Source: Chitinophagales bacterium (GTDB lineage: Bacteria > Bacteroidota > Bacteroidia > Chitinophagales > Chitinophagaceae). Taken from it: a stretch of 64,000 nucleotides of DNA. Each line of letters begins with the position of its first letter. The first letter of the stretch is position 1. Location: NCBI GenBank assembly GCA_017303855.1, contig JAFLBL010000007.1:62001-126000 (forward strand), read 5' to 3'. Below are positions 1-64,000 of this stretch, piece after piece. The notes under the pieces were generated by a model, which was not told where the DNA came from, did not search any database, and saw nothing but the letters and a program-made list of their open reading frames with translations. A program made the translations under genes and the position numbers.

Positions 1-715
1 GTGCTACACAAAGATGCCGGCTGCGTTCACAACGGGAATGATTAAGCGCTGTTTTAGTGCTCGCCATCAGGGCTGCTTTCTCCTCCGGTTTTATCCCGAG
101 TGCCTGTTGCACTTCCGGCGATTCGATGGCTATCTGTATGGCCAGGTTGGTTAAGCGCCGGGAGATATCCGGTTGTACATTACTCATATAGTAACTGGTC
201 AGTACCTGCTGCTGCTGTACATCCACGAGTGCCACAGAAGTATTGTTGATGGCGTAATTATACATTTCCACCCGGAATGTGGACTGCAAAGTATACGGTT
301 GCTTAACCGTTACCAGGTCACTTTGCCGTGCCGGGTACACGCCGAAAATTTCGTTGCGGAATGGAAGCCGCGTTACCGGGTCTTTCAGGAACTGGGTAAA
401 TACCGAATCACGAAGGGCCAGTAGTTGCGCCATCTGCTGTTGCGGATTGAGGCTGTCACCGCAGAGCAAAACCGGTATGGGTTGGGCCAGGGCTGCTTTT
501 ATCTCAGTAACCCGCTCCTGTATAAACGGGGCGCGACTGAAACTGTCAATGGGCAACAGTACCGCGTTCCGGGCATCCTCATCATATCCGGCTATCTTCT
601 TTTCTTTCGGGCCGGCATTTCCACAGGCACCTAGCAGGTACATACAGCCGACAAAAACAGCCAGCCAGCCGGATCGCACAAGGGTACGCTTCACATTATC
701 GGAACGGGTTTGCAT
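1..715 (-). CDS. Putative lipoprotein of unknown function (3' end outside window)
   Basis: The reading frame is open from an ATG at 715 down to base 1 with no stop, giving 238 residues of a protein that continues beyond the window. The N-terminus is basic, then hydrophobic, and ends in a lipobox L-G-A-C with Cys31, so it should be an envelope lipoprotein. The visible part has a mixed alpha/beta look, a GVYPARQSDL stretch and a Cys-containing CERSRHLC motif near the cut. I do not recognise the family. Its start overlaps the last 20 bases of the upstream di-haem peroxidase gene, so the two are probably co-translated and the protein may serve that peroxidase. Confidence 0.7.
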   Translation of the reverse strand, partial: MQTRSDNVKRTLVRSGWLAVFVGCMYLLGACGNAGPKEKKIAGYDEDARNAVLLPIDSFSRAPFIQERVTEIKAALAQPIPVLLCGDSLNPQQQMAQLLALRDSVFTQFLKDPVTRLPFRNEIFGVYPARQSDLVTVKQPYTLQSTFRVEMYNYAINNTSVALVDVQQQQVLTSYYMSNVQPDISRRLTNLAIQIAIESPEVQQALGIKPEEKAALMASTKTALNHSRCERSRHLCVA

Positions 716-1886
716 TTTCCTTTTTATTTAAAACAACTGAATCAGTAAGACTATATAAAAAATGTATCAGGTCTTTTCGTTCACCGGCTGTCAGTACAAA
801 TCCTTTTATCAACGGATCTTTTAACGGATTCTTCCGGCCATCACCGGCATTGGGGCCACGGGTCAGATTTCTTCCACCCTCTTCATATACACGGATCACT
901 TCCTCCAATGTCTGCGCCGAACCATCATGCAGATACGGTGCCGTGAAAATGAGGTTGCGCAGAATTGGCACCCGGAATTTTCCTTCATCTCTCGGATTAC
1001 CGGTACTGGCTGCCAGTCCGTGATCCGTTGCCGGGTAACTCCCCTTCCCGTCAATATTATACAATCCTGTATTAAAATAAAAATCGGTTTTACCTTCTGC
1101 TGTTTTCAATTCAGGCCGGGCAAAATTTATTCCGCCATGACAGCGGTAACAAGCCAGTCTGTCTGAAAAAAACAATTGCTTTCCGCGCATAGCCGCCATA
1201 GGTAACGGATAACGGACACTATCCTGGCGATAGCGGTCGTACGCTGTCTCCGCACTGATGAGTGTTTTAATAAAATCGGCAATGGCCAGGCGGATATGTT
1301 CCATTGAAAAGGCAGACGGGTCTGCAGGATACGCCTTGCTGAATAAATACCCGTAGAGCGTATCTGACTGTAACCGCTGCAGTATAAATGCTTCATTTCC
1401 CTTTACACCCATTTCCACCGGGTGTTCACTCATGAGTGGCCGGTTCATCTGCAACTCCGGAAAGTGCACCGCCGTATCGGCACCCGTGAGATAGGGGTTA
1501 AACACCAGGTTTATCAATGGCCGGCTGTTGCGCTGATGCAGATCCCCGAACGCCCCGATGGAACGGTTATAATTATCGGCAAAGGAGAAGCGCGGATCAT
1601 GGCAACTGGCGCAGGAGCGGGTATTATTGACAGAGAGACGGGTATCGTAAAAAAGAAAACGGCCCAGCTCCCGTTTTTCTTCCGAATAAATATTCCCCGG
1701 ATAAAGATAAACGGAATCAGTGATGATAGCAGGAATACGGTCAGCTATACCCGTTTTTTTCCCGGCAGGTGTGCCGCACTGACTGCCCGTTAAAAGCAGT
1801 CCCGTTAATCCGGCGATAAGAAGCATTGCTCTTTTCCGGGAATAATAATGTCCCGGTTGCTCCGGTTGTATCATGCTGGTCAGCAT
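696..1886 (-). CDS. Di-haem cytochrome c peroxidase / MauG-family lipoprotein
   Basis: Periplasmic di-haem protein of the bacterial cytochrome c peroxidase/MauG family. Two CXXCH haem-binding motifs are present, C92-A-S-C-H and C246-Y-R-C-H, and the C-terminus has the family pattern 'FRVPILRN...PYLHDGS..TLEEVI..Y..GG'. A hydrophobic segment ending at Cys37 (S-Q-C) suggests lipoprotein export; Met5 is an alternative start. Classical members reduce H2O2 to water with electrons from small cytochromes, while MauG-like members oxidise protein or small substrates; sequence alone does not decide here. The gene follows atpA but is separated from it by an intrinsic terminator, and it overlaps the downstream lipoprotein gene by 20 bases. 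Confidence 0.88.
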   Translation of the reverse strand: MLTSMIQPEQPGHYYSRKRAMLLIAGLTGLLLTGSQCGTPAGKKTGIADRIPAIITDSVYLYPGNIYSEEKRELGRFLFYDTRLSVNNTRSCASCHDPRFSFADNYNRSIGAFGDLHQRNSRPLINLVFNPYLTGADTAVHFPELQMNRPLMSEHPVEMGVKGNEAFILQRLQSDTLYGYLFSKAYPADPSAFSMEHIRLAIADFIKTLISAETAYDRYRQDSVRYPLPMAAMRGKQLFFSDRLACYRCHGGINFARPELKTAEGKTDFYFNTGLYNIDGKGSYPATDHGLAASTGNPRDEGKFRVPILRNLIFTAPYLHDGSAQTLEEVIRVYEEGGRNLTRGPNAGDGRKNPLKDPLIKGFVLTAGERKDLIHFLYSLTDSVVLNKKENANPFR

Positions 1887-1896
1887 CGGTTCTATG

Positions 1897-1928
1897 AAAA
1901 AGGGGCTATACCCGCAGGTACAGCCCCT
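1897..1928 (-). terminator. Intrinsic terminator closing the ATP synthase operon
   Basis: On the minus strand the arms AGGGGCT (1928-1922) and AGCCCCT (1907-1901) pair around a 14-base loop and are followed by a run of T (1900-1897 and the preceding base). It lies 24 bases after the atpA stop and just before the di-haem peroxidase start, so the peroxidase gene probably has separate transcription or depends on read-through. Confidence 0.8.
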
Positions 1929-1951
1929 CTATAAGCAGATCAAAAAATCAG

Positions 1952-3532
<1,581 letters not shown>

Positions 3533-3556
3533 ATCTGTCTTTTTATACTTTAAATA

Positions 3557-4123
3557 TTAACGGATCTTATAAATAAAATCGTTGTTCTCAAATTGTTTGG
3601 CAATGGCTTTCAGGTCATAGGCCACACTGGCATCCACCAGCTGGTCGCCAACCTGCAGTACAAAACCACCGATCAGTTCCGGATTTACTTTTTCCTCCAG
3701 TTCCACTTTCTCAAAACCGGCCGATTTCTTCACCTGCTCCACGATTGCATGGCGCATGCTCTCGGTAACGGGAGTAGCCGTGGTCAGTTGTACGGTACGT
3801 ATCTTATGATGCACTTTATAGGAGGCAATAAACGCATTGATGATTTCCGGCAGAAAGCGTTCGCGGTTCTTGGACACCAGCAGCCGGTTAAAACCCGCTG
3901 TCAGTTCACTGATATTACCTGTAGCGGTAACCGCTTCCATGATCTTTCTTTTCGTGTCGTTTTTGATAATCGGACTGCGGAGCAGGTTCACAAAATCACG
4001 GTTGCTTTTACAGACCGCCTGCAGCCATTGCATATCCGCATACACTTTCTCCAGCTCACCTCTTTCGATGGCAAGATCAAGTATCGATTTCGCGTATCTT
4101 GATGCTAAACGGGGATTCTGCAT
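3557..4123 (-). CDS. atpH: F1Fo ATP synthase subunit delta (OSCP)
   Basis: Delta subunit of F1, 188 residues. It joins the top of the alpha/beta head to the peripheral stalk made by subunit b. It opens with the typical NPRLASRYAKSILDLA helix and has the conserved C-terminal pattern V.PELIGGFVLQVGD..VDASV. It sits 24 bases upstream of atpA and 72 bases downstream of atpF; that gap contains a 7-bp tandem repeat (4128-4155). Confidence 0.95.
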   Translation of the reverse strand: MQNPRLASRYAKSILDLAIERGELEKVYADMQWLQAVCKSNRDFVNLLRSPIIKNDTKRKIMEAVTATGNISELTAGFNRLLVSKNRERFLPEIINAFIASYKVHHKIRTVQLTTATPVTESMRHAIVEQVKKSAGFEKVELEEKVNPELIGGFVLQVGDQLVDASVAYDLKAIAKQFENNDFIYKIR

Positions 4124-4127
4124 ATTA

Positions 4128-4155
4128 ATGAGTAATGAGTAATGAATAATGAGTG
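4128..4155. repeat. Four tandem copies of a 7-bp unit in the atpF-atpH gap
   Basis: The plus strand reads ATGAGTA, ATGAGTA, ATGAATA, ATGAGTG in immediate succession. The array ends four bases before the atpH start codon (4123 on the minus strand), so it lies in the ribosome-loading region of that gene. A second, unrelated 7-bp repeat occurs at 11890-12003. Its role is unknown; it may be slippage-prone. Confidence 0.75.
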
Positions 4156-4195
4156 AGGGAAAAGTCCTTACAGATTAGTACATCACTAAATTTGA

Positions 4196-4690
4196 TTAAT
4201 TCAATTTCACGCCGTCAACCAGTCCCTTGATATGGGCTTCCTGGGCTTCTTTGTTGCCGAGTTCTTTTCTCAGTACTTTCTCACTTACTTCGATCACCAG
4301 CTTACCTACCTGGTTTTTAACCTCGGTGAGGGCGGCCATTTTCTGGGCGTTGATCGCGGCTTGTGCTTCGGCCACTACTTTACCGGCTTCTACCTTGGCT
4401 TGTTCCTTGGCTTCGCTGATGATGCGGTCCTTGGTTTCACGGGCTTCTTTCAGCAACTGGGCTCTTTCCTCGCGGGCTTTGGCCAGCAGGGCTTCGTTCT
4501 CACTTTTCATCAGGGCCATTTCCTCTTTCACTTTCTGCGCAGTAGCCAGCGATTCAGTGATGCTGTTTTCCCGGTCACGCAGACCTTTAATGATAGCGGG
4601 CCAGGCCATTTTCTTCAGCAGGAAGAAAACGATCAGGAAGGCAAGCAGGGTCCAGGCTAACAAACCTAATTTGGGAAGTAATAACTCCAT
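4196..4690 (-). CDS. atpF: F1Fo ATP synthase subunit b
   Basis: Peripheral stalk subunit, 164 residues. An N-terminal membrane segment (residues about 8-26, LLAWTLLAFLIVFFLLKKMAWP) is followed by a long charged helix rich in Ala, Glu and Lys, as expected for the dimerising coiled coil that reaches to subunit delta. The C-terminal segment (KVLRKELGNKEAQ) is typical of Bacteroidota subunit b. It lies between atpE and atpH in the operon. Confidence 0.96.
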   Translation of the reverse strand: MELLLPKLGLLAWTLLAFLIVFFLLKKMAWPAIIKGLRDRENSITESLATAQKVKEEMALMKSENEALLAKAREERAQLLKEARETKDRIISEAKEQAKVEAGKVVAEAQAAINAQKMAALTEVKNQVGKLVIEVSEKVLRKELGNKEAQEAHIKGLVDGVKLN

Positions 4691-4787
4691 AAAATGATCT
4701 CGTTTATATAATGTTTGTGTGTTCAGTTAAATACTGCATCCTCCGCCCTGTGCTTTGGATGCAGTAATTTTTTTCGCAGCAATGATA

Positions 4788-5033
<246 letters not shown>

Positions 5034-5057
5034 TTATTGATTGTTAAAAAATACAAA

Positions 5058-6212
5058 TTAATGATGCGCTGCATGCGCTTCTTCATGATGCTCTCCTTCA
5101 AATGCCTGTCCTACAAATACCGCCGTCAGCATCGTAAAGATGAAGGCCTGGAGGAAGGCCACCAGTACCTCGATCAGGTAAATGAACACAGTGAAACCAA
5201 TAGAGAGCGGTGAAGCACCCCATCCGGCTACCGGATTCAGCTGACCAAAAATGAATATCAGGGAGATCAGACAAATAATGATAATGTGCCCGGCTACCAT
5301 ATTCGCGAAAAGACGAATGATCAGGGCGAAGGGCTTGATGAACACACTCAGGAACTCCACCGGTACCAGGATGAACTTCACACCCAGGGGTACACCCGGA
5401 GGATTGAAAATATGGCCCCAGTAATGACTATTGGAACTGAAAAGGATCACCACAAAAGAGATCAGACCGAGTACCGCTGTAAAGGCAATATTTCCTGTTA
5501 CGTTGGCCGAACCGGGAATCAGTCCGAAGATATTATTGATCAGAATAAAGAAGAATACCGTGAGCAGGTAGGGCAGGTATTTCTCGTATTTATGTCCCAG
5601 GTTGGGCTTGGCCACTTCATCACGTACAAACGTGATGACCGGTTCGATCAGGCTTTGTGATCCTTTGGGAGCTGAAGTTACACCCACACCGCTTTTATAA
5701 CGTTTGGCGATACGCAGCATCAATACAACAAAAACAGTCAGGGCCAGGATCATCTGAACCACGTTGCGGGTCAGGGAAAAATCAAATACACTTACTGTAG
5801 TATCGGGTTTGCCATCGGCACCAACGGCATAAATATCCTCGCTTTTGAATTTCTTAGGATCAAGACCCATGGATTCAATATTGTGTTTGGTCAGGATCAT
5901 ATAGCCTTCGTGCGGGTGTTCACCGTGGTGAAAAGCGGAAGACATAAAGGCTTTGAAGCCTTTTTCTTTTGAATAAACCAGTACCGGCAGGGGTACGGAT
6001 ACGCCAAAAAAATGGAATTCATGTCCATCGAGTACGTGTTCGAAGATCACTTCGCCCACATTCAGTTTTTCTTCATGACCGGCTTCTTTATGTTCAGCAG
6101 GTTGTCCTGTATGTTCTTCTCCATGTTCCTGAGCCAGGGCCGGCCCGGCAAAAAGGAGGAAAAATACGCTGAAAACCGCTACAGTAAAGGATTTGAAACG
6201 ATGGTTACACAT
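5058..6212 (-). CDS. atpB: F1Fo ATP synthase subunit a
   Basis: Membrane subunit a, which forms the proton half-channels. I start it at the ATG at 6212 (MCNHRFKS, 384 residues) and not at the in-frame ATG at 6287, because a -7 promoter box lies at 6233-6240 and a signal peptide ending ...FAGPALAQ follows directly. The mature N-terminus carries a long His/Glu-rich periplasmic domain of about 130 residues, typical of Bacteroidota. The essential Arg lies in the helix IIRLFANMVAGH. The C-terminus is again His-rich (EGEHHEEAHAAHH). It is the first gene of the operon. Confidence 0.95.
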   Translation of the reverse strand: MCNHRFKSFTVAVFSVFFLLFAGPALAQEHGEEHTGQPAEHKEAGHEEKLNVGEVIFEHVLDGHEFHFFGVSVPLPVLVYSKEKGFKAFMSSAFHHGEHPHEGYMILTKHNIESMGLDPKKFKSEDIYAVGADGKPDTTVSVFDFSLTRNVVQMILALTVFVVLMLRIAKRYKSGVGVTSAPKGSQSLIEPVITFVRDEVAKPNLGHKYEKYLPYLLTVFFFILINNIFGLIPGSANVTGNIAFTAVLGLISFVVILFSSNSHYWGHIFNPPGVPLGVKFILVPVEFLSVFIKPFALIIRLFANMVAGHIIIICLISLIFIFGQLNPVAGWGASPLSIGFTVFIYLIEVLVAFLQAFIFTMLTAVFVGQAFEGEHHEEAHAAHH

Positions 6213-6232
6213 ACCTCTTCCGAAATTTGGCG

Positions 6233-6240
6233 CAAAGATA
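6233..6240 (-). promoter_or_regulatory. -7 box of the ATP synthase operon promoter
   Basis: The minus strand reads TATCTTTG, an exact match to the Bacteroidota -7 consensus TAnnTTTG, 20 bases before the chosen atpB ATG. No clear TTTG -33 element stands 19-20 bases upstream; a C-rich run fills that space. The box supports the later atpB start. Confidence 0.6.
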
Positions 6241-6486
6241 AGGGGGGGAGGGTGAAAAACCTTGAAATAATCAGGCTTCAACAGCAATCTTCGGAACTAT
6301 ATTTTGCGCATGACAGATTTATCGGTAAATAATCCATATGCAATTGATTATTAATATACTATGAAAGTGTAACCCTGCTATTCAGACCAGCCTGTTTAAA
6401 TAAAGAAACCCATCGCTCCGGTTACAACTTCTTTGCCTGTGTTGACCATATAATGTAACTGATTTCATCATCTAATTTTTAAAGCC

Positions 6487-6810
6487 ATGAAAAACACATT
6501 TTTTGTTGCCGTATTAGGCGCCAGTCTTTTCTTTACCTCTTGTGAAAAGTCCCCGATCAGCGCCAATGCTGATGACAACAGCAGTACCCTGGCCGGCCGC
6601 CGTGGTGCCGACGATCCCACTCCGGTGCCTCCGTCGAATCTGCCTGCTTCCGTAAAGGCCGCTTTTTCCGCCCGCTACCCCGGTGCCACCCGCATGGAAT
6701 GGCAGGCGGAGGATGGTAATACCTGGAAAGTGAAGTTTTTCCTGGGTAACGTACGCTTGAAAGCCTTTTTCCGCGCCGACGGAACATTTATTTCAGCCAG
6801 TATTGCCTGA
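6487..6810 (+). CDS. Small lipoprotein with PepSY-like C-terminal domain
   Basis: 107 residues. The signal peptide ends in a lipobox with Cys19 (F-T-S-C-E-K), then comes a disordered Asn/Asp/Pro-rich linker (about 25-60), then a compact domain of about 45 residues (PASVKAAFSARYPGATRMEWQ and so on). That last segment resembles the 'PepSY-like / putative beta-lactamase-inhibitor-like' domains common in Bacteroidota, where the pattern 'hP.aV...F...YP.A....W' recurs. Function unknown. It is monocistronic, between the ATP operon promoter region and a strong bidirectional terminator. Confidence 0.75.
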   Translation: MKNTFFVAVLGASLFFTSCEKSPISANADDNSSTLAGRRGADDPTPVPPSNLPASVKAAFSARYPGATRMEWQAEDGNTWKVKFFLGNVRLKAFFRADGTFISASIA

Positions 6811-6820
6811 TGCGGACACT

Positions 6821-6858
6821 AAAAGGCGGCCCGTTGTTTAAGCGGGCCGCCTTTTATT
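6821..6858. terminator. Bidirectional intrinsic terminator
   Basis: A 13-bp perfect GC-rich stem (6821-6833 with 6843-6855, core GGCGGCCCG) with a 9-base loop has T tails on both strands. It lies between the stop of the small lipoprotein (plus strand) and the stop of the ABC exporter (minus strand), so it can serve both converging genes. Confidence 0.92.
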
Positions 6859-6873
6859 TTATTAACGCGTGTT

Positions 6874-8640
6874 TCATTCTTCCGTTGTTTCAAACTGCAT
6901 TTCATGCAGCTTTGCATAATGCCCGTTGAGCCGCATCAGCTCTTCATGCGTACCCATTTCCTTTACTTCTCCTTTATCGAGTACAAGTATCTTATGTGCT
7001 TTCCGGATCGTGGAAAGCCGGTGTGCAATCACAATGGAAGTTCGCCCTTTAATCAATGTATCAATCGCATGCTGGATCAATTGCTCACTCTCCGTATCCA
7101 CCGATGAAGTGGCCTCGTCCAATATCAGGATGGACGGGTTGTACAACATGGCCCGTATAAAGGACAATAATTGCCGTTGCCCCAATGAGAGTGTAGCACC
7201 CCGCTCCATTACATGATAATCATAACCACCGGGCAGCCGCATGATAAAGTCATGCATCTCGATCAGTTTCGCCGCCTGCTCTACTTTTTCCTTTGTAATC
7301 TCCGGGTTGCGCAACGTGATATTATCCATCACCGATCCGGAAAATAAAAATACATCCTGCAACACCACCCCCACATTTTTCCGCAGTGTATCCAGGTCAT
7401 ACTGTTCAATATCCACCCCGTCTATTTTAATACAGCCCTGCTGTATATGATAGAGCCTGTTCAGCAGACTGATAATGGTGGTTTTGCCGCTGCCTGTACG
7501 GCCCACAATGGCAATGGTCTCGCCCGGATTGACACTAAACGAAACCTCTTTCAGTACCGGAACACCGGGCGTATATTCAAACACGACTTTGTCAAACTCA
7601 ATTTTCCCTTTTACCAATGCCGGTTTATACGCATCTGCGGGACTCTCCGGGGTGAAATCCGGATTATCCAGCACTTTAAACACCCGTTCACTGGCAATAA
7701 TGCCCATTTGCAATACATTGAATTTATCCGCAATCATCCGCAACGGGCGAAACAGCAGGTTCATGCATAAAATAAATGAGATCACGGTTCCCTGCTGACT
7801 CTCCTGCAACTGCAACGCTTCTTTGGAAGTCCACCATACAATCAGTCCGATCGACAAAGCCAGGATGATTTCCACCAAGGGAAAGAAAACGGAATACGCG
7901 AAAATGGCTTTTATATTCGCGTCGCGGTGATCGCGGTTGATCTTCTTGAATTTTTCCATTTCCCTGTCCTCCGCGGCAAAGGCCTGTACCACAGCCATTC
8001 CGCTCAGGTGCTCCTGTACAAATGCATTCAGCGCGGCTACCGCATTTCTCACTTTATGAAAAGACCGGTTAATGCTTTCTTTGAAATAATACGTGCCGAT
8101 AATCATGATCGGAAATGGAATCAGTGCTATCAGTGTAAGCTGCCAGTCACTGATAAACATATACGTGAGTACGCAGGCAATGGAAAGCAGGTCAGCAATA
8201 ATGGGTACCAGTCCATCTGAAAATATATCGTTGATGGACTCAATATCGTTGATGGTGCGTGTGGTCAGGGTGCCGATCGGGGTTTTGTCAAACTGCGACA
8301 GGTTGAGATGCATGATTTTCTTGTAGGTGGCAATCCGCATGTCTTTTACCACCGACTGTCCCAGTACCGCCGTGATATAGGAAAAGAAAAACCGCATCAC
8401 CGTTTCCACCAGGATCAGCCCGATCTGGATCAGCGTTATCCGCACCAGCATACCGGCCATTTCGTTGGCGATATATTCATTTACCGTCAGCTGTACCAGC
8501 ATCGGCCGTACGGGTGTAATGATGGCCAGCAGAATGGCCAGCATCACCGAAATATAAAATTTCTGTTTATACGGTGCCGCATACCTGAACACCCGTTTCA
8601 GGAGTGCAAAATCGAAAAATGTTTTTTTGGGTGCTGTCAA
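6874..8640 (-). CDS. ABC exporter, MsbA/MdlB-like half transporter
   Basis: 588 residues: six-helix transmembrane domain (about 1-320) fused to an ATPase domain. Visible motifs are Walker A GRTGSGKTT (about 378), Q-loop VLQDVFLFSG, signature LSLGQRQL, Walker B ILILDEATSS and H-loop IVIAHRLST. It works as a homo- or heterodimer exporting lipids, drugs or peptides; the substrate cannot be read from sequence. It has its own promoter box (8661-8668) and ends at a bidirectional terminator, so it is probably monocistronic. Confidence 0.93.
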   Translation of the reverse strand: MTAPKKTFFDFALLKRVFRYAAPYKQKFYISVMLAILLAIITPVRPMLVQLTVNEYIANEMAGMLVRITLIQIGLILVETVMRFFFSYITAVLGQSVVKDMRIATYKKIMHLNLSQFDKTPIGTLTTRTINDIESINDIFSDGLVPIIADLLSIACVLTYMFISDWQLTLIALIPFPIMIIGTYYFKESINRSFHKVRNAVAALNAFVQEHLSGMAVVQAFAAEDREMEKFKKINRDHRDANIKAIFAYSVFFPLVEIILALSIGLIVWWTSKEALQLQESQQGTVISFILCMNLLFRPLRMIADKFNVLQMGIIASERVFKVLDNPDFTPESPADAYKPALVKGKIEFDKVVFEYTPGVPVLKEVSFSVNPGETIAIVGRTGSGKTTIISLLNRLYHIQQGCIKIDGVDIEQYDLDTLRKNVGVVLQDVFLFSGSVMDNITLRNPEITKEKVEQAAKLIEMHDFIMRLPGGYDYHVMERGATLSLGQRQLLSFIRAMLYNPSILILDEATSSVDTESEQLIQHAIDTLIKGRTSIVIAHRLSTIRKAHKILVLDKGEVKEMGTHEELMRLNGHYAKLHEMQFETTEE

Positions 8641-8660
8641 ACCAAAGGAATTAAAGAAGG

Positions 8661-8668
8661 CAAAATTA
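8661..8668 (-). promoter_or_regulatory. -7 box for the ABC exporter
   Basis: The minus strand reads TAATTTTG, an exact TAnnTTTG match, 20 bases before the ATG at 8640. No -33 TTTG was found at the usual spacing. Confidence 0.5.
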
Positions 8669-8695
8669 ATCTTACCGCGGCGAACCTATGCCTGT

Positions 8696-10957
8696 TTACT
8701 GATTATTCTCATTTCCCGGTCCCATGGAGCGGGTATAGGCTTTGATAAAGAGGGCGCCCAGGTTTTTATACGGAGGTACATAATCTTCAAATATTACTTT
8801 GTCGGTAACGATCCTGCCCAGCTCTTCCCAAAACGGTATCCATTTAATATCACTGCCGGTCCGTAGTTTCTCCATAATCAGCCGGAGAAAGGGATTATTC
8901 ACCGGGGCATCCGCAATCTGTTTGGTACCGATAATATGCGCTTCGGGGGCTTTTTCCAGTATATCATGAATCATACGATACCCGCCGCAGGAACCCATGA
9001 ATACGATTTTTGACGCGGTGGACATCTGCTTTATCGTATAAGGCGCGTTGTAACTATGTCCGCGGTTAATCGTTACCGTTGGTATAATTTTTTTATCGTC
9101 CAGGTATTTGCACAGCGCTTCCTGGGCCAGGGCGTCTTCATTGGTTTCCTCCGGCAGGGGGCGGTTCATATACAAAGATACCGGCTTACCTTTGGCCGAA
9201 TGGATGGTTACCCATTGTTTATTGCTCTGGTCAATTTTCCAGTTGGCATTGCTGAACATGCTGAGCAGGGTCGGGAATACGCCCATACCGTCTTTATCCC
9301 CGTAAATAAACAACTGCAGATTTACCCGGCCGCTGTCTTCTGTTAAAGCGGTAAATGGCACTTCATAAACAGGCGGCACGCCCAGCTCTTTTGTCAGATC
9401 CACCGTTTTTGTACTGTCGGCGCTTTCAAAAAGGGTGCCCAGGATATGATAAATCGCAATCCCTTTTTTATTACCACTGGCCAGATTCCGTTCATAATTA
9501 TCACGGATATTCAATAGCATACGTTCGGCTACAGGCTTAAGTGTTTCGGAAATGCTGGCGTACGAATCGGCTACATCCACCCCGTCTTCCAGTCCGTCGG
9601 ATTGTTCCAGCCGGTTTACAAATGCCCGCATCAGTGTATTGGCCGGGTCTTCCTGCTCCGGGTTATCCGATCGGGCAAAGGAAGCGAGGAAATGATCCAG
9701 GGTATTAAAACCCGCCGTCATTTTAATAAACTTCCGGTATTTATCAAAGTTGAGCAGGATCAGCAGGGAATCGCCGCGGTTATTGATCTTTTTCATCATC
9801 AGCGGGTATACTCCTTTCACAAAACTGGAAGTATAAATGGCCCCGTCGGAGGTTACGGCCAGGTAATACAACTCCGCCGGCGAAAGGGATTGAATACTGC
9901 GGAAACGGATATCATGGTTCCGTTCATTGTGCAGCCCGTTGATGATATTGATAAAATCAGCGGCTTTAATTTCCAATCGTTGAGTCAGTGCCCTGAATTC
10001 AAAAGCCGTGTCCTTATTTACCGCCCGGCCCGCATAGTCCATCTGTGTTTTTACCAATAAGCGGTAATACAACAGGGAATCGTCTTTGGCATCATCTATT
10101 TCGCGCAGGGTCATGCGTCCGTTTACAATATTATCCAGGAAAGGAAAATACTGCTGACCGCTGCGGCTCAGGGCCATGGTGGCGATTGTTTTTATAAATA
10201 TATCATCCTGTATATTGCGGATCAGGGCGCCCAGTTTATTGCCCGCGGCGGCATAATCATAAAACTGCCGGGCATACTTTCGCTTATCAATTGCCCGAAG
10301 CAGACTATCCGCAAAAGGCACATCGGGATATTGTTGTAACAGGGGGAAGACCCTGTCCGGGTGCAGGTTGTACAATTTAAGTACCAGCCTGTTTTTTGCA
10401 GCCGGCAGTCCGGGATTCTTGTCAAACAAACCGCAATTAATCAGGTTGGTTCCCGCGTCATAGGGCAGATCATACACAACCTGTTCGATGGAAGCACCTT
10501 TCCTTTCCAGCTGCATACCTGATTCATACGCGTCTATTATCATGGGGAGGTGCAATGGATTGATACCGCGGTCGCCGGGCTGGCGCCAGTTCTGGCGGTA
10601 ATATTTCAATAACCTTTCCAGTCCGGTAAGGTAGAAAACCTTCAGCCGGTGATCCAGTCCCGTATCGGTTTCAATGGAATACTGCAACCAGTCCGTTTTA
10701 TTTACCAGGGAGCGGGTAAGCAGCTGATTAATTTCCGGTTTTTCGCTGGGACTGTATTCCTTGTCGGCTTTACCATCCGACTGCAGAATTTCTTTTTGTT
10801 CGCCGTCAATGCCATCATGATTCAACTGCCGTCTGAATTCCGGTTTATAGGTAGCCGGAATGTGGAGGGTGTCAAAAACCGGATTAGCCTGGGCTTCGGA
10901 GTACGAAAAGCGCAGCAGGCATAAGGCGATCAGGAAGTATCTGTTACAGGAAATCAT
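8696..10957 (-). CDS. Large secreted protein with probable caspase-like C-terminal domain
   Basis: 753 residues with a signal peptide (about 1-22, cleavage after SEAQ). Residues about 25-520 are mostly helical and unrecognised. The last ~180 residues look like a caspase/CHAT-type cysteine peptidase core: a helix (NEDALAQEALCKYL), a strand ending in R-G-H634-S, a short helix, then a hydrophobic strand ending in M-G-S-C657-G-G-Y. That is the strand-His, helix, strand-Cys order of the fold, though the His-Cys gap (23 residues) is short. A role in envelope proteolysis is an inference; it could instead be a degenerate non-catalytic member. A TACCTTTA box at 10968-10975 (minus) may be its promoter. 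Confidence 0.65.
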   Translation of the reverse strand: MISCNRYFLIALCLLRFSYSEAQANPVFDTLHIPATYKPEFRRQLNHDGIDGEQKEILQSDGKADKEYSPSEKPEINQLLTRSLVNKTDWLQYSIETDTGLDHRLKVFYLTGLERLLKYYRQNWRQPGDRGINPLHLPMIIDAYESGMQLERKGASIEQVVYDLPYDAGTNLINCGLFDKNPGLPAAKNRLVLKLYNLHPDRVFPLLQQYPDVPFADSLLRAIDKRKYARQFYDYAAAGNKLGALIRNIQDDIFIKTIATMALSRSGQQYFPFLDNIVNGRMTLREIDDAKDDSLLYYRLLVKTQMDYAGRAVNKDTAFEFRALTQRLEIKAADFINIINGLHNERNHDIRFRSIQSLSPAELYYLAVTSDGAIYTSSFVKGVYPLMMKKINNRGDSLLILLNFDKYRKFIKMTAGFNTLDHFLASFARSDNPEQEDPANTLMRAFVNRLEQSDGLEDGVDVADSYASISETLKPVAERMLLNIRDNYERNLASGNKKGIAIYHILGTLFESADSTKTVDLTKELGVPPVYEVPFTALTEDSGRVNLQLFIYGDKDGMGVFPTLLSMFSNANWKIDQSNKQWVTIHSAKGKPVSLYMNRPLPEETNEDALAQEALCKYLDDKKIIPTVTINRGHSYNAPYTIKQMSTASKIVFMGSCGGYRMIHDILEKAPEAHIIGTKQIADAPVNNPFLRLIMEKLRTGSDIKWIPFWEELGRIVTDKVIFEDYVPPYKNLGALFIKAYTRSMGPGNENNQ

Positions 10958-11097
10958 AAACGAAACGTAAAGGTACTAAGCCTGACTGAAAGTGCATAGC
11001 CACAATACCGGCTTAAAGACCGCATTTCAGGCCCGGAGGCCGGTTTCAAAATGTTAAAAAAACAAAAAGCAGGCTCAATTCCGGTATTTCACAGATA

Positions 11098-11123
11098 TTA
11101 AGTTATCATTAAGTCTGTGTAAA
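11098..11123 (+). promoter_or_regulatory. Weak 11-bp-phased repeat upstream of the response regulator
   Basis: TTAAG (11098), TTAAG (11109) and TAAAG (11120) stand at exact 11-bp steps. Continuing the register, the next two positions (11131, 11142) do not match, but 10 bp after the second a TACCTTTA box (11156-11163) appears, the same spacing as in the stronger arrays at 39314, 45966 and 51700. This suggests autoregulation but is the weakest case. Confidence 0.35.
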
Positions 11124-11161
11124 GCAGCCCCGTTAAATTTCACTGCCACGCAATTTACCTT

Positions 11162-11169
11162 TAGGTTTG
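11162..11169 (+). promoter_or_regulatory. -7 box for the response regulator gene
   Basis: TAGGTTTG matches TAnnTTTG exactly, 18 bases before the ATG at 11188. It also argues against the in-frame TTG start at 11167, which would lie inside the box. The overlapping TACCTTTA at 11156-11163 is an alternative box. Confidence 0.5.
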
Positions 11170-11187
11170 CGCAAATATTTTTCCAGC

Positions 11188-11865
11188 ATGGAAACCAAGG
11201 CCCGGAAAGTACTGATCGCTGATGATGAACCGGATATTCTCGAAATCCTGAAATATAACCTGACGAATGAAGGCTATGAAGTGGTGACGGCCAAAGACGG
11301 GGATGAAGCGTTGGAGAAAGCACGCCGACATAACCCGGACCTGGTGGTACTGGATGTAATGATGCCCAAAAAAACCGGGGTGGAGGTTTGTGAACTCCTC
11401 CGGGCACAAGCCGCATTTAAGGAAACCCTCATCATATTTCTGACGGCGGTAAACGACGAAGGCACACAGATCCGGGGACTGGAAACCGGTGCAGATGATT
11501 ATGTAAGCAAACCCGTCAGTCCCAAAGTATTTATCAGCCGGGTCAATGCCCTGTTCCGCCGGCTCAATAAAACGGAAGTACGGATACTGAATGTGGGTAA
11601 TATGACCATTGACCCTGAACGTTTTATTGTAAAAGTGGATGAGCAGGAACTCATTCTTGCCAAAAAAGAATTTGAACTGCTTTATTTGCTGGCGCTCAAA
11701 CCCGGCCGTGTTTTCCTGCGCAATGAAATATTAAATGCCGTATGGGGCAATGATGTAATTGTCGGTGACCGTACGATAGATGTACATATCCGTAAGATCC
11801 GGCAAAAGCTGGGGATTGATTGCATTACGACCGTGAAGGGAGTAGGGTATAAATTTGAGCTTTGA
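11188..11865 (+). CDS. OmpR/PhoB-family response regulator
   Basis: 225 residues from ATG 11188. The receiver domain (about 6-120) has acidic residues D12-D13, phospho-acceptor D56 (VVLDVMMP), the switch Thr in IIFLTA and Lys in VSKPVSP. A winged-helix DNA-binding domain follows (about 130-225), ending in the typical RTIDVHIRKIRQKLG...VKGVGYKFEL. It pairs with the histidine kinase 155 bases downstream. Proteins of this family bind direct repeats with 11-bp periodicity, and such arrays occur at several phosphate-related promoters in this window. A PhoB-like role is therefore a reasonable inference, not shown. Confidence 0.93.
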   Translation: METKARKVLIADDEPDILEILKYNLTNEGYEVVTAKDGDEALEKARRHNPDLVVLDVMMPKKTGVEVCELLRAQAAFKETLIIFLTAVNDEGTQIRGLETGADDYVSKPVSPKVFISRVNALFRRLNKTEVRILNVGNMTIDPERFIVKVDEQELILAKKEFELLYLLALKPGRVFLRNEILNAVWGNDVIVGDRTIDVHIRKIRQKLGIDCITTVKGVGYKFEL

Positions 11866-11889
11866 GTGATATTCCGGAGCTGCCGTTTT

Positions 11890-12003
11890 AAGTACGAAGT
11901 ACGAGGTACGAGGTTCGAAGAGCCATATACGCCAGTCATTGAATAAAATTCTATTGCTGCTTTAGTAGCCCTCGTACTTCTAACTTCGTACTTCGTACTT
12001 GCT
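11890..12003. repeat. Inverted pair of 7-bp tandem repeats between regulator and kinase genes
   Basis: The left arm (11890-11920) is a run of heptamers GTACGAA, GTACGAG, GTACGAG, GTTCGAA. The right arm (about 11969-12003) carries the complementary unit CTTCGTA in several copies. About 50 bases separate the arms, so the transcript could fold into a long imperfect hairpin between the two genes. The repeat fills most of the 155-base gap and ends 18 bases before the kinase ATG. Confidence 0.75.
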
Positions 12004-12020
12004 TCTTCGTATTTTCGTAT

Positions 12021-13070
12021 ATGTTTTCAGCCAAAAACAGTTCGCCTAAACAAATCGCCGCCTTTACCGCATTGGTGCTGGCTATACCGGAGTGTATCAT
12101 GGTGTATATCGTGGAGCAATCCTGGTTATGGGCGGCCGGTTCTTTTCTGGTCTTATTTATCGGCGGGTATTTCCTGATATATTTCATGCTGGAGCGGTTT
12201 ATTTACCGGAAGATCAAGCTTATTTACAAATTCATTTATAAGACCAAGGCCACGAAGCGGGAGGAAACCTATTACAAATATGTATTGCCGCAAAAGAGTA
12301 TTGATGATGTGCGGCAGGATGTGGAAGAATGGGCTACGCGGAATGAAGAGGAGCTTGAATTGCTGCGGAGTAATGAACAGTTCCGAAAGGAATTTCTGCA
12401 GAATCTTTCACATGAATTCAAGACGCCTGTATTTGCCATCCAGGGTTATGTGGATACCCTGTTGTCCGGTGCCATGAATAATCCCGACGTAAATCAGCGC
12501 TTCCTGGAAAAAACATCTAAAAATGTTGACCGGCTCACGCACCTGCTTACGGATCTGGATCAGATTTCCAAACTGGAAAGAGGTGAACTGATCCTGTACA
12601 AACAGAATTTTGTAATTCAGGATCTCGTGAAAGAAGTATATGACAGCCTGGCTGTAAAGGCTGAGCAGCAGCAGATCAGTTGTGCTATCAAGAAAGGCTG
12701 CGAATCACCCCTGACTGTTTTTGCCGATAAGGAAAAAATCCGCCAGGTACTGATCAATCTCGTGGAGAACTCGATCAAATACGGCAAACGGAAGGGCAGT
12801 ATTTCAGCCAGTATGTACAAAACCGACGACAAACATATCCTGGTAGAAATCGGCGATGACGGTATCGGTATCAGTGAAAAAAACATCGCCCGGGTATTTG
12901 AGCGTTTTTACCGCACCGAAGAAGGCCGCAGTATCGACGTAACCGGCAGTGGTCTCGGTCTCGCGATCTGCAAACACATCATCGAAGCGCATGGACAAAC
13001 GATCCATGTCAGGAGCACGGAAAATGTGGGAACGAGTATCGGGTTTACACTGGAGAGAAAGAAGGATTAG
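12021..13070 (+). CDS. Sensor histidine kinase (PhoR-like architecture)
   Basis: 349 residues. Two transmembrane helices (about 13-30 and 36-56) with almost no loop between them, so there is no periplasmic sensor domain. A cytoplasmic linker is followed by HisKA with H131 in NLSHEFKTP and an ATPase domain with N-box (LVENSIKYG), G1 (IGDDGIGI) and G2 (GSGLGLAICKHIIEAHG). The partner is the response regulator just upstream. The lack of an extracytoplasmic sensor resembles PhoR-type kinases that read an internal or transporter-borne signal; that comparison is inference. A large inverted repeat lies directly before the gene. Confidence 0.92.
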   Translation: MFSAKNSSPKQIAAFTALVLAIPECIMVYIVEQSWLWAAGSFLVLFIGGYFLIYFMLERFIYRKIKLIYKFIYKTKATKREETYYKYVLPQKSIDDVRQDVEEWATRNEEELELLRSNEQFRKEFLQNLSHEFKTPVFAIQGYVDTLLSGAMNNPDVNQRFLEKTSKNVDRLTHLLTDLDQISKLERGELILYKQNFVIQDLVKEVYDSLAVKAEQQQISCAIKKGCESPLTVFADKEKIRQVLINLVENSIKYGKRKGSISASMYKTDDKHILVEIGDDGIGISEKNIARVFERFYRTEEGRSIDVTGSGLGLAICKHIIEAHGQTIHVRSTENVGTSIGFTLERKKD

Positions 13071-13110
13071 GATTGCTTTCAGTTCAACACCATATACAAG
13101 CTGATCCGTT

Positions 13111-14493
13111 TTACTTCCGCTGGTGACCGCTTTTGTCGCCTATCAGTTTTTCGAGCTCTTCAAGGGAGCGGCCCTTGGTCTCTTTCACTTTAAACCATAT
13201 AAAGAAGAAACCAACTGCACAGATCGTCGCATAAATATAAAATGTGTAATCCTTTAATTTTCCAAACAATGCGGGAAAGCTGAACACCAGGATAAAATAA
13301 GCGGTCCATAAACTGACGATGGCAATCGTGGTCGCCATACTTCGTATTTTATTCGGGAAAATTTCAGCAATCAGCACCCAGGTAACCGGAGCCAGTGACA
13401 TGGCATAGACTCCAATCGCAGTCAGCAGGCTCCAGGCCACCAACGATGAACCGGAACCCAGCAACTGCACCACAACAATATACGTAACCGCCAGTCCGCC
13501 TGCACCAATCAGCATTAAAGGCTTACGCCCCAGTTTATCCACCAGCAGCATAGCCATAAGGGTAAAGAACAGGTTAACGCCCCCGATAAATACTGTTTGT
13601 AACAACTGGTCATCAGGCGAAGCACCTATGCTCTCAAAGATTTTGGGAGCATAGTTAAAAACCACATTTATCCCGCAGAGCTGCTGAAAAACGGCCAAAC
13701 TGATCCCTAACAAAACTGCCGGGAAAACAGCAGGGCTAAAAACTGACGTGATCTTTACCCGGGTCACCCCCTTCAGTGACTCGCGGATATCTGCAATCAC
13801 CGACGAAGCAAACTGGTCACCACCGATGCGGGACAGTACTTTACCTGCATCCTTCATCCTGCCTGCTTTCACAAGCCACCTCGGACTTTCAGGCAACCAT
13901 AATGTTCCAATGAAAAATAAAACAGAGGGGATTACTCCAAGACCAAACATCCATCGCCAGGCCGCTTCACCTTCATTCCGTAATGAATAATTCACCAGGT
14001 TGGTAACCAGGATACCGATAACAATTGTAAGCTGATTGATCGCCACCATTCTTCCCCTTAACTGTGCCGGCGAAATCTCCGCGATATACATGGGCGATAA
14101 CATGGAAGCCATTCCCACACCAATACCTGCGCTGAACCTGGATGCAATAAAAAAATCCCGCGTTGGTGAGATGGCCATCCCAAGGGAAGATATTGCAAAA
14201 ACAGCGGCAGCCAGCAGTAATCCGGGTCTCCTTCCCCATTTATCAGAAACGGTTCCGGCAATCAGACAGCCGGCAATAGCACCCAATGCCAGGCTTCCTG
14301 TTGCAAACCCTTCCCAATAAGCATCCAGCATAAATTGCTTTTGTAAGAAAGGCAGGGCTCCTGAAATTACGGCGAAGTCGAACCCGAACAGGTATCCGCC
14401 CAGGGCAGAAATAAAGGAAATGCCCAGGATATAAACGGTATCAACCCGGCTTTCACCTCCTGTGATATTGTTGTTGGAAATGGTTGGTTTCAA
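13111..14493 (-). CDS. Sugar porter family MFS transporter
   Basis: 460 residues, twelve predicted membrane helices. Sugar-porter signatures are present: DKWGRRPGLL after helix 2, PESPRWLV before the central loop, QQLCGINVVFNYAPKIF in helix 7, DKLGRKPLML, and a C-terminal KVKETKGRSLEELE. These proteins import hexoses or pentoses, usually with H+. It is the last gene of a three-gene operon after a GH35 enzyme and a DUF5107-TPR protein, so galactosides or their monosaccharide products are the likely cargo (inference). Confidence 0.93.
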   Translation of the reverse strand: MKPTISNNNITGGESRVDTVYILGISFISALGGYLFGFDFAVISGALPFLQKQFMLDAYWEGFATGSLALGAIAGCLIAGTVSDKWGRRPGLLLAAAVFAISSLGMAISPTRDFFIASRFSAGIGVGMASMLSPMYIAEISPAQLRGRMVAINQLTIVIGILVTNLVNYSLRNEGEAAWRWMFGLGVIPSVLFFIGTLWLPESPRWLVKAGRMKDAGKVLSRIGGDQFASSVIADIRESLKGVTRVKITSVFSPAVFPAVLLGISLAVFQQLCGINVVFNYAPKIFESIGASPDDQLLQTVFIGGVNLFFTLMAMLLVDKLGRKPLMLIGAGGLAVTYIVVVQLLGSGSSLVAWSLLTAIGVYAMSLAPVTWVLIAEIFPNKIRSMATTIAIVSLWTAYFILVFSFPALFGKLKDYTFYIYATICAVGFFFIWFKVKETKGRSLEELEKLIGDKSGHQRK

Positions 14494-14503
14494 GGCAGAC
14501 TAG

Positions 14504-16978
14504 TTAAAATTGTAATGAATTTTTATATTGAGGCGTAAACGAAAGCCCGCTTATACTCAGGTAACTGTTTGATGAACCAAAATCCGGTATATACTGCGGA
14601 TACGGCTGAAGATCCAGTAAGTAAGAAGCATTTTTCCGCATTGGCCGGAAGTATAATACGAGCTGACCGGCGCGGACAGGAGCAGTGATGAATTTACGAA
14701 GGCCGATCTGCCAGGGAATACCATTATAGAAATTATCTGCTACCAGCTCACCATTGATAAATCCCATACCTGTATCCCCGGTATAATTCACGGTAAGATA
14801 GATATCATTCACTCCCCGGGGCAGTGAAGCAGGAAGTGATACAGCGATCTTCCGTGAACTGACTTCTTTTGTTTCCATTTTAAATTCAACAGCAGGAAGG
14901 GTAATTTTCCATTCGGTAAAAACAGCATTCGCAGCACTTGTGATCACGCCGTGATCCAATTTGGGCACCAGGAGTGTCCGGGGATAAACAGTAACCTTCA
15001 TCCTGTTCATACCCTCGCTTAACAGATCGACACCTGAAGGCTTCTCCAATACAAGTGCATCGGTAAACAGCATGTATTTCTTTCCCCGGATCGAGACCCT
15101 GTAAGACTTAAGTGCCAGTTCCTTCTTAATAACCAGGATGGTGGTTGTACGCCGGTTTGCTGTAACAGCAAATTCGCAAACCTCATCCCTGCACTTTACC
15201 AGGATTGCTGAACTTTGTTGTTCGACTGTGGTCCCTGTTCTGTTTTCCACCTGGCAGCCCGGTTTAAAGAAAAACTGACCTTGGATGCCTTCCGGAGTGA
15301 AGAAAACAAAGTATGGCTGGTCGCCATCCTCTTTCATGAGCAATTGTGCCGTGGCATAGTGCAACTGTGCCCCGTTGAGATTAAAGTTAAAGGGTAACAT
15401 CACATTCTCTCCGTTTACTAAGTCAAATCCCCCGGTTTCAGGTATGTTCACTGTACCATCTGCTGTTTTAATGGTAACACGGATATCTTTCTTATCCGTT
15501 AAGGTGGTGTCATCCTGAAAATTATTCAGGAATATAAATCCTCTTTTGCCATCACTCCGCAGAGCAAAACGCAGATCATGAATATTATCCGGCTTAAGCC
15601 GGGATGCACTTTCCGGCAGCACAACCCCCATCGGGGCAAGCTGATCTCCGAAATCCTGTAAGAAGAAATGCAGCAATTTCAACCGGTTATAACCCTCCCG
15701 GATCTGTCCATACTCCCCGATCGGTCCCTGGTACTCATAGGATATTTTATTCAAGCCAAAAGCCTCATCATTCATAAACCCTGCTTTCCCTTTCGGAGTG
15801 GATCCTCCATGATACATATAGTAGCCTACTCCGTTAGCGCCACTTCCCAGACATCGGTTGATCATTGCATCGAAGCTCTGGTGTACCACTACAGGCCGGC
15901 GTTGGTAAGTAAGACTGATCCCCGAACCCAGTTCAGCAGAAAAGGCGGGATAATCAACCGGATTATATCTTACCGGAGAGTAATCAGGCTGGACATGCAA
16001 ATTCTTATAGAGAAAAAACGGCGACAAATCCCGCTTAGGTGTCCAGAATGGATAGGCATAAGCTGCAGTGACGGGTATGGATTCATTGGCAACAATAGCT
16101 GCATTGCCCCATCCGGTTGCCGTATATAAAGGTGTTATCAGGCCGGCTTTTTCTGCCAGTGTTTTCAATGCTTTCATGTGATCATTGCCCAGATCAGCAT
16201 AAGGATTCACTTCCCCCGACACCGAAACACCCGCTTTTGTTATGTCACGATCCCTCTCAGCTGCAGTCATATCATTGGGCTGACCTGGATAGGTTAATCC
16301 CCACGGTGCTGCACTATGCTGGTATTCATTTTCCAGTTGCAGACCGATAACCGGCCCTCCATCCTTATAGTATAACCCCTTTAACTGTTTTGCGATCTCT
16401 TTATACAATCGTTCAACATAGTGGAGATATAAGGGGTCATTCATACGGATATTCAGCGGGCGGCCGAGTAACCAATCAGGCAGCCCTCCATTCCGGATCT
16501 CTCCATGACAAAACGGACCGATCCGCACGATCGCCAGAATACTATTCTGTTTGCAGAGTGCAATAAATGACCGGAGGTCTTTATCACCACTCCAGGCAAA
16601 GCGCCCCTCCTCTTCTTCATGAAGGTTCCAGAAAACATAGGTAGAGATCACTGTTATACCACCTGCCTTCATTTTTTTGATGGATTCATCCCAATATGCT
16701 TTCGGATAACGTGAAAAGTGAAACTCGCCGGCTACAGGAATGACCGGCTTTCTGTTCATACTTATATAATAGTTGTTCACCTCGATCGGCTTGCCGGCCG
16801 GGTCCGTGCCACCCAGTTTCAGATGACCGGAATAGATTTGCTGAACGGGAACATCCGCATCTATGAACACATGATTCTTTGCCGTATCTGACTGTGCTTG
16901 CACAGACGCCTCAGCCAACAGCTTCAGGATAATAATAAGCAATACAGAACCTATTCTCATTGACATTAATTTAGCCAT
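14504..16978 (-). CDS. Glycoside hydrolase family 35 (beta-galactosidase-like), secreted
   Basis: 824 residues with an N-terminal signal peptide (cleavage near ASVQAQ). The catalytic (beta/alpha)8 barrel covers about 45-400: family GH35 patterns include GEFHFSRYPKAYWDESI, RIGPFCHGEIRNGGLPDWLL and LQLENEY, whose Glu is the expected acid/base, and SAELGSG, with the probable nucleophile Glu. C-terminal beta-sandwich domains follow. GH35 enzymes release terminal beta-galactosyl residues. The barrel differs in detail from classical members, so substrate is uncertain. It sits in one operon with a sugar porter (10-base gap) and a DUF5107-TPR gene (14-base gap). Confidence 0.85.
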   Translation of the reverse strand: MAKLMSMRIGSVLLIIILKLLAEASVQAQSDTAKNHVFIDADVPVQQIYSGHLKLGGTDPAGKPIEVNNYYISMNRKPVIPVAGEFHFSRYPKAYWDESIKKMKAGGITVISTYVFWNLHEEEEGRFAWSGDKDLRSFIALCKQNSILAIVRIGPFCHGEIRNGGLPDWLLGRPLNIRMNDPLYLHYVERLYKEIAKQLKGLYYKDGGPVIGLQLENEYQHSAAPWGLTYPGQPNDMTAAERDRDITKAGVSVSGEVNPYADLGNDHMKALKTLAEKAGLITPLYTATGWGNAAIVANESIPVTAAYAYPFWTPKRDLSPFFLYKNLHVQPDYSPVRYNPVDYPAFSAELGSGISLTYQRRPVVVHQSFDAMINRCLGSGANGVGYYMYHGGSTPKGKAGFMNDEAFGLNKISYEYQGPIGEYGQIREGYNRLKLLHFFLQDFGDQLAPMGVVLPESASRLKPDNIHDLRFALRSDGKRGFIFLNNFQDDTTLTDKKDIRVTIKTADGTVNIPETGGFDLVNGENVMLPFNFNLNGAQLHYATAQLLMKEDGDQPYFVFFTPEGIQGQFFFKPGCQVENRTGTTVEQQSSAILVKCRDEVCEFAVTANRRTTTILVIKKELALKSYRVSIRGKKYMLFTDALVLEKPSGVDLLSEGMNRMKVTVYPRTLLVPKLDHGVITSAANAVFTEWKITLPAVEFKMETKEVSSRKIAVSLPASLPRGVNDIYLTVNYTGDTGMGFINGELVADNFYNGIPWQIGLRKFITAPVRAGQLVLYFRPMRKNASYLLDLQPYPQYIPDFGSSNSYLSISGLSFTPQYKNSLQF

Positions 16979-16992
16979 TCATTAATTCAGGA

Positions 16993-19900
16993 TCACTCCA
17001 CCTGCCAGCACGTGTACCTGTCCATCAGTTTGTGAACGATACTGCCCGTATGGCTGCAGTCTTCAGCCAGCACCTGGTTAAAATAATCCAGGGCTTTCGC
17101 CCGGCGGGATTTTCCCAGGCCGAGATTGCCCAGCCCCATAAGATAAAGACAATGTAGTTTATTCCGCTGATCGAGATCGGTTTCAAATACCAGCAGATCG
17201 GGAAGGGAAACTGCAAAATAATCAATCCTTATATGATCATGCAGGTGTGCTGCTCCGAAATCAATCAGGCGGTTGAGCATTTCATGGGCTTTTTCCCGGT
17301 TGTTGAGTTTTATCCATGCGAGGGCCTGATAGAAAATTTTATCGGGTTGCGGATCATTATAAAAAACGGATTGATACGGTTCAGTAGTGCCGGTTGTAGC
17401 GCGTTGGTAAAAACAGACCGCTTCTGCCGGGTTATTCATCCTCTCACAGACCAGCCCTTTCCAGTAAAAAATATCATTCTCCTGTGCCCCGGCCAATTTG
17501 CCTTCCCCGAGGTTTACCGGATAATGCAAAGCTGCATCCAACAGGCGTAGGGCTTTCGAAAGATCTCCTTCCTCTATACATTTCTTGGCCAATTCAATAT
17601 TACAGGTCAGGTATTCCCGGACGACTTTACCTTCCCCGCCCTCCCAGGGATGAAATACAGCGGAGGCGATCAGTTCACTGGCTTCCTTAAAATTGCCGGT
17701 CTGGTTGTGCAGGGCGATAAATTCCAGCAACAGGTCATCCCGTTTACGTACCAGCGGAAGGTATTGATTGAGAAAACCAAGTCTTTCCGGAATCGGACGA
17801 TTCTGTTTGCGGTATAACTGATCCAGCTCCATCAACACACGTGCATCTGATGGATCTGCCTGAAATGCCCGGGTCAGCGAAACAAGGGCACGGTCTGTAT
17901 CATTAAGTTTATTCTGGTATGCAAGTGCCAGGTTCCGGTGAGCAGTGGCAAAACTGTCATCAAGTTCCACAGAACGTTCCCAACAGCGGATTGCATCCAT
18001 GTATTGCCGTTTATCGTACCAGAAATTACCCAGATAATAAAATGCTTTTGCATCAACCGGATGTAGCAAAATGGCTGTCTCCAGGACCACAAGGTCTTCC
18101 ACACGGTTCGGGAACACATAATCCGTCGAACAGGTCGCCGCTTTTTTAAACCAGTCAATGGCTTTCTCCGTATCTCCTGCTTCATATGCCAGCCAACCGG
18201 CATAGTAGGGTATCAGCGTGTAGACCGACCTTGTATGGATTGAATAAAGTTCCAGCAAATCGTCCGCTTCACGGTACAGACCGGCATGCGCATAATCCAG
18301 AGCATACTCAATGATAGTGTGAGCCCAATTCCTTGACAGGGACATAAAGGTTTCCACTACCGCACTGGTCTCCGGATGACCGGCATCCCGGTATATCAGG
18401 TATTTTTCAAAAAGACAACCATAATTGAAAGGATCGATTTCCAACGACTCCCCGATGAACGCCAACGCAGTATTTTCCTGTTTCAATTTACGCAGGATGC
18501 AGGCTTTAAGATGCCGGGCTGTATGGCTATGGCAGTTCCTGATGATGGACCTGTCGATAAACTGCAGGGCTTCAGGAAACTGCTTTCGCTTTACGGCTAT
18601 CCTGGACAGGTTCAGGTAACCCGCCTGTTGCCAGGCATCACTCCATACGGCTTTATAAAAAGCATCAAAGGCCTGATCTGTTTTGCGCTGTAATATCAAG
18701 GCCCAGCCAAGGTTATAAAAAACCTCGCCATCCAGCGGATTCGGATTCCGTTGTGTGAGCGTGTCTTTTGCCTGCCTGAAATATCCCTCTGCCTGATTAA
18801 ATTTTCCTCTCCGGAGATACCATAGTCCCAATGCATTGTTGTTGCGTATATCCTTAGGGTCCCTTCGTAATGCTTCCTCATAATAGTCCGTCGCAACATA
18901 AGTGGCATGCCGATACTGTTCCAGGTGGAGTCCGGTAAGATAGAGTTGTTCATTATTCTCTGTCTCTTCCGGACGCTTTGCAACAATAGCCGGTGATGGG
19001 ATAACAGGATCTTCTACAGGGTCCCGCTGATAGGTAACAAGTACAGCCCCACTGGACAGATCAGTTATTGTTACCTGCAGTTCTTCCGGTTGCCAATCTT
19101 TTCTGACCGGCACCTCTTTTATCAGTGGCGTTGCCGGCGAGATAGAAGTTTCCTCTTTATAGAGTACCTGACCGCCTTTCAACAATGCCAGGCTGATACG
19201 TTCATATACGGCCGTTACATAGAGTTTAACAATTGCCATCCCCTGCTCAAACTCAATATTCAGGACCGCCTCCTTAGTGGCATTTTTCACCAATCCCACT
19301 TCCTGATAAGGCATGAAATATTGTACAAATGCTTTTTCTTCGTATGGCTGCAACCATGAAAAATCGGGCTGATTATCGGTATAAACCCCAGTCATTAGTT
19401 CGATATAAGGCCCGTCTTCATCAGTCAGGTTCCGGTCCCAGGCCTGTCCAAACTCCCCATATCCCCAGGTCCATTGCTTTTTACCGGGTGAAATTTGATG
19501 ATCCGCCACATGTAGCAGGCCACCCCGGGTATCGTGTTCATAGCCCCCGATAAAATTATACCTGGAACTGACAGCCATATAGGAAGTCGGCACCGGAATA
19601 TTTTTGTACCAGGAAATATCTGTGCCTGGTGAATAATCCACTTTATAGTACTCGCTCTTTGCAATCGGGAATTCCGATACATCGCGTTTACCATGATCAA
19701 AAACGGCATGAACATCAGGCGGGAAAACAGATTGGTAATGGTCATTCACTTTTACTGCCGGATTCGCCCACCATAAGAATGTCTGTGGAAACGGGGTCCG
19801 GTTATACAGTTTGCCTTGTATTTCAAGATAGGCTTTGTCCGGGTACAAGGTAAAGCCCGCCATCCCTTTTGTCCGGAACATCCGCTCCACTTCATTAACC

Positions 19901-20340
19901 CATACCGTTTTACTTCCATCCCGGTTCTCCACAATGGTGAAATCAACCGGCTCAAAGGTGGAAGGGCGATGATGTTGGGGCCAGTTGAACTCAATTCCCC
20001 CAGAGATCCAGGGACCTGTCAGTCCTACAAGCGCTGGCTTGATCACCTGATTATAATAAACAAAATGACGTTGCTTAATTTTGTCATATGCCTGTTGTAT
20101 CCGCCCGCCTAATTCGGGGAGGATCATGATCCGGATGTACTGGTTCTCCAAAAAGACCGCCTGGTAAGACTGATTCACTTTTTCGTCAGCAATCTTATCG
20201 ATCACCGCGTGCGGGTAAACAACCCCGCTGCTTCCCTGGTACACCCGCTTTTCGAGGAACATTGGATTTTTTTCCGGTTTACCAACCGGGTAAGTAGGGA
20301 TTACCACTTCTTCCACCCATGCCAGGACACCCTTATTCAT
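16993..20340 (-). CDS. DUF5107 domain and TPR repeat protein
   Basis: 1115 residues, no signal peptide, so probably cytoplasmic. Residues about 1-380 look like DUF5107: a beta-rich region with ENQYIRIMILPELGGRI, GGIEFNWPQHHRPSTF and EWTWGYGEFGQAWDR-like patterns (here KKQWTWGYGEFGQAWDRN), similar to galactose-mutarotase-like sandwiches. Residues about 470-1100 are tetratricopeptide repeats (for example EALRRDPKDIRNNNALGLWYL, FYNLGWALI, AFYYLGNFWYDKRQY). DUF5107-TPR proteins recur in carbohydrate loci of Bacteroidota and Actinobacteria, probably acting on sugars or glycosides; the reaction is not known to me. First gene of the operon, divergent from the AraC regulator. Confidence 0.8.
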   Translation of the reverse strand: MNKGVLAWVEEVVIPTYPVGKPEKNPMFLEKRVYQGSSGVVYPHAVIDKIADEKVNQSYQAVFLENQYIRIMILPELGGRIQQAYDKIKQRHFVYYNQVIKPALVGLTGPWISGGIEFNWPQHHRPSTFEPVDFTIVENRDGSKTVWVNEVERMFRTKGMAGFTLYPDKAYLEIQGKLYNRTPFPQTFLWWANPAVKVNDHYQSVFPPDVHAVFDHGKRDVSEFPIAKSEYYKVDYSPGTDISWYKNIPVPTSYMAVSSRYNFIGGYEHDTRGGLLHVADHQISPGKKQWTWGYGEFGQAWDRNLTDEDGPYIELMTGVYTDNQPDFSWLQPYEEKAFVQYFMPYQEVGLVKNATKEAVLNIEFEQGMAIVKLYVTAVYERISLALLKGGQVLYKEETSISPATPLIKEVPVRKDWQPEELQVTITDLSSGAVLVTYQRDPVEDPVIPSPAIVAKRPEETENNEQLYLTGLHLEQYRHATYVATDYYEEALRRDPKDIRNNNALGLWYLRRGKFNQAEGYFRQAKDTLTQRNPNPLDGEVFYNLGWALILQRKTDQAFDAFYKAVWSDAWQQAGYLNLSRIAVKRKQFPEALQFIDRSIIRNCHSHTARHLKACILRKLKQENTALAFIGESLEIDPFNYGCLFEKYLIYRDAGHPETSAVVETFMSLSRNWAHTIIEYALDYAHAGLYREADDLLELYSIHTRSVYTLIPYYAGWLAYEAGDTEKAIDWFKKAATCSTDYVFPNRVEDLVVLETAILLHPVDAKAFYYLGNFWYDKRQYMDAIRCWERSVELDDSFATAHRNLALAYQNKLNDTDRALVSLTRAFQADPSDARVLMELDQLYRKQNRPIPERLGFLNQYLPLVRKRDDLLLEFIALHNQTGNFKEASELIASAVFHPWEGGEGKVVREYLTCNIELAKKCIEEGDLSKALRLLDAALHYPVNLGEGKLAGAQENDIFYWKGLVCERMNNPAEAVCFYQRATTGTTEPYQSVFYNDPQPDKIFYQALAWIKLNNREKAHEMLNRLIDFGAAHLHDHIRIDYFAVSLPDLLVFETDLDQRNKLHCLYLMGLGNLGLGKSRRAKALDYFNQVLAEDCSHTGSIVHKLMDRYTCWQVE

Positions 20341-20408
20341 ATTGCATCGCTTTTAATACAACTAAAATTACTGCAGCTTAAAAAAAGCGTGATGGAGGAT
20401 TACCGGGA

Positions 20409-20440
20409 TTTGATGGATTTTTTTACGATTCTTATTTTTG
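20409..20440 (+). promoter_or_regulatory. Consensus promoter of the AraC gene, possibly leaderless
   Basis: TTTG at 20409-20412, 20 bases, then TATTTTTG at 20433-20440, a full match to the Bacteroidota housekeeping pattern. The ATG at 20446 is only 5 bases after the -7 box, so the transcript would begin at or next to the start codon. This choice excludes the in-frame ATGs at 20392 and 20413. Confidence 0.6.
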
Positions 20441-20445
20441 TAAAT

Positions 20446-21375
20446 ATGCCGGCGACCCACACAAGAAAGAAAGAAGGGTTCCAGGGACAAAAGGCCATTG
20501 TTATTCCCAGGAAGATCCTGCACACCCGTTGTGCGGATGAGCCGATCATCCGCAATTTATTTGTTACGGATATTGGTTTTTATCCAAAGGCAGCATTTCA
20601 CTATAGGGAAAGGGCAAAAGGGGCTGAACAGCATATTCTGATCTATTGTCAGGAAGGACGTGGTGAGGTTACAATCAGAAAAATGACATTCACGGCAGAA
20701 GCCGGCGACATGTTTGTGATTCCGGCCGGCACGCCACATACGTATATGGCCGATGAAGCGAATCCATGGACAATTTTCTGGGTCCATTTTAAGGGAGGGG
20801 CAGCCACTTCCCTCGTCAATCAGCTGGAAGAAAAAAAAGGCCTCAAATCATTCCTGCAACACCCCGAAAAAAGCATCGGATTTTTTCATGAAATGTATGA
20901 TCAACTGGAAAGAGGTTACAGTCATGACAACCTCTGTTACACCAACATGTGTCTGTGGCACTTCATGACCAGTATTCTGTATAATGAAAAACAGCAGCCT
21001 GGTGGCGGTCAGCAAAAAGATCAGGCTGATCTTGCAATTGACTACCTGAAGAACCAGACCGGCAGGTCGGTTACGCTGGAAGAAATAGCTGCTGTGGTCA
21101 ATTTATCGCCTTCCCATTTTTCCTTTCTCTTTAAAAAGAAGACCGGCTTTTCGCCCATTGAATATTTCAATCAGTTGAAAGTACAGAAAGCCTGCCAGTT
21201 CCTCCTTTTTACACGACTCCGGATCAAAGAAATCGCCAGGGAGCTTGGGATACTGGATCAATATTATTTCTCCAGACTTTTTACAAAGGTCATGGGGATT
21301 TCACCGGAACAGTACCGGAAAAAAAATCAAATCAATAGGACTGTAACCAAACAATCAGCAGTTCACTTTTACTGA
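20446..21375 (+). CDS. AraC-family regulator with cupin sensor domain
   Basis: 309 residues from ATG 20446. The N-terminal cupin (about 30-150) has the pattern CQEGRGEV...AGDMFVIPAGTPHTY typical of AraC-type sugar sensors. The C-terminal double helix-turn-helix (about 205-300) includes SVTLEEIAAVVNLSPSHFSFLFKK and IKEIARELGILDQYYFSRLF. Read divergently from the DUF5107-GH35-sugar porter operon (105 bases between start codons), so it most likely controls that operon in response to a sugar. Longer in-frame ATGs at 20392 and 20413 exist but conflict with the promoter. Confidence 0.9.
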   Translation: MPATHTRKKEGFQGQKAIVIPRKILHTRCADEPIIRNLFVTDIGFYPKAAFHYRERAKGAEQHILIYCQEGRGEVTIRKMTFTAEAGDMFVIPAGTPHTYMADEANPWTIFWVHFKGGAATSLVNQLEEKKGLKSFLQHPEKSIGFFHEMYDQLERGYSHDNLCYTNMCLWHFMTSILYNEKQQPGGGQQKDQADLAIDYLKNQTGRSVTLEEIAAVVNLSPSHFSFLFKKKTGFSPIEYFNQLKVQKACQFLLFTRLRIKEIARELGILDQYYFSRLFTKVMGISPEQYRKKNQINRTVTKQSAVHFY

Positions 21376-21429
21376 CAGTCAGGAATTAACCGTACAGAAC
21401 AGTTCATCCACGTATGGTTCTGACATCAA

Positions 21430-22032
21430 TCATATTTCCGGCAACATCAGTTTTTTCCTGCTCGCATAGATCCTGATACCGGCCACCACCAGCACGCAGA
21501 CAGTTAAGTTACTATGGTATTGCAAGGGCACTTGTTTCAGCAGCAAGTATACGGCACCGCCGATTGCGCAGGCCGTGGCATACAATTCACCTTTCTTGAG
21601 CAGGTTGGGTACTGAATTACAGAGAATATCCGCAATCAGTCCGCCGAAGGTGGCTGTAATAACACCCATCACCAGTGCATAGCCTTCATTCAATCCGTTA
21701 CGCATGGCTACCTCTATACCCCAGGCCGTAAATAATCCAAGTCCGAATGCATCGGTATAAAAAATGGTTCGCCGGAAACGCTTTGCATTCTCTTTAAGTA
21801 AAAAAGTAAACGCTGTTCCGCTGAATACCAGCAGCAGTGCAAAATTATCATTGATCCAGTTCACCGGTTTCACGCCAATCAGCAGATCACGCAGCGTACC
21901 ACCGCCATAGGCCGTAACAAACGCTATTACAATCCCGCCAAACACATCCATCTTAAACGTACGTGCCTTCAACGCCCCGCTGATGGCAAAGATGAATATA
22001 CCGGAGTAGGTTATTATTTGGAGAAAACTCAC
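21430..22032 (-). CDS. UPF0126 / TRIC-type membrane protein
   Basis: 200 residues with about six or seven membrane helices arranged as two repeats, each with a glycine-rich turn (YGGGTLRDLLIG near residue 45, FGGLIADILCN near 130). This is the UPF0126 (YicG) family, related to trimeric intracellular cation channels. Physiological role in bacteria is not settled. It lies 45 bases downstream of a small lipoprotein gene on the same strand. Confidence 0.88.
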   Translation of the reverse strand: MSFLQIITYSGIFIFAISGALKARTFKMDVFGGIVIAFVTAYGGGTLRDLLIGVKPVNWINDNFALLLVFSGTAFTFLLKENAKRFRRTIFYTDAFGLGLFTAWGIEVAMRNGLNEGYALVMGVITATFGGLIADILCNSVPNLLKKGELYATACAIGGAVYLLLKQVPLQYHSNLTVCVLVVAGIRIYASRKKLMLPEI

Positions 22033-22077
22033 TGATATGTGATTTTATGATTGCATTGATTATTGGTTCTTTCCCCC

Positions 22078-22485
22078 TCAGTACCAGTTCTTCCCTTCCT
22101 TCAGACTCTCCAGAAACTTTTTCGCTTCCTTCCCTACTTCGGTATAATGCAGTTTACTGTCCATTTCATACATAAAGTAACTGCAGTCTTTGGTAGACTG
22201 AAATACAACAGGCAACACCTGCTGCCCGCCTTTGAAGAAAAGCATATTGCCGCCGAAACCACAGTCGGGTTTGGGTTGTTCCTTACCGCCAAGATAACCG
22301 GCCAGTTTGGCGATAGCCCTTGTATCGGTAGTGCTTACTATGTTCAATACCGAATCGGTACCCGGTTTATTAAAAGTAATCATCAGGCTGTCGCAACCGG
22401 CGAGCTGTTTGGCAATGGGCGATTGGGGGGCGCATGAAAATAAAAGTATAAGTAACAACAGGGACAGGGAGGAATATTTTGTCAT
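22078..22485 (-). CDS. Small lipoprotein of unknown function
   Basis: 135 residues; signal peptide with lipobox ending at Cys18 (L-F-S-C-A). The mature part is short, soluble and has two further Cys residues (C29 region GCDSL and PDCGFGG). No family recognised. Probably transcribed with the UPF0126 gene that follows. A TATTTTTG box at 22490-22497 (minus) stands only 4 bases before the ATG and coincides with the T tract of the preceding terminator, so promoter assignment is uncertain. Confidence 0.6.
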   Translation of the reverse strand: MTKYSSLSLLLLILLFSCAPQSPIAKQLAGCDSLMITFNKPGTDSVLNIVSTTDTRAIAKLAGYLGGKEQPKPDCGFGGNMLFFKGGQQVLPVVFQSTKDCSYFMYEMDSKLHYTEVGKEAKKFLESLKEGKNWY

Positions 22486-22489
22486 ATTG

Positions 22490-22522
22490 CAAAAATAATA
22501 AGCCCCGGTGAATACCGGGGCC
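22490..22522 (-). terminator. Intrinsic terminator of the phosphonate operon
   Basis: On the minus strand GCCCCGGT (22521-22514) pairs with ACCGGGGC (22509-22502) over a 4-base loop, followed by a T-rich run to 22490. It lies 84 bases after the aminotransferase-fold gene stop and ends just before the small lipoprotein start. Confidence 0.85.
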
Positions 22523-22605
22523 GTTCAGGGATATTTACATTCTGTTTCTAAAAAGCAGGAATTTCCAGGGAAACTCAAAATTCCTGTTTTACGTATATGA
22601 AATGA

Positions 22606-23952
22606 CTATTGTACGTCCAGGGAAATAAAAGCCTGTCTAATAATAAGAATTGCCTTTTTCAGCTGCTCCCGGGTAATAATCAGGGGCGGACATAACTGCA
22701 AGACATTCCCTTGCGAAACCTTAAAACTCAATCCCTGTTGCAGGCAATGATACATCACGGCTTCAGCCTCATCCAATGCCCGCTCTTTTGTGACGGGATC
22801 TCTGACCAACTCGACGGCCCACAATAATCCTTTGCCCCGGGTATCACCAACCAATGCAAATTCTTCTTTGAGCAAGGATAATTCCTGCCGGAGAAACTGT
22901 TCATCGGCTTTTACTTTATCTGCCAGCTGATGATTGATGGTATAGTCAATCATTGCCATAGCCGCCGCAGCACCCAGGGGTGTTTTTTCATGGGTATAAT
23001 GGCCCAGCGAAATATCTCCTGCAATATTGTATTCCTCTTTTGTTACAATAGCCGCCATGGGAAACACACCGGCCCCGAGCCCCTTACCCAGGCAAAGAAT
23101 ATCAGGTTCAATTCCATATTCTTCAAATGCGAACAGTGGCCCGGTACGGCCAAATGCAATCGGGATCTCATCGAGTATCAGCAGTACTCCATGCTTATCG
23201 CAGATCTCCCGTACCTGTTGCCAATATGCGGTGGAGGGAATTTGTACATCTGTATTGCGGATGGTTTCCGCGATAAAAGCTCCGATATCAGCGTGCCGGC
23301 TCAGCAGTTCATCCAGTTGCCTTATAAGTTGTATTTCCTGTGCCACCCCGTTCCGATAGGTATCGGTCTGTGGGAGAAATAAGGTTTCCGGGAAAAGTTG
23401 TCCCATGTACTTCCGGAACTGCTCCTCTCCGCCCACAGCAATAGCATCCAGCGAAGCGCCATGAAATGAACCCTGTATCGATACTACTTTCTGCTTACCT
23501 GTGATCCGCCGGGCCAGTTTCAGCGCCATACCCACGGCACTGGTGCCACCGGGGGCAAATAAAACCCGGCTCAGCGATGCTGGCAAGAGACTGACCAGTT
23601 TTTCTGCCAGTTCAACAGCAGTCTTATTGGTGTAGCGCCGGGGAGAAAAAGGCAAATGTTCCAGTTGTTCCCGGAGTTTTTCCAGTACATAAGGATTCCG
23701 GTAACCCACCTGGTGTACGCTGTTGCCGTGAAAATCCATGTATTGCTTTCCGTTAGTATCGGTCAGGTAAATGCCCTCGCAGGATTCGATCATGTTCAGG
23801 CAGGGCGTGGACAACGATTGATGGAGGAATACTGCTGCATCCCTGCTCAGCCATTCCCGGGTAGGGGTGTCGAGTTGTTCGTACCAGTCCTGCCGGGCTG
23901 CCGAAAAATTGATATCTCCCTCCTGCCGCAACTGACGAAGTGATTCATTCAT
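22606..23952 (-). CDS. Class III aminotransferase-fold enzyme, PbfA-like phosphonate ammonia-lyase
   Basis: 448 residues, PLP fold type I, class III aminotransferase family. The PLP-binding region is visible (LILDEIPIAFGRTG, with the PLP lysine in LGKGLGAGVFP) and FAPGGTSAVGMALKLAR binds the cofactor phosphate. Relatives in phosphonate gene clusters include (R)-1-hydroxy-2-aminoethylphosphonate ammonia-lyase (PbfA), which yields phosphonoacetaldehyde. The neighbours here (phosphonatase-type HAD enzyme, FAD amine oxidase) support that role, but a plain 2-aminoethylphosphonate transaminase activity is not excluded. Last gene of the operon, 9 bases after the oxidase gene. Confidence 0.8.
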   Translation of the reverse strand: MNESLRQLRQEGDINFSAARQDWYEQLDTPTREWLSRDAAVFLHQSLSTPCLNMIESCEGIYLTDTNGKQYMDFHGNSVHQVGYRNPYVLEKLREQLEHLPFSPRRYTNKTAVELAEKLVSLLPASLSRVLFAPGGTSAVGMALKLARRITGKQKVVSIQGSFHGASLDAIAVGGEEQFRKYMGQLFPETLFLPQTDTYRNGVAQEIQLIRQLDELLSRHADIGAFIAETIRNTDVQIPSTAYWQQVREICDKHGVLLILDEIPIAFGRTGPLFAFEEYGIEPDILCLGKGLGAGVFPMAAIVTKEEYNIAGDISLGHYTHEKTPLGAAAAMAMIDYTINHQLADKVKADEQFLRQELSLLKEEFALVGDTRGKGLLWAVELVRDPVTKERALDEAEAVMYHCLQQGLSFKVSQGNVLQLCPPLIITREQLKKAILIIRQAFISLDVQ

Positions 23953-23961
23953 GGTTACCGA

Positions 23962-25083
23962 TTAAAAAGCATTCATAATTTTTTCCGACAACCCAAAAGA
24001 TAAGGTCATTCCGGCACCACCCAGTCCGTTAAATATCAGGACTCCTTCTTCCGGTTTCAGGGTTAAAAACGATTCGCCATTGGTGAGTTTTGGATAGATG
24101 CCGTTCCAGGTCTGGATGAGCTGTTCATTTTTAAAACGGGCAAACTGCCGGAGATAGTCAAGGATCAGCTGATTGATCGCTTGTTTATCGAACGGATCAT
24201 GGGTATTGCCGTACTCATGTGAATCGCCGATCGTCAGTTCGCCGGATTCATTCTGGGCCACCATTACATGAATGCCCCATTTAAGGTATTCCGCATATTC
24301 CGTTTCGTACCGTTTCTGTAAAAGAGGAAGTGAAGGTGCAGAACCAAACCCTTTATAATGGATCAGTGAAAGGGAGCCGCAAAGGGCCGGGCCGATGCGC
24401 CAGTTGTCCGGCTGACCAGCCATCCGCATCATCTGCAATTTGCATTTAGTCAACGGTGCGGAAGCATACGCTTCAGGGTACAGGCTTTCAAAATCAGCCC
24501 CGCCGCAAACAACCACCAGGTCGGCTTCAAGGGTTTCGTTGCCGAGCTGCACACGGGGATATTGTATTGAAGTAACGGCACGTCCCCAGGTAAATTCCAC
24601 ACCGTGCTTGGCTTCGAGCCAGGCCGGTATTTCGGCTATGGCTTTCCGTGAATCAATGATCAGTTCATCCGGACTGTACAAAGCACCCTGCAGCTGATGT
24701 GTAATCACGGCTCCGGATTTTGCAGTGGTTTGCGCGGGAGTAAGCACTTCACAGCCTCTTGAAGGATCTGTCCCTGCAGCAAATTCCTGCAACACCTGCC
24801 ATTCGTCCGGCGCATAGGCCATGTGCAGGGAGCCAACAGCATCATACCAGATACCCGCTTCCGTACATAATTCTTTCCAGATACTCCTGGAACGCATCGC
24901 GGTTTCATACCAGTCTCCTTCCGGCTGACCAACCGGCCATACCATACCAAAGTTTCGGATGGATGCGCCTACGGCCTTGTTGCTACGCTCGATCACCTGT
25001 ACTTTATATCCTTTCAGGGCCAGTGTTCTGGCGGAGGCCAGACCGGCAATACCTGCGCCGATTACTATAGCTTGTTTTTTCAT
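23962..25083 (-). CDS. FAD-dependent amine oxidase of the TIGR03364 type
   Basis: 373 residues, DAO-type flavoprotein. The dinucleotide motif VIGAGIAGLASARTLALKG is at the N-terminus, with RSNKAVGASIRNFGMVWP next, and NGLGGAGMTLSFGLSEK at the C-terminus closes the FAD site. The family recurs next to phosphonatase-like hydrolases and is thought to oxidise aminoethylphosphonate or its N-methyl form, releasing phosphonoacetaldehyde or the free amine. Its start overlaps the transporter stop by 4 bases (ATGA), showing translational coupling. Confidence 0.82.
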   Translation of the reverse strand: MKKQAIVIGAGIAGLASARTLALKGYKVQVIERSNKAVGASIRNFGMVWPVGQPEGDWYETAMRSRSIWKELCTEAGIWYDAVGSLHMAYAPDEWQVLQEFAAGTDPSRGCEVLTPAQTTAKSGAVITHQLQGALYSPDELIIDSRKAIAEIPAWLEAKHGVEFTWGRAVTSIQYPRVQLGNETLEADLVVVCGGADFESLYPEAYASAPLTKCKLQMMRMAGQPDNWRIGPALCGSLSLIHYKGFGSAPSLPLLQKRYETEYAEYLKWGIHVMVAQNESGELTIGDSHEYGNTHDPFDKQAINQLILDYLRQFARFKNEQLIQTWNGIYPKLTNGESFLTLKPEEGVLIFNGLGGAGMTLSFGLSEKIMNAF

Positions 25084-26369
25084 ATATCTGTACCTTTTAG
25101 AGCAGAACTGTTCCGGTATTTTCGTTTAAAATAAAATGCTGCAAAGATGACCAGTATTATTCCGGCTACTGATCCGATCAGTACCAGCCGCATAAAAAAA
25201 GCCGTCCAGGATAATTCCATCCGGGTAAAGTTTTTGACAAAGAGGATGCCGGTACTGCCGAGATAACCGAATGAATCGGCCACATAAATAATAAAGCCTG
25301 CATTACTGATATAACGGAAACTCGCGATGAGTCGTTCAAACAGCATACAGTTGAAGGGGACATAACCTATATACAAACCTACCCCGCTGAGCGTCATCCA
25401 CCAGAACGGGGAGATACTGTCTTCCAGGTAGAGTAATGTACTGATAATGGATAACAGAAATCCACTGATGATGACAATATGGTTCACCAGGAGGGCCCGG
25501 ATATTCTTACGGATCAGGATGAGCAAACTCATCAGGAACAACACAACTAATGAAGCAGGAATTTCACTTTGGGTAAATACCGATGCATTATTGGCATACC
25601 CCAGTTCATTCCACATATCGGAGGCAAAATTGCTCCGGTAATCACGGATTATCGTCAACATGATATAGGAAGTGATCAGCAACAACAGTCCCGGGAAAAA
25701 CGTCTTAATAAAGTCCTTTCTGCGTTTTTTGCTCATGGGTTTCCGCTCTGTCCGGTAATACATATCCCGCTGATCAGGCAAGGGTGTTTTATCCAGCAAC
25801 CAGGTAAATAATATAAGTACCGGAAAAAAGAGCAGCCCGGTGATCCAGGGCATCCAGTATTCAGACACATTCCATTCGAGCAGCACAAACTTTCCTGCCG
25901 ACTGGGCAAAGCCTGAGGCAAAGATGAAACTCGCTGATAAAACAGCACCGAGTAACTCAGTAGTGCGTCTTCCTTCCAGGTAACTAAACACGAGACCGTA
26001 GATCACCCCCAATGGAAATCCATTGAAGAAAAGAAACAATACATTGAAGGGCGCCGGGAACAGGGCAAAAAAGAAAAGCGAGATCCAGGCGATGAAGATC
26101 AGTTTAATGATCGCCGGCGCCCGCCTGTCGGTTTGCATGGATCCGACAAAGCCGATCCCGAAAAATTTACTGGCGGTATAGCCGATGGTCTGAGCAATGA
26201 CCAGCCATATTTTGTAATCCACCCCGGCAAACTGTACACCTGTAAAGCCAGCCGCTGTAAAAGGTTTGCGGAAGGCATACATACAAGTGTACACACAGAA
26301 AGCAGAAAGCGCCGCGAGTAATGATACCTGCCATTCTTTGCGGCTGAGCTGCAGGGAAACACTGCTCAT
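25080..26369 (-). CDS. DUF5690 / MFS-type membrane transporter
   Basis: 429 residues from ATG 26369, about twelve membrane helices. I prefer this start to the in-frame ATG at 26483 because it overlaps the upstream stop in a TAATG junction and the longer N-terminus (Cys/Arg/Ser-rich) is not protein-like. The sequence AFCVYTCMYAFRKPFTAAGF near the start is typical of DUF5690, a branch of the major facilitator superfamily. Within a phosphonate operon with no ABC importer, it is the obvious candidate for uptake of an aminophosphonate (inference). Confidence 0.8.
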   Translation of the reverse strand: MSSVSLQLSRKEWQVSLLAALSAFCVYTCMYAFRKPFTAAGFTGVQFAGVDYKIWLVIAQTIGYTASKFFGIGFVGSMQTDRRAPAIIKLIFIAWISLFFFALFPAPFNVLFLFFNGFPLGVIYGLVFSYLEGRRTTELLGAVLSASFIFASGFAQSAGKFVLLEWNVSEYWMPWITGLLFFPVLILFTWLLDKTPLPDQRDMYYRTERKPMSKKRRKDFIKTFFPGLLLLITSYIMLTIIRDYRSNFASDMWNELGYANNASVFTQSEIPASLVVLFLMSLLILIRKNIRALLVNHIVIISGFLLSIISTLLYLEDSISPFWWMTLSGVGLYIGYVPFNCMLFERLIASFRYISNAGFIIYVADSFGYLGSTGILFVKNFTRMELSWTAFFMRLVLIGSVAGIILVIFAAFYFKRKYRNSSALKGTDI

Positions 26370-27043
26370 TACTGAAGAATAGCGGGTATATCGGACAATT
26401 GATTCAGTATATGATCGGGTTGTGCCGCTTCCAGTACATCTCTGCTGGTGGCACCGGTAGTCATGGCAATTACTAAATGGCATCCGGCATTCCGGCCTTC
26501 TTCAATATCCACGGGTGTATCACCAATCTTGATCACATCTTTGGCCTCTTCGACCTCCGCCCTTTTCATCAGTTCACTGATCATATACGTGTAGGGCCTG
26601 CCCATGGCCACTTCATTGCTGCCAATAAAATCATCCACTAATCCTTTTTCCTTCCACTGAAAACGGTGTACAATGGTCTCTGCGATGCGTTTGGAAAAAC
26701 CGGTATTAAGCGCAATGCGGATCCCTTTTTCTTTTAATTGCAGAAACACTTCTTCGGCATCTGGCATAGGTTTTACCACCGGATCGTACTCGTAAAAGTC
26801 AACCATCTCTTCTTCAAAGTCCGCGTGGATCTCTTCGATCAGTCCGGCATCCGGTTCCATTCCCAGTTTTTCCAGCATAAGCTGAATAGCCAGGGGTTTA
26901 TGATAGCCCATCAGCGGATTGGCATCTGCTTCGGTGATGTCCAGTTCCTGTTTGGCAAATGCATTGATAAAAGCAAGGGCCACATTGCTACGATCCATGA
27001 CAGTAGTACCTGCCATGTCAAAAACAGCCAGTTTGATTGACAT
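26369..27043 (-). CDS. Phosphonatase-like HAD hydrolase (PhnX-related)
   Basis: 224 residues, HAD superfamily. The nucleophile D9 stands in FDMAGTTV: residue 11 is Ala, not the usual second Asp, the hallmark of phosphonatases. K49 in MGYHK matches the Schiff-base lysine position of phosphonoacetaldehyde hydrolase. Later motifs are NTGFSKR and IKIGDTPVDIEEG. It most likely cleaves the C-P bond of phosphonoacetaldehyde to acetaldehyde and phosphate; the family (TIGR03351) is annotated only as phosphonatase-like. First gene of the operon, with a candidate 11-bp-phased regulatory array 45 bases upstream. Confidence 0.85.
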   Translation of the reverse strand: MSIKLAVFDMAGTTVMDRSNVALAFINAFAKQELDITEADANPLMGYHKPLAIQLMLEKLGMEPDAGLIEEIHADFEEEMVDFYEYDPVVKPMPDAEEVFLQLKEKGIRIALNTGFSKRIAETIVHRFQWKEKGLVDDFIGSNEVAMGRPYTYMISELMKRAEVEEAKDVIKIGDTPVDIEEGRNAGCHLVIAMTTGATSRDVLEAAQPDHILNQLSDIPAILQ

Positions 27044-27087
27044 TGTAAATTGTTTGCAGCAAGGTAGATGGAAGCCGCAGAAAGGCT

Positions 27088-27125
27088 GTTAAGCCATCAT
27101 GAACAAACCTTTAACTCTGTGTAAG
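27088..27125 (-). promoter_or_regulatory. Candidate Pho-type box upstream of the phosphonate operon
   Basis: On the plus strand GTTAA (27088), ATGAA (27099), TTTAA (27110) and GTAAG (27121) stand at exact 11-bp steps, the same element family as in the stronger arrays at 39314, 45966 and 51700. The array begins 45 bases before the ATG at 27043. A good -7 box at the expected 10-bp spacing is not seen, and a small GGCT/AGCC hairpin overlaps the proximal end, so this case is less certain. Confidence 0.45.
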
Positions 27126-27131
27126 CAGCTA

Positions 27132-29168
27132 TTAAAATACAACTGTAGCAGAAAGCCATGCACTCCGGCCCACGCCATTGATGCCTGAGCCGTGGGTGCG
27201 GTAATCTTCATTCAAAAGATTCTGGAAACCGGCCGAAAAGGAAAGATGTTTTACCTGGTAACCGCCGTACAGGTTGAATACATTCCATCCGGGTGTGCCT
27301 CCGGCTGGTATTCGGTTATCTTCTTTATCACCTTGTGCCAGCCGGTGCTGGGCACCCGCCAACTGCCACTCAGCTGAAGCAAACCAGTGCTGTCCTTTCC
27401 GGTAAGTCAGTAACCACCGCCCATTAAAAGGTGGTATCCGGCGCAGGGGCTCGTTCCTGGTCAGGTTTTGTCCATAGGTATAGCTAAGTCCTCCCTTGAG
27501 ATCAAGCGTATTTGTAAACTGTGCTGCAAATGAAAACTCTGCTCCCCGGACAAAAGCAGCATCTGTATTTTCTTTCCGGTATACGGGATAGCCGCTGATG
27601 ACCTGTCCGGCTTCGCGGATCCGGGTGATCAGGTTAGTTATATCCATGTAGAATACGGCAGCAGTAGCACTGAACTTTTTACCCTGCCATTTATACCCCA
27701 GCTCTGACTGTGCAGTACGTTCGGGTTTCAATCCGCTGGCTGGCACTTCATACCGGAAATCCACAATACCCAACGTACCCATGTCATCCACATTGGGAGC
27801 CCTGAAACCGCTACTATACGAAAAATAAAGAGCTGTTGATTTACTCATAGAATACAGTATGGCGGCGTTCTGAACTAAAGCGGATGGGGATACATTCACT
27901 TTACCGAGACTGGTATCACGGATCGTAATTTCAAAACGATTATAACGCAAGCCTGCATCGATAAACCAACGACCCAGGTTGATATGTTGTAACGTATAGA
28001 GTGAGTAATTGCCGTAAGTGGACCCATCGGGATAAAGACCCCGTTTCTGATCAGTCACGCCGGTAACGGCATTAATATCCGACCGTGTACTGAATACTTT
28101 ATCCAGATAGATCTCCGCACCCGAACAGGCTGACCAATGCTTGGTTAATACAGAGCGGATATCCGCTGTAAAGCCGGCAGTGCTGATCCTGTCGCGTTCC
28201 TTCCTTAATACAGTACTTCCGTTCTTCTGATTATTGCGGCCTTCTGTCCCTTCCTGTAAGGAAAGCGTAAACTCGGATTCCCGGAAGACTTTTGAAGAGC
28301 GTTCAGTTTTCAATCGCAGGTAACTGAAAAACCGCTGCTGTGGGTCCATTTCATTGAGCTTGAAGTTTTCCAGCACCACTTTATGATAAACCGGCACATG
28401 CTGTTGTTGTAACAATTGACTTACCAGTTGCAGCGTACTGTTTGATTTTAGCCGGACTTTCAGGTTTATATCCATACCCCACTCGTCGTAACCGGAAGGC
28501 GACTGTTTACCCGTAGTATCACCACCGATCAGGTCGCCAAAGTGCTTCTTACTGATTCCGCCAAGAAGAGCCACATTTTTGCCGGTAAGGGATACATCAC
28601 CCCTGCCGGTGGCTTCCATGCCGCCCGTCATGAATTTGCCGGTCAGTCTGCCACCCCATTTTTTATTTGTATTGGCAAAGGCCGGCTCGCGGGTAAATAA
28701 TTGTACCACCCCGCCCATTGCGTCCGACCCATATTGTACAGAACCAGTACCCTTGGCCACTTCGATGCGTCCAATAGAATACATATCTACTGTATTCAGG
28801 TATTGATTAGGTCCATACCGGTAGGTGGAATTGTTCAGTCGCACACCGTCCAGGAGTAAAAGCGCCTGATTGCCGGTTAATCCCCTCACAAAAGCCGATC
28901 CTCCCCCATGATTTGTCTTTTGTATGAATACACCGGTAAGTCCCTGCAGGGCTTCGGGTGTACTACGTGGACTGTAATTACTCAGGTTTTGTGTACTGAC
29001 TGTACTTACTGAATATGGAACACGGAGATTTTCCTGTTTACTCCGCAACGCAGTTAATACCACTTCATTCAGCATTTTTTGAACCGAATCCTTTTCTGCT
29101 GGTTTTTCCTGGGCATTTGATTGCATCAGTACTACAGTTGCGAACAAAAACAGAGAGAAACGAATCAT
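27132..29168 (-). CDS. TonB-dependent outer membrane receptor
   Basis: 678 residues with a signal peptide (cleavage near QSNAQ). A plug domain lies at about 45-160 (SVSTVSTQNLSNYSPRSTPEALQGLTGVFIQ, RGLTGNQALLLLDGVRLN, YGSDAMGGVV), then a 22-strand barrel ending in a final aromatic residue (ATVVF). No CarboxypepD-like N-terminal domain, so it is of the siderophore/cobalamin type and not SusC. It is the last gene after two phosphoesterases, 18 bases downstream of the second. The substrate may be a product or co-substrate of those enzymes (inference). Confidence 0.9.
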   Translation of the reverse strand: MIRFSLFLFATVVLMQSNAQEKPAEKDSVQKMLNEVVLTALRSKQENLRVPYSVSTVSTQNLSNYSPRSTPEALQGLTGVFIQKTNHGGGSAFVRGLTGNQALLLLDGVRLNNSTYRYGPNQYLNTVDMYSIGRIEVAKGTGSVQYGSDAMGGVVQLFTREPAFANTNKKWGGRLTGKFMTGGMEATGRGDVSLTGKNVALLGGISKKHFGDLIGGDTTGKQSPSGYDEWGMDINLKVRLKSNSTLQLVSQLLQQQHVPVYHKVVLENFKLNEMDPQQRFFSYLRLKTERSSKVFRESEFTLSLQEGTEGRNNQKNGSTVLRKERDRISTAGFTADIRSVLTKHWSACSGAEIYLDKVFSTRSDINAVTGVTDQKRGLYPDGSTYGNYSLYTLQHINLGRWFIDAGLRYNRFEITIRDTSLGKVNVSPSALVQNAAILYSMSKSTALYFSYSSGFRAPNVDDMGTLGIVDFRYEVPASGLKPERTAQSELGYKWQGKKFSATAAVFYMDITNLITRIREAGQVISGYPVYRKENTDAAFVRGAEFSFAAQFTNTLDLKGGLSYTYGQNLTRNEPLRRIPPFNGRWLLTYRKGQHWFASAEWQLAGAQHRLAQGDKEDNRIPAGGTPGWNVFNLYGGYQVKHLSFSAGFQNLLNEDYRTHGSGINGVGRSAWLSATVVF

Positions 29169-29186
29169 AAAAAAAGTTGTTACTGT

Positions 29187-31592
29187 TTACTTTGTGGTCG
29201 ATAAAAAAGCACTGCGACGAGGCGCCGGCATTTTACTGCCCTCTCCTTTTACCGCTTTCCAGATCACTTCACTGAAGACCAGGTCCGGAATAGCATCTTC
29301 CTTACTGAGATCGAATGTTTCACTGAGCCGGGCACTCGGTGTATTCTTTTTATTTTTTTCATTGAGATCCACCAATGCCGGTACTGAGGTAAATGGAGTA
29401 AGATCCAGGTTTGTGGAAAAACAACGCCACATCGGTTCTGCTGCTGCATCATACTGACTCATCGGCGGTAATCCGAGAATCAGTTCGATGGTCCTGAGCA
29501 TGGACGACGTGGAGTACATAGTATGATCAATGAATTTTCTTCTTACAAAACCTCCGGCTACGTAAGCTGTTGTACGATGTGCATCCACATGATCCGGACC
29601 GTTCTGTGCATCATCCTCCACTATGAATACGGCGGTCTCATTCCAGATCGGGCTTTTCGATAAATACTCAATGAACATCCCTACTGCCAGGTCATTATCC
29701 GCTACATGTGCAAAGGGGGTGGGACGTCCGAGCCGTTGTCCTTCAGTGTGGTCATTAATAAAACGGAGTGAATTAAACCGCGGTACTGCATTGGCTAGAT
29801 AAAGTGAATCAAATTCCTGTTTCCATTGATAAAAACGGGTGGTATCCCGTATTGATTCATCCCAACTTGTATAATAAGGACAGAAATGATTTTCCAGTGT
29901 TTTGTAATTGGCTTTATAGTCATCGGCAAATTCGCCATAGGTTCTGAAACTTACACCGGCTCGCTTACAGTAATCCCAGATAAATCCCCGGTCGGGATTT
30001 GAAACTTCCCGGTTACCTTCTGCATCATAACTGCCTCCCCGTCCTCCATAGCTGGTAGGCCAGGTTTTCTCCAGGTAATCATTGGCATTGGCCGCAGTAC
30101 TCCAGTTATGCCCGTCTGCACTCACTTCACCATCTACATAAAAATTATCGAGTAATACAAACTCTGCAGCGAGCTTATGTTGATTGGGTGTGATATTTTT
30201 TCCGAACAATACCAGACTGGTATCGCCATTTCCTCCCGGCATATCTCCCAGCACCTGGTCATAGGTTCTGTTTTCCTTGATCACATAAAATACGTATTTG
30301 ATGGGCGAAGGATCCCCGACTTTCATGGGAATGGGACTTCCAGCTTCTCCGTTGGATACTGTTTCGCGTTCTTTAGTATAAGGTGTATTGGCATACACAC
30401 TGCGCGAATAATCAGCCAGTTTTTCTTTAGAAGGCATATCAATAATACTCAACGTCCCTTTAAAAAGACCTCCGATGTATTCGATCCGGCTTTGTTGTGC
30501 ACGGTAATCGCCTTGCTGGTAATTCACTTCCTGATCTTTCTTTGTAGGGTCAGGCCCTTTTGCGTTGGGCAGGGAAGAGAAGCCCTTGCCATTGCTGACA
30601 AATATTTTCTTCCCAATCACTTTAACATTGGTGGGATACCAGCCAGTGGGAATAAAACCTTTGGACTGGCTGAATCCAGGTTTGCTTACATCAAATACGG
30701 CCAGGCTGTTATTATCGGCATTGGCCACAAAAAGTGTTTGCTGATCTTCGCTGAGTGCAAGTCCGTTACTGGCAGAACCGGTTGGCGCATCTGGATAAAG
30801 AGCAGCGTTCAGTACTTCCACCACTTTCCGCTTTGCGATATCGATCACGGATACCGAGTTATCACCGGCGTTGGCTACAAACAATATCTTCCCGTTCTTT
30901 GACAACAATAATTCATTCGGGTTCTCCCCTGCATCGATAGAGTCCCTGATTGTACGGCTCATGAGATTATATAACAGTACTTTCTTTCCACCCCATAACG
31001 AAATATATAAATCCTTCTTATCAGCTGACAAGAGGCAGGAATATGCAGGTTCACCCAGAGAGCGTTTAAAACTTATTTTTTTAGTAGCCAGGTCTACAAC
31101 ATAAAGTGCATTGTCTTCCTTAGTCACGACAAAGAGTATGCGACCGGATGCATCCAGTTCGATACCGGCCGGCGAGATCTTCTCCGGCCATTTTTTCCCG
31201 AGTAAGATACTGTCAGTCAGCACCAGTTTCTTACCGGCAATCCGGTACTTCAGGATCATATTGTCATTGCCGCCGCTGGCATAGAGAAATTTTTCATCCG
31301 GACTGAAGGTTAATCCGTACCAGGATTTAGGGATCACTACCGCATCGAGTTGTTTTTCGTTTACGGGATCAATCAACTGGATGCTCTGTACGCTTTGCCC
31401 GTTATTGGTAACCGCCATCCATTTCTTAGATCGGCTGACGGCGATATTCAGCGGCAGATCACCGAGTGGCAGTGAACGGCCAGCCGGTGACAAACCCCAG
31501 CCATTGGGCAGCCGGTAATTCTCCTGGGCAGTTACTGTTTCAATAGTAAAAAGGCAGCATGCAAGCGATAATAAAAGCAGGGAGTATCTCAT
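29187..31592 (-). CDS. Beta-propeller (YncE-like) / phosphoesterase fusion, copy 2
   Basis: 801 residues from ATG 31592, chosen because a signal peptide (MRYSLLLLSLACC...VTAQ) starts there and the gene then begins 4 bases after the upstream stop. Residues about 30-380 form a YVTN/YncE-type propeller (repeats such as LFVANAGDNSVSVIDIAKRKVVEVL). Residues about 420-800 are an alkaline phosphatase-fold phosphoesterase (PF04185-like) with ENRTYDQVLG, DGHNWS and EDDAQNGPDHVDAHR. It should cleave phosphate esters in the periplasm or at the surface. It is a diverged paralogue of the next gene upstream. Confidence 0.85.
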   Translation of the reverse strand: MRYSLLLLSLACCLFTIETVTAQENYRLPNGWGLSPAGRSLPLGDLPLNIAVSRSKKWMAVTNNGQSVQSIQLIDPVNEKQLDAVVIPKSWYGLTFSPDEKFLYASGGNDNMILKYRIAGKKLVLTDSILLGKKWPEKISPAGIELDASGRILFVVTKEDNALYVVDLATKKISFKRSLGEPAYSCLLSADKKDLYISLWGGKKVLLYNLMSRTIRDSIDAGENPNELLLSKNGKILFVANAGDNSVSVIDIAKRKVVEVLNAALYPDAPTGSASNGLALSEDQQTLFVANADNNSLAVFDVSKPGFSQSKGFIPTGWYPTNVKVIGKKIFVSNGKGFSSLPNAKGPDPTKKDQEVNYQQGDYRAQQSRIEYIGGLFKGTLSIIDMPSKEKLADYSRSVYANTPYTKERETVSNGEAGSPIPMKVGDPSPIKYVFYVIKENRTYDQVLGDMPGGNGDTSLVLFGKNITPNQHKLAAEFVLLDNFYVDGEVSADGHNWSTAANANDYLEKTWPTSYGGRGGSYDAEGNREVSNPDRGFIWDYCKRAGVSFRTYGEFADDYKANYKTLENHFCPYYTSWDESIRDTTRFYQWKQEFDSLYLANAVPRFNSLRFINDHTEGQRLGRPTPFAHVADNDLAVGMFIEYLSKSPIWNETAVFIVEDDAQNGPDHVDAHRTTAYVAGGFVRRKFIDHTMYSTSSMLRTIELILGLPPMSQYDAAAEPMWRCFSTNLDLTPFTSVPALVDLNEKNKKNTPSARLSETFDLSKEDAIPDLVFSEVIWKAVKGEGSKMPAPRRSAFLSTTK

Positions 31593-31596
31593 GTTG

Positions 31597-34308
31597 TCAG
31601 TTGTTTTTATAATGTCGTTTCCTGAGATCATCCTCATCATCCATATCCGGTCCTTTCTCTACTTTACGCCAATCAATCTGCCGGTTGTATTTTCTCATGG
31701 CCTGCTCCGGATCAAAAACCCGTTTATCCGGGTAAACAAAGGTATAAGGTGTGTAATCCGGCTGATCGGTGAAGAAGTCCTGTAACAATGAGGCCGTAAC
31801 GTCATACTGATTCACGTACGGGATATTCAGGATATTATAGATCACTTTAAGGATCGAACCAAAGTTAGCATGAACATGGGATACATAGTTTCTTTTTACA
31901 TAAGGCCCGGCCATCATCAGCACACTGCGGTGGGCATCGATATGATCCACGCCACCCTGCGGATCATCTTCGGTAACGATCACCAGCATATTCTTCCAAT
32001 ACGGAGTACGTGAAAGGAAATGCAAAATGCGGCCTACGGCCAGATCATTATCGGCCATATAGGATTGTACATAAGGGTAGCCATCTTCCGGACGCGGACC
32101 TGAACCATGATCGTTTGGCACCTGCATGGTGATCAGTTGCGGCATTTTCTCTTTTCCGTTGAGCCACATACGTGCAAATTCCGCTTCAAACTGTTCCATC
32201 CTGAACTGATCAGGAATATTGGTATTATAACCGGCATAATTATGTGAGGTACGGCTCCACAGTGCTTTTTGCATCGGCACCATCACTGCATGGGCAGCAC
32301 CGGTAAGCGTATCGTGCCACTCTTCCCGTACATGGGCCGTTTCATTGGCTTCGCCGAAGTTGTAGAATGAAACTTTATTTCTTTCCAGTGCTTCCCACAA
32401 GCCACCGATCTCCGCATAATCCTCCGGATCCATACTTCCGGTACTTCCCGGAAATCGTCTGCCGGGTGCTTTTGAAAAATAGGAAGCAGATTTACTCACG
32501 CTCGAATTTGTTTCCACCCATTCATTGGGGATCACTCCCATCATCCAGTGATGGCCGTGAATGGAAGCATCACTGTCGCAGTAAAAATTATCACTAAAGG
32601 CAAACTCATCTGCCAGTTTAGTGTGATTGGGCATCACGTTGGCATTGGCAACTTTTACCGTGTCATTTTTACCATACACATTTACATTTACACCAAAGCG
32701 TGCCAGGGTAAGATCCCCTTTACCGGTTTTCATTTGTCCCAGCACTTCATCATAGGTCCTGTTTTCCTTGGTGATATACACGATATACTTAATCGGGCTC
32801 TTCCTGATTTTTGGCAATGCAGGCAGCGGATTTCTCCCATTGTCATTAACATGCACTGCCTGCATAGTATTAACAAGTACCTGCCTGGTATATTTTGCCA
32901 GTTGATTGGCATCCGGCAGTTGAATTTTTTGAAATGTCGCCAGCTGTATATCACCGATATAGGTGCCCTGCACCGGTTTTACAAAATCCTTTCCACCATT
33001 TGGTCCGGCACCCAGGCCGCGACAACTGATCACATAGAGTTCTTTTTCGTCGTGACTGAGTAATACTCTGGCAGGGCCCCATCCTGTAGGGAGCAGACCA
33101 ATCGTTTGCCTTGTATTCACATCGATCACGGCCACTGCGTTGAAACCCAGTAAGGCCACATATAGTTTTTTCTCATCCTTGCTTAAAGTGATACCAAATG
33201 GAAGGAGGCCCCTGTACCGGTCGATACGTTTATCCACTTTGATGGGAATATGCGCAACGATCTTCCGGGCTTTATAATCAATCACGGAGATATTATCATT
33301 GGTGGCATTGGTCACATACGCATAGCGGCTCCCTACGGCAATGGAGTTCGGACTCGCCCCACCTACCACTTCCGCGTCTTCGACCATTTGTCCGATCTGG
33401 TGACCGGTTTTGAATTTATCAATGACCTTGTTACTGGCCAGATCAATAGTGAATACACTCATGGCTTCAGGAGCCAGCGGACTTCCCACACCGGGAATTT
33501 TCTTTCCATCAATGGTTGTACCATGTATGGAGGCAGGTGAATTATCCGCATAAGGATGCCAGTTGATCATCATCTTATGGTAGTTGGCGGAATCCATGCC
33601 ATCCACAAGCGGATAGGCATACATGCCTACATTGGCCACAAAGGCCAGCTTTTTATCCGGACTCAGTGATAACCCAAAGGGCTGACGGCCAACGGGTATA
33701 CTGGCTGAAATTTTATTTGTACGCAGATCAATCCTTACCAATCTGAAATTGCCACGATCCAGTACCAGTAATTCATTCGTTACCGTGTTCACCAGCAGAT
33801 CGGACGTAAAACTATCATCATATAAGTTTCCATTCACGATACCATTGAGCGAAATGGAGTCAAGACGTATCATGCGTTCCGTATCATAAACGATCACAGC
33901 CCCGTTATCACCACCGCTGAGATACACTATTCCGGAATCCGGTGCAAAAGCAACGCCCAGAAAAGAGCCTTTTGAAAGTGGTGAGGGAATTTTTCCATCA
34001 TAAGAAGGAACCCGTGTATGCAGGAGTGTGGCATTCTCAATAATCGTAAACACGCCATTGTGCAGGGTTATTGTTTTCTTTCCGTCAGGCGACAGGGCCA
34101 TTCCAAATGGATCATGAGTTATCCGGATCAATTCACCGGCCGGTTGCACATACCTGCCACTGGGTAAAACAGAAATGCCCTGTTCATTTATTAAAGCATA
34201 CTGGTTTCTGCCCGGCACCTGTAATGTCTGAATCGTTTTTTCTTTTTGCGTCCATCCGGGTAAAAAGGCCAGGATAAAAAGGGATGTTAACAGTTTTGCT
34301 TTCGTCAT
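31597..34308 (-). CDS. Beta-propeller (YncE-like) / phosphoesterase fusion, copy 1
   Basis: 903 residues from ATG 34308 (MTKAKLLTSLFILAFLPGWTQ, a signal peptide); the upstream TTG at 34341 lies inside a terminator hairpin and is rejected. The N-terminal propeller (about 40-480) has repeats such as YVTNATNDNISVIDYKARKIVAHIPI. The C-terminal phosphoesterase domain has ENRTYDEVLGQM, ASIHGHHWMMG, PNDHGSGPRP and TEDDPQGGVDHIDAHR. The family is usually called 'bifunctional YncE family protein/alkaline phosphatase family protein'. It is about 100 residues longer than the second copy, mostly in the propeller. Confidence 0.85.
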   Translation of the reverse strand: MTKAKLLTSLFILAFLPGWTQKEKTIQTLQVPGRNQYALINEQGISVLPSGRYVQPAGELIRITHDPFGMALSPDGKKTITLHNGVFTIIENATLLHTRVPSYDGKIPSPLSKGSFLGVAFAPDSGIVYLSGGDNGAVIVYDTERMIRLDSISLNGIVNGNLYDDSFTSDLLVNTVTNELLVLDRGNFRLVRIDLRTNKISASIPVGRQPFGLSLSPDKKLAFVANVGMYAYPLVDGMDSANYHKMMINWHPYADNSPASIHGTTIDGKKIPGVGSPLAPEAMSVFTIDLASNKVIDKFKTGHQIGQMVEDAEVVGGASPNSIAVGSRYAYVTNATNDNISVIDYKARKIVAHIPIKVDKRIDRYRGLLPFGITLSKDEKKLYVALLGFNAVAVIDVNTRQTIGLLPTGWGPARVLLSHDEKELYVISCRGLGAGPNGGKDFVKPVQGTYIGDIQLATFQKIQLPDANQLAKYTRQVLVNTMQAVHVNDNGRNPLPALPKIRKSPIKYIVYITKENRTYDEVLGQMKTGKGDLTLARFGVNVNVYGKNDTVKVANANVMPNHTKLADEFAFSDNFYCDSDASIHGHHWMMGVIPNEWVETNSSVSKSASYFSKAPGRRFPGSTGSMDPEDYAEIGGLWEALERNKVSFYNFGEANETAHVREEWHDTLTGAAHAVMVPMQKALWSRTSHNYAGYNTNIPDQFRMEQFEAEFARMWLNGKEKMPQLITMQVPNDHGSGPRPEDGYPYVQSYMADNDLAVGRILHFLSRTPYWKNMLVIVTEDDPQGGVDHIDAHRSVLMMAGPYVKRNYVSHVHANFGSILKVIYNILNIPYVNQYDVTASLLQDFFTDQPDYTPYTFVYPDKRVFDPEQAMRKYNRQIDWRKVEKGPDMDDEDDLRKRHYKNN

Positions 34309-34312
34309 AATA

Positions 34313-34348
34313 ATAAAGTTAAAATAGCGGAACCTGGACAAGTTCCGC
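34313..34348 (-). terminator. Hairpin with T-rich tail between susD-like gene and phosphoesterases
   Basis: On the minus strand AGCGGAAC (34348-34341) pairs perfectly with GTTCCGCT (34332-34325) over 8 bases, followed by TATTTTAAC. It ends 4 bases before the phosphoesterase ATG. It may partly terminate SusCD transcription or mark an mRNA processing site that sets a lower level for the downstream genes. Confidence 0.65.
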
Positions 34349-34423
34349 TTTGTTTACATACTGCTCACTTATTGCTCATGCTAAAAAAGTTCAGCCTTCA
34401 GCTACTGGTTAGTAATTTAGTAG

Positions 34424-35947
34424 TTATTGGGCAATCCACGGCCTTGTATTCAGGTCGTCAGCGCCTTGCCTTTGTACAGCCGCTGCACGGTTTGCCCCAT
34501 TTAATGATTGTTCGGATAAGGGATAAATATATCGTACCGGCACTTTCCCGTTATTCAGGTTAGCCGGACCCGGAACAATGGCCGGTTTTCCGGTTCTTCT
34601 CCAGTCAAACCAGGCTTCAAGTCCGTTAAAATAAAGGGCGATCCATTTCTGCAAAGCGATCTTATCCAGCATTTCCTCATTGGTTCCTGAAAGAGCCACC
34701 ATCGGTTGAGTAAGGTAGCCGGCTGGCATTCCCACATTCAGGTTGTATGCGGCGGGTACTACCGATTGCCAGTAGGCAAAATTGGCGTTGATGCCATTCT
34801 GATAATAGGTATCGGCATCCCCGGTACTGATCATTCCTTTCAGCCGGGCTTCAGCCAGAATAAACTGAAGTTCCGCATAGGTCATCAGCAGTGCTCTTGC
34901 AGCTGAGGGATCAGGAGCAGCCTGGCCTGCATCGTTACATACCAGACAGGCAAATGTATAACCCACCCTGGACACGCCCTGTACTCCACCATTGTATGCA
35001 AGGGCATCCACATCGCTCAATCCGTTTGGTACACCTTGTATTACCGGTGTTCCGGCTGCTACCGATGTCTGCGTAGGGCGGCCGAATACACGTATACGTG
35101 AATCATTCAGCGCAGTTAAACGATCCGTCAGTGTTTTACTAACCCTGAATTCATCAAAGGAACCCACCCTTGTACCATACAACGGCCATTGATTAGGCGC
35201 GGCTGCCAGGTATTTCAGTTCTGCGTTATCCGCATTTCCGGAAAATACCGGATTATTCGCCGCATCGCCAACTATCGCCTGCATGTCCGCATTTACATTC
35301 TTTTTCTTTGACAGGCGCAGGAGATAACGGAGACGCAGGGAATTCGCCAGTTTCCTCCATTTTAGTAAAGCACTGCTACCGCCTCCATATAACAGGTCGC
35401 CGGTGAATGTTCCCGATGCGGTGGCTAATACTTCGTTGGCTTTTTTAAGATCAGCCAGCAGGCCGGTATAAATATCTTCCTGTTTATCATAGACCGGCTG
35501 ATACAGCCCTTCAGTTTTTGCTTTTCCAGCCTCACTGTACGGCACATCGCCGTATGCATCCGTAGCCATCGCAAACATCCAGGATTTCATGATCAGGGCC
35601 ACCCCGTAATACGGGTTCTTCTCATCTCCGTTTACCGATGTGAAAATATTCTGCAGATTCCTGTAATTACCATACACCGTACTCCAAATACCATTCTGCT
35701 CATTCCATCCATAGCGGTCTTCATTTACAAACTGAATTTTGGCATGGTGCTGAGCCACAATATTGCCAATCCCCCAGGCTTCACTAACCTGACGGTCCAT
35801 CGTACTTTTAATAATCCCGCTGAGCAACAGGTCCGGGGTAACGGTAGTGGTGTTGTTTTTATTGGTATTCGTATCGGAAAAGTCCTTCGTACAGCCGGTC
35901 ATCAAAGCTAATCCGAGTACCGGAAGAACAGATTTTATCAGTTTCAT
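34424..35947 (-). CDS. SusD/RagB-like nutrient-binding lipoprotein
   Basis: 507 residues, lipobox ending at Cys19 (L-M-T-G-C-T-K). The fold is the SusD-like_2 group: an N-terminal TPR-type helical scaffold (TPDLLLSGIIKSTMDRQVSEA, IMKSWMFAMATDAYGDVPYSEAG, with the SusD hallmark 'W...TD.YGDVPYSEA') and a C-terminal QKWIALYFNGLEAWFDWRRTG. SusD-like proteins sit on the cell surface as a lid on their SusC partner and bind the nutrient. It follows the SusC gene by 21 bases. No glycosidase is linked, while phosphoesterases are, so the ligand may be a phosphorylated compound (inference). Confidence 0.93.
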   Translation of the reverse strand: MKLIKSVLPVLGLALMTGCTKDFSDTNTNKNNTTTVTPDLLLSGIIKSTMDRQVSEAWGIGNIVAQHHAKIQFVNEDRYGWNEQNGIWSTVYGNYRNLQNIFTSVNGDEKNPYYGVALIMKSWMFAMATDAYGDVPYSEAGKAKTEGLYQPVYDKQEDIYTGLLADLKKANEVLATASGTFTGDLLYGGGSSALLKWRKLANSLRLRYLLRLSKKKNVNADMQAIVGDAANNPVFSGNADNAELKYLAAAPNQWPLYGTRVGSFDEFRVSKTLTDRLTALNDSRIRVFGRPTQTSVAAGTPVIQGVPNGLSDVDALAYNGGVQGVSRVGYTFACLVCNDAGQAAPDPSAARALLMTYAELQFILAEARLKGMISTGDADTYYQNGINANFAYWQSVVPAAYNLNVGMPAGYLTQPMVALSGTNEEMLDKIALQKWIALYFNGLEAWFDWRRTGKPAIVPGPANLNNGKVPVRYIYPLSEQSLNGANRAAAVQRQGADDLNTRPWIAQ

Positions 35948-35968
35948 TTTACTTTCTTTAGAAATGAA

Positions 35969-38900
35969 TTATAATTTAAAACTCAGGTTGAAGCCATAGC
36001 TGCGGGTGGTAGGCAAACTCATGTATTCAATACCGGGAAGAGCTGTACCCCCGGAATACGACATGGTTTCCGGATCAATATGGGGCACGTTGTCCCACAG
36101 GAAGAGGTTCCGTCCCACAAGGCTGATCGTCAATCCGCGTACAGGCAACTTACCAAATACTTTATCCGGCACTGTGTAACTAAGCTGCAATTCCCTGAGT
36201 TTGATGAAAGAGGCATCATACATAACGCCTTCCGCAATGCTCCGGCCACCCGTCCATGCAGTATGCCACTCACGGGCTGTTACTTTCTTTGTATTGGGAC
36301 TGAATGAGCCGTCCGTATTTTGCACTACTCCCTGACCTATTACGCCATTTCCTTCCAATGTAAGATCATAGCCATTGGCCCGGCCTTCGAGTGTTTCAGT
36401 GATGATACCTCCCTCACGTCCCACCGTTTGTGTTTCAGAATACAGTTCACCACCACTGCGGATATCGAAAAGAAAACTCAGCCGTATTCCTTTGTAGCTA
36501 AAACTGTTTCCAATACCCATCAGAAAATCGGGATTATAGTTACCCAGTTTGATCCGGTTTGTTGTAGCAACCGGGCGTCCATTGGCCGCAAATACCATTT
36601 GCCCGACATATTTACCACTGGCATCATAATATTTGCCAGCAGGGTCTGTGTTTTGCACACGGGCAAAGGCAATGCCATATAAGTCACCCATGCGTTCACC
36701 CACGCGTGCTTCCACACTAACCCTCCGACTGGCCATTACATAGTTGGTCAATCCATCACTCAGTTCCAGTACCGTACTGCGGTTAGCAGAAAAATTTACA
36801 AATGCATCCCATTTGAAATCATTTTTCTGAACCGGTGTTGCATTCAACATGATTTCCACTCCGTTATTACGGATCAGCCCGGCATTGATTTTACGTGTAT
36901 CATAACCGCTCGCACCCGATAAAGGAATATTCAGGATCTGATTCTTGGTACGGCTCTGATAATAGGTAATATCCAGGCCGAGACGACCGCCAAAGAAACG
37001 GATATCGGCGCCTGTTTCATAAGCGGAACTGATTTCAGGTTTCAGGTTAAGGTTTGCCAGCGAGCTGGTTTCCCCGTAAATCTGGTACGCGCCGAAGGGC
37101 TCACTACGGTTATAGGTTTGTGTGAATGCGAATGGATCCGTATCATTCCCAACCTGGGCAAAACTGCCACGCAGTTTTAAAAAGCTGATTACTTTCGGAA
37201 GCTTTACCATATCGCTGACAATTGCACTGAGCGCTACGGATGAATAAAAATAAGAATTCACCTCATTACCGAATGCTTTCAGGTCCTCCGGGAGTGTAAG
37301 CGCACTGCTCCAGTCGTTCCGTCCTGTAATATCCAGGAATAACTTATTCTTATAGGAAACACCGGCTGAACCGTATAAACTGTTAATCCGTTTGGCAACA
37401 TTGTTTTGTTCAACTACCAGGGCTATACGCGAATTATTCAGGCTATATATATTCGGAATATTAAGCTGACCGGCCACATCTTCCTTCCAGCGGGAAGTCT
37501 GGCGCATCTGGTTTCCCCCCAATGTTCCGCTAACACTGAAATCACCATTAATGTTTTTATTCGCGGTAAAAAGGAAATCAGAATTGCGCTCTTCATTGAC
37601 AATGCCTGTTTCACGATACTGACCAAACGGGAAACGCTGTGTACTGAACGCACGACGGAATTCACGGCGCTCATTGCTCCAGTCCGTTGCCGTACGCAAT
37701 TGCAGGTTCAGCCAGTTAGTGAATTCATATTTTAAGACCACGTTTCCGATCAGCCGGTCGTAATATTGTCCGTTGGTATTGGCCATAACAGTCAGATAAG
37801 GATTGTCATGATAATTATAGTTCCAGCTGTATTGTTTCTGATTATCCAGCCCGGCCTGCCATAGACGCTTCATGTCACCAACATTAACGGATGCGGGCAG
37901 CCAGCAGTTAAAAAGGTACATGATACTTTCCGTTCCGTAACTGATAGAAGGCCGGTTGTCACTTTCACTGCGGATATAACTTACAAAGGCTTTTGCTGAT
38001 AATTTATTGGTAAGGTTATAGCCACCAGAAACAGAAATCGTATTTCTTTTCAGGTCAGTATTCGGCACAATGCCCTTCTGGTCGAGATTAGTGTAGCTTA
38101 ACCTGAAATCACCGTCTTTATTGCCGCCTGTCATGGCCACATTATTCGTAAACGTAGTGCCGGTTTCCAGGAAATTTTTCAGGTTGTCTTTATCCGCCAC
38201 CCAGGGTGTAGCCGTAATTATGCTGCCGGCAGGTGCGTTCAGATCACCCCCGGTATAATTTATCAGCTGCCCATTGAGTGTCCGGGGAGAATTGAACTGA
38301 GGGTACGACTGCCCGTTAAAGGCCGGCCCCCATCCTTCATCCGTTCCATCTGCCAGTCCGCTGCCACCACCATTAACAAACGCAAAGGCACCACCACTTC
38401 CGTTTCCCTGACCATATACGGTCTGATATTCGGGCAATTTCAAAGCTGTTTCAGCAGTTATATTGCTGCTGACTTCGATACCTATTCCTTTTTGTTTCTT
38501 ACCGCTCTTGGTTTTAATGAGAATGACCCCGTTGGCGGCTCTTGAACCATATAATGCGGAAGCGGCAGGACCTTTCAGCACACTCATTGACTCAATATCG
38601 TCCGGATTGATAAAGCCGGCCCCGTTTCCGAAATCCACTTCCATATTGCCACGACCGGAAGCCCCGGTAATCGAATTGCTTACAGGTACACCATCCACTA
38701 CGTATAATGGCTGATTTTTATTCAGGTCCACAGATCGTTCCCCGCGGATCGTTACCCGGGCTGAAGCACCAACACCGGAAGGGCTTCCCACAACCGTTAC
38801 TCCGGCAACTTTCCCGGCCAGCTGATTCACGACATTGGTTTCCCTGGCAACCGTAAGATCATCTCCTTTCACTTCCTGTATAGCATATCCGAGCTTTTTT

Positions 38901-39256
38901 TTCTCTTTTCGTATACCCAAAGCCGTTACTACCACTTCTCCCAGGTTGCGGGTATCCGGTTGCAAGGCAACCACAGCGGCCTCTGATACGCTGACTTCCC
39001 TGTTTACATAACCCACATTGCTGACCAGGAGCCTGTCATTGGAAGCCGCCTGGATGGCAAACGATCCGTCTGCGGATGTAGTAGTCATTTTACCGGTCTT
39101 CTTTACCACAACCGTGGCGCCGGAAAGCGGTGAATTATTTTCACCTGAAAATACTTTCCCGTTTACCGTTTGCTGTGCCATTGTCAGCAAGGAGAGCAGG
39201 AGTGGGAAAACCAGTAATCCAAACCGCTTTCCCGGTAGTGCTGTTCGTAGATTCAT
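35969..39256 (-). CDS. SusC/RagA-family TonB-linked outer membrane transporter
   Basis: 1095 residues with a signal peptide. A CarboxypepD-regulatory-like domain (about 30-105, KVFSGENNSPLSGATVVVKKTG) precedes a plug with VVVTALGIRKEKKKLGYA and the SusC signature PLYVVDGVPV, then a long beta-barrel ending YGFNLSFKL. It imports a nutrient captured by the SusD-like lipoprotein encoded next. The upstream region has a strong 11-bp-phased array and a CACCTTAG box, which suggests activation by an OmpR/PhoB-type regulator. Confidence 0.95.
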   Translation of the reverse strand: MNLRTALPGKRFGLLVFPLLLSLLTMAQQTVNGKVFSGENNSPLSGATVVVKKTGKMTTTSADGSFAIQAASNDRLLVSNVGYVNREVSVSEAAVVALQPDTRNLGEVVVTALGIRKEKKKLGYAIQEVKGDDLTVARETNVVNQLAGKVAGVTVVGSPSGVGASARVTIRGERSVDLNKNQPLYVVDGVPVSNSITGASGRGNMEVDFGNGAGFINPDDIESMSVLKGPAASALYGSRAANGVILIKTKSGKKQKGIGIEVSSNITAETALKLPEYQTVYGQGNGSGGAFAFVNGGGSGLADGTDEGWGPAFNGQSYPQFNSPRTLNGQLINYTGGDLNAPAGSIITATPWVADKDNLKNFLETGTTFTNNVAMTGGNKDGDFRLSYTNLDQKGIVPNTDLKRNTISVSGGYNLTNKLSAKAFVSYIRSESDNRPSISYGTESIMYLFNCWLPASVNVGDMKRLWQAGLDNQKQYSWNYNYHDNPYLTVMANTNGQYYDRLIGNVVLKYEFTNWLNLQLRTATDWSNERREFRRAFSTQRFPFGQYRETGIVNEERNSDFLFTANKNINGDFSVSGTLGGNQMRQTSRWKEDVAGQLNIPNIYSLNNSRIALVVEQNNVAKRINSLYGSAGVSYKNKLFLDITGRNDWSSALTLPEDLKAFGNEVNSYFYSSVALSAIVSDMVKLPKVISFLKLRGSFAQVGNDTDPFAFTQTYNRSEPFGAYQIYGETSSLANLNLKPEISSAYETGADIRFFGGRLGLDITYYQSRTKNQILNIPLSGASGYDTRKINAGLIRNNGVEIMLNATPVQKNDFKWDAFVNFSANRSTVLELSDGLTNYVMASRRVSVEARVGERMGDLYGIAFARVQNTDPAGKYYDASGKYVGQMVFAANGRPVATTNRIKLGNYNPDFLMGIGNSFSYKGIRLSFLFDIRSGGELYSETQTVGREGGIITETLEGRANGYDLTLEGNGVIGQGVVQNTDGSFSPNTKKVTAREWHTAWTGGRSIAEGVMYDASFIKLRELQLSYTVPDKVFGKLPVRGLTISLVGRNLFLWDNVPHIDPETMSYSGGTALPGIEYMSLPTTRSYGFNLSFKL

Positions 39257-39295
39257 AAGTAATTGTTTTAGTTTTTATACTTCCTTATCAGGCCG

Positions 39296-39362
39296 CTAAG
39301 GTGAGTCGTGTACATGAAGTTGTTCTTACCACAGCGTAAACGAATCGTTAATGAACTATGAA
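39296..39362 (-). promoter_or_regulatory. Candidate Pho-type promoter of the SusC gene
   Basis: On the plus strand ATGAA (39314), CTTAC (39325), GTAAA (39336), GTTAA (39347) and ATGAA (39358) stand at exact 11-bp steps. Exactly 10 bases gene-proximal is the minus-strand box CACCTTAG (39303-39296), 40 bases before the ATG. The geometry equals that at 45948-46025. Confidence 0.6.
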
Positions 39363-39504
39363 GGATAAATAACATTGTACTCCTCCCGAAATCATATATT
39401 GTATTACCGGGTCATTTGCCGTTTACAATTCCATCATGTTTTTTTAACATGGGCGTATCATGTTGATAATATAGTATTGGGTACTTTGACAAACCCCGTA
39501 AACA

Positions 39505-40344
39505 TTGAAAAAAAGAAATCCGGACGTTGTCGTACTCTCCGATCTGCATCTGGGAACTTATGGTTGTCATGCCAATGAAATCGTAAACTATCTCCGCAGT
39601 ATTTCTCCCCGCCTGCTGATTCTGAATGGCGACATCATAGATGGCTGGCAATTCTCCAAACGTTATTTTCCCGCCGCTCACCTGCAGGTCATTAAAGAAA
39701 TTCTGAATCTGCTCAGCCTCGGTACACGGGTGGTTTACATCACCGGTAACCATGATGAAATGATGCGGCGTTACAGCGGCATACAGCTCAGTAATTTTCA
39801 GCTTACCGATAAACTCCTGGTAGAGATCAATGGTAAAATGACGTGGATATTCCATGGCGACGTATTTGACAATACCACGAAAGGTGGCGCCAAATTCATA
39901 GCAAAACTGGGTGGGTTCGGGTACGACTGGCTGATTCTGCTGAACCGTTGTATCAACTGGTGCCTTAAGAAAACAGGCCGCTCCCCCGTGAGCCTTAGTA
40001 AAAAAATAAAAAACAGTGTGAAGAAAGCCGTTGCCTGGATTGCCGATTTTGAACAAACCGCCGCGGAACTGGCGGTGGAAAAAGGATATGACTATGTCAT
40101 ATGCGGGCATATTCACCAACCCTGCAAAAAAGAAATTGTAACGGAAAAAGGGAAAGTAATATATCTCAACAGCGGCGACTGGATTGAAAACCTGACGGCA
40201 TTGGAATATGAGCAAAACAACTGGAGTATCTACCAGTATAATGAAACCGATTATGAAAAAGCCACTGTCGTACAGATGAATAAGAAAATCCCGGCCCTGA
40301 ATGTGGTAACTGATGAAATTAACATGTTCATTAATTCACTGTAA
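39505..40344 (+). CDS. LpxH-like metallophosphoesterase (UDP-2,3-diacylglucosamine diphosphatase family)
   Basis: 279 residues. All metal-binding motifs of calcineurin-like phosphoesterases are present: SDLHLG near residue 12, LNGDIIDGW, TGNHDE, FHGDVFD and CGHIHQP. Relatives hydrolyse the pyrophosphate of UDP-diacylglucosamine in lipid A synthesis or related nucleotide-sugar lipids. The start is a TTG: a TAA lies in frame two codons upstream and the next Met falls inside the domain. The glycosyltransferase gene follows after 9 bases. Confidence 0.85.
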   Translation: MKKRNPDVVVLSDLHLGTYGCHANEIVNYLRSISPRLLILNGDIIDGWQFSKRYFPAAHLQVIKEILNLLSLGTRVVYITGNHDEMMRRYSGIQLSNFQLTDKLLVEINGKMTWIFHGDVFDNTTKGGAKFIAKLGGFGYDWLILLNRCINWCLKKTGRSPVSLSKKIKNSVKKAVAWIADFEQTAAELAVEKGYDYVICGHIHQPCKKEIVTEKGKVIYLNSGDWIENLTALEYEQNNWSIYQYNETDYEKATVVQMNKKIPALNVVTDEINMFINSL

Positions 40345-40353
40345 TTCCACCAT

Positions 40354-41385
40354 ATGAAAATTTTTTATGCCGTACAGGCAACAGGAAACGGCCATATCAG
40401 CAGGGCAATGAGTTTGCTCCCCCATTTGCAGCAATATGGTACCGTGGATATTTTTCTGAGCGGCAGTAATGCCCATCTGCAACTGGACGGCCCCGTAAAA
40501 TTCAGAAGTAAAGGCATCAGTTTATTCTACAACTGCAACGGCGGTATTGATTATTGGGAAATGATGAAAAAAATCAACCCCGTCAGTATTAAAAAAGAAA
40601 TCAGGGAGCTTCCGGTAGAAAAGTATGATCTTGTTTTAAATGATTTTGATTATATCACATCAGCCGCTTGTGCCCGGAAAAAAATACCCTCCATCCATTT
40701 CGGGCACCAGGCTTCCTTTTCCAGTTTACAAACACCCCGGCCGGAGAAAAAATCCAGAACGGGAGAATGGATTCTGACCCATTTTGTTAAAGCTCCTTTT
40801 CAGACCGGGTATCATTTTGAAAAATATGACAGCCATATTTTCCAACCAGTGATTAAAAAAGAAATCGTCAACGCCGGCCCTGTTGACAAAAACTATATTA
40901 CCATCTACCTTCCCTCCTATTGTGAGGCTCAACTGACAGCTCTTTTCAGCCGGTTTCCCGGACAACGATTCCAGGTATTCTCCTGGGAAACCCGTCAGAT
41001 CAGGAGCGACCGAAACCTGACTTTTATCCCCGTAAACAATGCCCTGTTCACAGAAAGCCTGATCAATTGTACCGGTATCATCTGCGGTGGCGGATTTGAG
41101 ACACCAGCCGAAGCCATTCACCTTGGAAAAAAAATACTGGCTATTCCGATAGCCGGACAATACGAACAACAATGTAACACGGCAGCTCTCCGCAAAATGG
41201 GGGTTCCTGTAGCAGCAGGCATCGGTCCCGATTTTCCGCAACAGGTGGAGGCCTGGCTGAACAACCCGCAGCCCGCCATTCAACGGGATTATTCAAACAG
41301 CATAACAGACTCCCTCGACTACCTGTTCTCTCTTCCTGTAAAACGGACAAATTTATTATTGGAGCACATCTCCTCCTTAGAATAA
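40354..41385 (+). CDS. MurG-like glycosyltransferase family protein
   Basis: 343 residues, GT-B-like. The N-terminus has YAVQATGNGHISRAMSLLPHL (Gly-rich acceptor loop) and the C-terminal half has the nucleotide-sugar pattern ICGGGFETPAEAIHLGKKILAIPIAGQYEQQCNTAAL, as in MurG and macrolide-type transferases. It should move a sugar from a UDP-sugar to a lipid or similar acceptor. It lies directly after the LpxH-like phosphoesterase, so the pair may build or edit a glycolipid; this is inference. Confidence 0.82.
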   Translation: MKIFYAVQATGNGHISRAMSLLPHLQQYGTVDIFLSGSNAHLQLDGPVKFRSKGISLFYNCNGGIDYWEMMKKINPVSIKKEIRELPVEKYDLVLNDFDYITSAACARKKIPSIHFGHQASFSSLQTPRPEKKSRTGEWILTHFVKAPFQTGYHFEKYDSHIFQPVIKKEIVNAGPVDKNYITIYLPSYCEAQLTALFSRFPGQRFQVFSWETRQIRSDRNLTFIPVNNALFTESLINCTGIICGGGFETPAEAIHLGKKILAIPIAGQYEQQCNTAALRKMGVPVAAGIGPDFPQQVEAWLNNPQPAIQRDYSNSITDSLDYLFSLPVKRTNLLLEHISSLE

Positions 41386-41400
41386 TTCATCCTCGCTGAC

Positions 41401-41432
41401 AAAAAAAGATCCCCACACAGACGTGCGGGGAT
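41401..41432 (-). terminator. Hairpin with T run on the minus strand
   Basis: The arms ATCCCC (41409-41414) and GGGGAT (41427-41432), extended by CAC/GTG after one mismatch, form a hairpin; the minus strand continues into seven T bases. It backs up the terminator at 41598-41630 and may also block read-through into the converging glycosyltransferase gene. Confidence 0.65.
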
Positions 41433-41597
41433 ACTGACTGCTGAGAAAACTTTCCGGTCTACTTACTAAAAACCAAAATTTTGCTGCCGGATATGAACTG
41501 CTGCAAATATCTGCAGTAAGTATTACTTGCCTGTTACAGTTACATTACCGTTGTATTAACCGGATAGTCCGGACTGAAAATCGGGGTTCGCTTTTTT

Positions 41598-41630
41598 AAT
41601 AAAAAAGGGCCGTACAAATTGTACAGCCCG
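41598..41630 (-). terminator. Intrinsic terminator after the beta-helix lipoprotein gene
   Basis: On the minus strand GGGC-(mismatch)-GTACAA pairs with TTGTAC-(mismatch)-GCCC and is followed by TTTTTTATT. It lies 26 bases after the stop at 41656. Confidence 0.8.
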
Positions 41631-41655
41631 GGCAGGATTAATGGTTATTGATTAC

Positions 41656-43119
41656 CTAGTTAAAATTAAATTTAGACCATCCTTTCCACCAGCTGGCCAG
41701 TTCACCGGCCGGGGCAATACCGCCACGGAAAGTGATGGTTTTCTCAAAGAAAGTATCGCCGGTGAATTTGCTGTCGGTGAATGCGCCACCCGTCAGCACT
41801 TTCTGGTTGCCGTTTGAACCGGCAAATGGGGTGGGATCCGGAGCTGTGTAATTGAAGGGCTGGATCAGTTTCACATCTGATGTATTGGTCAGGATATCGT
41901 TTCCGTAGAAACTGTTGGTAAACCAGGTAGTGAAGGCCGCATCATTGGTGATGGTAGCCCCTGCCGTACCACTGAAACGTGTAGGTGTGGCACATCCGGC
42001 AATCGTGATATTGCGGAGACGGATTGTACTGTCTTCCACATTCAGCGCTACTGAATTTCCGGTACCGGCATCCAGTTCCACACCACGGGGCCAGCCAAGG
42101 AAGATTGTATTGAAAATGGCAATACCTGAATTACGACGGATATGAGCACCACCACGGTACAGTGAACTGCCCACATTTGTCAATGTAGCACGGGGACCAA
42201 TAGCCGTTATATTGCTGAAAATGGCCGTGGTTTTCGGTGATGCCGTTGTGCCACTGGCATTGTTATCACTTTCAAAAGCTTCTGAGTTGGAGATGTCGGC
42301 GATCAGTGAATCACGGATAATCAGGCCAAACTGCACTTTACCGCTGTATCCGTTGTCCGTATCGAAATCATCATCCTGTGTTTTATACGCGATCAGGTAT
42401 TTGGCATTAACGGTACCGCCAAACCACTCAAACGCATCGTCTTTAGCATACGCTACCTGTACGTGATCAATGGTGGTACCACTGCCCACACCCGCCAGTG
42501 TCAGACTGTTTACTTCCTTATCGGGTTGAAAGGCATAGCCGGCATACTCGATACGCACATATGAGAGTGTACCTGAGTTGTCATTGGGAATCGCAGCCGG
42601 AACCACGGCATCACCTGAACCTGCCAGACCATCGCCATTGGCATTATCAATACCGCCTTCTACCTGGAACAGGCCGGCAGTACCATTAAAGCTGGTATTG
42701 ATCGGCGCTTTACCACAGATAACAATTCCTCCCCAGTCACCGGACTGTGGATTGGGTGCAGCAGATGTAAATATAATCGGTTCACTGGCGGTACCGATTG
42801 CTTTGATGCTTGAACCGCGTGTAATGATCAGCGCGGCCACATCTGTGCCACTGAATGACCCTTTGATAACCGTACCGGCTTCAATTGTCATGGTATGATT
42901 ACCAACCATATATACCAGGCCTTTCAGAATATAGGTATTTGTTTTCCGGAGTGTGGTATCAGCATTAATACGTCCGGTAAGCGTAATAGTTGCACCCGTA
43001 TTATTTCCGGTACCTCCACCATTGTTTACAAAAATAACTTCGCCGTCAGTTTCAATCTTGCGACAACCTGAAGTCGTAATGGCTGCTATTACTGACAATA
43101 AAAAAATGTACTTTTTCAT
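41656..43119 (-). CDS. Beta-helix-like lipoprotein paired with a TonB receptor
   Basis: 487 residues, lipobox ending at Cys19 (T-S-G-C-R-K). The mature protein is rich in Gly, Thr, Asn and short beta strands, with parallel beta-helix-like periodicity (SIKAIGTASEPIIFTSAAPNP, DWGGIVICGKAPI, TTIDHVQVAYAKDDAFEWFGG, AIFSNITAIGP). No catalytic motif is recognised. Genes of this type regularly follow a TonB receptor that lacks a SusD partner, so it may play the surface-lid or substrate-binding role. Its upstream neighbour, 25 bases away, is that receptor, under a candidate Pho-type promoter. Confidence 0.75.
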   Translation of the reverse strand: MKKYIFLLSVIAAITTSGCRKIETDGEVIFVNNGGGTGNNTGATITLTGRINADTTLRKTNTYILKGLVYMVGNHTMTIEAGTVIKGSFSGTDVAALIITRGSSIKAIGTASEPIIFTSAAPNPQSGDWGGIVICGKAPINTSFNGTAGLFQVEGGIDNANGDGLAGSGDAVVPAAIPNDNSGTLSYVRIEYAGYAFQPDKEVNSLTLAGVGSGTTIDHVQVAYAKDDAFEWFGGTVNAKYLIAYKTQDDDFDTDNGYSGKVQFGLIIRDSLIADISNSEAFESDNNASGTTASPKTTAIFSNITAIGPRATLTNVGSSLYRGGAHIRRNSGIAIFNTIFLGWPRGVELDAGTGNSVALNVEDSTIRLRNITIAGCATPTRFSGTAGATITNDAAFTTWFTNSFYGNDILTNTSDVKLIQPFNYTAPDPTPFAGSNGNQKVLTGGAFTDSKFTGDTFFEKTITFRGGIAPAGELASWWKGWSKFNFN

Positions 43120-43144
43120 TTTTATAATTTAAGTAATTAAAGTA

Positions 43145-45931
43145 TTATAAAGTGTAATTGAATGTGAAACTGAACGTTGTTCCATTGGTCCTGGTAAACC
43201 GGTAGGCATCGGTTCCCTTATCCAGTTTTTTATGACCATCGCTGTTCTGATAGAAATACTGCGTTGTATTCAGGATATCCGAAACACTCATCCGGAGTTC
43301 GGCTTTTTTCTTCAGCAGTTTTTTGCTGAACTGAAAATCCAGCAGGGAACGGGGCGCTTCATAGATATCGGGAGAACCGGCTCCGGAAGTAAGATCTCCT
43401 ACCAGGTAGATCCGCTCACCAATCCGGTTGAACAACAGGGTGGCATTAACTCCGGCTTTTTCAATATCATAGAGTAAACCGATATTCATTACATAGGGCG
43501 ATTGTCCCTGCATCGGCCGGTCAATACTGAATCCCTGGTCTTTTACTTTACTGTTGATATAGGAAGCATTGGCCTGGAAAGTGAAGTTCTTTAAAACCTG
43601 TACAAAGTCGAGTTTCTTACGCAGTTCCACTTCCGCTCCGTAAGCCGTAGCTTCCTCCGGATTCTGGTAACTGAACGTGCTGGCGCCTCCGGATCCTTCA
43701 TTGAATAACTGCTCAATCGGGTTGTTGAATTTTTTATAAAACAAACCGGCTGTCAGTACTTCACCGGCCTTGGGGTACCACTCATACCGCAGGTCCAGGT
43801 TGGTCACTTTAGTACGTTTCAGTGCCGGATTTCCCTGCACAGAAGCATTCAGTTCAAAATCGTAAATATTGAGGAATGACAGCTCGCGCAACTCCGGACG
43901 GATTACTGTTTGTGAACCGGAGAGGCGAAGGTTAACTTTATTATTGACTTTCCAGGTGGCATTCAGTCCGGGTAAGAAATCGGTTACTTTACTATAGGTA
44001 TGACGCGGATCCCAGGTTTTCACACTGCCCACCAGCTGATCAAAATGTTCTACGCGGAGTCCCCAAACCACACGAAATGCCGGGCTGAACTGGTTATCCA
44101 TTTGCAGGAAGCCACCATTGAGTATGGTATTCGCCAGATAACGGAAGGTTTTTCCTTTCAGCGCGTTAAAGGCAATCATATTATCGGTGCCGTTACCGAA
44201 ATTTTCGGGTGCGAATACTTTATCCGGGGCAAGCAGACGAAGGGCCGGGTTGTCGGAAGGCAGGTAATTAGCAAATAACTGGGCATCATAGAGACGATCC
44301 TTTATCTGCAGCATATACCCACCTTTAACGGATTGTTTCTGACTAAAGAGATTGAAATTATACGTCAGATCACCACCGGCTGTATAGATATAATCGGATA
44401 AACTCTGGTAAATACGGCTGCCGCTGCTTTGCGACAGGTTATTGGAAAGTAATAATTCAAATGGATTTTGTGTGCCGGTTTTGCGAAAATAGGTGATCCG
44501 GCGCTGGTCGGGAATATACCCGTCAAGGATATTAAACGCGCCGTACCATTTCAGTTTCACCGCGCTGGCAAGACTGTGATCCCCATTTGCCTGCACGGTA
44601 AAAAACGTGTTTTGTTTAAACGCCAGTTCGGTCGCGGTAATATCATCCTTCCGGGTGGAATCTATTCCGCTGCGACGGGTTACAGAACTGGGCGCGTTCA
44701 CATTTAAAATGGATTTTACAGAAATCTTGTTGAGTGAATTTATTTGCATGGAGAAACTGCCAAGGGCGCCAACGGTAACTTCCTGTACGTACCGGTCATC
44801 ATTATAATCATAGTTCATGCTGAACACATTTCCCGATAATGAATTTGAACGGTTCATCAAATCAACAAAACGGTTATTCCGGTTATAATTGATTCCGAAT
44901 GTACCGCCGATTTTTTTACCCAGCAGCTTACCGCTGAATCCGCCATTTAACTGAAACGAATAATTAAACGGTACGGAAGATGCAGTGGGGGTCCAGGCAT
45001 TCCGCATTTGTTTGCCAATGGCTGTTCTGGCCGCCGGTGACAAGGTATCAAAAGCCGCTTTTCGGGTATAGGTTGCCGGTAATGCCCGGGTACCGTCATC
45101 AAATCCGAGCCAGTCGGTAGACGACTTCGCGTCTTTATAAAAAGTCCGTCCCGCTGTTTGTGTATTGAAGCCGGTTCCCACCTGAATATTGAAAAAATTC
45201 TTTGCGGGAATATCTTTTGTATTCACCTGGATCAGTCCGCCGGCCCATTCGCCCGGATATTCAGGTACAAAGGCCTTGTTGATTACAATGTTATCAATCA
45301 TGGCCGCGGGAATCAGGTCGAAGGAAAATGTTTTCCGGTCAGGTTCGGTACTTGTCAGCAATATGCCATTCAGCATGGCCTGGTTGTACCGGTCGGCCAG
45401 ACCACGGATTACGATAAACTTTCCTTCCTGAAGACTGGCGCCGGGAGTACGTTTCAGTACTTCACCGGTATTCCTGTCCGGTGACCGGCGGATGGATTCC
45501 GCAGAGATGACAGATGCAACCGTATTGGTGTTTTTCTGAAAAGCGATAATGGAGTTTACTGTTTCCTTACGGGCGGTGGATACTTTGGTGGTGATTACCA
45601 CATTATCCCCGGTTTTCTCTTCTACCTCAAGGGTTATATTCAGTTCATTGATTTGCCCGGCGCTCACTTCCACTTCGGCTACTTCCTTTTTGGTATAGCC
45701 TACCGCTGTAAATGTAAGCGTGTACTTTTTCCCTGGCGATAAAGTCAGACTGAAATGTCCATCAACTTCGGTTGTGGCGCCACCGGCCGCCCCGGCTACC
45801 CGAATGGTAACGCCTGCCAGCGGTTCATTCTTCGTATTGGTAACCTTACCGGTTAATTTGGTGGATTGCTGCGCCGCAGCCAGAAGACCGGTAAAGAGGA
45901 AAATCAACATCATTTGCAACCTGCGGACCAT
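43145..45931 (-). CDS. TonB-dependent receptor with CarboxypepD-like domain
   Basis: 928 residues; signal peptide (cleavage near LLAAAQQ). The CarboxypepD-regulatory-like domain (about 22-105, GKVTNTKNEPLAGVTIRVAG) is followed by a plug (EVLKRTPGASLQEGKFIVIRGLADRYNQAMLNGILLTSTEPDRK) and a barrel ending in FSFTFNYTL. The FIVIRGLADRYNQAMLNG plug style differs from SusC, and no susD gene is linked. The gene has the best 11-bp-phased array of the window just upstream, and its operon includes the beta-helix lipoprotein. Confidence 0.92.
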   Translation of the reverse strand: MVRRLQMMLIFLFTGLLAAAQQSTKLTGKVTNTKNEPLAGVTIRVAGAAGGATTEVDGHFSLTLSPGKKYTLTFTAVGYTKKEVAEVEVSAGQINELNITLEVEEKTGDNVVITTKVSTARKETVNSIIAFQKNTNTVASVISAESIRRSPDRNTGEVLKRTPGASLQEGKFIVIRGLADRYNQAMLNGILLTSTEPDRKTFSFDLIPAAMIDNIVINKAFVPEYPGEWAGGLIQVNTKDIPAKNFFNIQVGTGFNTQTAGRTFYKDAKSSTDWLGFDDGTRALPATYTRKAAFDTLSPAARTAIGKQMRNAWTPTASSVPFNYSFQLNGGFSGKLLGKKIGGTFGINYNRNNRFVDLMNRSNSLSGNVFSMNYDYNDDRYVQEVTVGALGSFSMQINSLNKISVKSILNVNAPSSVTRRSGIDSTRKDDITATELAFKQNTFFTVQANGDHSLASAVKLKWYGAFNILDGYIPDQRRITYFRKTGTQNPFELLLSNNLSQSSGSRIYQSLSDYIYTAGGDLTYNFNLFSQKQSVKGGYMLQIKDRLYDAQLFANYLPSDNPALRLLAPDKVFAPENFGNGTDNMIAFNALKGKTFRYLANTILNGGFLQMDNQFSPAFRVVWGLRVEHFDQLVGSVKTWDPRHTYSKVTDFLPGLNATWKVNNKVNLRLSGSQTVIRPELRELSFLNIYDFELNASVQGNPALKRTKVTNLDLRYEWYPKAGEVLTAGLFYKKFNNPIEQLFNEGSGGASTFSYQNPEEATAYGAEVELRKKLDFVQVLKNFTFQANASYINSKVKDQGFSIDRPMQGQSPYVMNIGLLYDIEKAGVNATLLFNRIGERIYLVGDLTSGAGSPDIYEAPRSLLDFQFSKKLLKKKAELRMSVSDILNTTQYFYQNSDGHKKLDKGTDAYRFTRTNGTTFSFTFNYTL

Positions 45932-45947
45932 AACACTTAATTTGCTG

Positions 45948-46025
45948 CAAAGGTGTTCCGCGCAGGTTACCGGTATGTTACGCCCGTGTTAACCAATTAT
46001 GATCGCAATATTATCGTAATGTTAA
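45948..46025 (-). promoter_or_regulatory. Candidate Pho-type promoter with six 11-bp-phased elements
   Basis: Plus-strand elements GTTAC (45966), GTTAC (45977), GTTAA (45988), ATGAT (45999), ATTAT (46010) and GTTAA (46021) are at exact 11-bp steps. Ten bases gene-proximal lies the minus-strand box CACCTTTG (45955-45948), one base from the TAnnTTTG consensus, 17 bases before the ATG at 45931. Confidence 0.7.
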
Positions 46026-46156
46026 CTGCCGGCTAAATTGTATTATTCAGTAGTTCAGTATCAAGTCAATATAAATGGGAATACATATTTACTCTGATGT
46101 ATTGTAACTTTTGTATCCGCTTATGTTACTATACTATTAATAATTCATTTTCCTGA

Positions 46157-47167
46157 TTATTTCATAATGCGGAAAAATACCCTTCCCGTAAGCAGAAATG
46201 CAATGAAAACAAAAACTGCAAATACCCAGCTGCTGACCGCAAACTGAATCCCGCCGGATATAATATGACCGCTGGTACACCCACCGGCCAGTCTTGCTCC
46301 AAAGAGTAAGAGAAAACCACCAGTGAAGGCCCAGAAAATGCGACCTTCCGGAGCAGTCCCTTTCATCCGGATCCAATTATCATGCAAAAGCCGGATCTTA
46401 AAATCCCCTTTTAATAATGAATACGCCAAGCCGGAAAGAAAAGCACCCGCCAGAAACTTCATTTCATAGAAACCGGATTGCTGAACCTGTTTGATGTAAT
46501 AATCATTATCCGTAAGCCCGGTCAGCTGGTCCGCAATATAGGGGTAAAAGGTAGAAGCCCCCAGTACCCGGTCTGATACAATGAATATGGTAACCGCTAT
46601 TACAGCAATCCCGGTCGCAGAAACAAACCACTTCAGTTCCTTCTTTTTCTCTACCCTTTGTAGCCAGAATGCACCAGCGATCAATATCATGCCGATCAAA
46701 CCAACCAATAAAGAGTAGATAACAGTACCAGCAGTCATTGCCGTCGAAAGCGCTATTTTACCCAGATCCGGACCCAGCGCTCCATGTATAGATGGGCTTA
46801 ACACGGTATAAAGTAATGAAGCCGCAAAACCGCCAACTATGCCAATCAATGCATCCACAGAACCTTGTCCCAGTGAGACAGGTAGTGTACCCGGACAATA
46901 CCCGAGAATGGCCATGCCGGTGCCAAACAACAGTCCGCCAATGATAACCGAGCCTGCCAGAAAGGGTTTGATATGAAAATCCGCATAACCCAAACCAATA
47001 GCAATGCTGAGCCAGATGGCCCCGATACCAATAGCAGCGGCAATGGTCTTAGCAACTGTGAAATCCTCGAGCACGGCCATACCGGAAATGCTGTTATAGG
47101 TATTGACCTTTGCATATTGCAGGAAAAGACCAAAAAGAAAACCGAGGGAAATAGTTAGTACGGTCAT
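46157..47167 (-). CDS. YeeE/YedE-type sulfur transport membrane protein
   Basis: 336 residues, about ten membrane helices, formed of two similar halves. The first half has GMAILGYCPGTLPVSLGQG and the second LAGGCTSGHIISGG, the Cys-containing motifs of YeeE/YedE proteins that pass thiosulfate or related sulfur species through the membrane. It is the last gene of the ArsR-controlled operon, one base after the upstream stop. Together with the rhodanese it adds a sulfur-handling side to what otherwise looks like an arsenical/thiol resistance operon. Confidence 0.88.
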   Translation of the reverse strand: MTVLTISLGFLFGLFLQYAKVNTYNSISGMAVLEDFTVAKTIAAAIGIGAIWLSIAIGLGYADFHIKPFLAGSVIIGGLLFGTGMAILGYCPGTLPVSLGQGSVDALIGIVGGFAASLLYTVLSPSIHGALGPDLGKIALSTAMTAGTVIYSLLVGLIGMILIAGAFWLQRVEKKKELKWFVSATGIAVIAVTIFIVSDRVLGASTFYPYIADQLTGLTDNDYYIKQVQQSGFYEMKFLAGAFLSGLAYSLLKGDFKIRLLHDNWIRMKGTAPEGRIFWAFTGGFLLLFGARLAGGCTSGHIISGGIQFAVSSWVFAVFVFIAFLLTGRVFFRIMK

Positions 47168-47168
47168 C

Positions 47169-47876
47169 TTAAATAATTTTCAGGTAAATATTCAGATAAT
47201 AAAGTCCCGTCAGTATAAAGACCACGCCGGCCAGCACCCTCATTACTTTCTCCACTTTGGTGATGGCTTTAAAATAACGGCCCAGTTTTTCCAGGCTGAA
47301 TGCAATCACAAAGGCAAAAAAAATAACCGGCAGACCTGTACCAATTGAAAATACTACCGGGAGGCTAAGCCCCTCACTCGCAGAAATAGTCATAGGGATC
47401 AGCATAGCAAAAAACAAAGCACCACTGTACGGACAAAAAGCCAATGCAAAAATGAGACCGAGCAAAAAAGAACCCAGCAACCCCTTGTCTTTAAATTTTT
47501 CTGAAAACTTCTCCGTGATATTGACTTTTGAAAGAAAACCGAACTTAATCACCCCCAACATTACCAACCCGATTAAAATCATAATGGGACCAATGAACTT
47601 CTCACCATTCGCCTGGAATAATTTTGAGATCTGAAATTTGCTGGCCCCAAAATAAATAAAGGCCGCCAGGGTAGTATAGGAAATCATGCGGCCAAGGGTA
47701 TATAATCCACCACTCAGGAGGACTTTCTTCCTGCTGGAAAGGGTTTTTGCGATATAAGCGGTCGCGGTGATATTGGTTGCCAGGGGACAGGGACTGATTG
47801 CTGTCAGTAATCCGAGGGCAAAGGCCGCCAGCAGCGGAAGTTCCTGATTCATGGCCAGTTCGTTCAACCAGTCCAT
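47169..47876 (-). CDS. DsbD/CcdA-like membrane protein, ArsG family
   Basis: 235 residues, six membrane helices. Two Cys-Pro motifs sit in helices 1 and 4: AISPCPLATN near residue 30 and LAFCPYSGALFF near residue 145, as in DsbD/CcdA electron carriers. This branch is annotated as the ArsG family (aromatic arsenical efflux permease). The next gene upstream encodes a thioredoxin-like lipoprotein (ArsF family) with a CXXC, so the pair could also move electrons across the membrane. Efflux versus redox transfer cannot be decided from sequence. Confidence 0.82.
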   Translation of the reverse strand: MDWLNELAMNQELPLLAAFALGLLTAISPCPLATNITATAYIAKTLSSRKKVLLSGGLYTLGRMISYTTLAAFIYFGASKFQISKLFQANGEKFIGPIMILIGLVMLGVIKFGFLSKVNITEKFSEKFKDKGLLGSFLLGLIFALAFCPYSGALFFAMLIPMTISASEGLSLPVVFSIGTGLPVIFFAFVIAFSLEKLGRYFKAITKVEKVMRVLAGVVFILTGLYYLNIYLKII

Positions 47877-47878
47877 GT

Positions 47879-48283
47879 TTACCCTTTTAAGAATTCTTCA
47901 ATAAATTTCTTTAGTTCTGTATCAAACAGGGTCTCATTCCCGGCCCGCATAAAGGCAAATGCTGTCAGGTTTTTCTTTTTCCCTGTTTTGGGATTATAAA
48001 GAAATAAAGCCGTTCCTGATGCTTCAAATTGTTCTGCAATTTTTTCATTTTTTTTATCCTCTGCATTATAGAGGAAAAAGGATATAGCCGGATAATTAGC
48101 GGCCAGTGTACCGCGGGTGAGCTTTTCAATCTTTAAACAGGTTACACAACGGTGCTCGGAATGAAACTGAATAACCTGAATACCCGTTGCTGTTGTTTGT
48201 TTAGCTGTTTGTTGTGCATCACTGTTACAGGCTGCAAAAACAATCAGCGCAAGCAACAGGACAAGCCTGGGAAATGTTTTCAT
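47879..48283 (-). CDS. Thioredoxin-like lipoprotein, ArsF family
   Basis: 134 residues. Lipobox ends at Cys19 (F-A-A-C-N). A thioredoxin-like domain follows with the redox pair C46-V-T-C49 in HRCVTCLK. Proteins of this type are annotated as the ArsF subunit of a nitrophenyl compound reductase system acting with ArsG. It lies 2 bases before the arsG-like gene and 10 bases after the permease gene. A periplasm-facing redox partner of the DsbD-like protein is the simplest reading. Confidence 0.8.
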   Translation of the reverse strand: MKTFPRLVLLLALIVFAACNSDAQQTAKQTTATGIQVIQFHSEHRCVTCLKIEKLTRGTLAANYPAISFFLYNAEDKKNEKIAEQFEASGTALFLYNPKTGKKKNLTAFAFMRAGNETLFDTELKKFIEEFLKG

Positions 48284-48293
48284 ATATCGTATT

Positions 48294-49268
48294 TTATAAT
48301 AAAAAATTAAACAGATATCCGGATAGAATCATAAAAAAGGCAATCGTACCAAAATAGATGGCGATCAATGTCCAGGTCATTACTTTTTTCAGCAACATGG
48401 CTTCCGGAAGCGAAAGACCTATGACGCCCATCATAAATGCAATGGCTGTCCCCAACGGCACGCCTTTGGCCACCAGTACCTGTACCACCGGAATCACACC
48501 CGCAGCATTACTATACATCGGCACGCCCATGATCACGGCCAGTGGTACTGCGTACCATTGATCTTTATTAATGTAAGTTTCAAAGAAACCGGTAGGAAGA
48601 AAACCATGCATCGCCCCGCCAACCGCAATTCCGATAACGATATAAATGGCAATGCCTTTTACAATATCAAGTGCTTCCTTAAGAATACCCGGCATCCGTT
48701 GGCGAAGGCTTCGTTTTTCCGATTCCAGTTTATCCTCTGTTGCTGCGTTCCTAATAACGCCCTGTACCCAAGGAGTGAGGTATTTTTCCAGTTTTAATTT
48801 ACCTAGTGTAAACCCGCCAAGTATACCCAGAATAATACCGGTAGCCACATAAATTGCCGCTACTTTAGGACCGAAGGCTCCGAGGAAAATGGCAATCGCC
48901 ACTTCATTAACCAAAGGTGCTGTGATCAGATAAGTGAAGGTTATTCCTAAAGGAATGCCCCCTTTTACAAAGCCTATAAAAAGCGGCACAGAGGAACAGG
49001 AACAAAAAGGGGTAATAACCCCGAACCCGGACGCGAATAAATATTCCAGCCCGTACATTTTTTTCCGGCTCAGAAAATTCCTGACTTTTTCAACCGGAAA
49101 ATAGGAATTAACGACCCCCATGACGGTAGTGATAAAAAACAGCAGCAGAAAAATCTTCAGGGTATCAAATACAAAGAAATTCAAGGCCTGCCCCAAATGG
49201 GTTTGGGCAGACAAACCTGCAACAGTATATATCAACCAGTCGGCAAATGATTGTAACCAGTCAAACAT
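48294..49268 (-). CDS. ArsP-like permease (former DUF318)
   Basis: 324 residues, about eight to ten membrane helices. It carries the family motif TPFCSCSSVPLFIG near residue 85 and a second conserved region GVPMYSNAAGVIPVVQVLV. ArsP-type permeases export trivalent organoarsenicals; others in the superfamily have unknown substrates. Position in an operon with an ArsR repressor and thiol proteins supports an export role for a soft metalloid or thiol-reactive compound. Confidence 0.86.
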   Translation of the reverse strand: MFDWLQSFADWLIYTVAGLSAQTHLGQALNFFVFDTLKIFLLLFFITTVMGVVNSYFPVEKVRNFLSRKKMYGLEYLFASGFGVITPFCSCSSVPLFIGFVKGGIPLGITFTYLITAPLVNEVAIAIFLGAFGPKVAAIYVATGIILGILGGFTLGKLKLEKYLTPWVQGVIRNAATEDKLESEKRSLRQRMPGILKEALDIVKGIAIYIVIGIAVGGAMHGFLPTGFFETYINKDQWYAVPLAVIMGVPMYSNAAGVIPVVQVLVAKGVPLGTAIAFMMGVIGLSLPEAMLLKKVMTWTLIAIYFGTIAFFMILSGYLFNFLL

Positions 49269-49283
49269 GATGCGGATTTTATA

Positions 49284-49697
49284 TTAGCAACAACCCGATT
49301 CTTTTTTTCCCCCATGATTACAACAGCCCCCTGCATTTGCATCAACGATTCCTGAAATGTCCCCTTTTACCGGAAATCCCCGCTGTACCCACCGGATCAT
49401 ACCATGTTTCATATTCACCACTTTTATGGGGTCAAATCCATGGTTAATTAAAAAACCGGCCGCCCGCAGACTTCTGCTCCCGCTCCGGCAGACAATGACC
49501 AGTTCTTTATCCATGGCTAACTCTTTGTACCGGATTTCAAATTCACTTAAAGGAATATGGACAACAGCCGGCACATCAAAAGCCAGTTGTTCCACTTCAT
49601 TCAGTTCTCTGACGTCTACTAAAATAGCACCACGTTTTACCCATGCCTGTGAACTGGTCGGGCAGATTTCATTCACCAATGATTGAACATATTCCAT
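49284..49697 (-). CDS. Rhodanese-like protein with Cys-rich C-terminal tail
   Basis: 137 residues. A single rhodanese domain (about 10-112) has the active-site loop VIVC70RSGSRS and a WxxRGFPV end, so it can carry a persulfide on Cys70. A short C-terminal tail carries two Cys-Cys pairs (C125-C126 and C136-C137) separated by a His/Gly/Lys linker, a likely soft-metal or metalloid site not usual in single-domain rhodaneses. It lies 7 bases after the thioredoxin-like gene. Confidence 0.87.
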   Translation of the reverse strand: MEYVQSLVNEICPTSSQAWVKRGAILVDVRELNEVEQLAFDVPAVVHIPLSEFEIRYKELAMDKELVIVCRSGSRSLRAAGFLINHGFDPIKVVNMKHGMIRWVQRGFPVKGDISGIVDANAGGCCNHGGKKESGCC

Positions 49698-49704
49698 AAA
49701 ATGA

Positions 49705-49938
49705 TTATTGGGTGAGTAATTCTTTGATCTCTTTAATATCGGCCACTCTGCCTTTTATCCGGACCACCTCATCTATCATCAGCACCGGAGTGGTCAGGAC
49801 ATTGTATTTCATCATCTCTTCTATGTCTTCTATTTTTTCCACCTGCGCCTCCGCCCCGGTTTGTTTCAGGGCTTCGAGTACATTGTTATAAGTGGTCTTG
49901 CATTTGGGGCAACCGGGGCCCAGTACTTTTATATTCAT
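49705..49938 (-). CDS. Small thioredoxin-like redox-disulfide protein
   Basis: 77 residues from ATG 49938; the longer in-frame ATG at 49971 would overlap the arsR end by 23 bases and adds a non-conserved stretch. The glutaredoxin/thioredoxin-like fold starts MNIKVLGPGC10PKC13KTTYNNV, with the redox pair C10/C13, and ends with the conserved cis-Pro region VLTTPVLMIDE. This is the 'redox-active disulfide protein 2' type common beside ArsR and ArsP-like permeases. It lies 10 bases after arsR. Confidence 0.88.
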   Translation of the reverse strand: MNIKVLGPGCPKCKTTYNNVLEALKQTGAEAQVEKIEDIEEMMKYNVLTTPVLMIDEVVRIKGRVADIKEIKELLTQ

Positions 49939-49948
49939 TATATATAGA

Positions 49949-50257
49949 TTACCTGTCAAAAAATACTGCAAAGGCTTTTTGAGCTTCTTCCCAGGCTTTC
50001 TGATTAATACAGTATTTTACCCGTGGCGGCATTACATCTCCCTGGATCAGGCCGGCCTCTTTCAGCTCTTTCAGGTGCTGGGAAATGGTGGATTGTGCCA
50101 TGGGGATCTCTTCTGTTAACTCGCCGGTAAAACAACAGGACTGACAATCCAGGAACCGTAGGATGCGCACACGGACAGGATGCGAGAGTGCTTTGGCATA
50201 GCGGGCGATAACCCCTTCCTGTGAAGAATAATTAATTTCAATGCTGGTACGTTGCAT
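49949..50257 (-). CDS. arsR: ArsR-family metalloregulatory repressor
   Basis: 102 residues, winged helix. The recognition region is MAQSTISQHLKELKEAGLI. Three cysteines, C38, C41 and C42 (DCQSCC), lie at the start of the DNA-binding region where arsenite-sensing ArsR proteins carry their CxC-type site. It is the first gene of a seven-gene operon reaching to 46157 and sits under an imperfect palindrome that covers the -7 box, so self-repression released by a thiophilic ligand is expected. Confidence 0.9.
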   Translation of the reverse strand: MQRTSIEINYSSQEGVIARYAKALSHPVRVRILRFLDCQSCCFTGELTEEIPMAQSTISQHLKELKEAGLIQGDVMPPRVKYCINQKAWEEAQKAFAVFFDR

Positions 50258-50261
50258 ACAT

Positions 50262-50297
50262 ACAGATTGTTCATCGCAAATAGACGATGAATCTGTA
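50262..50297 (-). promoter_or_regulatory. Promoter/operator of the ars-type operon
   Basis: The plus strand has ACAGATT-GTT-CATCG (50263-50275 region) and CGATGAATCTGT (50285-50296), an inverted repeat broken by a 3-base insertion. Its centre holds the minus-strand box TCTATTTG (50284-50277), one base off TAnnTTTG. A dimeric ArsR bound here would block RNA polymerase. It begins 5 bases before the arsR ATG. Confidence 0.6.
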
Positions 50298-50337
50298 GCA
50301 CGGAAAATGACCTAAGTCACCAAGCCAAATGATTCGG

Positions 50338-51669
50338 CTAAAACCTGAAATGCAACCGGCAGGTGAAGATATTATCCTTCAGATCCGTCTTATAACCGGT
50401 CAGGTCCGTAATTTCATTCTTAACTATATCGTAATACAGTATAAGACGGGTATGCGAGTTGAGATAATACGAATAGCCAAGTCCGACCGTGAAATACTTT
50501 ATATCCGCTACCGTAAAATTGGTGCCTGCTTTCCCGATCTGTGTTTTCTTTACATTGGTATTCGGATCATACCAGTCGTACTTGATCATCAGCTGATGTC
50601 TGCTATTGACAATGTTCTGAAGGAAAAGAAGAAAAGCGCCATCGAACTGACGGATATACGTAGGCAGCGGAACTCCGTTTACCGCCGGAAGTGATCCCGG
50701 ATTTACGGTTGTGGCCGACGTGCCCGGTTGTTTACCAAACCAGTATTCCGATCTCCATTCCGTTTCGCCCCATCCATGTTTCAGTTTTACCTGCAGATCG
50801 GCACCGTAATAATGACGTGCGGCCGTTTTTCCCAGGTTAGTTGCAGTGGAATCTACAATAAAGGAAGGATCACCATTGGCCAGTTTACCGGTTTCGTATA
50901 CGTACTTTGTCCCATTGCGCCAGCCACCGGCCAGTAAGGAAAGTCCACCCGACAATTCAAGTTTTTTCTTTGTATCCGGACGGATAAACATCCGGGAGAT
51001 CAGGTCTTTCCGGCTGTCAAAATCGGTTGTACCCGATAAACCTTGTCCATTGAATAAACCTACATCAAATTTAAACCGGGCTTGTTTTTTCTTCTGATCC
51101 TGCGGCTCATGTGATACCATTACACCCAGGTCGCGTTCGGAAGGCATTAATATCTGCGACATTCTTCCACGTTCAGGGGTTTCGCGAAACGCGGATGACA
51201 GGTTTACTTCATAGCCAAAGGGTCGTGCAAATAAACCGGCGGTCATGGAAAAGCGATTGGTCTTTGTATCAAACAGTTTGAAAAACATATCCCTTACTAC
51301 CACGCCCCGTTCGGTGGCATCAATCTGAAAAGAAAATAAGGCGACAGGATACCGGAGCTTTGATGGTAATATATAATCTGTTTTAACCCGGGCCCGGCGT
51401 AACATAAAACGGCTTTTGGAAAACGGGGAAAAGTTACCACCATTATATGAAGCAGCCCCCTCAGTGGCAGCCACCTGGAACTGGGGCTGGATATACCCCG
51501 TAATACGGAGATTTTCAAACCTTTTTATTATCGGCCTGACGGTATCTTTTATAAAAAAGGAAGAATCAATATCTGACAGATATCGCTGTGAAAAGCCCGA
51601 AAAGCCTGTAAAAATCAATAAAAACGCCAAAAAAGCCGCCTGTATCGTCATTTTTCTCAGCAAAATCAT
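50338..51669 (-). CDS. OprO/OprP-like phosphate-selective porin
   Basis: 443 residues, start ATG 51669 (Met7 at 51651 also possible); signal peptide ends near GFSQ. The mature protein is a beta-barrel of the phosphate-selective porin O/P family, with RFMLRRARVKTDYILPSKLRYPVALFSFQID, LFARPFGYEVNLSSAFRETPERGRMSQ and a terminal Phe (CRLHFRF). Such porins pass phosphate or polyphosphate across the outer membrane under limitation. It is divergent from the DUF47-PiT genes and preceded by a five-element 11-bp-phased array. Confidence 0.87.
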   Translation of the reverse strand: MILLRKMTIQAAFLAFLLIFTGFSGFSQRYLSDIDSSFFIKDTVRPIIKRFENLRITGYIQPQFQVAATEGAASYNGGNFSPFSKSRFMLRRARVKTDYILPSKLRYPVALFSFQIDATERGVVVRDMFFKLFDTKTNRFSMTAGLFARPFGYEVNLSSAFRETPERGRMSQILMPSERDLGVMVSHEPQDQKKKQARFKFDVGLFNGQGLSGTTDFDSRKDLISRMFIRPDTKKKLELSGGLSLLAGGWRNGTKYVYETGKLANGDPSFIVDSTATNLGKTAARHYYGADLQVKLKHGWGETEWRSEYWFGKQPGTSATTVNPGSLPAVNGVPLPTYIRQFDGAFLLFLQNIVNSRHQLMIKYDWYDPNTNVKKTQIGKAGTNFTVADIKYFTVGLGYSYYLNSHTRLILYYDIVKNEITDLTGYKTDLKDNIFTCRLHFRF

Positions 51670-51682
51670 GTGCGTACATTTT

Positions 51683-51748
51683 TAAAAGTGGCGCAATATG
51701 TTACTAAATTGTTAGGCTAAAATTATTTCTATATTAACTAATTATTAA
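51683..51748 (-). promoter_or_regulatory. Candidate Pho-type promoter of the OprP-like porin
   Basis: Plus-strand GTTAC (51700), GTTAG (51711), ATTAT (51722), ATTAA (51733) and ATTAA (51744) stand at exact 11-bp steps. Nine bases gene-proximal is the minus-strand box CACTTTTA (51690-51683), 14 bases before the ATG at 51669. The region is AT-rich, which makes chance matches somewhat easier than at 45966. Confidence 0.6.
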
Positions 51749-51843
51749 TTCTCCCCCACCGCATCCCCACCTCCCTGTCACCCAGTATTTTCGCAGCCAA
51801 TTAGCAACCCGGGTGTCCGGGAAGCCACTTTAAAACAACTAAT

Positions 51844-52494
51844 ATGGCCGGACTTAATTCATTCCTCAAGATCTTCATGCCGAAGAACACCGTTTTTTTT
51901 GAACTCTTTGAAAATGTAGCGGAGAATGTATCCAAAATGGGTACCCTGATCAAAGCCGTAGTGGCTGAACCCGATTTTGACAAACGGGCTGCCGTTATCA
52001 CCCAGATTGAAGATCTTGAACATGCCAACGACGAACTGACCCATAACCTGTTTACTGAACTGGGCCGCAACTTTATCACGCCCTTCGACCGGGAAGACAT
52101 TCACTACCTGGCCACTTCACTGGACGATATCGCGGATTATATCTACGCGTCTGCCAAGAAGATCAATTTCTACCGGGTAAATCCCAATGATATGGGTATG
52201 CAGAAATTCGCCGAACTGATCGAACAGGGTTGTCAGCAGATCCGGATCGCGGTAACCGAACTGCGCGACATGAAGAACATGCGCAAGATCACCGAAGCCC
52301 TGGTAAAAATCAACAGCCTCGAAAACCAGGCCGACGATGTGTTTGATATGAGTATTGAACGCCTCTTTGCCACCGAACCCGATGCCAAAGAAGTCATCAA
52401 GAAAAGGGAAATCTACCAGGTAATGGAGATTGTAACCGATAAATGCGAGGACGCGAGCAATGTGATCGAGTCCATCATTATCAAGTACGCGTAA
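51844..52494 (+). CDS. DUF47 family PiT accessory protein (PhoU-like)
   Basis: 216 residues, all-helical, DUF47/TIGR00153 family, distantly related to PhoU. Helical repeats carry acidic patches such as DLEHANDELTHNL, DDIADYIYASAKKI and TDKCEDASNVIESI, expected metal-binding positions. It is thought to regulate the low-affinity phosphate transporter PiT, whose gene follows after 30 bases. The gene is divergent from the OprP-like porin. A TATTTTCG box (51786-51793) may be its -7 element. Confidence 0.93.
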   Translation: MAGLNSFLKIFMPKNTVFFELFENVAENVSKMGTLIKAVVAEPDFDKRAAVITQIEDLEHANDELTHNLFTELGRNFITPFDREDIHYLATSLDDIADYIYASAKKINFYRVNPNDMGMQKFAELIEQGCQQIRIAVTELRDMKNMRKITEALVKINSLENQADDVFDMSIERLFATEPDAKEVIKKREIYQVMEIVTDKCEDASNVIESIIIKYA

Positions 52495-52524
52495 ACGTTA
52501 TTACTCCACACCTGATTTACACTT

Positions 52525-53736
52525 ATGACTCCATTCCTGATAACGGTCATCGCCCTGGCGCTGATCTTCGACTATATCAACGGATTCCATGATGCGGCCA
52601 ATTCCATTGCCACGGTGGTTTCCACCAAGGTACTCACCCCCTTCCAGGCCGTACTCTGGGCGGCGGTTTTTAACTCAGCAGCCTTTTTCATTTTCAAAGA
52701 TCACGGGGTAGCCGATACAGTGGCAAAAACAGTGAAACCCGATCATATTCTGGAAGGCGAAATGATGCGGGTGATTTTTTCCGGACTGATTGCCGCTATT
52801 GCCTGGAACCTGCTCACCTGGTGGCTGGGCATCCCTTCCTCTTCCTCACATACGCTGATTGGCGGATTTGCCGGTGCGGCTATTGCTGCCGGCGGATTCA
52901 GTGCGGTTAACTCCCCGGTAATTCTGAAAACTGCCAGCTTTATCCTCTTTGCTCCCTTGATGGGTATGCTGATGGCGTTTATCATGTCACTCTGGTTTTT
53001 AAGTTCCTTTAAAAAAGGCTGGACGTCCAAAATATTCTCCGTAGGCGTCATCATTTTTGTATTTGTATTTCTCGCTTTCAACCTCGAATTCAAACAATCG
53101 GTACTGGCGAAGAAAACACACTATGAGAGTTATATCAACCAGGTGATTTTTTATTCCAAGAATTTCAAATGGATTCTGCTGAGTATTATCCTGCTCACCA
53201 TGGCTTTTTTCTCCCTGTACCTGAGTAAACTGAATGCTTACAAAGCGAATCAGTGGTTCAAACGGCTTCAGCTGATTTCTTCCGCAGCCTTCAGTATCGG
53301 TCACGGCGGAAATGATGCACAGAAAGTAATGGGTATAATCACTGCCGCCCTGATCGCAGGTGGCACCATCACCGATTTTCATGATATGCCCAACTGGGTA
53401 CCCATTGCCTGTTATGCGGCCATTGGTCTCGGCACCATGAGTGGTGGCTGGAAGATTGTTAAAACCATGGGTACAAAGATTACCAAGGTTACTCCTTTTG
53501 AAGGTGTAGCCGCTGAAACAGCCGGCGCACTTACCCTGTTTATTACAGAAGCCCTGAAGATACCTGTGAGTACAACGCATACTATTACCGGTGCCATCAT
53601 GGGTGTGGGAGCAACCAAACGTTTGTCGGCTGTTCGTTGGGGTGTTACCATCAACCTCATCTGGGCCTGGATACTTACCATACCGATCAGCGGATTGCTG
53701 GCCGGCGGTGTATACTTTATCGTAAAATTATTCTGA
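52525..53736 (+). CDS. pit: PiT-family inorganic phosphate transporter
   Basis: 403 residues, about ten or eleven membrane helices. Both PiT signatures are present: GFHDAANSIATVVSTK near residue 20 and GHGGNDAQKVMGI near residue 257, which mark the two inverted repeats forming the phosphate/cation site. It imports phosphate with protons, probably as a metal-phosphate complex. Co-transcribed with the DUF47 gene; a strong hairpin terminator follows. Confidence 0.96.
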   Translation: MTPFLITVIALALIFDYINGFHDAANSIATVVSTKVLTPFQAVLWAAVFNSAAFFIFKDHGVADTVAKTVKPDHILEGEMMRVIFSGLIAAIAWNLLTWWLGIPSSSSHTLIGGFAGAAIAAGGFSAVNSPVILKTASFILFAPLMGMLMAFIMSLWFLSSFKKGWTSKIFSVGVIIFVFVFLAFNLEFKQSVLAKKTHYESYINQVIFYSKNFKWILLSIILLTMAFFSLYLSKLNAYKANQWFKRLQLISSAAFSIGHGGNDAQKVMGIITAALIAGGTITDFHDMPNWVPIACYAAIGLGTMSGGWKIVKTMGTKITKVTPFEGVAAETAGALTLFITEALKIPVSTTHTITGAIMGVGATKRLSAVRWGVTINLIWAWILTIPISGLLAGGVYFIVKLF

Positions 53737-53761
53737 GCTGATCGCCATTAGTATTTTTACC

Positions 53762-53797
53762 AAATAAAATCCTGACTTTTGTCGGGATTTTATTTTT
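53762..53797 (+). terminator. Long-stem terminator of the DUF47-PiT operon, abutting galE
   Basis: An 11-bp perfect stem (AAATAAAATCC with GGATTTTATTT) is extended by a wobble and a GAC/GTC pair, with a TTTT loop at 53777-53780. The stem is U-rich at its 3' side. The galE ATG is at 53798, two bases after the stem, so any read-through transcript would hide the galE start in structure. Confidence 0.8.
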
Positions 53798-54853
53798 ATG
53801 GCAAAAATACTTGTTACAGGCGGCTGCGGCTTTATCGGTTCACACACCATTGTGGACCTGGTGGAAAACGGATATGAGGTTATTTCTGTAGATAACAACT
53901 CCCGTTCCAATCCCAATATCCTGCTGGGCGTGGAAAAAATCACCGGAAAAAAAGTTAAGAACTATAAGGTGGATCTCTGCAATTTTGATGACACATTCGC
54001 GATTTTCCAGGAGAATACGGATATCAGCGGCATTATTCATTTTGCCGCGTATAAAGCCGTGGGAGAATCGGTGGCACAGCCCCTGATGTACTTTGAAAAC
54101 AACCTGGTATCCCTGATCAACCTGCTGAAATGTGTACAGGAATTCAATATTCCCCATTTTGTTTTCTCTTCATCCTGCACCGTATACGGAGAGCCGGATG
54201 AAATTCCCGTAACGGAGAAGACTACACCGAAACCGGCCGAATCGCCCTATGGTTATACCAAACAAATGAGTGAGCAGATTATCAACGAATTTGCCAAAGC
54301 GGTTACGACAAAGCATATACTGCTCCGGTATTTTAACCCGGCCGGAGCACACCCTTCTGGTATTATAGGAGAAATGCCCCTGGGTAAACCACAGAACCTG
54401 GTGCCTGCCATTACGCAGACCGCTATTGGCCGGATTGAAAAAATGCATGTGTTCGGCAATGATTATCCTACCCGCGACGGATCCAATATGCGGGATTATA
54501 TTCATGTCTGCGACCTGGCCCATGCGCATACCCTTTCCCTACAATACCTCGAAAGCGGTAAACAAACCGAACGTTGCAAAGTGTTCAATCTGGGTACCGG
54601 CAGCGGCATCACTGTATTGGAAGCCATCCACGCATTTGAAAAAACCAGTGGCGAAAAACTCAATTATGAAATCGGCCCCCGCCGTCCGGGTGATGTAGTG
54701 GCCATTTATGCCAATAACGACCTGGCCCGGGAAGAACTGGGCTGGAACCCCCAATACAGCCTGGAAGACATTATGTCCACCGCCTGGAAATGGGAACAGC
54801 GGCTGAAAGCGGATGAAACCGTATTCAGCAGCCAGTACGGAGAGCTGAATTAA
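53798..54853 (+). CDS. galE: UDP-glucose 4-epimerase
   Basis: 351 residues, short-chain dehydrogenase/reductase fold. NAD-binding VTGGCGFIGSHT is at the N-terminus; catalytic elements are FSSSCTVYGEP and YGYTK (Tyr and Lys about 150-155); the substrate region has RYFNPAGAHPSG and RRPGDV. It interconverts UDP-glucose and UDP-galactose for envelope sugars and galactose use. The start lies directly after the PiT terminator hairpin; a GACTTTTG sequence (53774-53781) inside the hairpin is a possible imperfect -7 box. Confidence 0.96.
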   Translation: MAKILVTGGCGFIGSHTIVDLVENGYEVISVDNNSRSNPNILLGVEKITGKKVKNYKVDLCNFDDTFAIFQENTDISGIIHFAAYKAVGESVAQPLMYFENNLVSLINLLKCVQEFNIPHFVFSSSCTVYGEPDEIPVTEKTTPKPAESPYGYTKQMSEQIINEFAKAVTTKHILLRYFNPAGAHPSGIIGEMPLGKPQNLVPAITQTAIGRIEKMHVFGNDYPTRDGSNMRDYIHVCDLAHAHTLSLQYLESGKQTERCKVFNLGTGSGITVLEAIHAFEKTSGEKLNYEIGPRRPGDVVAIYANNDLAREELGWNPQYSLEDIMSTAWKWEQRLKADETVFSSQYGELN

Positions 54854-54881
54854 ACATCAGCCCCTGGCTGTGGTTTTATCC

Positions 54882-54912
54882 TTTGCCTATTGGTCATACA
54901 ACCTTACTTTTG
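54882..54912 (+). promoter_or_regulatory. Full-consensus promoter of the transketolase half gene
   Basis: TTTG (54882-54885), exactly 19 bases, then TACTTTTG (54905-54912): a complete match to the Bacteroidota sigma-70 pattern. The ATG at 54931 follows 18 bases later. This also rules out the longer in-frame start at 54883. Confidence 0.8.
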
Positions 54913-54930
54913 CGACACAATTTATCAGCT

Positions 54931-55890
54931 ATGTCGTTAAAGGAAATTCAATCAATCGGAAACAAAGACACCCGCAGTGGTTTCGGAGATGGTATTGTGG
55001 AAGCAGCCCGCAAAAACCCCAATGTTATCGCCCTGACTGCCGATCTGCTGGGATCCATGAAACTGAACCAGTTTATCAAGGAGTTTCCGGATCGCTTTAT
55101 CCAGTGTGGTATTGCCGAAGCCAATATGATCGGCGTCGCAGCCGGCCTCACCATTGGTGGCAAAATTCCTTTTACTACCACTTTCGCTAACTTTTCTACC
55201 GGCCGGGTCTACGATCAGATCCGTCAGTCTGTTGCCTATAGCGGTAAGAATGTAAAGATTGCCGCCTCTCATGCGGGTCTTACCCTGGGAGAAGACGGTG
55301 CCACACACCAGATTCTCGAAGATATCGGGCTGATGAAAATGCTGCCCGGTATGACGGTAGTGGTACCCTGTGATTATGCGCAAACCAAGGCAGCCACCAT
55401 GGCTGTGGCAGAATATGAGGGTCCGGTTTACCTCCGTTTCGGTCGTCCTTCCTGGCCAATTTTCACTACCGACCGGCCTTTTGAAATCGGTAAAGCCCAG
55501 CAATTCTCCGAAGGAACGGATATCAGCATTTTTGCCTGTGGTCACCTGGTATGGAGTGCTATACAGGCAGGTATCCAGCTGGAAGAAAAAGGATATAGTG
55601 TGGAAGTAATCAATATTCACACCATCAAACCACTGGATGAGGAAGCGGTACTGAAATCGATCCGGAAAACGAAATGTGCAGTTACAGCGGAAGAACATAA
55701 CGTAATAGGCGGACTGGGTGACGCGATCGGTCAGCTGGCCGCACGCAACTTCCCCATTCCTATTGAGTATATCGGCACACAGGATACATTCGGCGAAAGC
55801 GGTACACCTACACAGCTCCTCAAAAAATATGGACTGGATGTGCCCGATATTGTGGCGGCTGCCGAAAAAGCCATCAGCCGGAAAGGGTAA
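54931..55890 (+). CDS. Transketolase C-terminal subunit (split transketolase)
   Basis: 319 residues, covering only the pyrimidine-binding and C-terminal domains of transketolase (QCGIAEANMIGVAAGLTIGGKIPFTTTFANF, SHAGLTLGEDGATHQILEDI, RFGRPSWPIF). The Glu in the GIAEANM segment activates thiamine diphosphate. The N-terminal half that binds the diphosphate is not next to it; upstream is galE and downstream a sigma factor. Either the partner is encoded elsewhere or the protein serves another two-subunit enzyme. It has its own consensus promoter. Confidence 0.9.
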   Translation: MSLKEIQSIGNKDTRSGFGDGIVEAARKNPNVIALTADLLGSMKLNQFIKEFPDRFIQCGIAEANMIGVAAGLTIGGKIPFTTTFANFSTGRVYDQIRQSVAYSGKNVKIAASHAGLTLGEDGATHQILEDIGLMKMLPGMTVVVPCDYAQTKAATMAVAEYEGPVYLRFGRPSWPIFTTDRPFEIGKAQQFSEGTDISIFACGHLVWSAIQAGIQLEEKGYSVEVINIHTIKPLDEEAVLKSIRKTKCAVTAEEHNVIGGLGDAIGQLAARNFPIPIEYIGTQDTFGESGTPTQLLKKYGLDVPDIVAAAEKAISRKG

Positions 55891-56047
55891 AATATACAGC
55901 AAGGTTTAACCGTTTTATATTGGTACTGATTGTCCTGTTCGTTTATCGACACATTGACATTCAGTACCTTTTTTCTTATATTTATTCCCGTTCCGTTTAA
56001 ACATTTCTGTATCCCAATATTCTAAGTCACCCAAAGCCCGAACATCC

Positions 56048-56602
56048 ATGTCATCAACCATTGCCTCCGACAGCGAATTACTGGTCCAGTTCCGCATGCC
56101 GGCAACCAAAGAAAAAGCGTACACCAGCCTGATCCGGAAGTACCAGGAAAAGCTGTACTGGCATATACGCCGCATGGTCGTGGAACATGAAGACGCCAAT
56201 GATGTACTGCAGAATGTGCTGATCCGGGTATGGAACGGACTGGAGAATTTCCGGGAAGACAGTCAGTTGTATACCTGGCTCTACCGGGTAGCCACCAATG
56301 AATGCCTGACCTACCTGGAGCAACAAAAAAGGAAATCCTCCGTCAGTCTGAGCGATGTGGAAAGCGGGTTGAGCAATAAAATCATGGCCGATAAGCATTT
56401 CGATGCCAATAAACTGGAATGGAAACTGCAACTGGCCATTCAGCAATTACCTGAAAAACAAAGAGTTGTATTTTCATTACGGTATTATGATGAAATGCCT
56501 TATGAACAAATGAGCAGGGTTTTGGAAACCAGTGAAGGAGCCCTGAAAGCCAGTTATCACCATGCGGTCAAAAAAGTTGAGGATTACATACTGAATCATT
56601 AA
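56048..56602 (+). CDS. ECF RNA polymerase sigma factor
   Basis: 184 residues. Region 2 (about 20-95) contains RKYQEKLYWHIRRMVVEHEDANDVLQNVLIRVWNGL and LYTWLYRVATNECLTYLEQQ; region 4 (about 125-180) contains LQLAIQQLPEKQRVVFSLRYYDEMPYEQMSRVLETSEGALKASYHHAVKKVE. ECF factors direct polymerase to stress-related promoters and are held by anti-sigma proteins. The two genes that follow (gaps of 35 and 10 bases) look like a membrane-bound anti-sigma protein and a Spy-like periplasmic protein. Confidence 0.95.
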   Translation: MSSTIASDSELLVQFRMPATKEKAYTSLIRKYQEKLYWHIRRMVVEHEDANDVLQNVLIRVWNGLENFREDSQLYTWLYRVATNECLTYLEQQKRKSSVSLSDVESGLSNKIMADKHFDANKLEWKLQLAIQQLPEKQRVVFSLRYYDEMPYEQMSRVLETSEGALKASYHHAVKKVEDYILNH

Positions 56603-56637
56603 ACCTTGAAGGTCATCCACCGTCTGAATTAATGTAA

Positions 56638-57426
56638 ATGACACAGAAAGATAACATAGTACAGGAACTGAGGGACTTACAAAGCCCCCTGGCCAATTAC
56701 AGCCAGCAAAATGCCTACGCCGTACCGGCCGGGTATTTTGACCAGCTGGCAGTCCAGGTGCTGAGAAAGATCCGGGCGATGGATGCGGGTACGGCTGCTG
56801 AAGAGCTGGGTCATTTATCTCCCCTGCTGAGCCAGGCGGGAAAAACAATACCGTATCATCTGCCACAGGGCTATTTTGAAGGACTGGAAGATTCATTGGT
56901 ATCAGCAGCCATGCATGGCCAGCAGGCAGCCGGTGAAGAGCTGGAAACCCTTTCTCCCCTGCTGAGCGGTTTGAAGAAAGATATGCCATTCAGTGTACCG
57001 GCCGGTTATTTTGACAATCTAACGGTGCCTGTAACCGAAAATAAAACTGCCGCGAAACTTGTCTCCATGGGTGGCAGCCGTAAATGGTTCCGGTATGCGG
57101 CCGCGGCGGTGGTAACGGGCGTGATTGCGCTGTTGGGTTTTTTATACCTGGGGCAGGATAGTACAGGCACTTCATCCGGTTCATCAGTAGCGAAGTTTGA
57201 AAAAACCATACTGAAAGAAATCAGGAAGACCAGCGATACGGTACTGAATGAATTTGTAAAACAATTTGACGAAGCCGGTCTGAGTATGGAAGAAACAGCC
57301 GCAACGGATACGCACATTGAAGCCAGCGAATTATTGAAAGATATTCCTGAAACAGAACTGAAACAATTCCTTGACGAAACCGCTGATGCAGACGCTGGCG
57401 CAGAAGAAACCTTATTTATGAATTAA
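56638..57426 (+). CDS. Probable anti-sigma protein with tandem GYF repeats
   Basis: 262 residues, one membrane helix (about 151-170, WFRYAAAAVVTGVIALLGFLYL). The cytoplasmic N-terminal part has three related segments about 45 residues apart, each with an acidic 'EEL..LSPLLS'-type helix and a 'VPAGYFDQL'-type motif (GYF at 32-34, 78-80 and 123-125). The outer part is acidic and helical. Position after an ECF sigma gene and a single-span topology support an anti-sigma role, but it lacks the zinc-binding motif of ZAS-type anti-sigmas. Confidence 0.65.
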   Translation: MTQKDNIVQELRDLQSPLANYSQQNAYAVPAGYFDQLAVQVLRKIRAMDAGTAAEELGHLSPLLSQAGKTIPYHLPQGYFEGLEDSLVSAAMHGQQAAGEELETLSPLLSGLKKDMPFSVPAGYFDNLTVPVTENKTAAKLVSMGGSRKWFRYAAAAVVTGVIALLGFLYLGQDSTGTSSGSSVAKFEKTILKEIRKTSDTVLNEFVKQFDEAGLSMEETAATDTHIEASELLKDIPETELKQFLDETADADAGAEETLFMN

Positions 57427-57436
57427 GCGGAAAAAC

Positions 57437-57868
57437 ATGAAAAAATATTTACTCATATTAACCCTTTTGATCGCCGGCAGTTTTACTGGTTTTGCCCAGG
57501 AAGACGAAACCGATCCCCGCATGGGTAAGTTGCAGGAAAAAATGCAACAGTATATTCAGAAGCGGCTGAATATGACAAAAGCCGAATCTGAAAAATTCAG
57601 TCCTATCTTTATCCGTTATATCACTGAGCTTCGTAAAGTACACCAGGAAAACAGAGCCGACAAAGTAACACTCCAGTTAAAAGCGGCGGAAGTCCGGGTG
57701 AAGTTCAGGGATGAGTTCCGCCAAGTGATGGATGAAAAAAGGGCGAATAAGGTATTCGTTGCTGAAAAAGAGTTTGTGGAGGTGGTTCGTAATGAAATGG
57801 AAGAACGCCGGATGCAACGCAGACAGGGCGGCGGCATCCGCCGCAATAAACTGCTGGTTGCTGATTAA
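57437..57868 (+). CDS. Small periplasmic Spy/CpxP-like helical protein
   Basis: 143 residues with a signal peptide (cleavage after FTGFAQ). The mature protein is helical and very charged, with KLQEKMQQYIQKRLNMTKAESEKFSPIF and a basic C-terminal EERRMQRRQGGGIRRNK. It resembles the Spy/CpxP or zinc-resistance-like helical chaperones that often accompany ECF sigma/anti-sigma pairs in Bacteroidota; the assignment is by shape and context only. Last gene of the operon, 32 bases before a terminator. Confidence 0.65.
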   Translation: MKKYLLILTLLIAGSFTGFAQEDETDPRMGKLQEKMQQYIQKRLNMTKAESEKFSPIFIRYITELRKVHQENRADKVTLQLKAAEVRVKFRDEFRQVMDEKRANKVFVAEKEFVEVVRNEMEERRMQRRQGGGIRRNKLLVAD

Positions 57869-57899
57869 CTGATTTGTTTTGCTGAATATTTCTAAAAGG

Positions 57900-57924
57900 A
57901 GTCTCCGTAAGGGGACTTTTTTTT
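57900..57924 (+). terminator. Intrinsic terminator after the sigma factor operon
   Basis: AGTCTCC (57900-57906) pairs with GGGGACT (57911-57917) with one G-U pair and a 4-base loop, followed by eight T. On the other strand the hairpin is followed by CCTTTT, so it may also serve the converging MBL gene. Confidence 0.85.
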
Positions 57925-57937
57925 ATCCCAGTGTCCC

Positions 57938-58687
57938 CTAGCGGGAGACACCGAAAGTGAACACCGGATGCTTCACATCATGATAGAATAAAAAAGTCCA
58001 GCCCTCAGCCTCTCCCTGCTGCCACCACTCGCGGCGCAGTTCCATCGCTCTCTTTCCATCTGCATCATACTTAGCCACAAAGCGGTGCTTCATCTGTTGC
58101 AGTTGCGGGGCTTCGTCACCACCATAGAAAACCGTTTGTCCTTCTTCCCTGATCCGGAATGCCTGGTGAAAAGGGGAATGGCCGGCCGTTAATGCATAGT
58201 GAATATATCCATCGATCTCCCCATCCCCATCCAGCAGTTCCACCTGCGGATTATCGCGCAGGCATTCCAGTTCTTCGGGAATAAATGATGGGAATCCGGT
58301 TTCAAATGCAAAATTCAGTTCATCACGGCGCACATAATAAAGTGCATTGGGAAATGATAGCCGGGCTCCCAGGCCGTCTCTTTCCACCCCCACCCCTCCG
58401 GCATGGTCTTTATGCAGGTGACTCATCAGTACCTTCGTCACATCCCCCGGATTAATGCCATTATCCATCAGGTTCCGGTGCAGTTGCAATACACCGTCTT
58501 TCTCAAAACCAAGTCCGGCATCCAGCAACAAAATATCCCTGGACGTAATTACCACAAAAGGCTGTATCTCCACCAGTAAACTGCCCGCCGGTCGTTCATG
58601 CAACTGATGCTCCGATTCATCAAAAGGAACGAAACGTTTGGTTTTGTCGATGGTGAATGTGCCTTCGGAGAGAGGAATGATTTTCAT
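57938..58687 (-). CDS. MBL-fold metallo-hydrolase
   Basis: 249 residues. The metal-binding signature H90-L-H92-K-D94-H95 (MSHLHKDHAGG) is present, with later metal ligands in TAGHSPFHQ and YGGDEAP. The fold covers lactonases, glyoxalases, phosphodiesterases and others; the overall length and LLLDAGLGFE start resemble quorum-quenching lactonase-like or general hydrolase members. No signal peptide, so cytoplasmic. No operon partner. Confidence 0.85.
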   Translation of the reverse strand: MKIIPLSEGTFTIDKTKRFVPFDESEHQLHERPAGSLLVEIQPFVVITSRDILLLDAGLGFEKDGVLQLHRNLMDNGINPGDVTKVLMSHLHKDHAGGVGVERDGLGARLSFPNALYYVRRDELNFAFETGFPSFIPEELECLRDNPQVELLDGDGEIDGYIHYALTAGHSPFHQAFRIREEGQTVFYGGDEAPQLQQMKHRFVAKYDADGKRAMELRREWWQQGEAEGWTFLFYHDVKHPVFTFGVSR

Positions 58688-58710
58688 ATAAGTTCAAAGA
58701 TAACCAGAGG

Positions 58711-58850
58711 AGAAAGAACCAAGTACCACGATAGCCAGGAAACCCAATAAACACCAAATCACAAGCCCCGAAACCCTTCTAAGGAAGATGGCTGGGTATT
58801 GGTGCTTTTGGGGGTATTAAATTTTGGTTCTTCTTTGGCTTCCTGGAATT
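58711..58850. repeat. Imperfect inverted, low-complexity intergenic repeat
   Basis: Stretches such as AGAAAGAACCAAG (58711-58723) and GCCAGGAAACCC (58733-58744) have approximate complements about 100 bases on (TTTGGTTCTTCT near 58822 and GGCTTCCTGG near 58838). The order of the arms does not give one clean hairpin. It fills most of the gap between the MBL gene start and the rodA stop. Confidence 0.4.
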
Positions 58851-60190
58851 TATCTTAATACCATTTGCCGGTCCGCATCCAATCTGATCAGAATAAACAA
58901 CATTATGGTGAAGGTCAGCAACGAAGTACCTCCGTAACTGATAAAAGGCAGGGGGATCCCGATTACCGGTGCCAGGCCGATCGTCATGGCAATATTGATG
59001 GCCATGTGGAAGAATATGACGGCCGCCACCCCGTACGCATACGCCCGGCTGAAGGTGCTCCGCTGCCTTTCGGCAATGGTAATCATCCGCAGCAGTAAAA
59101 TAATATACAGTGTCAGTAAGACAAAACTGCCGGCGAAACCAAAGCCTTCCCCTACTGTACAGAAAATAAAATCCGTCCGCTGTTCCGGCACAAAATCATA
59201 CCGGGTCTGGGTGGCACTCAACAGCCCTTTTCCGAAAAATCCGCCGCTGCCGATGGCAATTTTGGATTGACGTACATTATAATCAATATCTTTTTTCTTG
59301 TCCTTGTTCTTTGCGATTTCCTCCAGGTGCGCTTCCATATACTCGGCCGGCACATCAATACCAACGGTGCTGTATATGCGCTCTACCTGGTACAGTTTAA
59401 GCACTTTTTTAAACGCCATCGGTACGGCAAAAAACTGGATGCCCACGCATATCAGCCAGATAAAGATGATTTGTGTGAGCAATGCGGTTCTGCGTTTCCA
59501 TTGCCTGCGTGTAAAATAAATAACCAGTAAAGCCAGGCCCGTCAGGATGATGGCCAGCGTCAGTTTTTCCACCAGCAACGTAGCCACAATTAAAACGGCT
59601 GCGGAAAAACCGATAACCAGTATGGCGGAGGGTAAGCCTTCGCGGTACATCACTAAAAAGAAAGAAAAATACACCAGGGCCAGCCCGGTTTCGCTTTGTA
59701 AGATAGTAAGCGCTGCGGGAAACAAGGCAATTCCGGCCGCGATCAGTTGTGCCCTTGTTTTGGTAAAATCCGTATCCGGCCGCGACAGGTATTTGGCCAG
59801 GGCCAGGGCTACAAAAATCTTACACAATTCCGCGGGCTGAAAATTGAACGCCCCCAGTTTAATGATGGACTCCGTACCCTTGATCGGCGAGTGAAACGGG
59901 AAAACAACCAGCAACATCAGAATGCCGATAGCATATAAAAGGTTGGCCGTGGCCGAGAAAAATTTACTGTCGGTGAGCAGAATAAAAAAGCCCAGCACAA
60001 ATGAAAACAGGAAAAAGTAAAACTGCTTGCTGTAATCCGTTTTGAAACCCAGGAAACTCTGCAGCACCGGATCACCCTCTTTGTAGGTAGCGGCAAAAAT
60101 GGCCGTGAGGCCGATGGCCACCAGCAGGAGATAAATCCAGGCAAGACTCCAGTCTATGCCTTTTGATATAGCGGGTTGTTGCTGTCTCAT
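58850..60190 (-). CDS. rodA: Rod-shape SEDS glycosyltransferase RodA
   Basis: 446 residues, about ten membrane helices; SEDS family peptidoglycan polymerase. Typical regions are GTESIIKLGAFNFQPAELCKIFVALALAKYLSR, QSKIAIGSGGFFGKGLLSATQTRYDFVPEQRTDFIFCTVGEGFGF and GLAPVIGIPLPFISYGGTSLL. It polymerises lipid II glycan strands together with the class B PBP encoded just upstream, with which it overlaps by 4 bases (ATGA). Last gene of mreC-mreD-mrdA-rodA. The large loop between helices (about 255-330) is longer than in E. coli. Confidence 0.95.
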   Translation of the reverse strand: MRQQQPAISKGIDWSLAWIYLLLVAIGLTAIFAATYKEGDPVLQSFLGFKTDYSKQFYFFLFSFVLGFFILLTDSKFFSATANLLYAIGILMLLVVFPFHSPIKGTESIIKLGAFNFQPAELCKIFVALALAKYLSRPDTDFTKTRAQLIAAGIALFPAALTILQSETGLALVYFSFFLVMYREGLPSAILVIGFSAAVLIVATLLVEKLTLAIILTGLALLVIYFTRRQWKRRTALLTQIIFIWLICVGIQFFAVPMAFKKVLKLYQVERIYSTVGIDVPAEYMEAHLEEIAKNKDKKKDIDYNVRQSKIAIGSGGFFGKGLLSATQTRYDFVPEQRTDFIFCTVGEGFGFAGSFVLLTLYIILLLRMITIAERQRSTFSRAYAYGVAAVIFFHMAINIAMTIGLAPVIGIPLPFISYGGTSLLTFTIMLFILIRLDADRQMVLR

Positions 60191-62277
60191 GCCTGCGGGC
60201 TTTTACCGGTTGCCAAATAGTTTGTCCGTTCCGGCAACACAGCCAGTATTTCATTGGGTTTTCTGACCGGATTTTTTTTAGCCGGCTTACTTTTTTCAGG
60301 GAATACGCCTGTAGTGTATTTACGGATATACGTACTGTCTTTTGTTGTCTGAAACCATTTGTATGACCGGATGGAATCTTCCTTATACTGCAGCCTTTTA
60401 AAATACGCGGGCATCAGGTTGGCTTTTGAAATCCGTTCCAGATCGGCCTTGCTTTTGGTCATCAGTGTATCGTTGAGAAATTTTTCCAGCAAAATACGCG
60501 AGATAGGACCGGCCCAGGTGGCGCCAAAGCCCGCATTCTGTACAAAGACCGCAATGGCAATTTTGGGATTGTCTTTAGGGGCAAAACTGACAAACATCGA
60601 GTTATTGGGCAATTTGATTCTCCGGCCATCGAGAATGGTATAGTTCTCCGCAGTACCTGTTTTTGCACAGACATCAATTCCGGGAATCTGTGCAATCCGT
60701 GCCGTACCGAATTTCACCACATCATTCATGCCTTCAATCACCGCACTAAACGCAGTGTCAGGAATATGGGTCAGCACATCATGTTTAACCCTGAATTTTT
60801 TCATTAATGAACTGTCCTCATCTGTTTCCCCGTCAATTTTCTCTACAAAATGCGGTGTATAATAATAGCCTTTATTAGCTATAATGCACATGGCATTGGC
60901 CATCTGCAGCGGAGTGGTCAGCATTTTATCCTGACCGATCCCCAGGGTGAGGTTGGTGCAGGAGGTCCAGCGATTGGCATTTTCTTTATTATATACTGAT
61001 GTATCGGGTATGAGTCCGGGGTTTTCATTGGGAAGATCCAGTCCCAGTCTGACCCCCAGTCCGAATGTATTCATGTATTCTTTCCAATGCAGATAACCGT
61101 TCTTAACATTTCCGTATTTGGGGTTGTCGACCGTAAGCCGGTATACATGCGCGTAGTAGGCATTGCAGGAGTTTGCAATGGATAAACGCACATTCGCCGC
61201 GTGACCACCACCTGCGTGCGTACAAGCCGGTTTACCATGACCGCAGAGTGTATAACGACCACCACAGGGATAGCCATACGAAGGGGTGATGACTCCTTCA
61301 TTTAACGCAACAAGGGCGCCCAGCGGTTTAAACGTGGAACCCGGCTCATACCGGCCGCCGATAGCCCGGTTGAGCATCGGACCGGTTACATCGAGCACCA
61401 TTTTGCTGTAGTTCTTACTGCCATCCGGTCCGGTTAAATCATTGGGGTTATAGTTAGGACCAGACACCATGGCCAGTATACCCCCGGTTTTGGGATCAAT
61501 TGCCACCAGGCCGCCTACTTTGTTGGCCATAAGCTGTTCGGCCATTTGCTGCAACTCAATATCAATATATGTCCGCAGGCCACGGCCGGCTACAGAGGCT
61601 GTATCGTAAGCCCCGTTTTCAAAATGCCCCACCAGCCGGTTCTTGTTATCCTTAATCATATGCTGCACACCCCGTTGCCCCATCAGCACTTTTTCATAAT
61701 AGGATTCCAGTCCTGTCTTTCCGATAAAATCACCCTGCCGGTAAAAATTCCCTGAGTTCTCTATATCCTTCGTATCCGCCTCCCGGATATAGCCAAGGAT
61801 ATGAGCGGCCGCATTATAGGAATAAGAACGGAGCGGCCGTTCCACCAGGTTAAAGCCGGGGTACTTCCAGCTGTTCTCTTCAAAGCGTGCCTGCATTTCT
61901 TTGGTGAGCAACCCTTTGAAAACCGATGGCCGCACGGCTGTATTCTTAAATTTAGCCTCGAGTATCCGTTTATTGAACTCAACCGTATCCATACCAATCA
62001 GCCGGCAGAATTCAAGGGTATCAAGTCCTTTCACTTCCGCCGGTGTTACCATCAGGTCGTAGATAATCGTGTTATTCAGGATCGCCTTCCCGTTCCGGTC
62101 AAAGATGATTCCACGTTCCGGATAAACCACTTTGGCAAAGACCGCGTTGTCACGGGCCAGTTGCTGGTATTTACCGGAGATCACCTGCAGGTAAAACAAC
62201 TGCACAACGATCACCACAAATGCCACAATAAAAATGAAGCGGATAATACGGCTTCTGGATTGATTAAAAACAGACAT
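60187..62277 (-). CDS. mrdA: Penicillin-binding protein 2 (elongation transpeptidase)
   Basis: 696 residues, class B PBP. An N-terminal membrane anchor (about 11-30) and dimerisation/pedestal domain are followed by the transpeptidase domain with STFK (nucleophile Ser) in RYEPGSTFKPLGALVAL, SNS in SIANSCNAYYAHVY and KTGTAEN. It cross-links side-wall peptidoglycan in the elongasome with RodA. A Lys/Pro-rich C-terminal tail (KSKPAKKNPVRKPNE) is an extension. It overlaps rodA by 4 bases and follows mreD by 136 bases. Confidence 0.96.
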   Translation of the reverse strand: MSVFNQSRSRIIRFIFIVAFVVIVVQLFYLQVISGKYQQLARDNAVFAKVVYPERGIIFDRNGKAILNNTIIYDLMVTPAEVKGLDTLEFCRLIGMDTVEFNKRILEAKFKNTAVRPSVFKGLLTKEMQARFEENSWKYPGFNLVERPLRSYSYNAAAHILGYIREADTKDIENSGNFYRQGDFIGKTGLESYYEKVLMGQRGVQHMIKDNKNRLVGHFENGAYDTASVAGRGLRTYIDIELQQMAEQLMANKVGGLVAIDPKTGGILAMVSGPNYNPNDLTGPDGSKNYSKMVLDVTGPMLNRAIGGRYEPGSTFKPLGALVALNEGVITPSYGYPCGGRYTLCGHGKPACTHAGGGHAANVRLSIANSCNAYYAHVYRLTVDNPKYGNVKNGYLHWKEYMNTFGLGVRLGLDLPNENPGLIPDTSVYNKENANRWTSCTNLTLGIGQDKMLTTPLQMANAMCIIANKGYYYTPHFVEKIDGETDEDSSLMKKFRVKHDVLTHIPDTAFSAVIEGMNDVVKFGTARIAQIPGIDVCAKTGTAENYTILDGRRIKLPNNSMFVSFAPKDNPKIAIAVFVQNAGFGATWAGPISRILLEKFLNDTLMTKSKADLERISKANLMPAYFKRLQYKEDSIRSYKWFQTTKDSTYIRKYTTGVFPEKSKPAKKNPVRKPNEILAVLPERTNYLATGKSPQA

Positions 62278-62413
62278 CGGGCGCTATAAATAAATGTGAG
62301 AGGAGGTGTAGACGAGAATAATTAACGATGCACAATGTACGAATTTGAAAATGCGGTTTCCAAATCTATTTATGAATTCCGGTGAAATATTTTGAAAAAG
62401 TTAACCATTGCGC

Positions 62414-62947
62414 TTACGCAGTATTGGTTCTGAATTTCAGCTTACGTGGAAATAGTAATTCTACTGCGAGTATCAGCAGCAGGCTGATGCCGGTGGTGGC
62501 AATCACTTTTATTATAAAATCGAGAAAATGACCCACACTCAGCCATTCCAGGAAAACCATATAGGTATGATGCAGTAAAGTCAGCACCACCACATAGACG
62601 ATATAGGGTGTCCACTGCATGGATTTGGGAGAGGGCTCGCGGTAGTTGAATTCGGTACTGTCTTTGGGCGTAAGCAACGTGATCATAATGGGTCGTACAT
62701 AAGCGATCAGCAGACAGGCAGCGGCATGTAAACCCGGAGTTACCGTAAAATAATCCAGGGTAAGCCCGGTGAAAAATCCGATCACCAGTAACCATTGCCG
62801 GGAAACACTAAAGGGCAGCCAGAGTATAAACAGGTAATATATATACGGCGCGATAAAACGATGCAGGTGCGGTATCCGGTTCAGGATATAGACCTGCACC
62901 AGTATAAATACGGCAAACCGGATCATATTTCTCAGGAAATCGCTCAC
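62414..62947 (-). CDS. mreD: Rod-shape protein MreD
   Basis: 177 residues, about five or six membrane helices (FAVFILVQVYILNRI, APYIYYLFILWLPF and others). Sequence conservation of MreD is low; the identification rests on topology, length and its place between mreC and mrdA. It is part of the elongasome, linking MreC to the membrane complex. Its start overlaps the mreC stop by 4 bases. Confidence 0.85.
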   Translation of the reverse strand: MSDFLRNMIRFAVFILVQVYILNRIPHLHRFIAPYIYYLFILWLPFSVSRQWLLVIGFFTGLTLDYFTVTPGLHAAACLLIAYVRPIMITLLTPKDSTEFNYREPSPKSMQWTPYIVYVVVLTLLHHTYMVFLEWLSVGHFLDFIIKVIATTGISLLLILAVELLFPRKLKFRTNTA

Positions 62948-63825
62948 TTCGCTGATGCTTTTTTAGGGTCCTCAATACGTTTCCTTGTATCCTGATTCAG
63001 GGTGGTTTGCTCCGTGTACTGCAGGTTCTCCACCACAAATACCTGCTGCAGACTATAAAAACGGGCGGCAGGTTTTATTTTCAGCACATAAAAGTTTGTA
63101 CTCTTATCTGTAATCGTTTCCGCAATAGTACCGATGATATATCCCGGGGGAAAATTAAAGGAATAGGGACTGGTGAGTACCGTGTCACCGTTTTTGATTT
63201 CAATACTTCGGGGAATGCCACGCAGGGTCAGGAATCCCGGATCTTTCCCATCCCATTCGATGGTACCGAAGTCGCCCGACTTCTTTAATGCCGCATTTAC
63301 CTTTTGCTGCACATGCAACAGACTCATCACCTGGCTGAAGTTGGGACTAACCCCTACCACCACGCCTACCGTACTCCCGTCTGAACTGAGTACGGCCATA
63401 TTATCCTTAATGCCATGATTGGATCCCCGGTTGATCTGCAGATAATTCTTCTGGCTGCTGACACTGTTATAAACAACAGTGGCCGGACGGAAATGATAAC
63501 GGCGGTAATGTCCCAGTGTATCAAAAGGTACCGAGTCCTGTACCAGTTGAAGGCTGGTATCTGCCCGCATAAAATTGCGTGCCTGCAGGTTCAGCAGCGA
63601 ATCATTCATCCGGTGAATTCTCCGGTTCTCTTCCCGGAGCTCAAAATAATCTTCCACTTTATTGTACTGTGTATTCACCCTGCCCGTCACTTCATTGGCC
63701 ACACCCAGGAAACGGGCGCGGTGAAACCGGTTATAGCTGAATAAAAACCAGAGCGCCACTCCCTGGAGAATCAGGAAAGTAAAAAATGTTCTGTACCGGC
63801 TGATGAAGAGAAATACATTACGCAT
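62944..63825 (-). CDS. mreC: Rod-shape protein MreC
   Basis: 293 residues. One N-terminal membrane helix (about 10-28, YRTFFTFLILQGVALWFLFSY), a coiled coil (about 45-85), then the two beta-barrel periplasmic domain with RPATVVYNSVSSQKNYLQINRGSNHGI and DGSTVGVVVGVSPNFSQVMSLLH. It organises PBP2 and RodA at the side wall. An unusually good ribosome site for this phylum (GGAGGG, six bases before ATG) precedes it. mreB would be expected just upstream, outside the window. Confidence 0.94.
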   Translation of the reverse strand: MRNVFLFISRYRTFFTFLILQGVALWFLFSYNRFHRARFLGVANEVTGRVNTQYNKVEDYFELREENRRIHRMNDSLLNLQARNFMRADTSLQLVQDSVPFDTLGHYRRYHFRPATVVYNSVSSQKNYLQINRGSNHGIKDNMAVLSSDGSTVGVVVGVSPNFSQVMSLLHVQQKVNAALKKSGDFGTIEWDGKDPGFLTLRGIPRSIEIKNGDTVLTSPYSFNFPPGYIIGTIAETITDKSTNFYVLKIKPAARFYSLQQVFVVENLQYTEQTTLNQDTRKRIEDPKKASAK

Positions 63826-63841
63826 AAATGTCCCTCCAAGT

Positions 63842-63856
63842 CTTCCCCAGGGGAAG
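63842..63856. repeat. Perfect palindrome in the mreC leader
   Basis: CTTCCCC-A-GGGGAAG is a 7-bp perfect inverted repeat with a one-base centre, 17 bases upstream of the mreC ATG and next to its ribosome site. A one-base loop cannot form as drawn, so it would fold with fewer pairs, or it is a protein site. Confidence 0.5.
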
Positions 63857-63935
63857 CACTCCTGAAAACATTATTATTCGGATAGCTGTATTGAACATTG
63901 GAAAGGAAACAAATTTCCGGACGATGATCTTAATC

Positions 63936-63970
63936 CCCTCCCCGGGAGGGCCTGCCTGCCGGTAGGCAGG
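63936..63970. repeat. Two adjacent GC-rich palindromes upstream of mreC
   Basis: CCTCCCCGGGAGG (63937-63949) is followed by CCTGCCTGCC-GGTAGGCAGG (63951-63970), an inverted repeat with one G-T pair. Back-to-back palindromes of this kind in an intergenic region resemble REP-type elements or a strong terminator of the upstream gene; no T tract follows on either strand. Confidence 0.55.
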
Positions 63971-64000
63971 GTTTGGGGTGGCCTATCTCATCACAAACGG

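Follow-up and report, generated by a model that had tools for sequence, protein, structure and literature searches.

Within a 64,000-nucleotide stretch of a Chitinophagales genome (henceforth the window, i.e., the whole stretch of DNA that was analysed), we found what is very probably an aminophosphonate utilisation operon, in which a DUF5690 membrane protein would act as the inner-membrane aminophosphonate permease and breakdown would proceed without PhnW, through PbfA, an FAD-dependent oxidase and a HAD hydrolase. Aminophosphonates are a large pool of organic phosphorus, and the known importers of 2-aminoethylphosphonate (AEP) are ABC systems and AepP. If the proposed role is true, a family of no known function would provide the import step so far lacking in Bacteroidota of soil and gut, human gut Bacteroides included, and genomes bearing DUF5690 could be called as phosphonate users, with uptake being directly testable.

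The preliminary description of this DNA had proposed the gene order HAD, DUF5690, FAD amine oxidase and PbfA-like enzyme, with TAATG and ATGA couplings. Inspection of the open reading frames bears this out: the four genes are packed side by side on the minus strand between 27043 and 22606 (Table 1), the HAD stop and DUF5690 start share TAATG, the DUF5690 stop and the start of the FAD gene overlap as ATGA, and 9 nt separate the FAD gene from pbfA. The TAATG junction sets the DUF5690 start at the ATG at 26369 and hence its length at 429 aa; the longest open reading frame, starting at 26483, was rejected since it runs too far into the HAD gene. Elsewhere in the window, sulphur-transport (PF04143) and DsbD-like genes lie next to each other on the minus strand (46157-47876) and are unrelated to the operon.

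Table 1. Features of the operon and its surroundings (positions in the window).
Feature	Position	Strand	Remarks
PbfA, class-III aminotransferase fold	22606..23952	-	NF049939 match
FAD-dependent amine oxidase	23962..25083	-	TIGR03364 family (PbfD1 annotated to TIGR03364)
DUF5690 (PF18943), 12-helix MFS-fold membrane protein	25080..26369	-	429 aa; proposed aminophosphonate permease
Phosphonatase-like HAD hydrolase	26369..27043	-	224 aa; D9 nucleophile, A11, K49 Schiff-base lysine, R149, D175, D179
TonB-dependent receptor	27132..29168	-	88 nt upstream of HAD gene
Secreted YncE-like propeller + PF04185 phosphoesterase	29187..31592	-	predicted start at internal ATG 31592; signal-peptide-like N-terminus follows
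Second secreted beta-propeller/PF04185 phosphoesterase	31597..34308	-	
SusD-like outer-membrane lipoprotein	34424..35947	-	neighbouring unit
SusC-like TonB-dependent transporter	35969..39256	-	neighbouring unit
Terminator-like hairpin downstream of pbfA	22501..22522	-	9 bp, 7 GC
Terminator-like hairpin between susD-like gene and first phosphoesterase gene	34326..34349	-	

PbfA scored 664.7 bits on the equivalog model NF049939 (cut-off 525), far above every transaminase model of known function, and shares 55.8% identity with a Vibrio PbfA situated between phnW and phnX in an operon that also includes an AEP ABC importer. Its own operon likewise adjoins a predicted phosphonoacetaldehyde-forming oxidase to a predicted phosphonoacetaldehyde-cleaving, phosphonatase-like HAD. 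The FAD enzyme matched TIGR03364 at 428 bits (cut-off 285.1); its sequence does not discriminate between a preference for plain AEP and one for N-methyl-AEP. The HAD scored below the curated cut-offs, with 191.6 bits on TIGR03351 (cut-off 218.9), although this was its best-scoring family, and 119 bits on the PhnX model TIGR01422 (cut-off 220). The two phosphonatase hallmarks proposed for it earlier, Ala11 and Lys49, were both confirmed together with D9, as part of a motif set comprising DxAGT (D9-A11-G12-T13), the cap lysine K49, R149 before the acidic motif, and GDxxxD (D175, D179). Among 59 relatives, D9, K49, R149, D175 and D179 are identical in all and A11 in 57. Top PDB sequence matches of the HAD are phosphonoacetaldehyde hydrolases, and canonical PhnX occupies its slot in related operons; its predicted fold (pLDDT 96) is that of a generic capped HAD, and fold comparison did not separate phosphonatase from other capped HAD phosphatases.

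One alternative is that the enzymes act on ordinary amines, as an omega-transaminase and a glycine/sarcosine-type oxidase, with the HAD being a general phosphatase. While their generic families (Aminotran_3, DAO and HAD) and the sub-threshold HAD scores fit such roles, the PbfA equivalog was matched about 140 bits above its cut-off, the A11/K49 pair is typical of phosphonatase and the genes co-occur with phosphonate genes (see below), making this alternative very unlikely. In the aminophosphonate pathway that we favour, PbfA would convert R-HAEP to phosphonoacetaldehyde inside the cell, the FAD oxidase would form the same product from N-methyl-AEP and AEP, and the HAD would cleave it to acetaldehyde and phosphate via a Lys49 Schiff base; PhnW would not be needed. 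This chemistry, already suggested in the preliminary description, is supported by analogy, as it fits the PbfA and PbfD-type enzymes that Zangelmi et al. characterised (PMC8154272, PMC10590968).

The absence of PhnW and of an ABC importer, initially claimed for the operon, held across the window's own genome (31 contigs, rated 100% complete): genome-wide, TIGR02326 (PhnW) had no match at E<=1e-30 and, as far as phosphonate ABC importers were tested, neither did the binding-protein models TIGR01098 (PhnD-type) and TIGR03261 (AepX-type). The same genome yielded no strong GlpT-family gene at E<=1e-40 and no Phn-HD oxygenase.

The DUF5690 protein matched PF18943 at 538 bits (cut-off 25) over profile positions 1-382 of 382, had no NCBIfam or MFS_1 match, and belongs to a family mentioned in no paper of the literature searched. 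Its AlphaFold2 model (pLDDT 91, pTM 0.89) has 12 helices in an MFS fold, in line with the MFS-type protein originally predicted. Foldseek ranked the human organophosphate carrier SLC37A4/G6PT first, and this structure also gave the best VIA row (Z 32.5, 3.2 A, 361 residues); GlpT aligned with the model at Z 28.7, and other MFS structures (DgoT, NorA and sialin) came within about 1 Z of SLC37A4. Far closer to the model than any structure in the PDB are MFS proteins of giant viruses (Edafosvirus, TM 0.91 at 22% identity; Pandoravirus, TM 0.73-0.80).

R34, K68 and R242 are invariant in 109/109 DUF5690 sequences. The best placement of the TM1 motif in GlpT fell exactly at R45 (p 0.002), which together with R269 makes up the arginines of GlpT for the substrate phosphate; scans with the TM2 and TM7 motifs (placements at K80 and R269) were not significant. 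Neither was profile similarity: hhalign gave a probability of 2.7% for DUF5690 against a GlpT-family profile, a mixed MFS profile was likewise not significant, and searching the PDB sequences with the DUF5690 profile (hmmsearch) returned nothing up to E 10. Since sequence and profile similarity are insignificant, kinship with OPA transporters rests on the fold and one motif, and we describe DUF5690 as a predicted MFS-fold carrier with an OPA-like mode of action rather than as an established OPA member.

OPA-fold proteins include the receptor UhpC, so that DUF5690 could conceivably be a membrane sensor rather than a transporter, a role that its invariant E132-G133-R134, which lies outside the TM motifs, might also suit. 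We consider this extremely improbable: the 108 loci described below show no recurrent two-component partner, their recurrent regulator being a soluble cupin-HTH protein (45/108), and a sensor would leave both operon and genome without a recognisable phosphonate importer. A transporter role has a precedent in AepP, the experimentally proven 2-AEP permease of Pseudomonas putida and a relative of GlpT (PMC8316502) and of the organophosphate:phosphate antiporters, which as a single MFS protein means that one MFS carrier suffices. By analogy with AepP, we infer an (amino)phosphonate permease function for DUF5690, which is not recognisably related to AepP by sequence and would import AEP, N-methyl-AEP and R-HAEP across the inner membrane.

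DUF5690 was present in 29 of 296 Bacteroidota genomes, specifically in 20 of the 22 with TIGR03364 and 20 of the 21 whose PhnX-like HAD match is strong (Fisher p about 1e-22, which overstates significance given that the genomes are related and phylogeny was uncorrected), as well as in 10 of the 12 with PbfA. The association between DUF5690 and TIGR03364 is not due to chance. Across 108 DUF5690 loci, drawn from genome samples and 80 named contigs, hydrolytic phosphonate genes were found nearby in 69, C-P lyase genes in 12 and neither pathway in 27. The 12 C-P lyase loci all came from Dyella/Rhodanobacter (PhnN, TIGR03223, PhnF, PhnH, PhnI and PhnJ); the idea that DUF5690 is unlinked to phosphonates in these genera was dropped once its neighbours proved to be C-P lyase genes. 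When 28 sample loci were compared with 40 arbitrary loci from largely the same genomes, HAD/PhnX turned up in 17 and the FAD enzyme in 16 of the former, and neither in any of the latter; phosphoesterases gave 17/28 vs 0/40, a comparison biased by seed proteins drawn from the test loci.

Minimal arrangements also occur: DUF5690, phnX and phnW form a bare set in the gut species Parabacteroides distasonis and Bacteroides finegoldii, and DUF5690-TIGR03364-phnX is found on a Novosphingobium plasmid. By contrast, two Bacteroidota with the FAD enzyme, PbfA and PhnW but without DUF5690 have an operon that includes a GlpT-family MFS gene, and in Gloeocapsa and Vibrio an AEP ABC importer lies beside TIGR03364 or PbfA, meaning that DUF5690 fills the transporter slot. 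In Bacteroidota, Xanthomonadales and Sphingomonadales, gene context lends strong support to the uptake role first proposed for DUF5690.

Several other associations were seen in these loci. In 36/108 (e.g., L104:7419-7985), the HAD/FAD/DUF5690 set comes with a Phn-HD oxygenase (TIGR03276, PhnZ/TmpB-like), and 12 loci have a PHP-domain (HisJ-like) gene of ~282 aa directly beside DUF5690 (L169:5141-5974, L105:8874-9731). Ferruginibacter has tandem DUF5690 copies (L134, L152), with PhnW beside them in L134, and Chitinophaga (L127-L131) shows SusC-SusD-DUF5690 with adjoining cobalamin genes and without catabolic genes nearby.

Alternatively, DUF5690 may import another organophosphate (phosphocholine, phosphoethanolamine or sugar phosphate) or export phosphate, as a general phosphorus-scavenging gene that lies by phosphonate enzymes by chance. 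This would suit the frequent neighbourhood of secreted phosphoesterases and phosphocholine-specific phospholipase C (PC-PLC), as well as the 27 loci with no phosphonate genes in view; phosphonate-linked rows are spread across the entire DUF5690 tree, and one whole, well-supported 9-member subclade is without any. However, the gut operons reduced to DUF5690, phnX and phnW, the 12 loci adjoining C-P lyase genes and the replacement of DUF5690 elsewhere by an AEP ABC or GlpT-type transporter all argue against this alternative, which we regard as unlikely. The phosphonate-free subclade (L091, L093, L095, L147, L160, L185, L193, L195 and L202) shows an FGFRKS motif in the rows read, and one of its proteins comes from the window's own genus (G115); this subclade possibly has another substrate.

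Upstream of the HAD gene, we found an extension of the gene cluster that the preliminary description had missed. The HAD gene, TonB receptor and two phosphoesterase genes follow one another on the same strand with gaps of 88, 18 and about 4 nt, and the span from the phosphoesterases (34308) to pbfA is bracketed by the hairpins at 34349-34326 and 22522-22501. The TonB receptor and both phosphoesterases probably belong to the same operon, and the SusCD pair is possibly linked to it functionally. Homologues of the phosphoesterase at 31597..34308 were also seen next to DUF5690 in 5 other loci, while SusC was found in 47/108 and SusD in 33/108 DUF5690 loci, in which several phosphoesterase families recur too. 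In the proposed scheme, the secreted phosphoesterases and TonB receptor would probably release and import substrate from conjugates such as phosphonolipids; judging from gene content, the locus as a whole would serve to release, import and degrade conjugated aminophosphonates. In Mucilaginibacter (L165:8630-11164), the FAD gene is immediately followed by a PC-PLC gene (TIGR03396, 829 bits), and an 845-aa PC-PLC family is found in 11 DUF5690 loci; a literature search on ceramide-AEP and bacterial phospholipase C gave nothing relevant.

More broadly, we see about an even chance that DUF5690 is a widespread, unrecognised phosphonate permease family (Bacteroidota including gut commensals, and some Proteobacteria), in many of its bearers sitting in PUL-like loci that harvest aminophosphonates from phosphonolipids or phosphonoglycans. 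By PUL-like we mean a combination of SusCD or a TonB receptor, secreted PLC or alkaline-phosphatase-superfamily esterases, DUF5690, PbfA/PbfD/phosphonatase and a Phn-HD oxygenase. Such a setting, if true, would imply that, besides being taken up free, phosphonates are extracted from polymers or lipids.

PbfD-type FAD enzymes paired with PhnX in the absence of PhnW have already been published, one of them oxidising plain AEP (PMC10590968), so the breakdown route as such is not new: its known modules are combined here in a new way, and what is novel is the link to DUF5690. Specifically, the PbfD2 and PhnX of Mariniblastus fucicola (PMC10590968) likewise combine an FAD amine oxidase, converting M1AEP and AEP to phosphonoacetaldehyde, with a phosphonatase in the absence of PhnW, whereas the operon studied here additionally contains PbfA, DUF5690 and upstream phosphoesterase/TonB genes, and its HAD is of a shorter, PhnX-like type. 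With the R-HAEP ammonia-lyase PbfA of Vibrio splendidus (PMC8154272) as reference, the window's PbfA exceeds the equivalog cut-off of the PbfA family, and the Vibrio protein to which it is 56% identical is a different one, but it is partnered with an FAD oxidase instead of PhnW. DUF5690 resembles AepP (PMC8316502) in being a predicted single-component MFS-fold carrier with a phosphonatase context and possibly in its TM1 arginine motif, and differs from it in lacking a significant match, by sequence or by profile, to the GlpT/TIGR00881 family. Finally, the SusCD-like phosphate utilisation systems of Flavobacterium (PusCD, named in PMC8812569) also place SusCD near secreted phosphoesterases in Bacteroidota, whereas here this arrangement appears coupled to enzymes of carbon-phosphorus bond cleavage.
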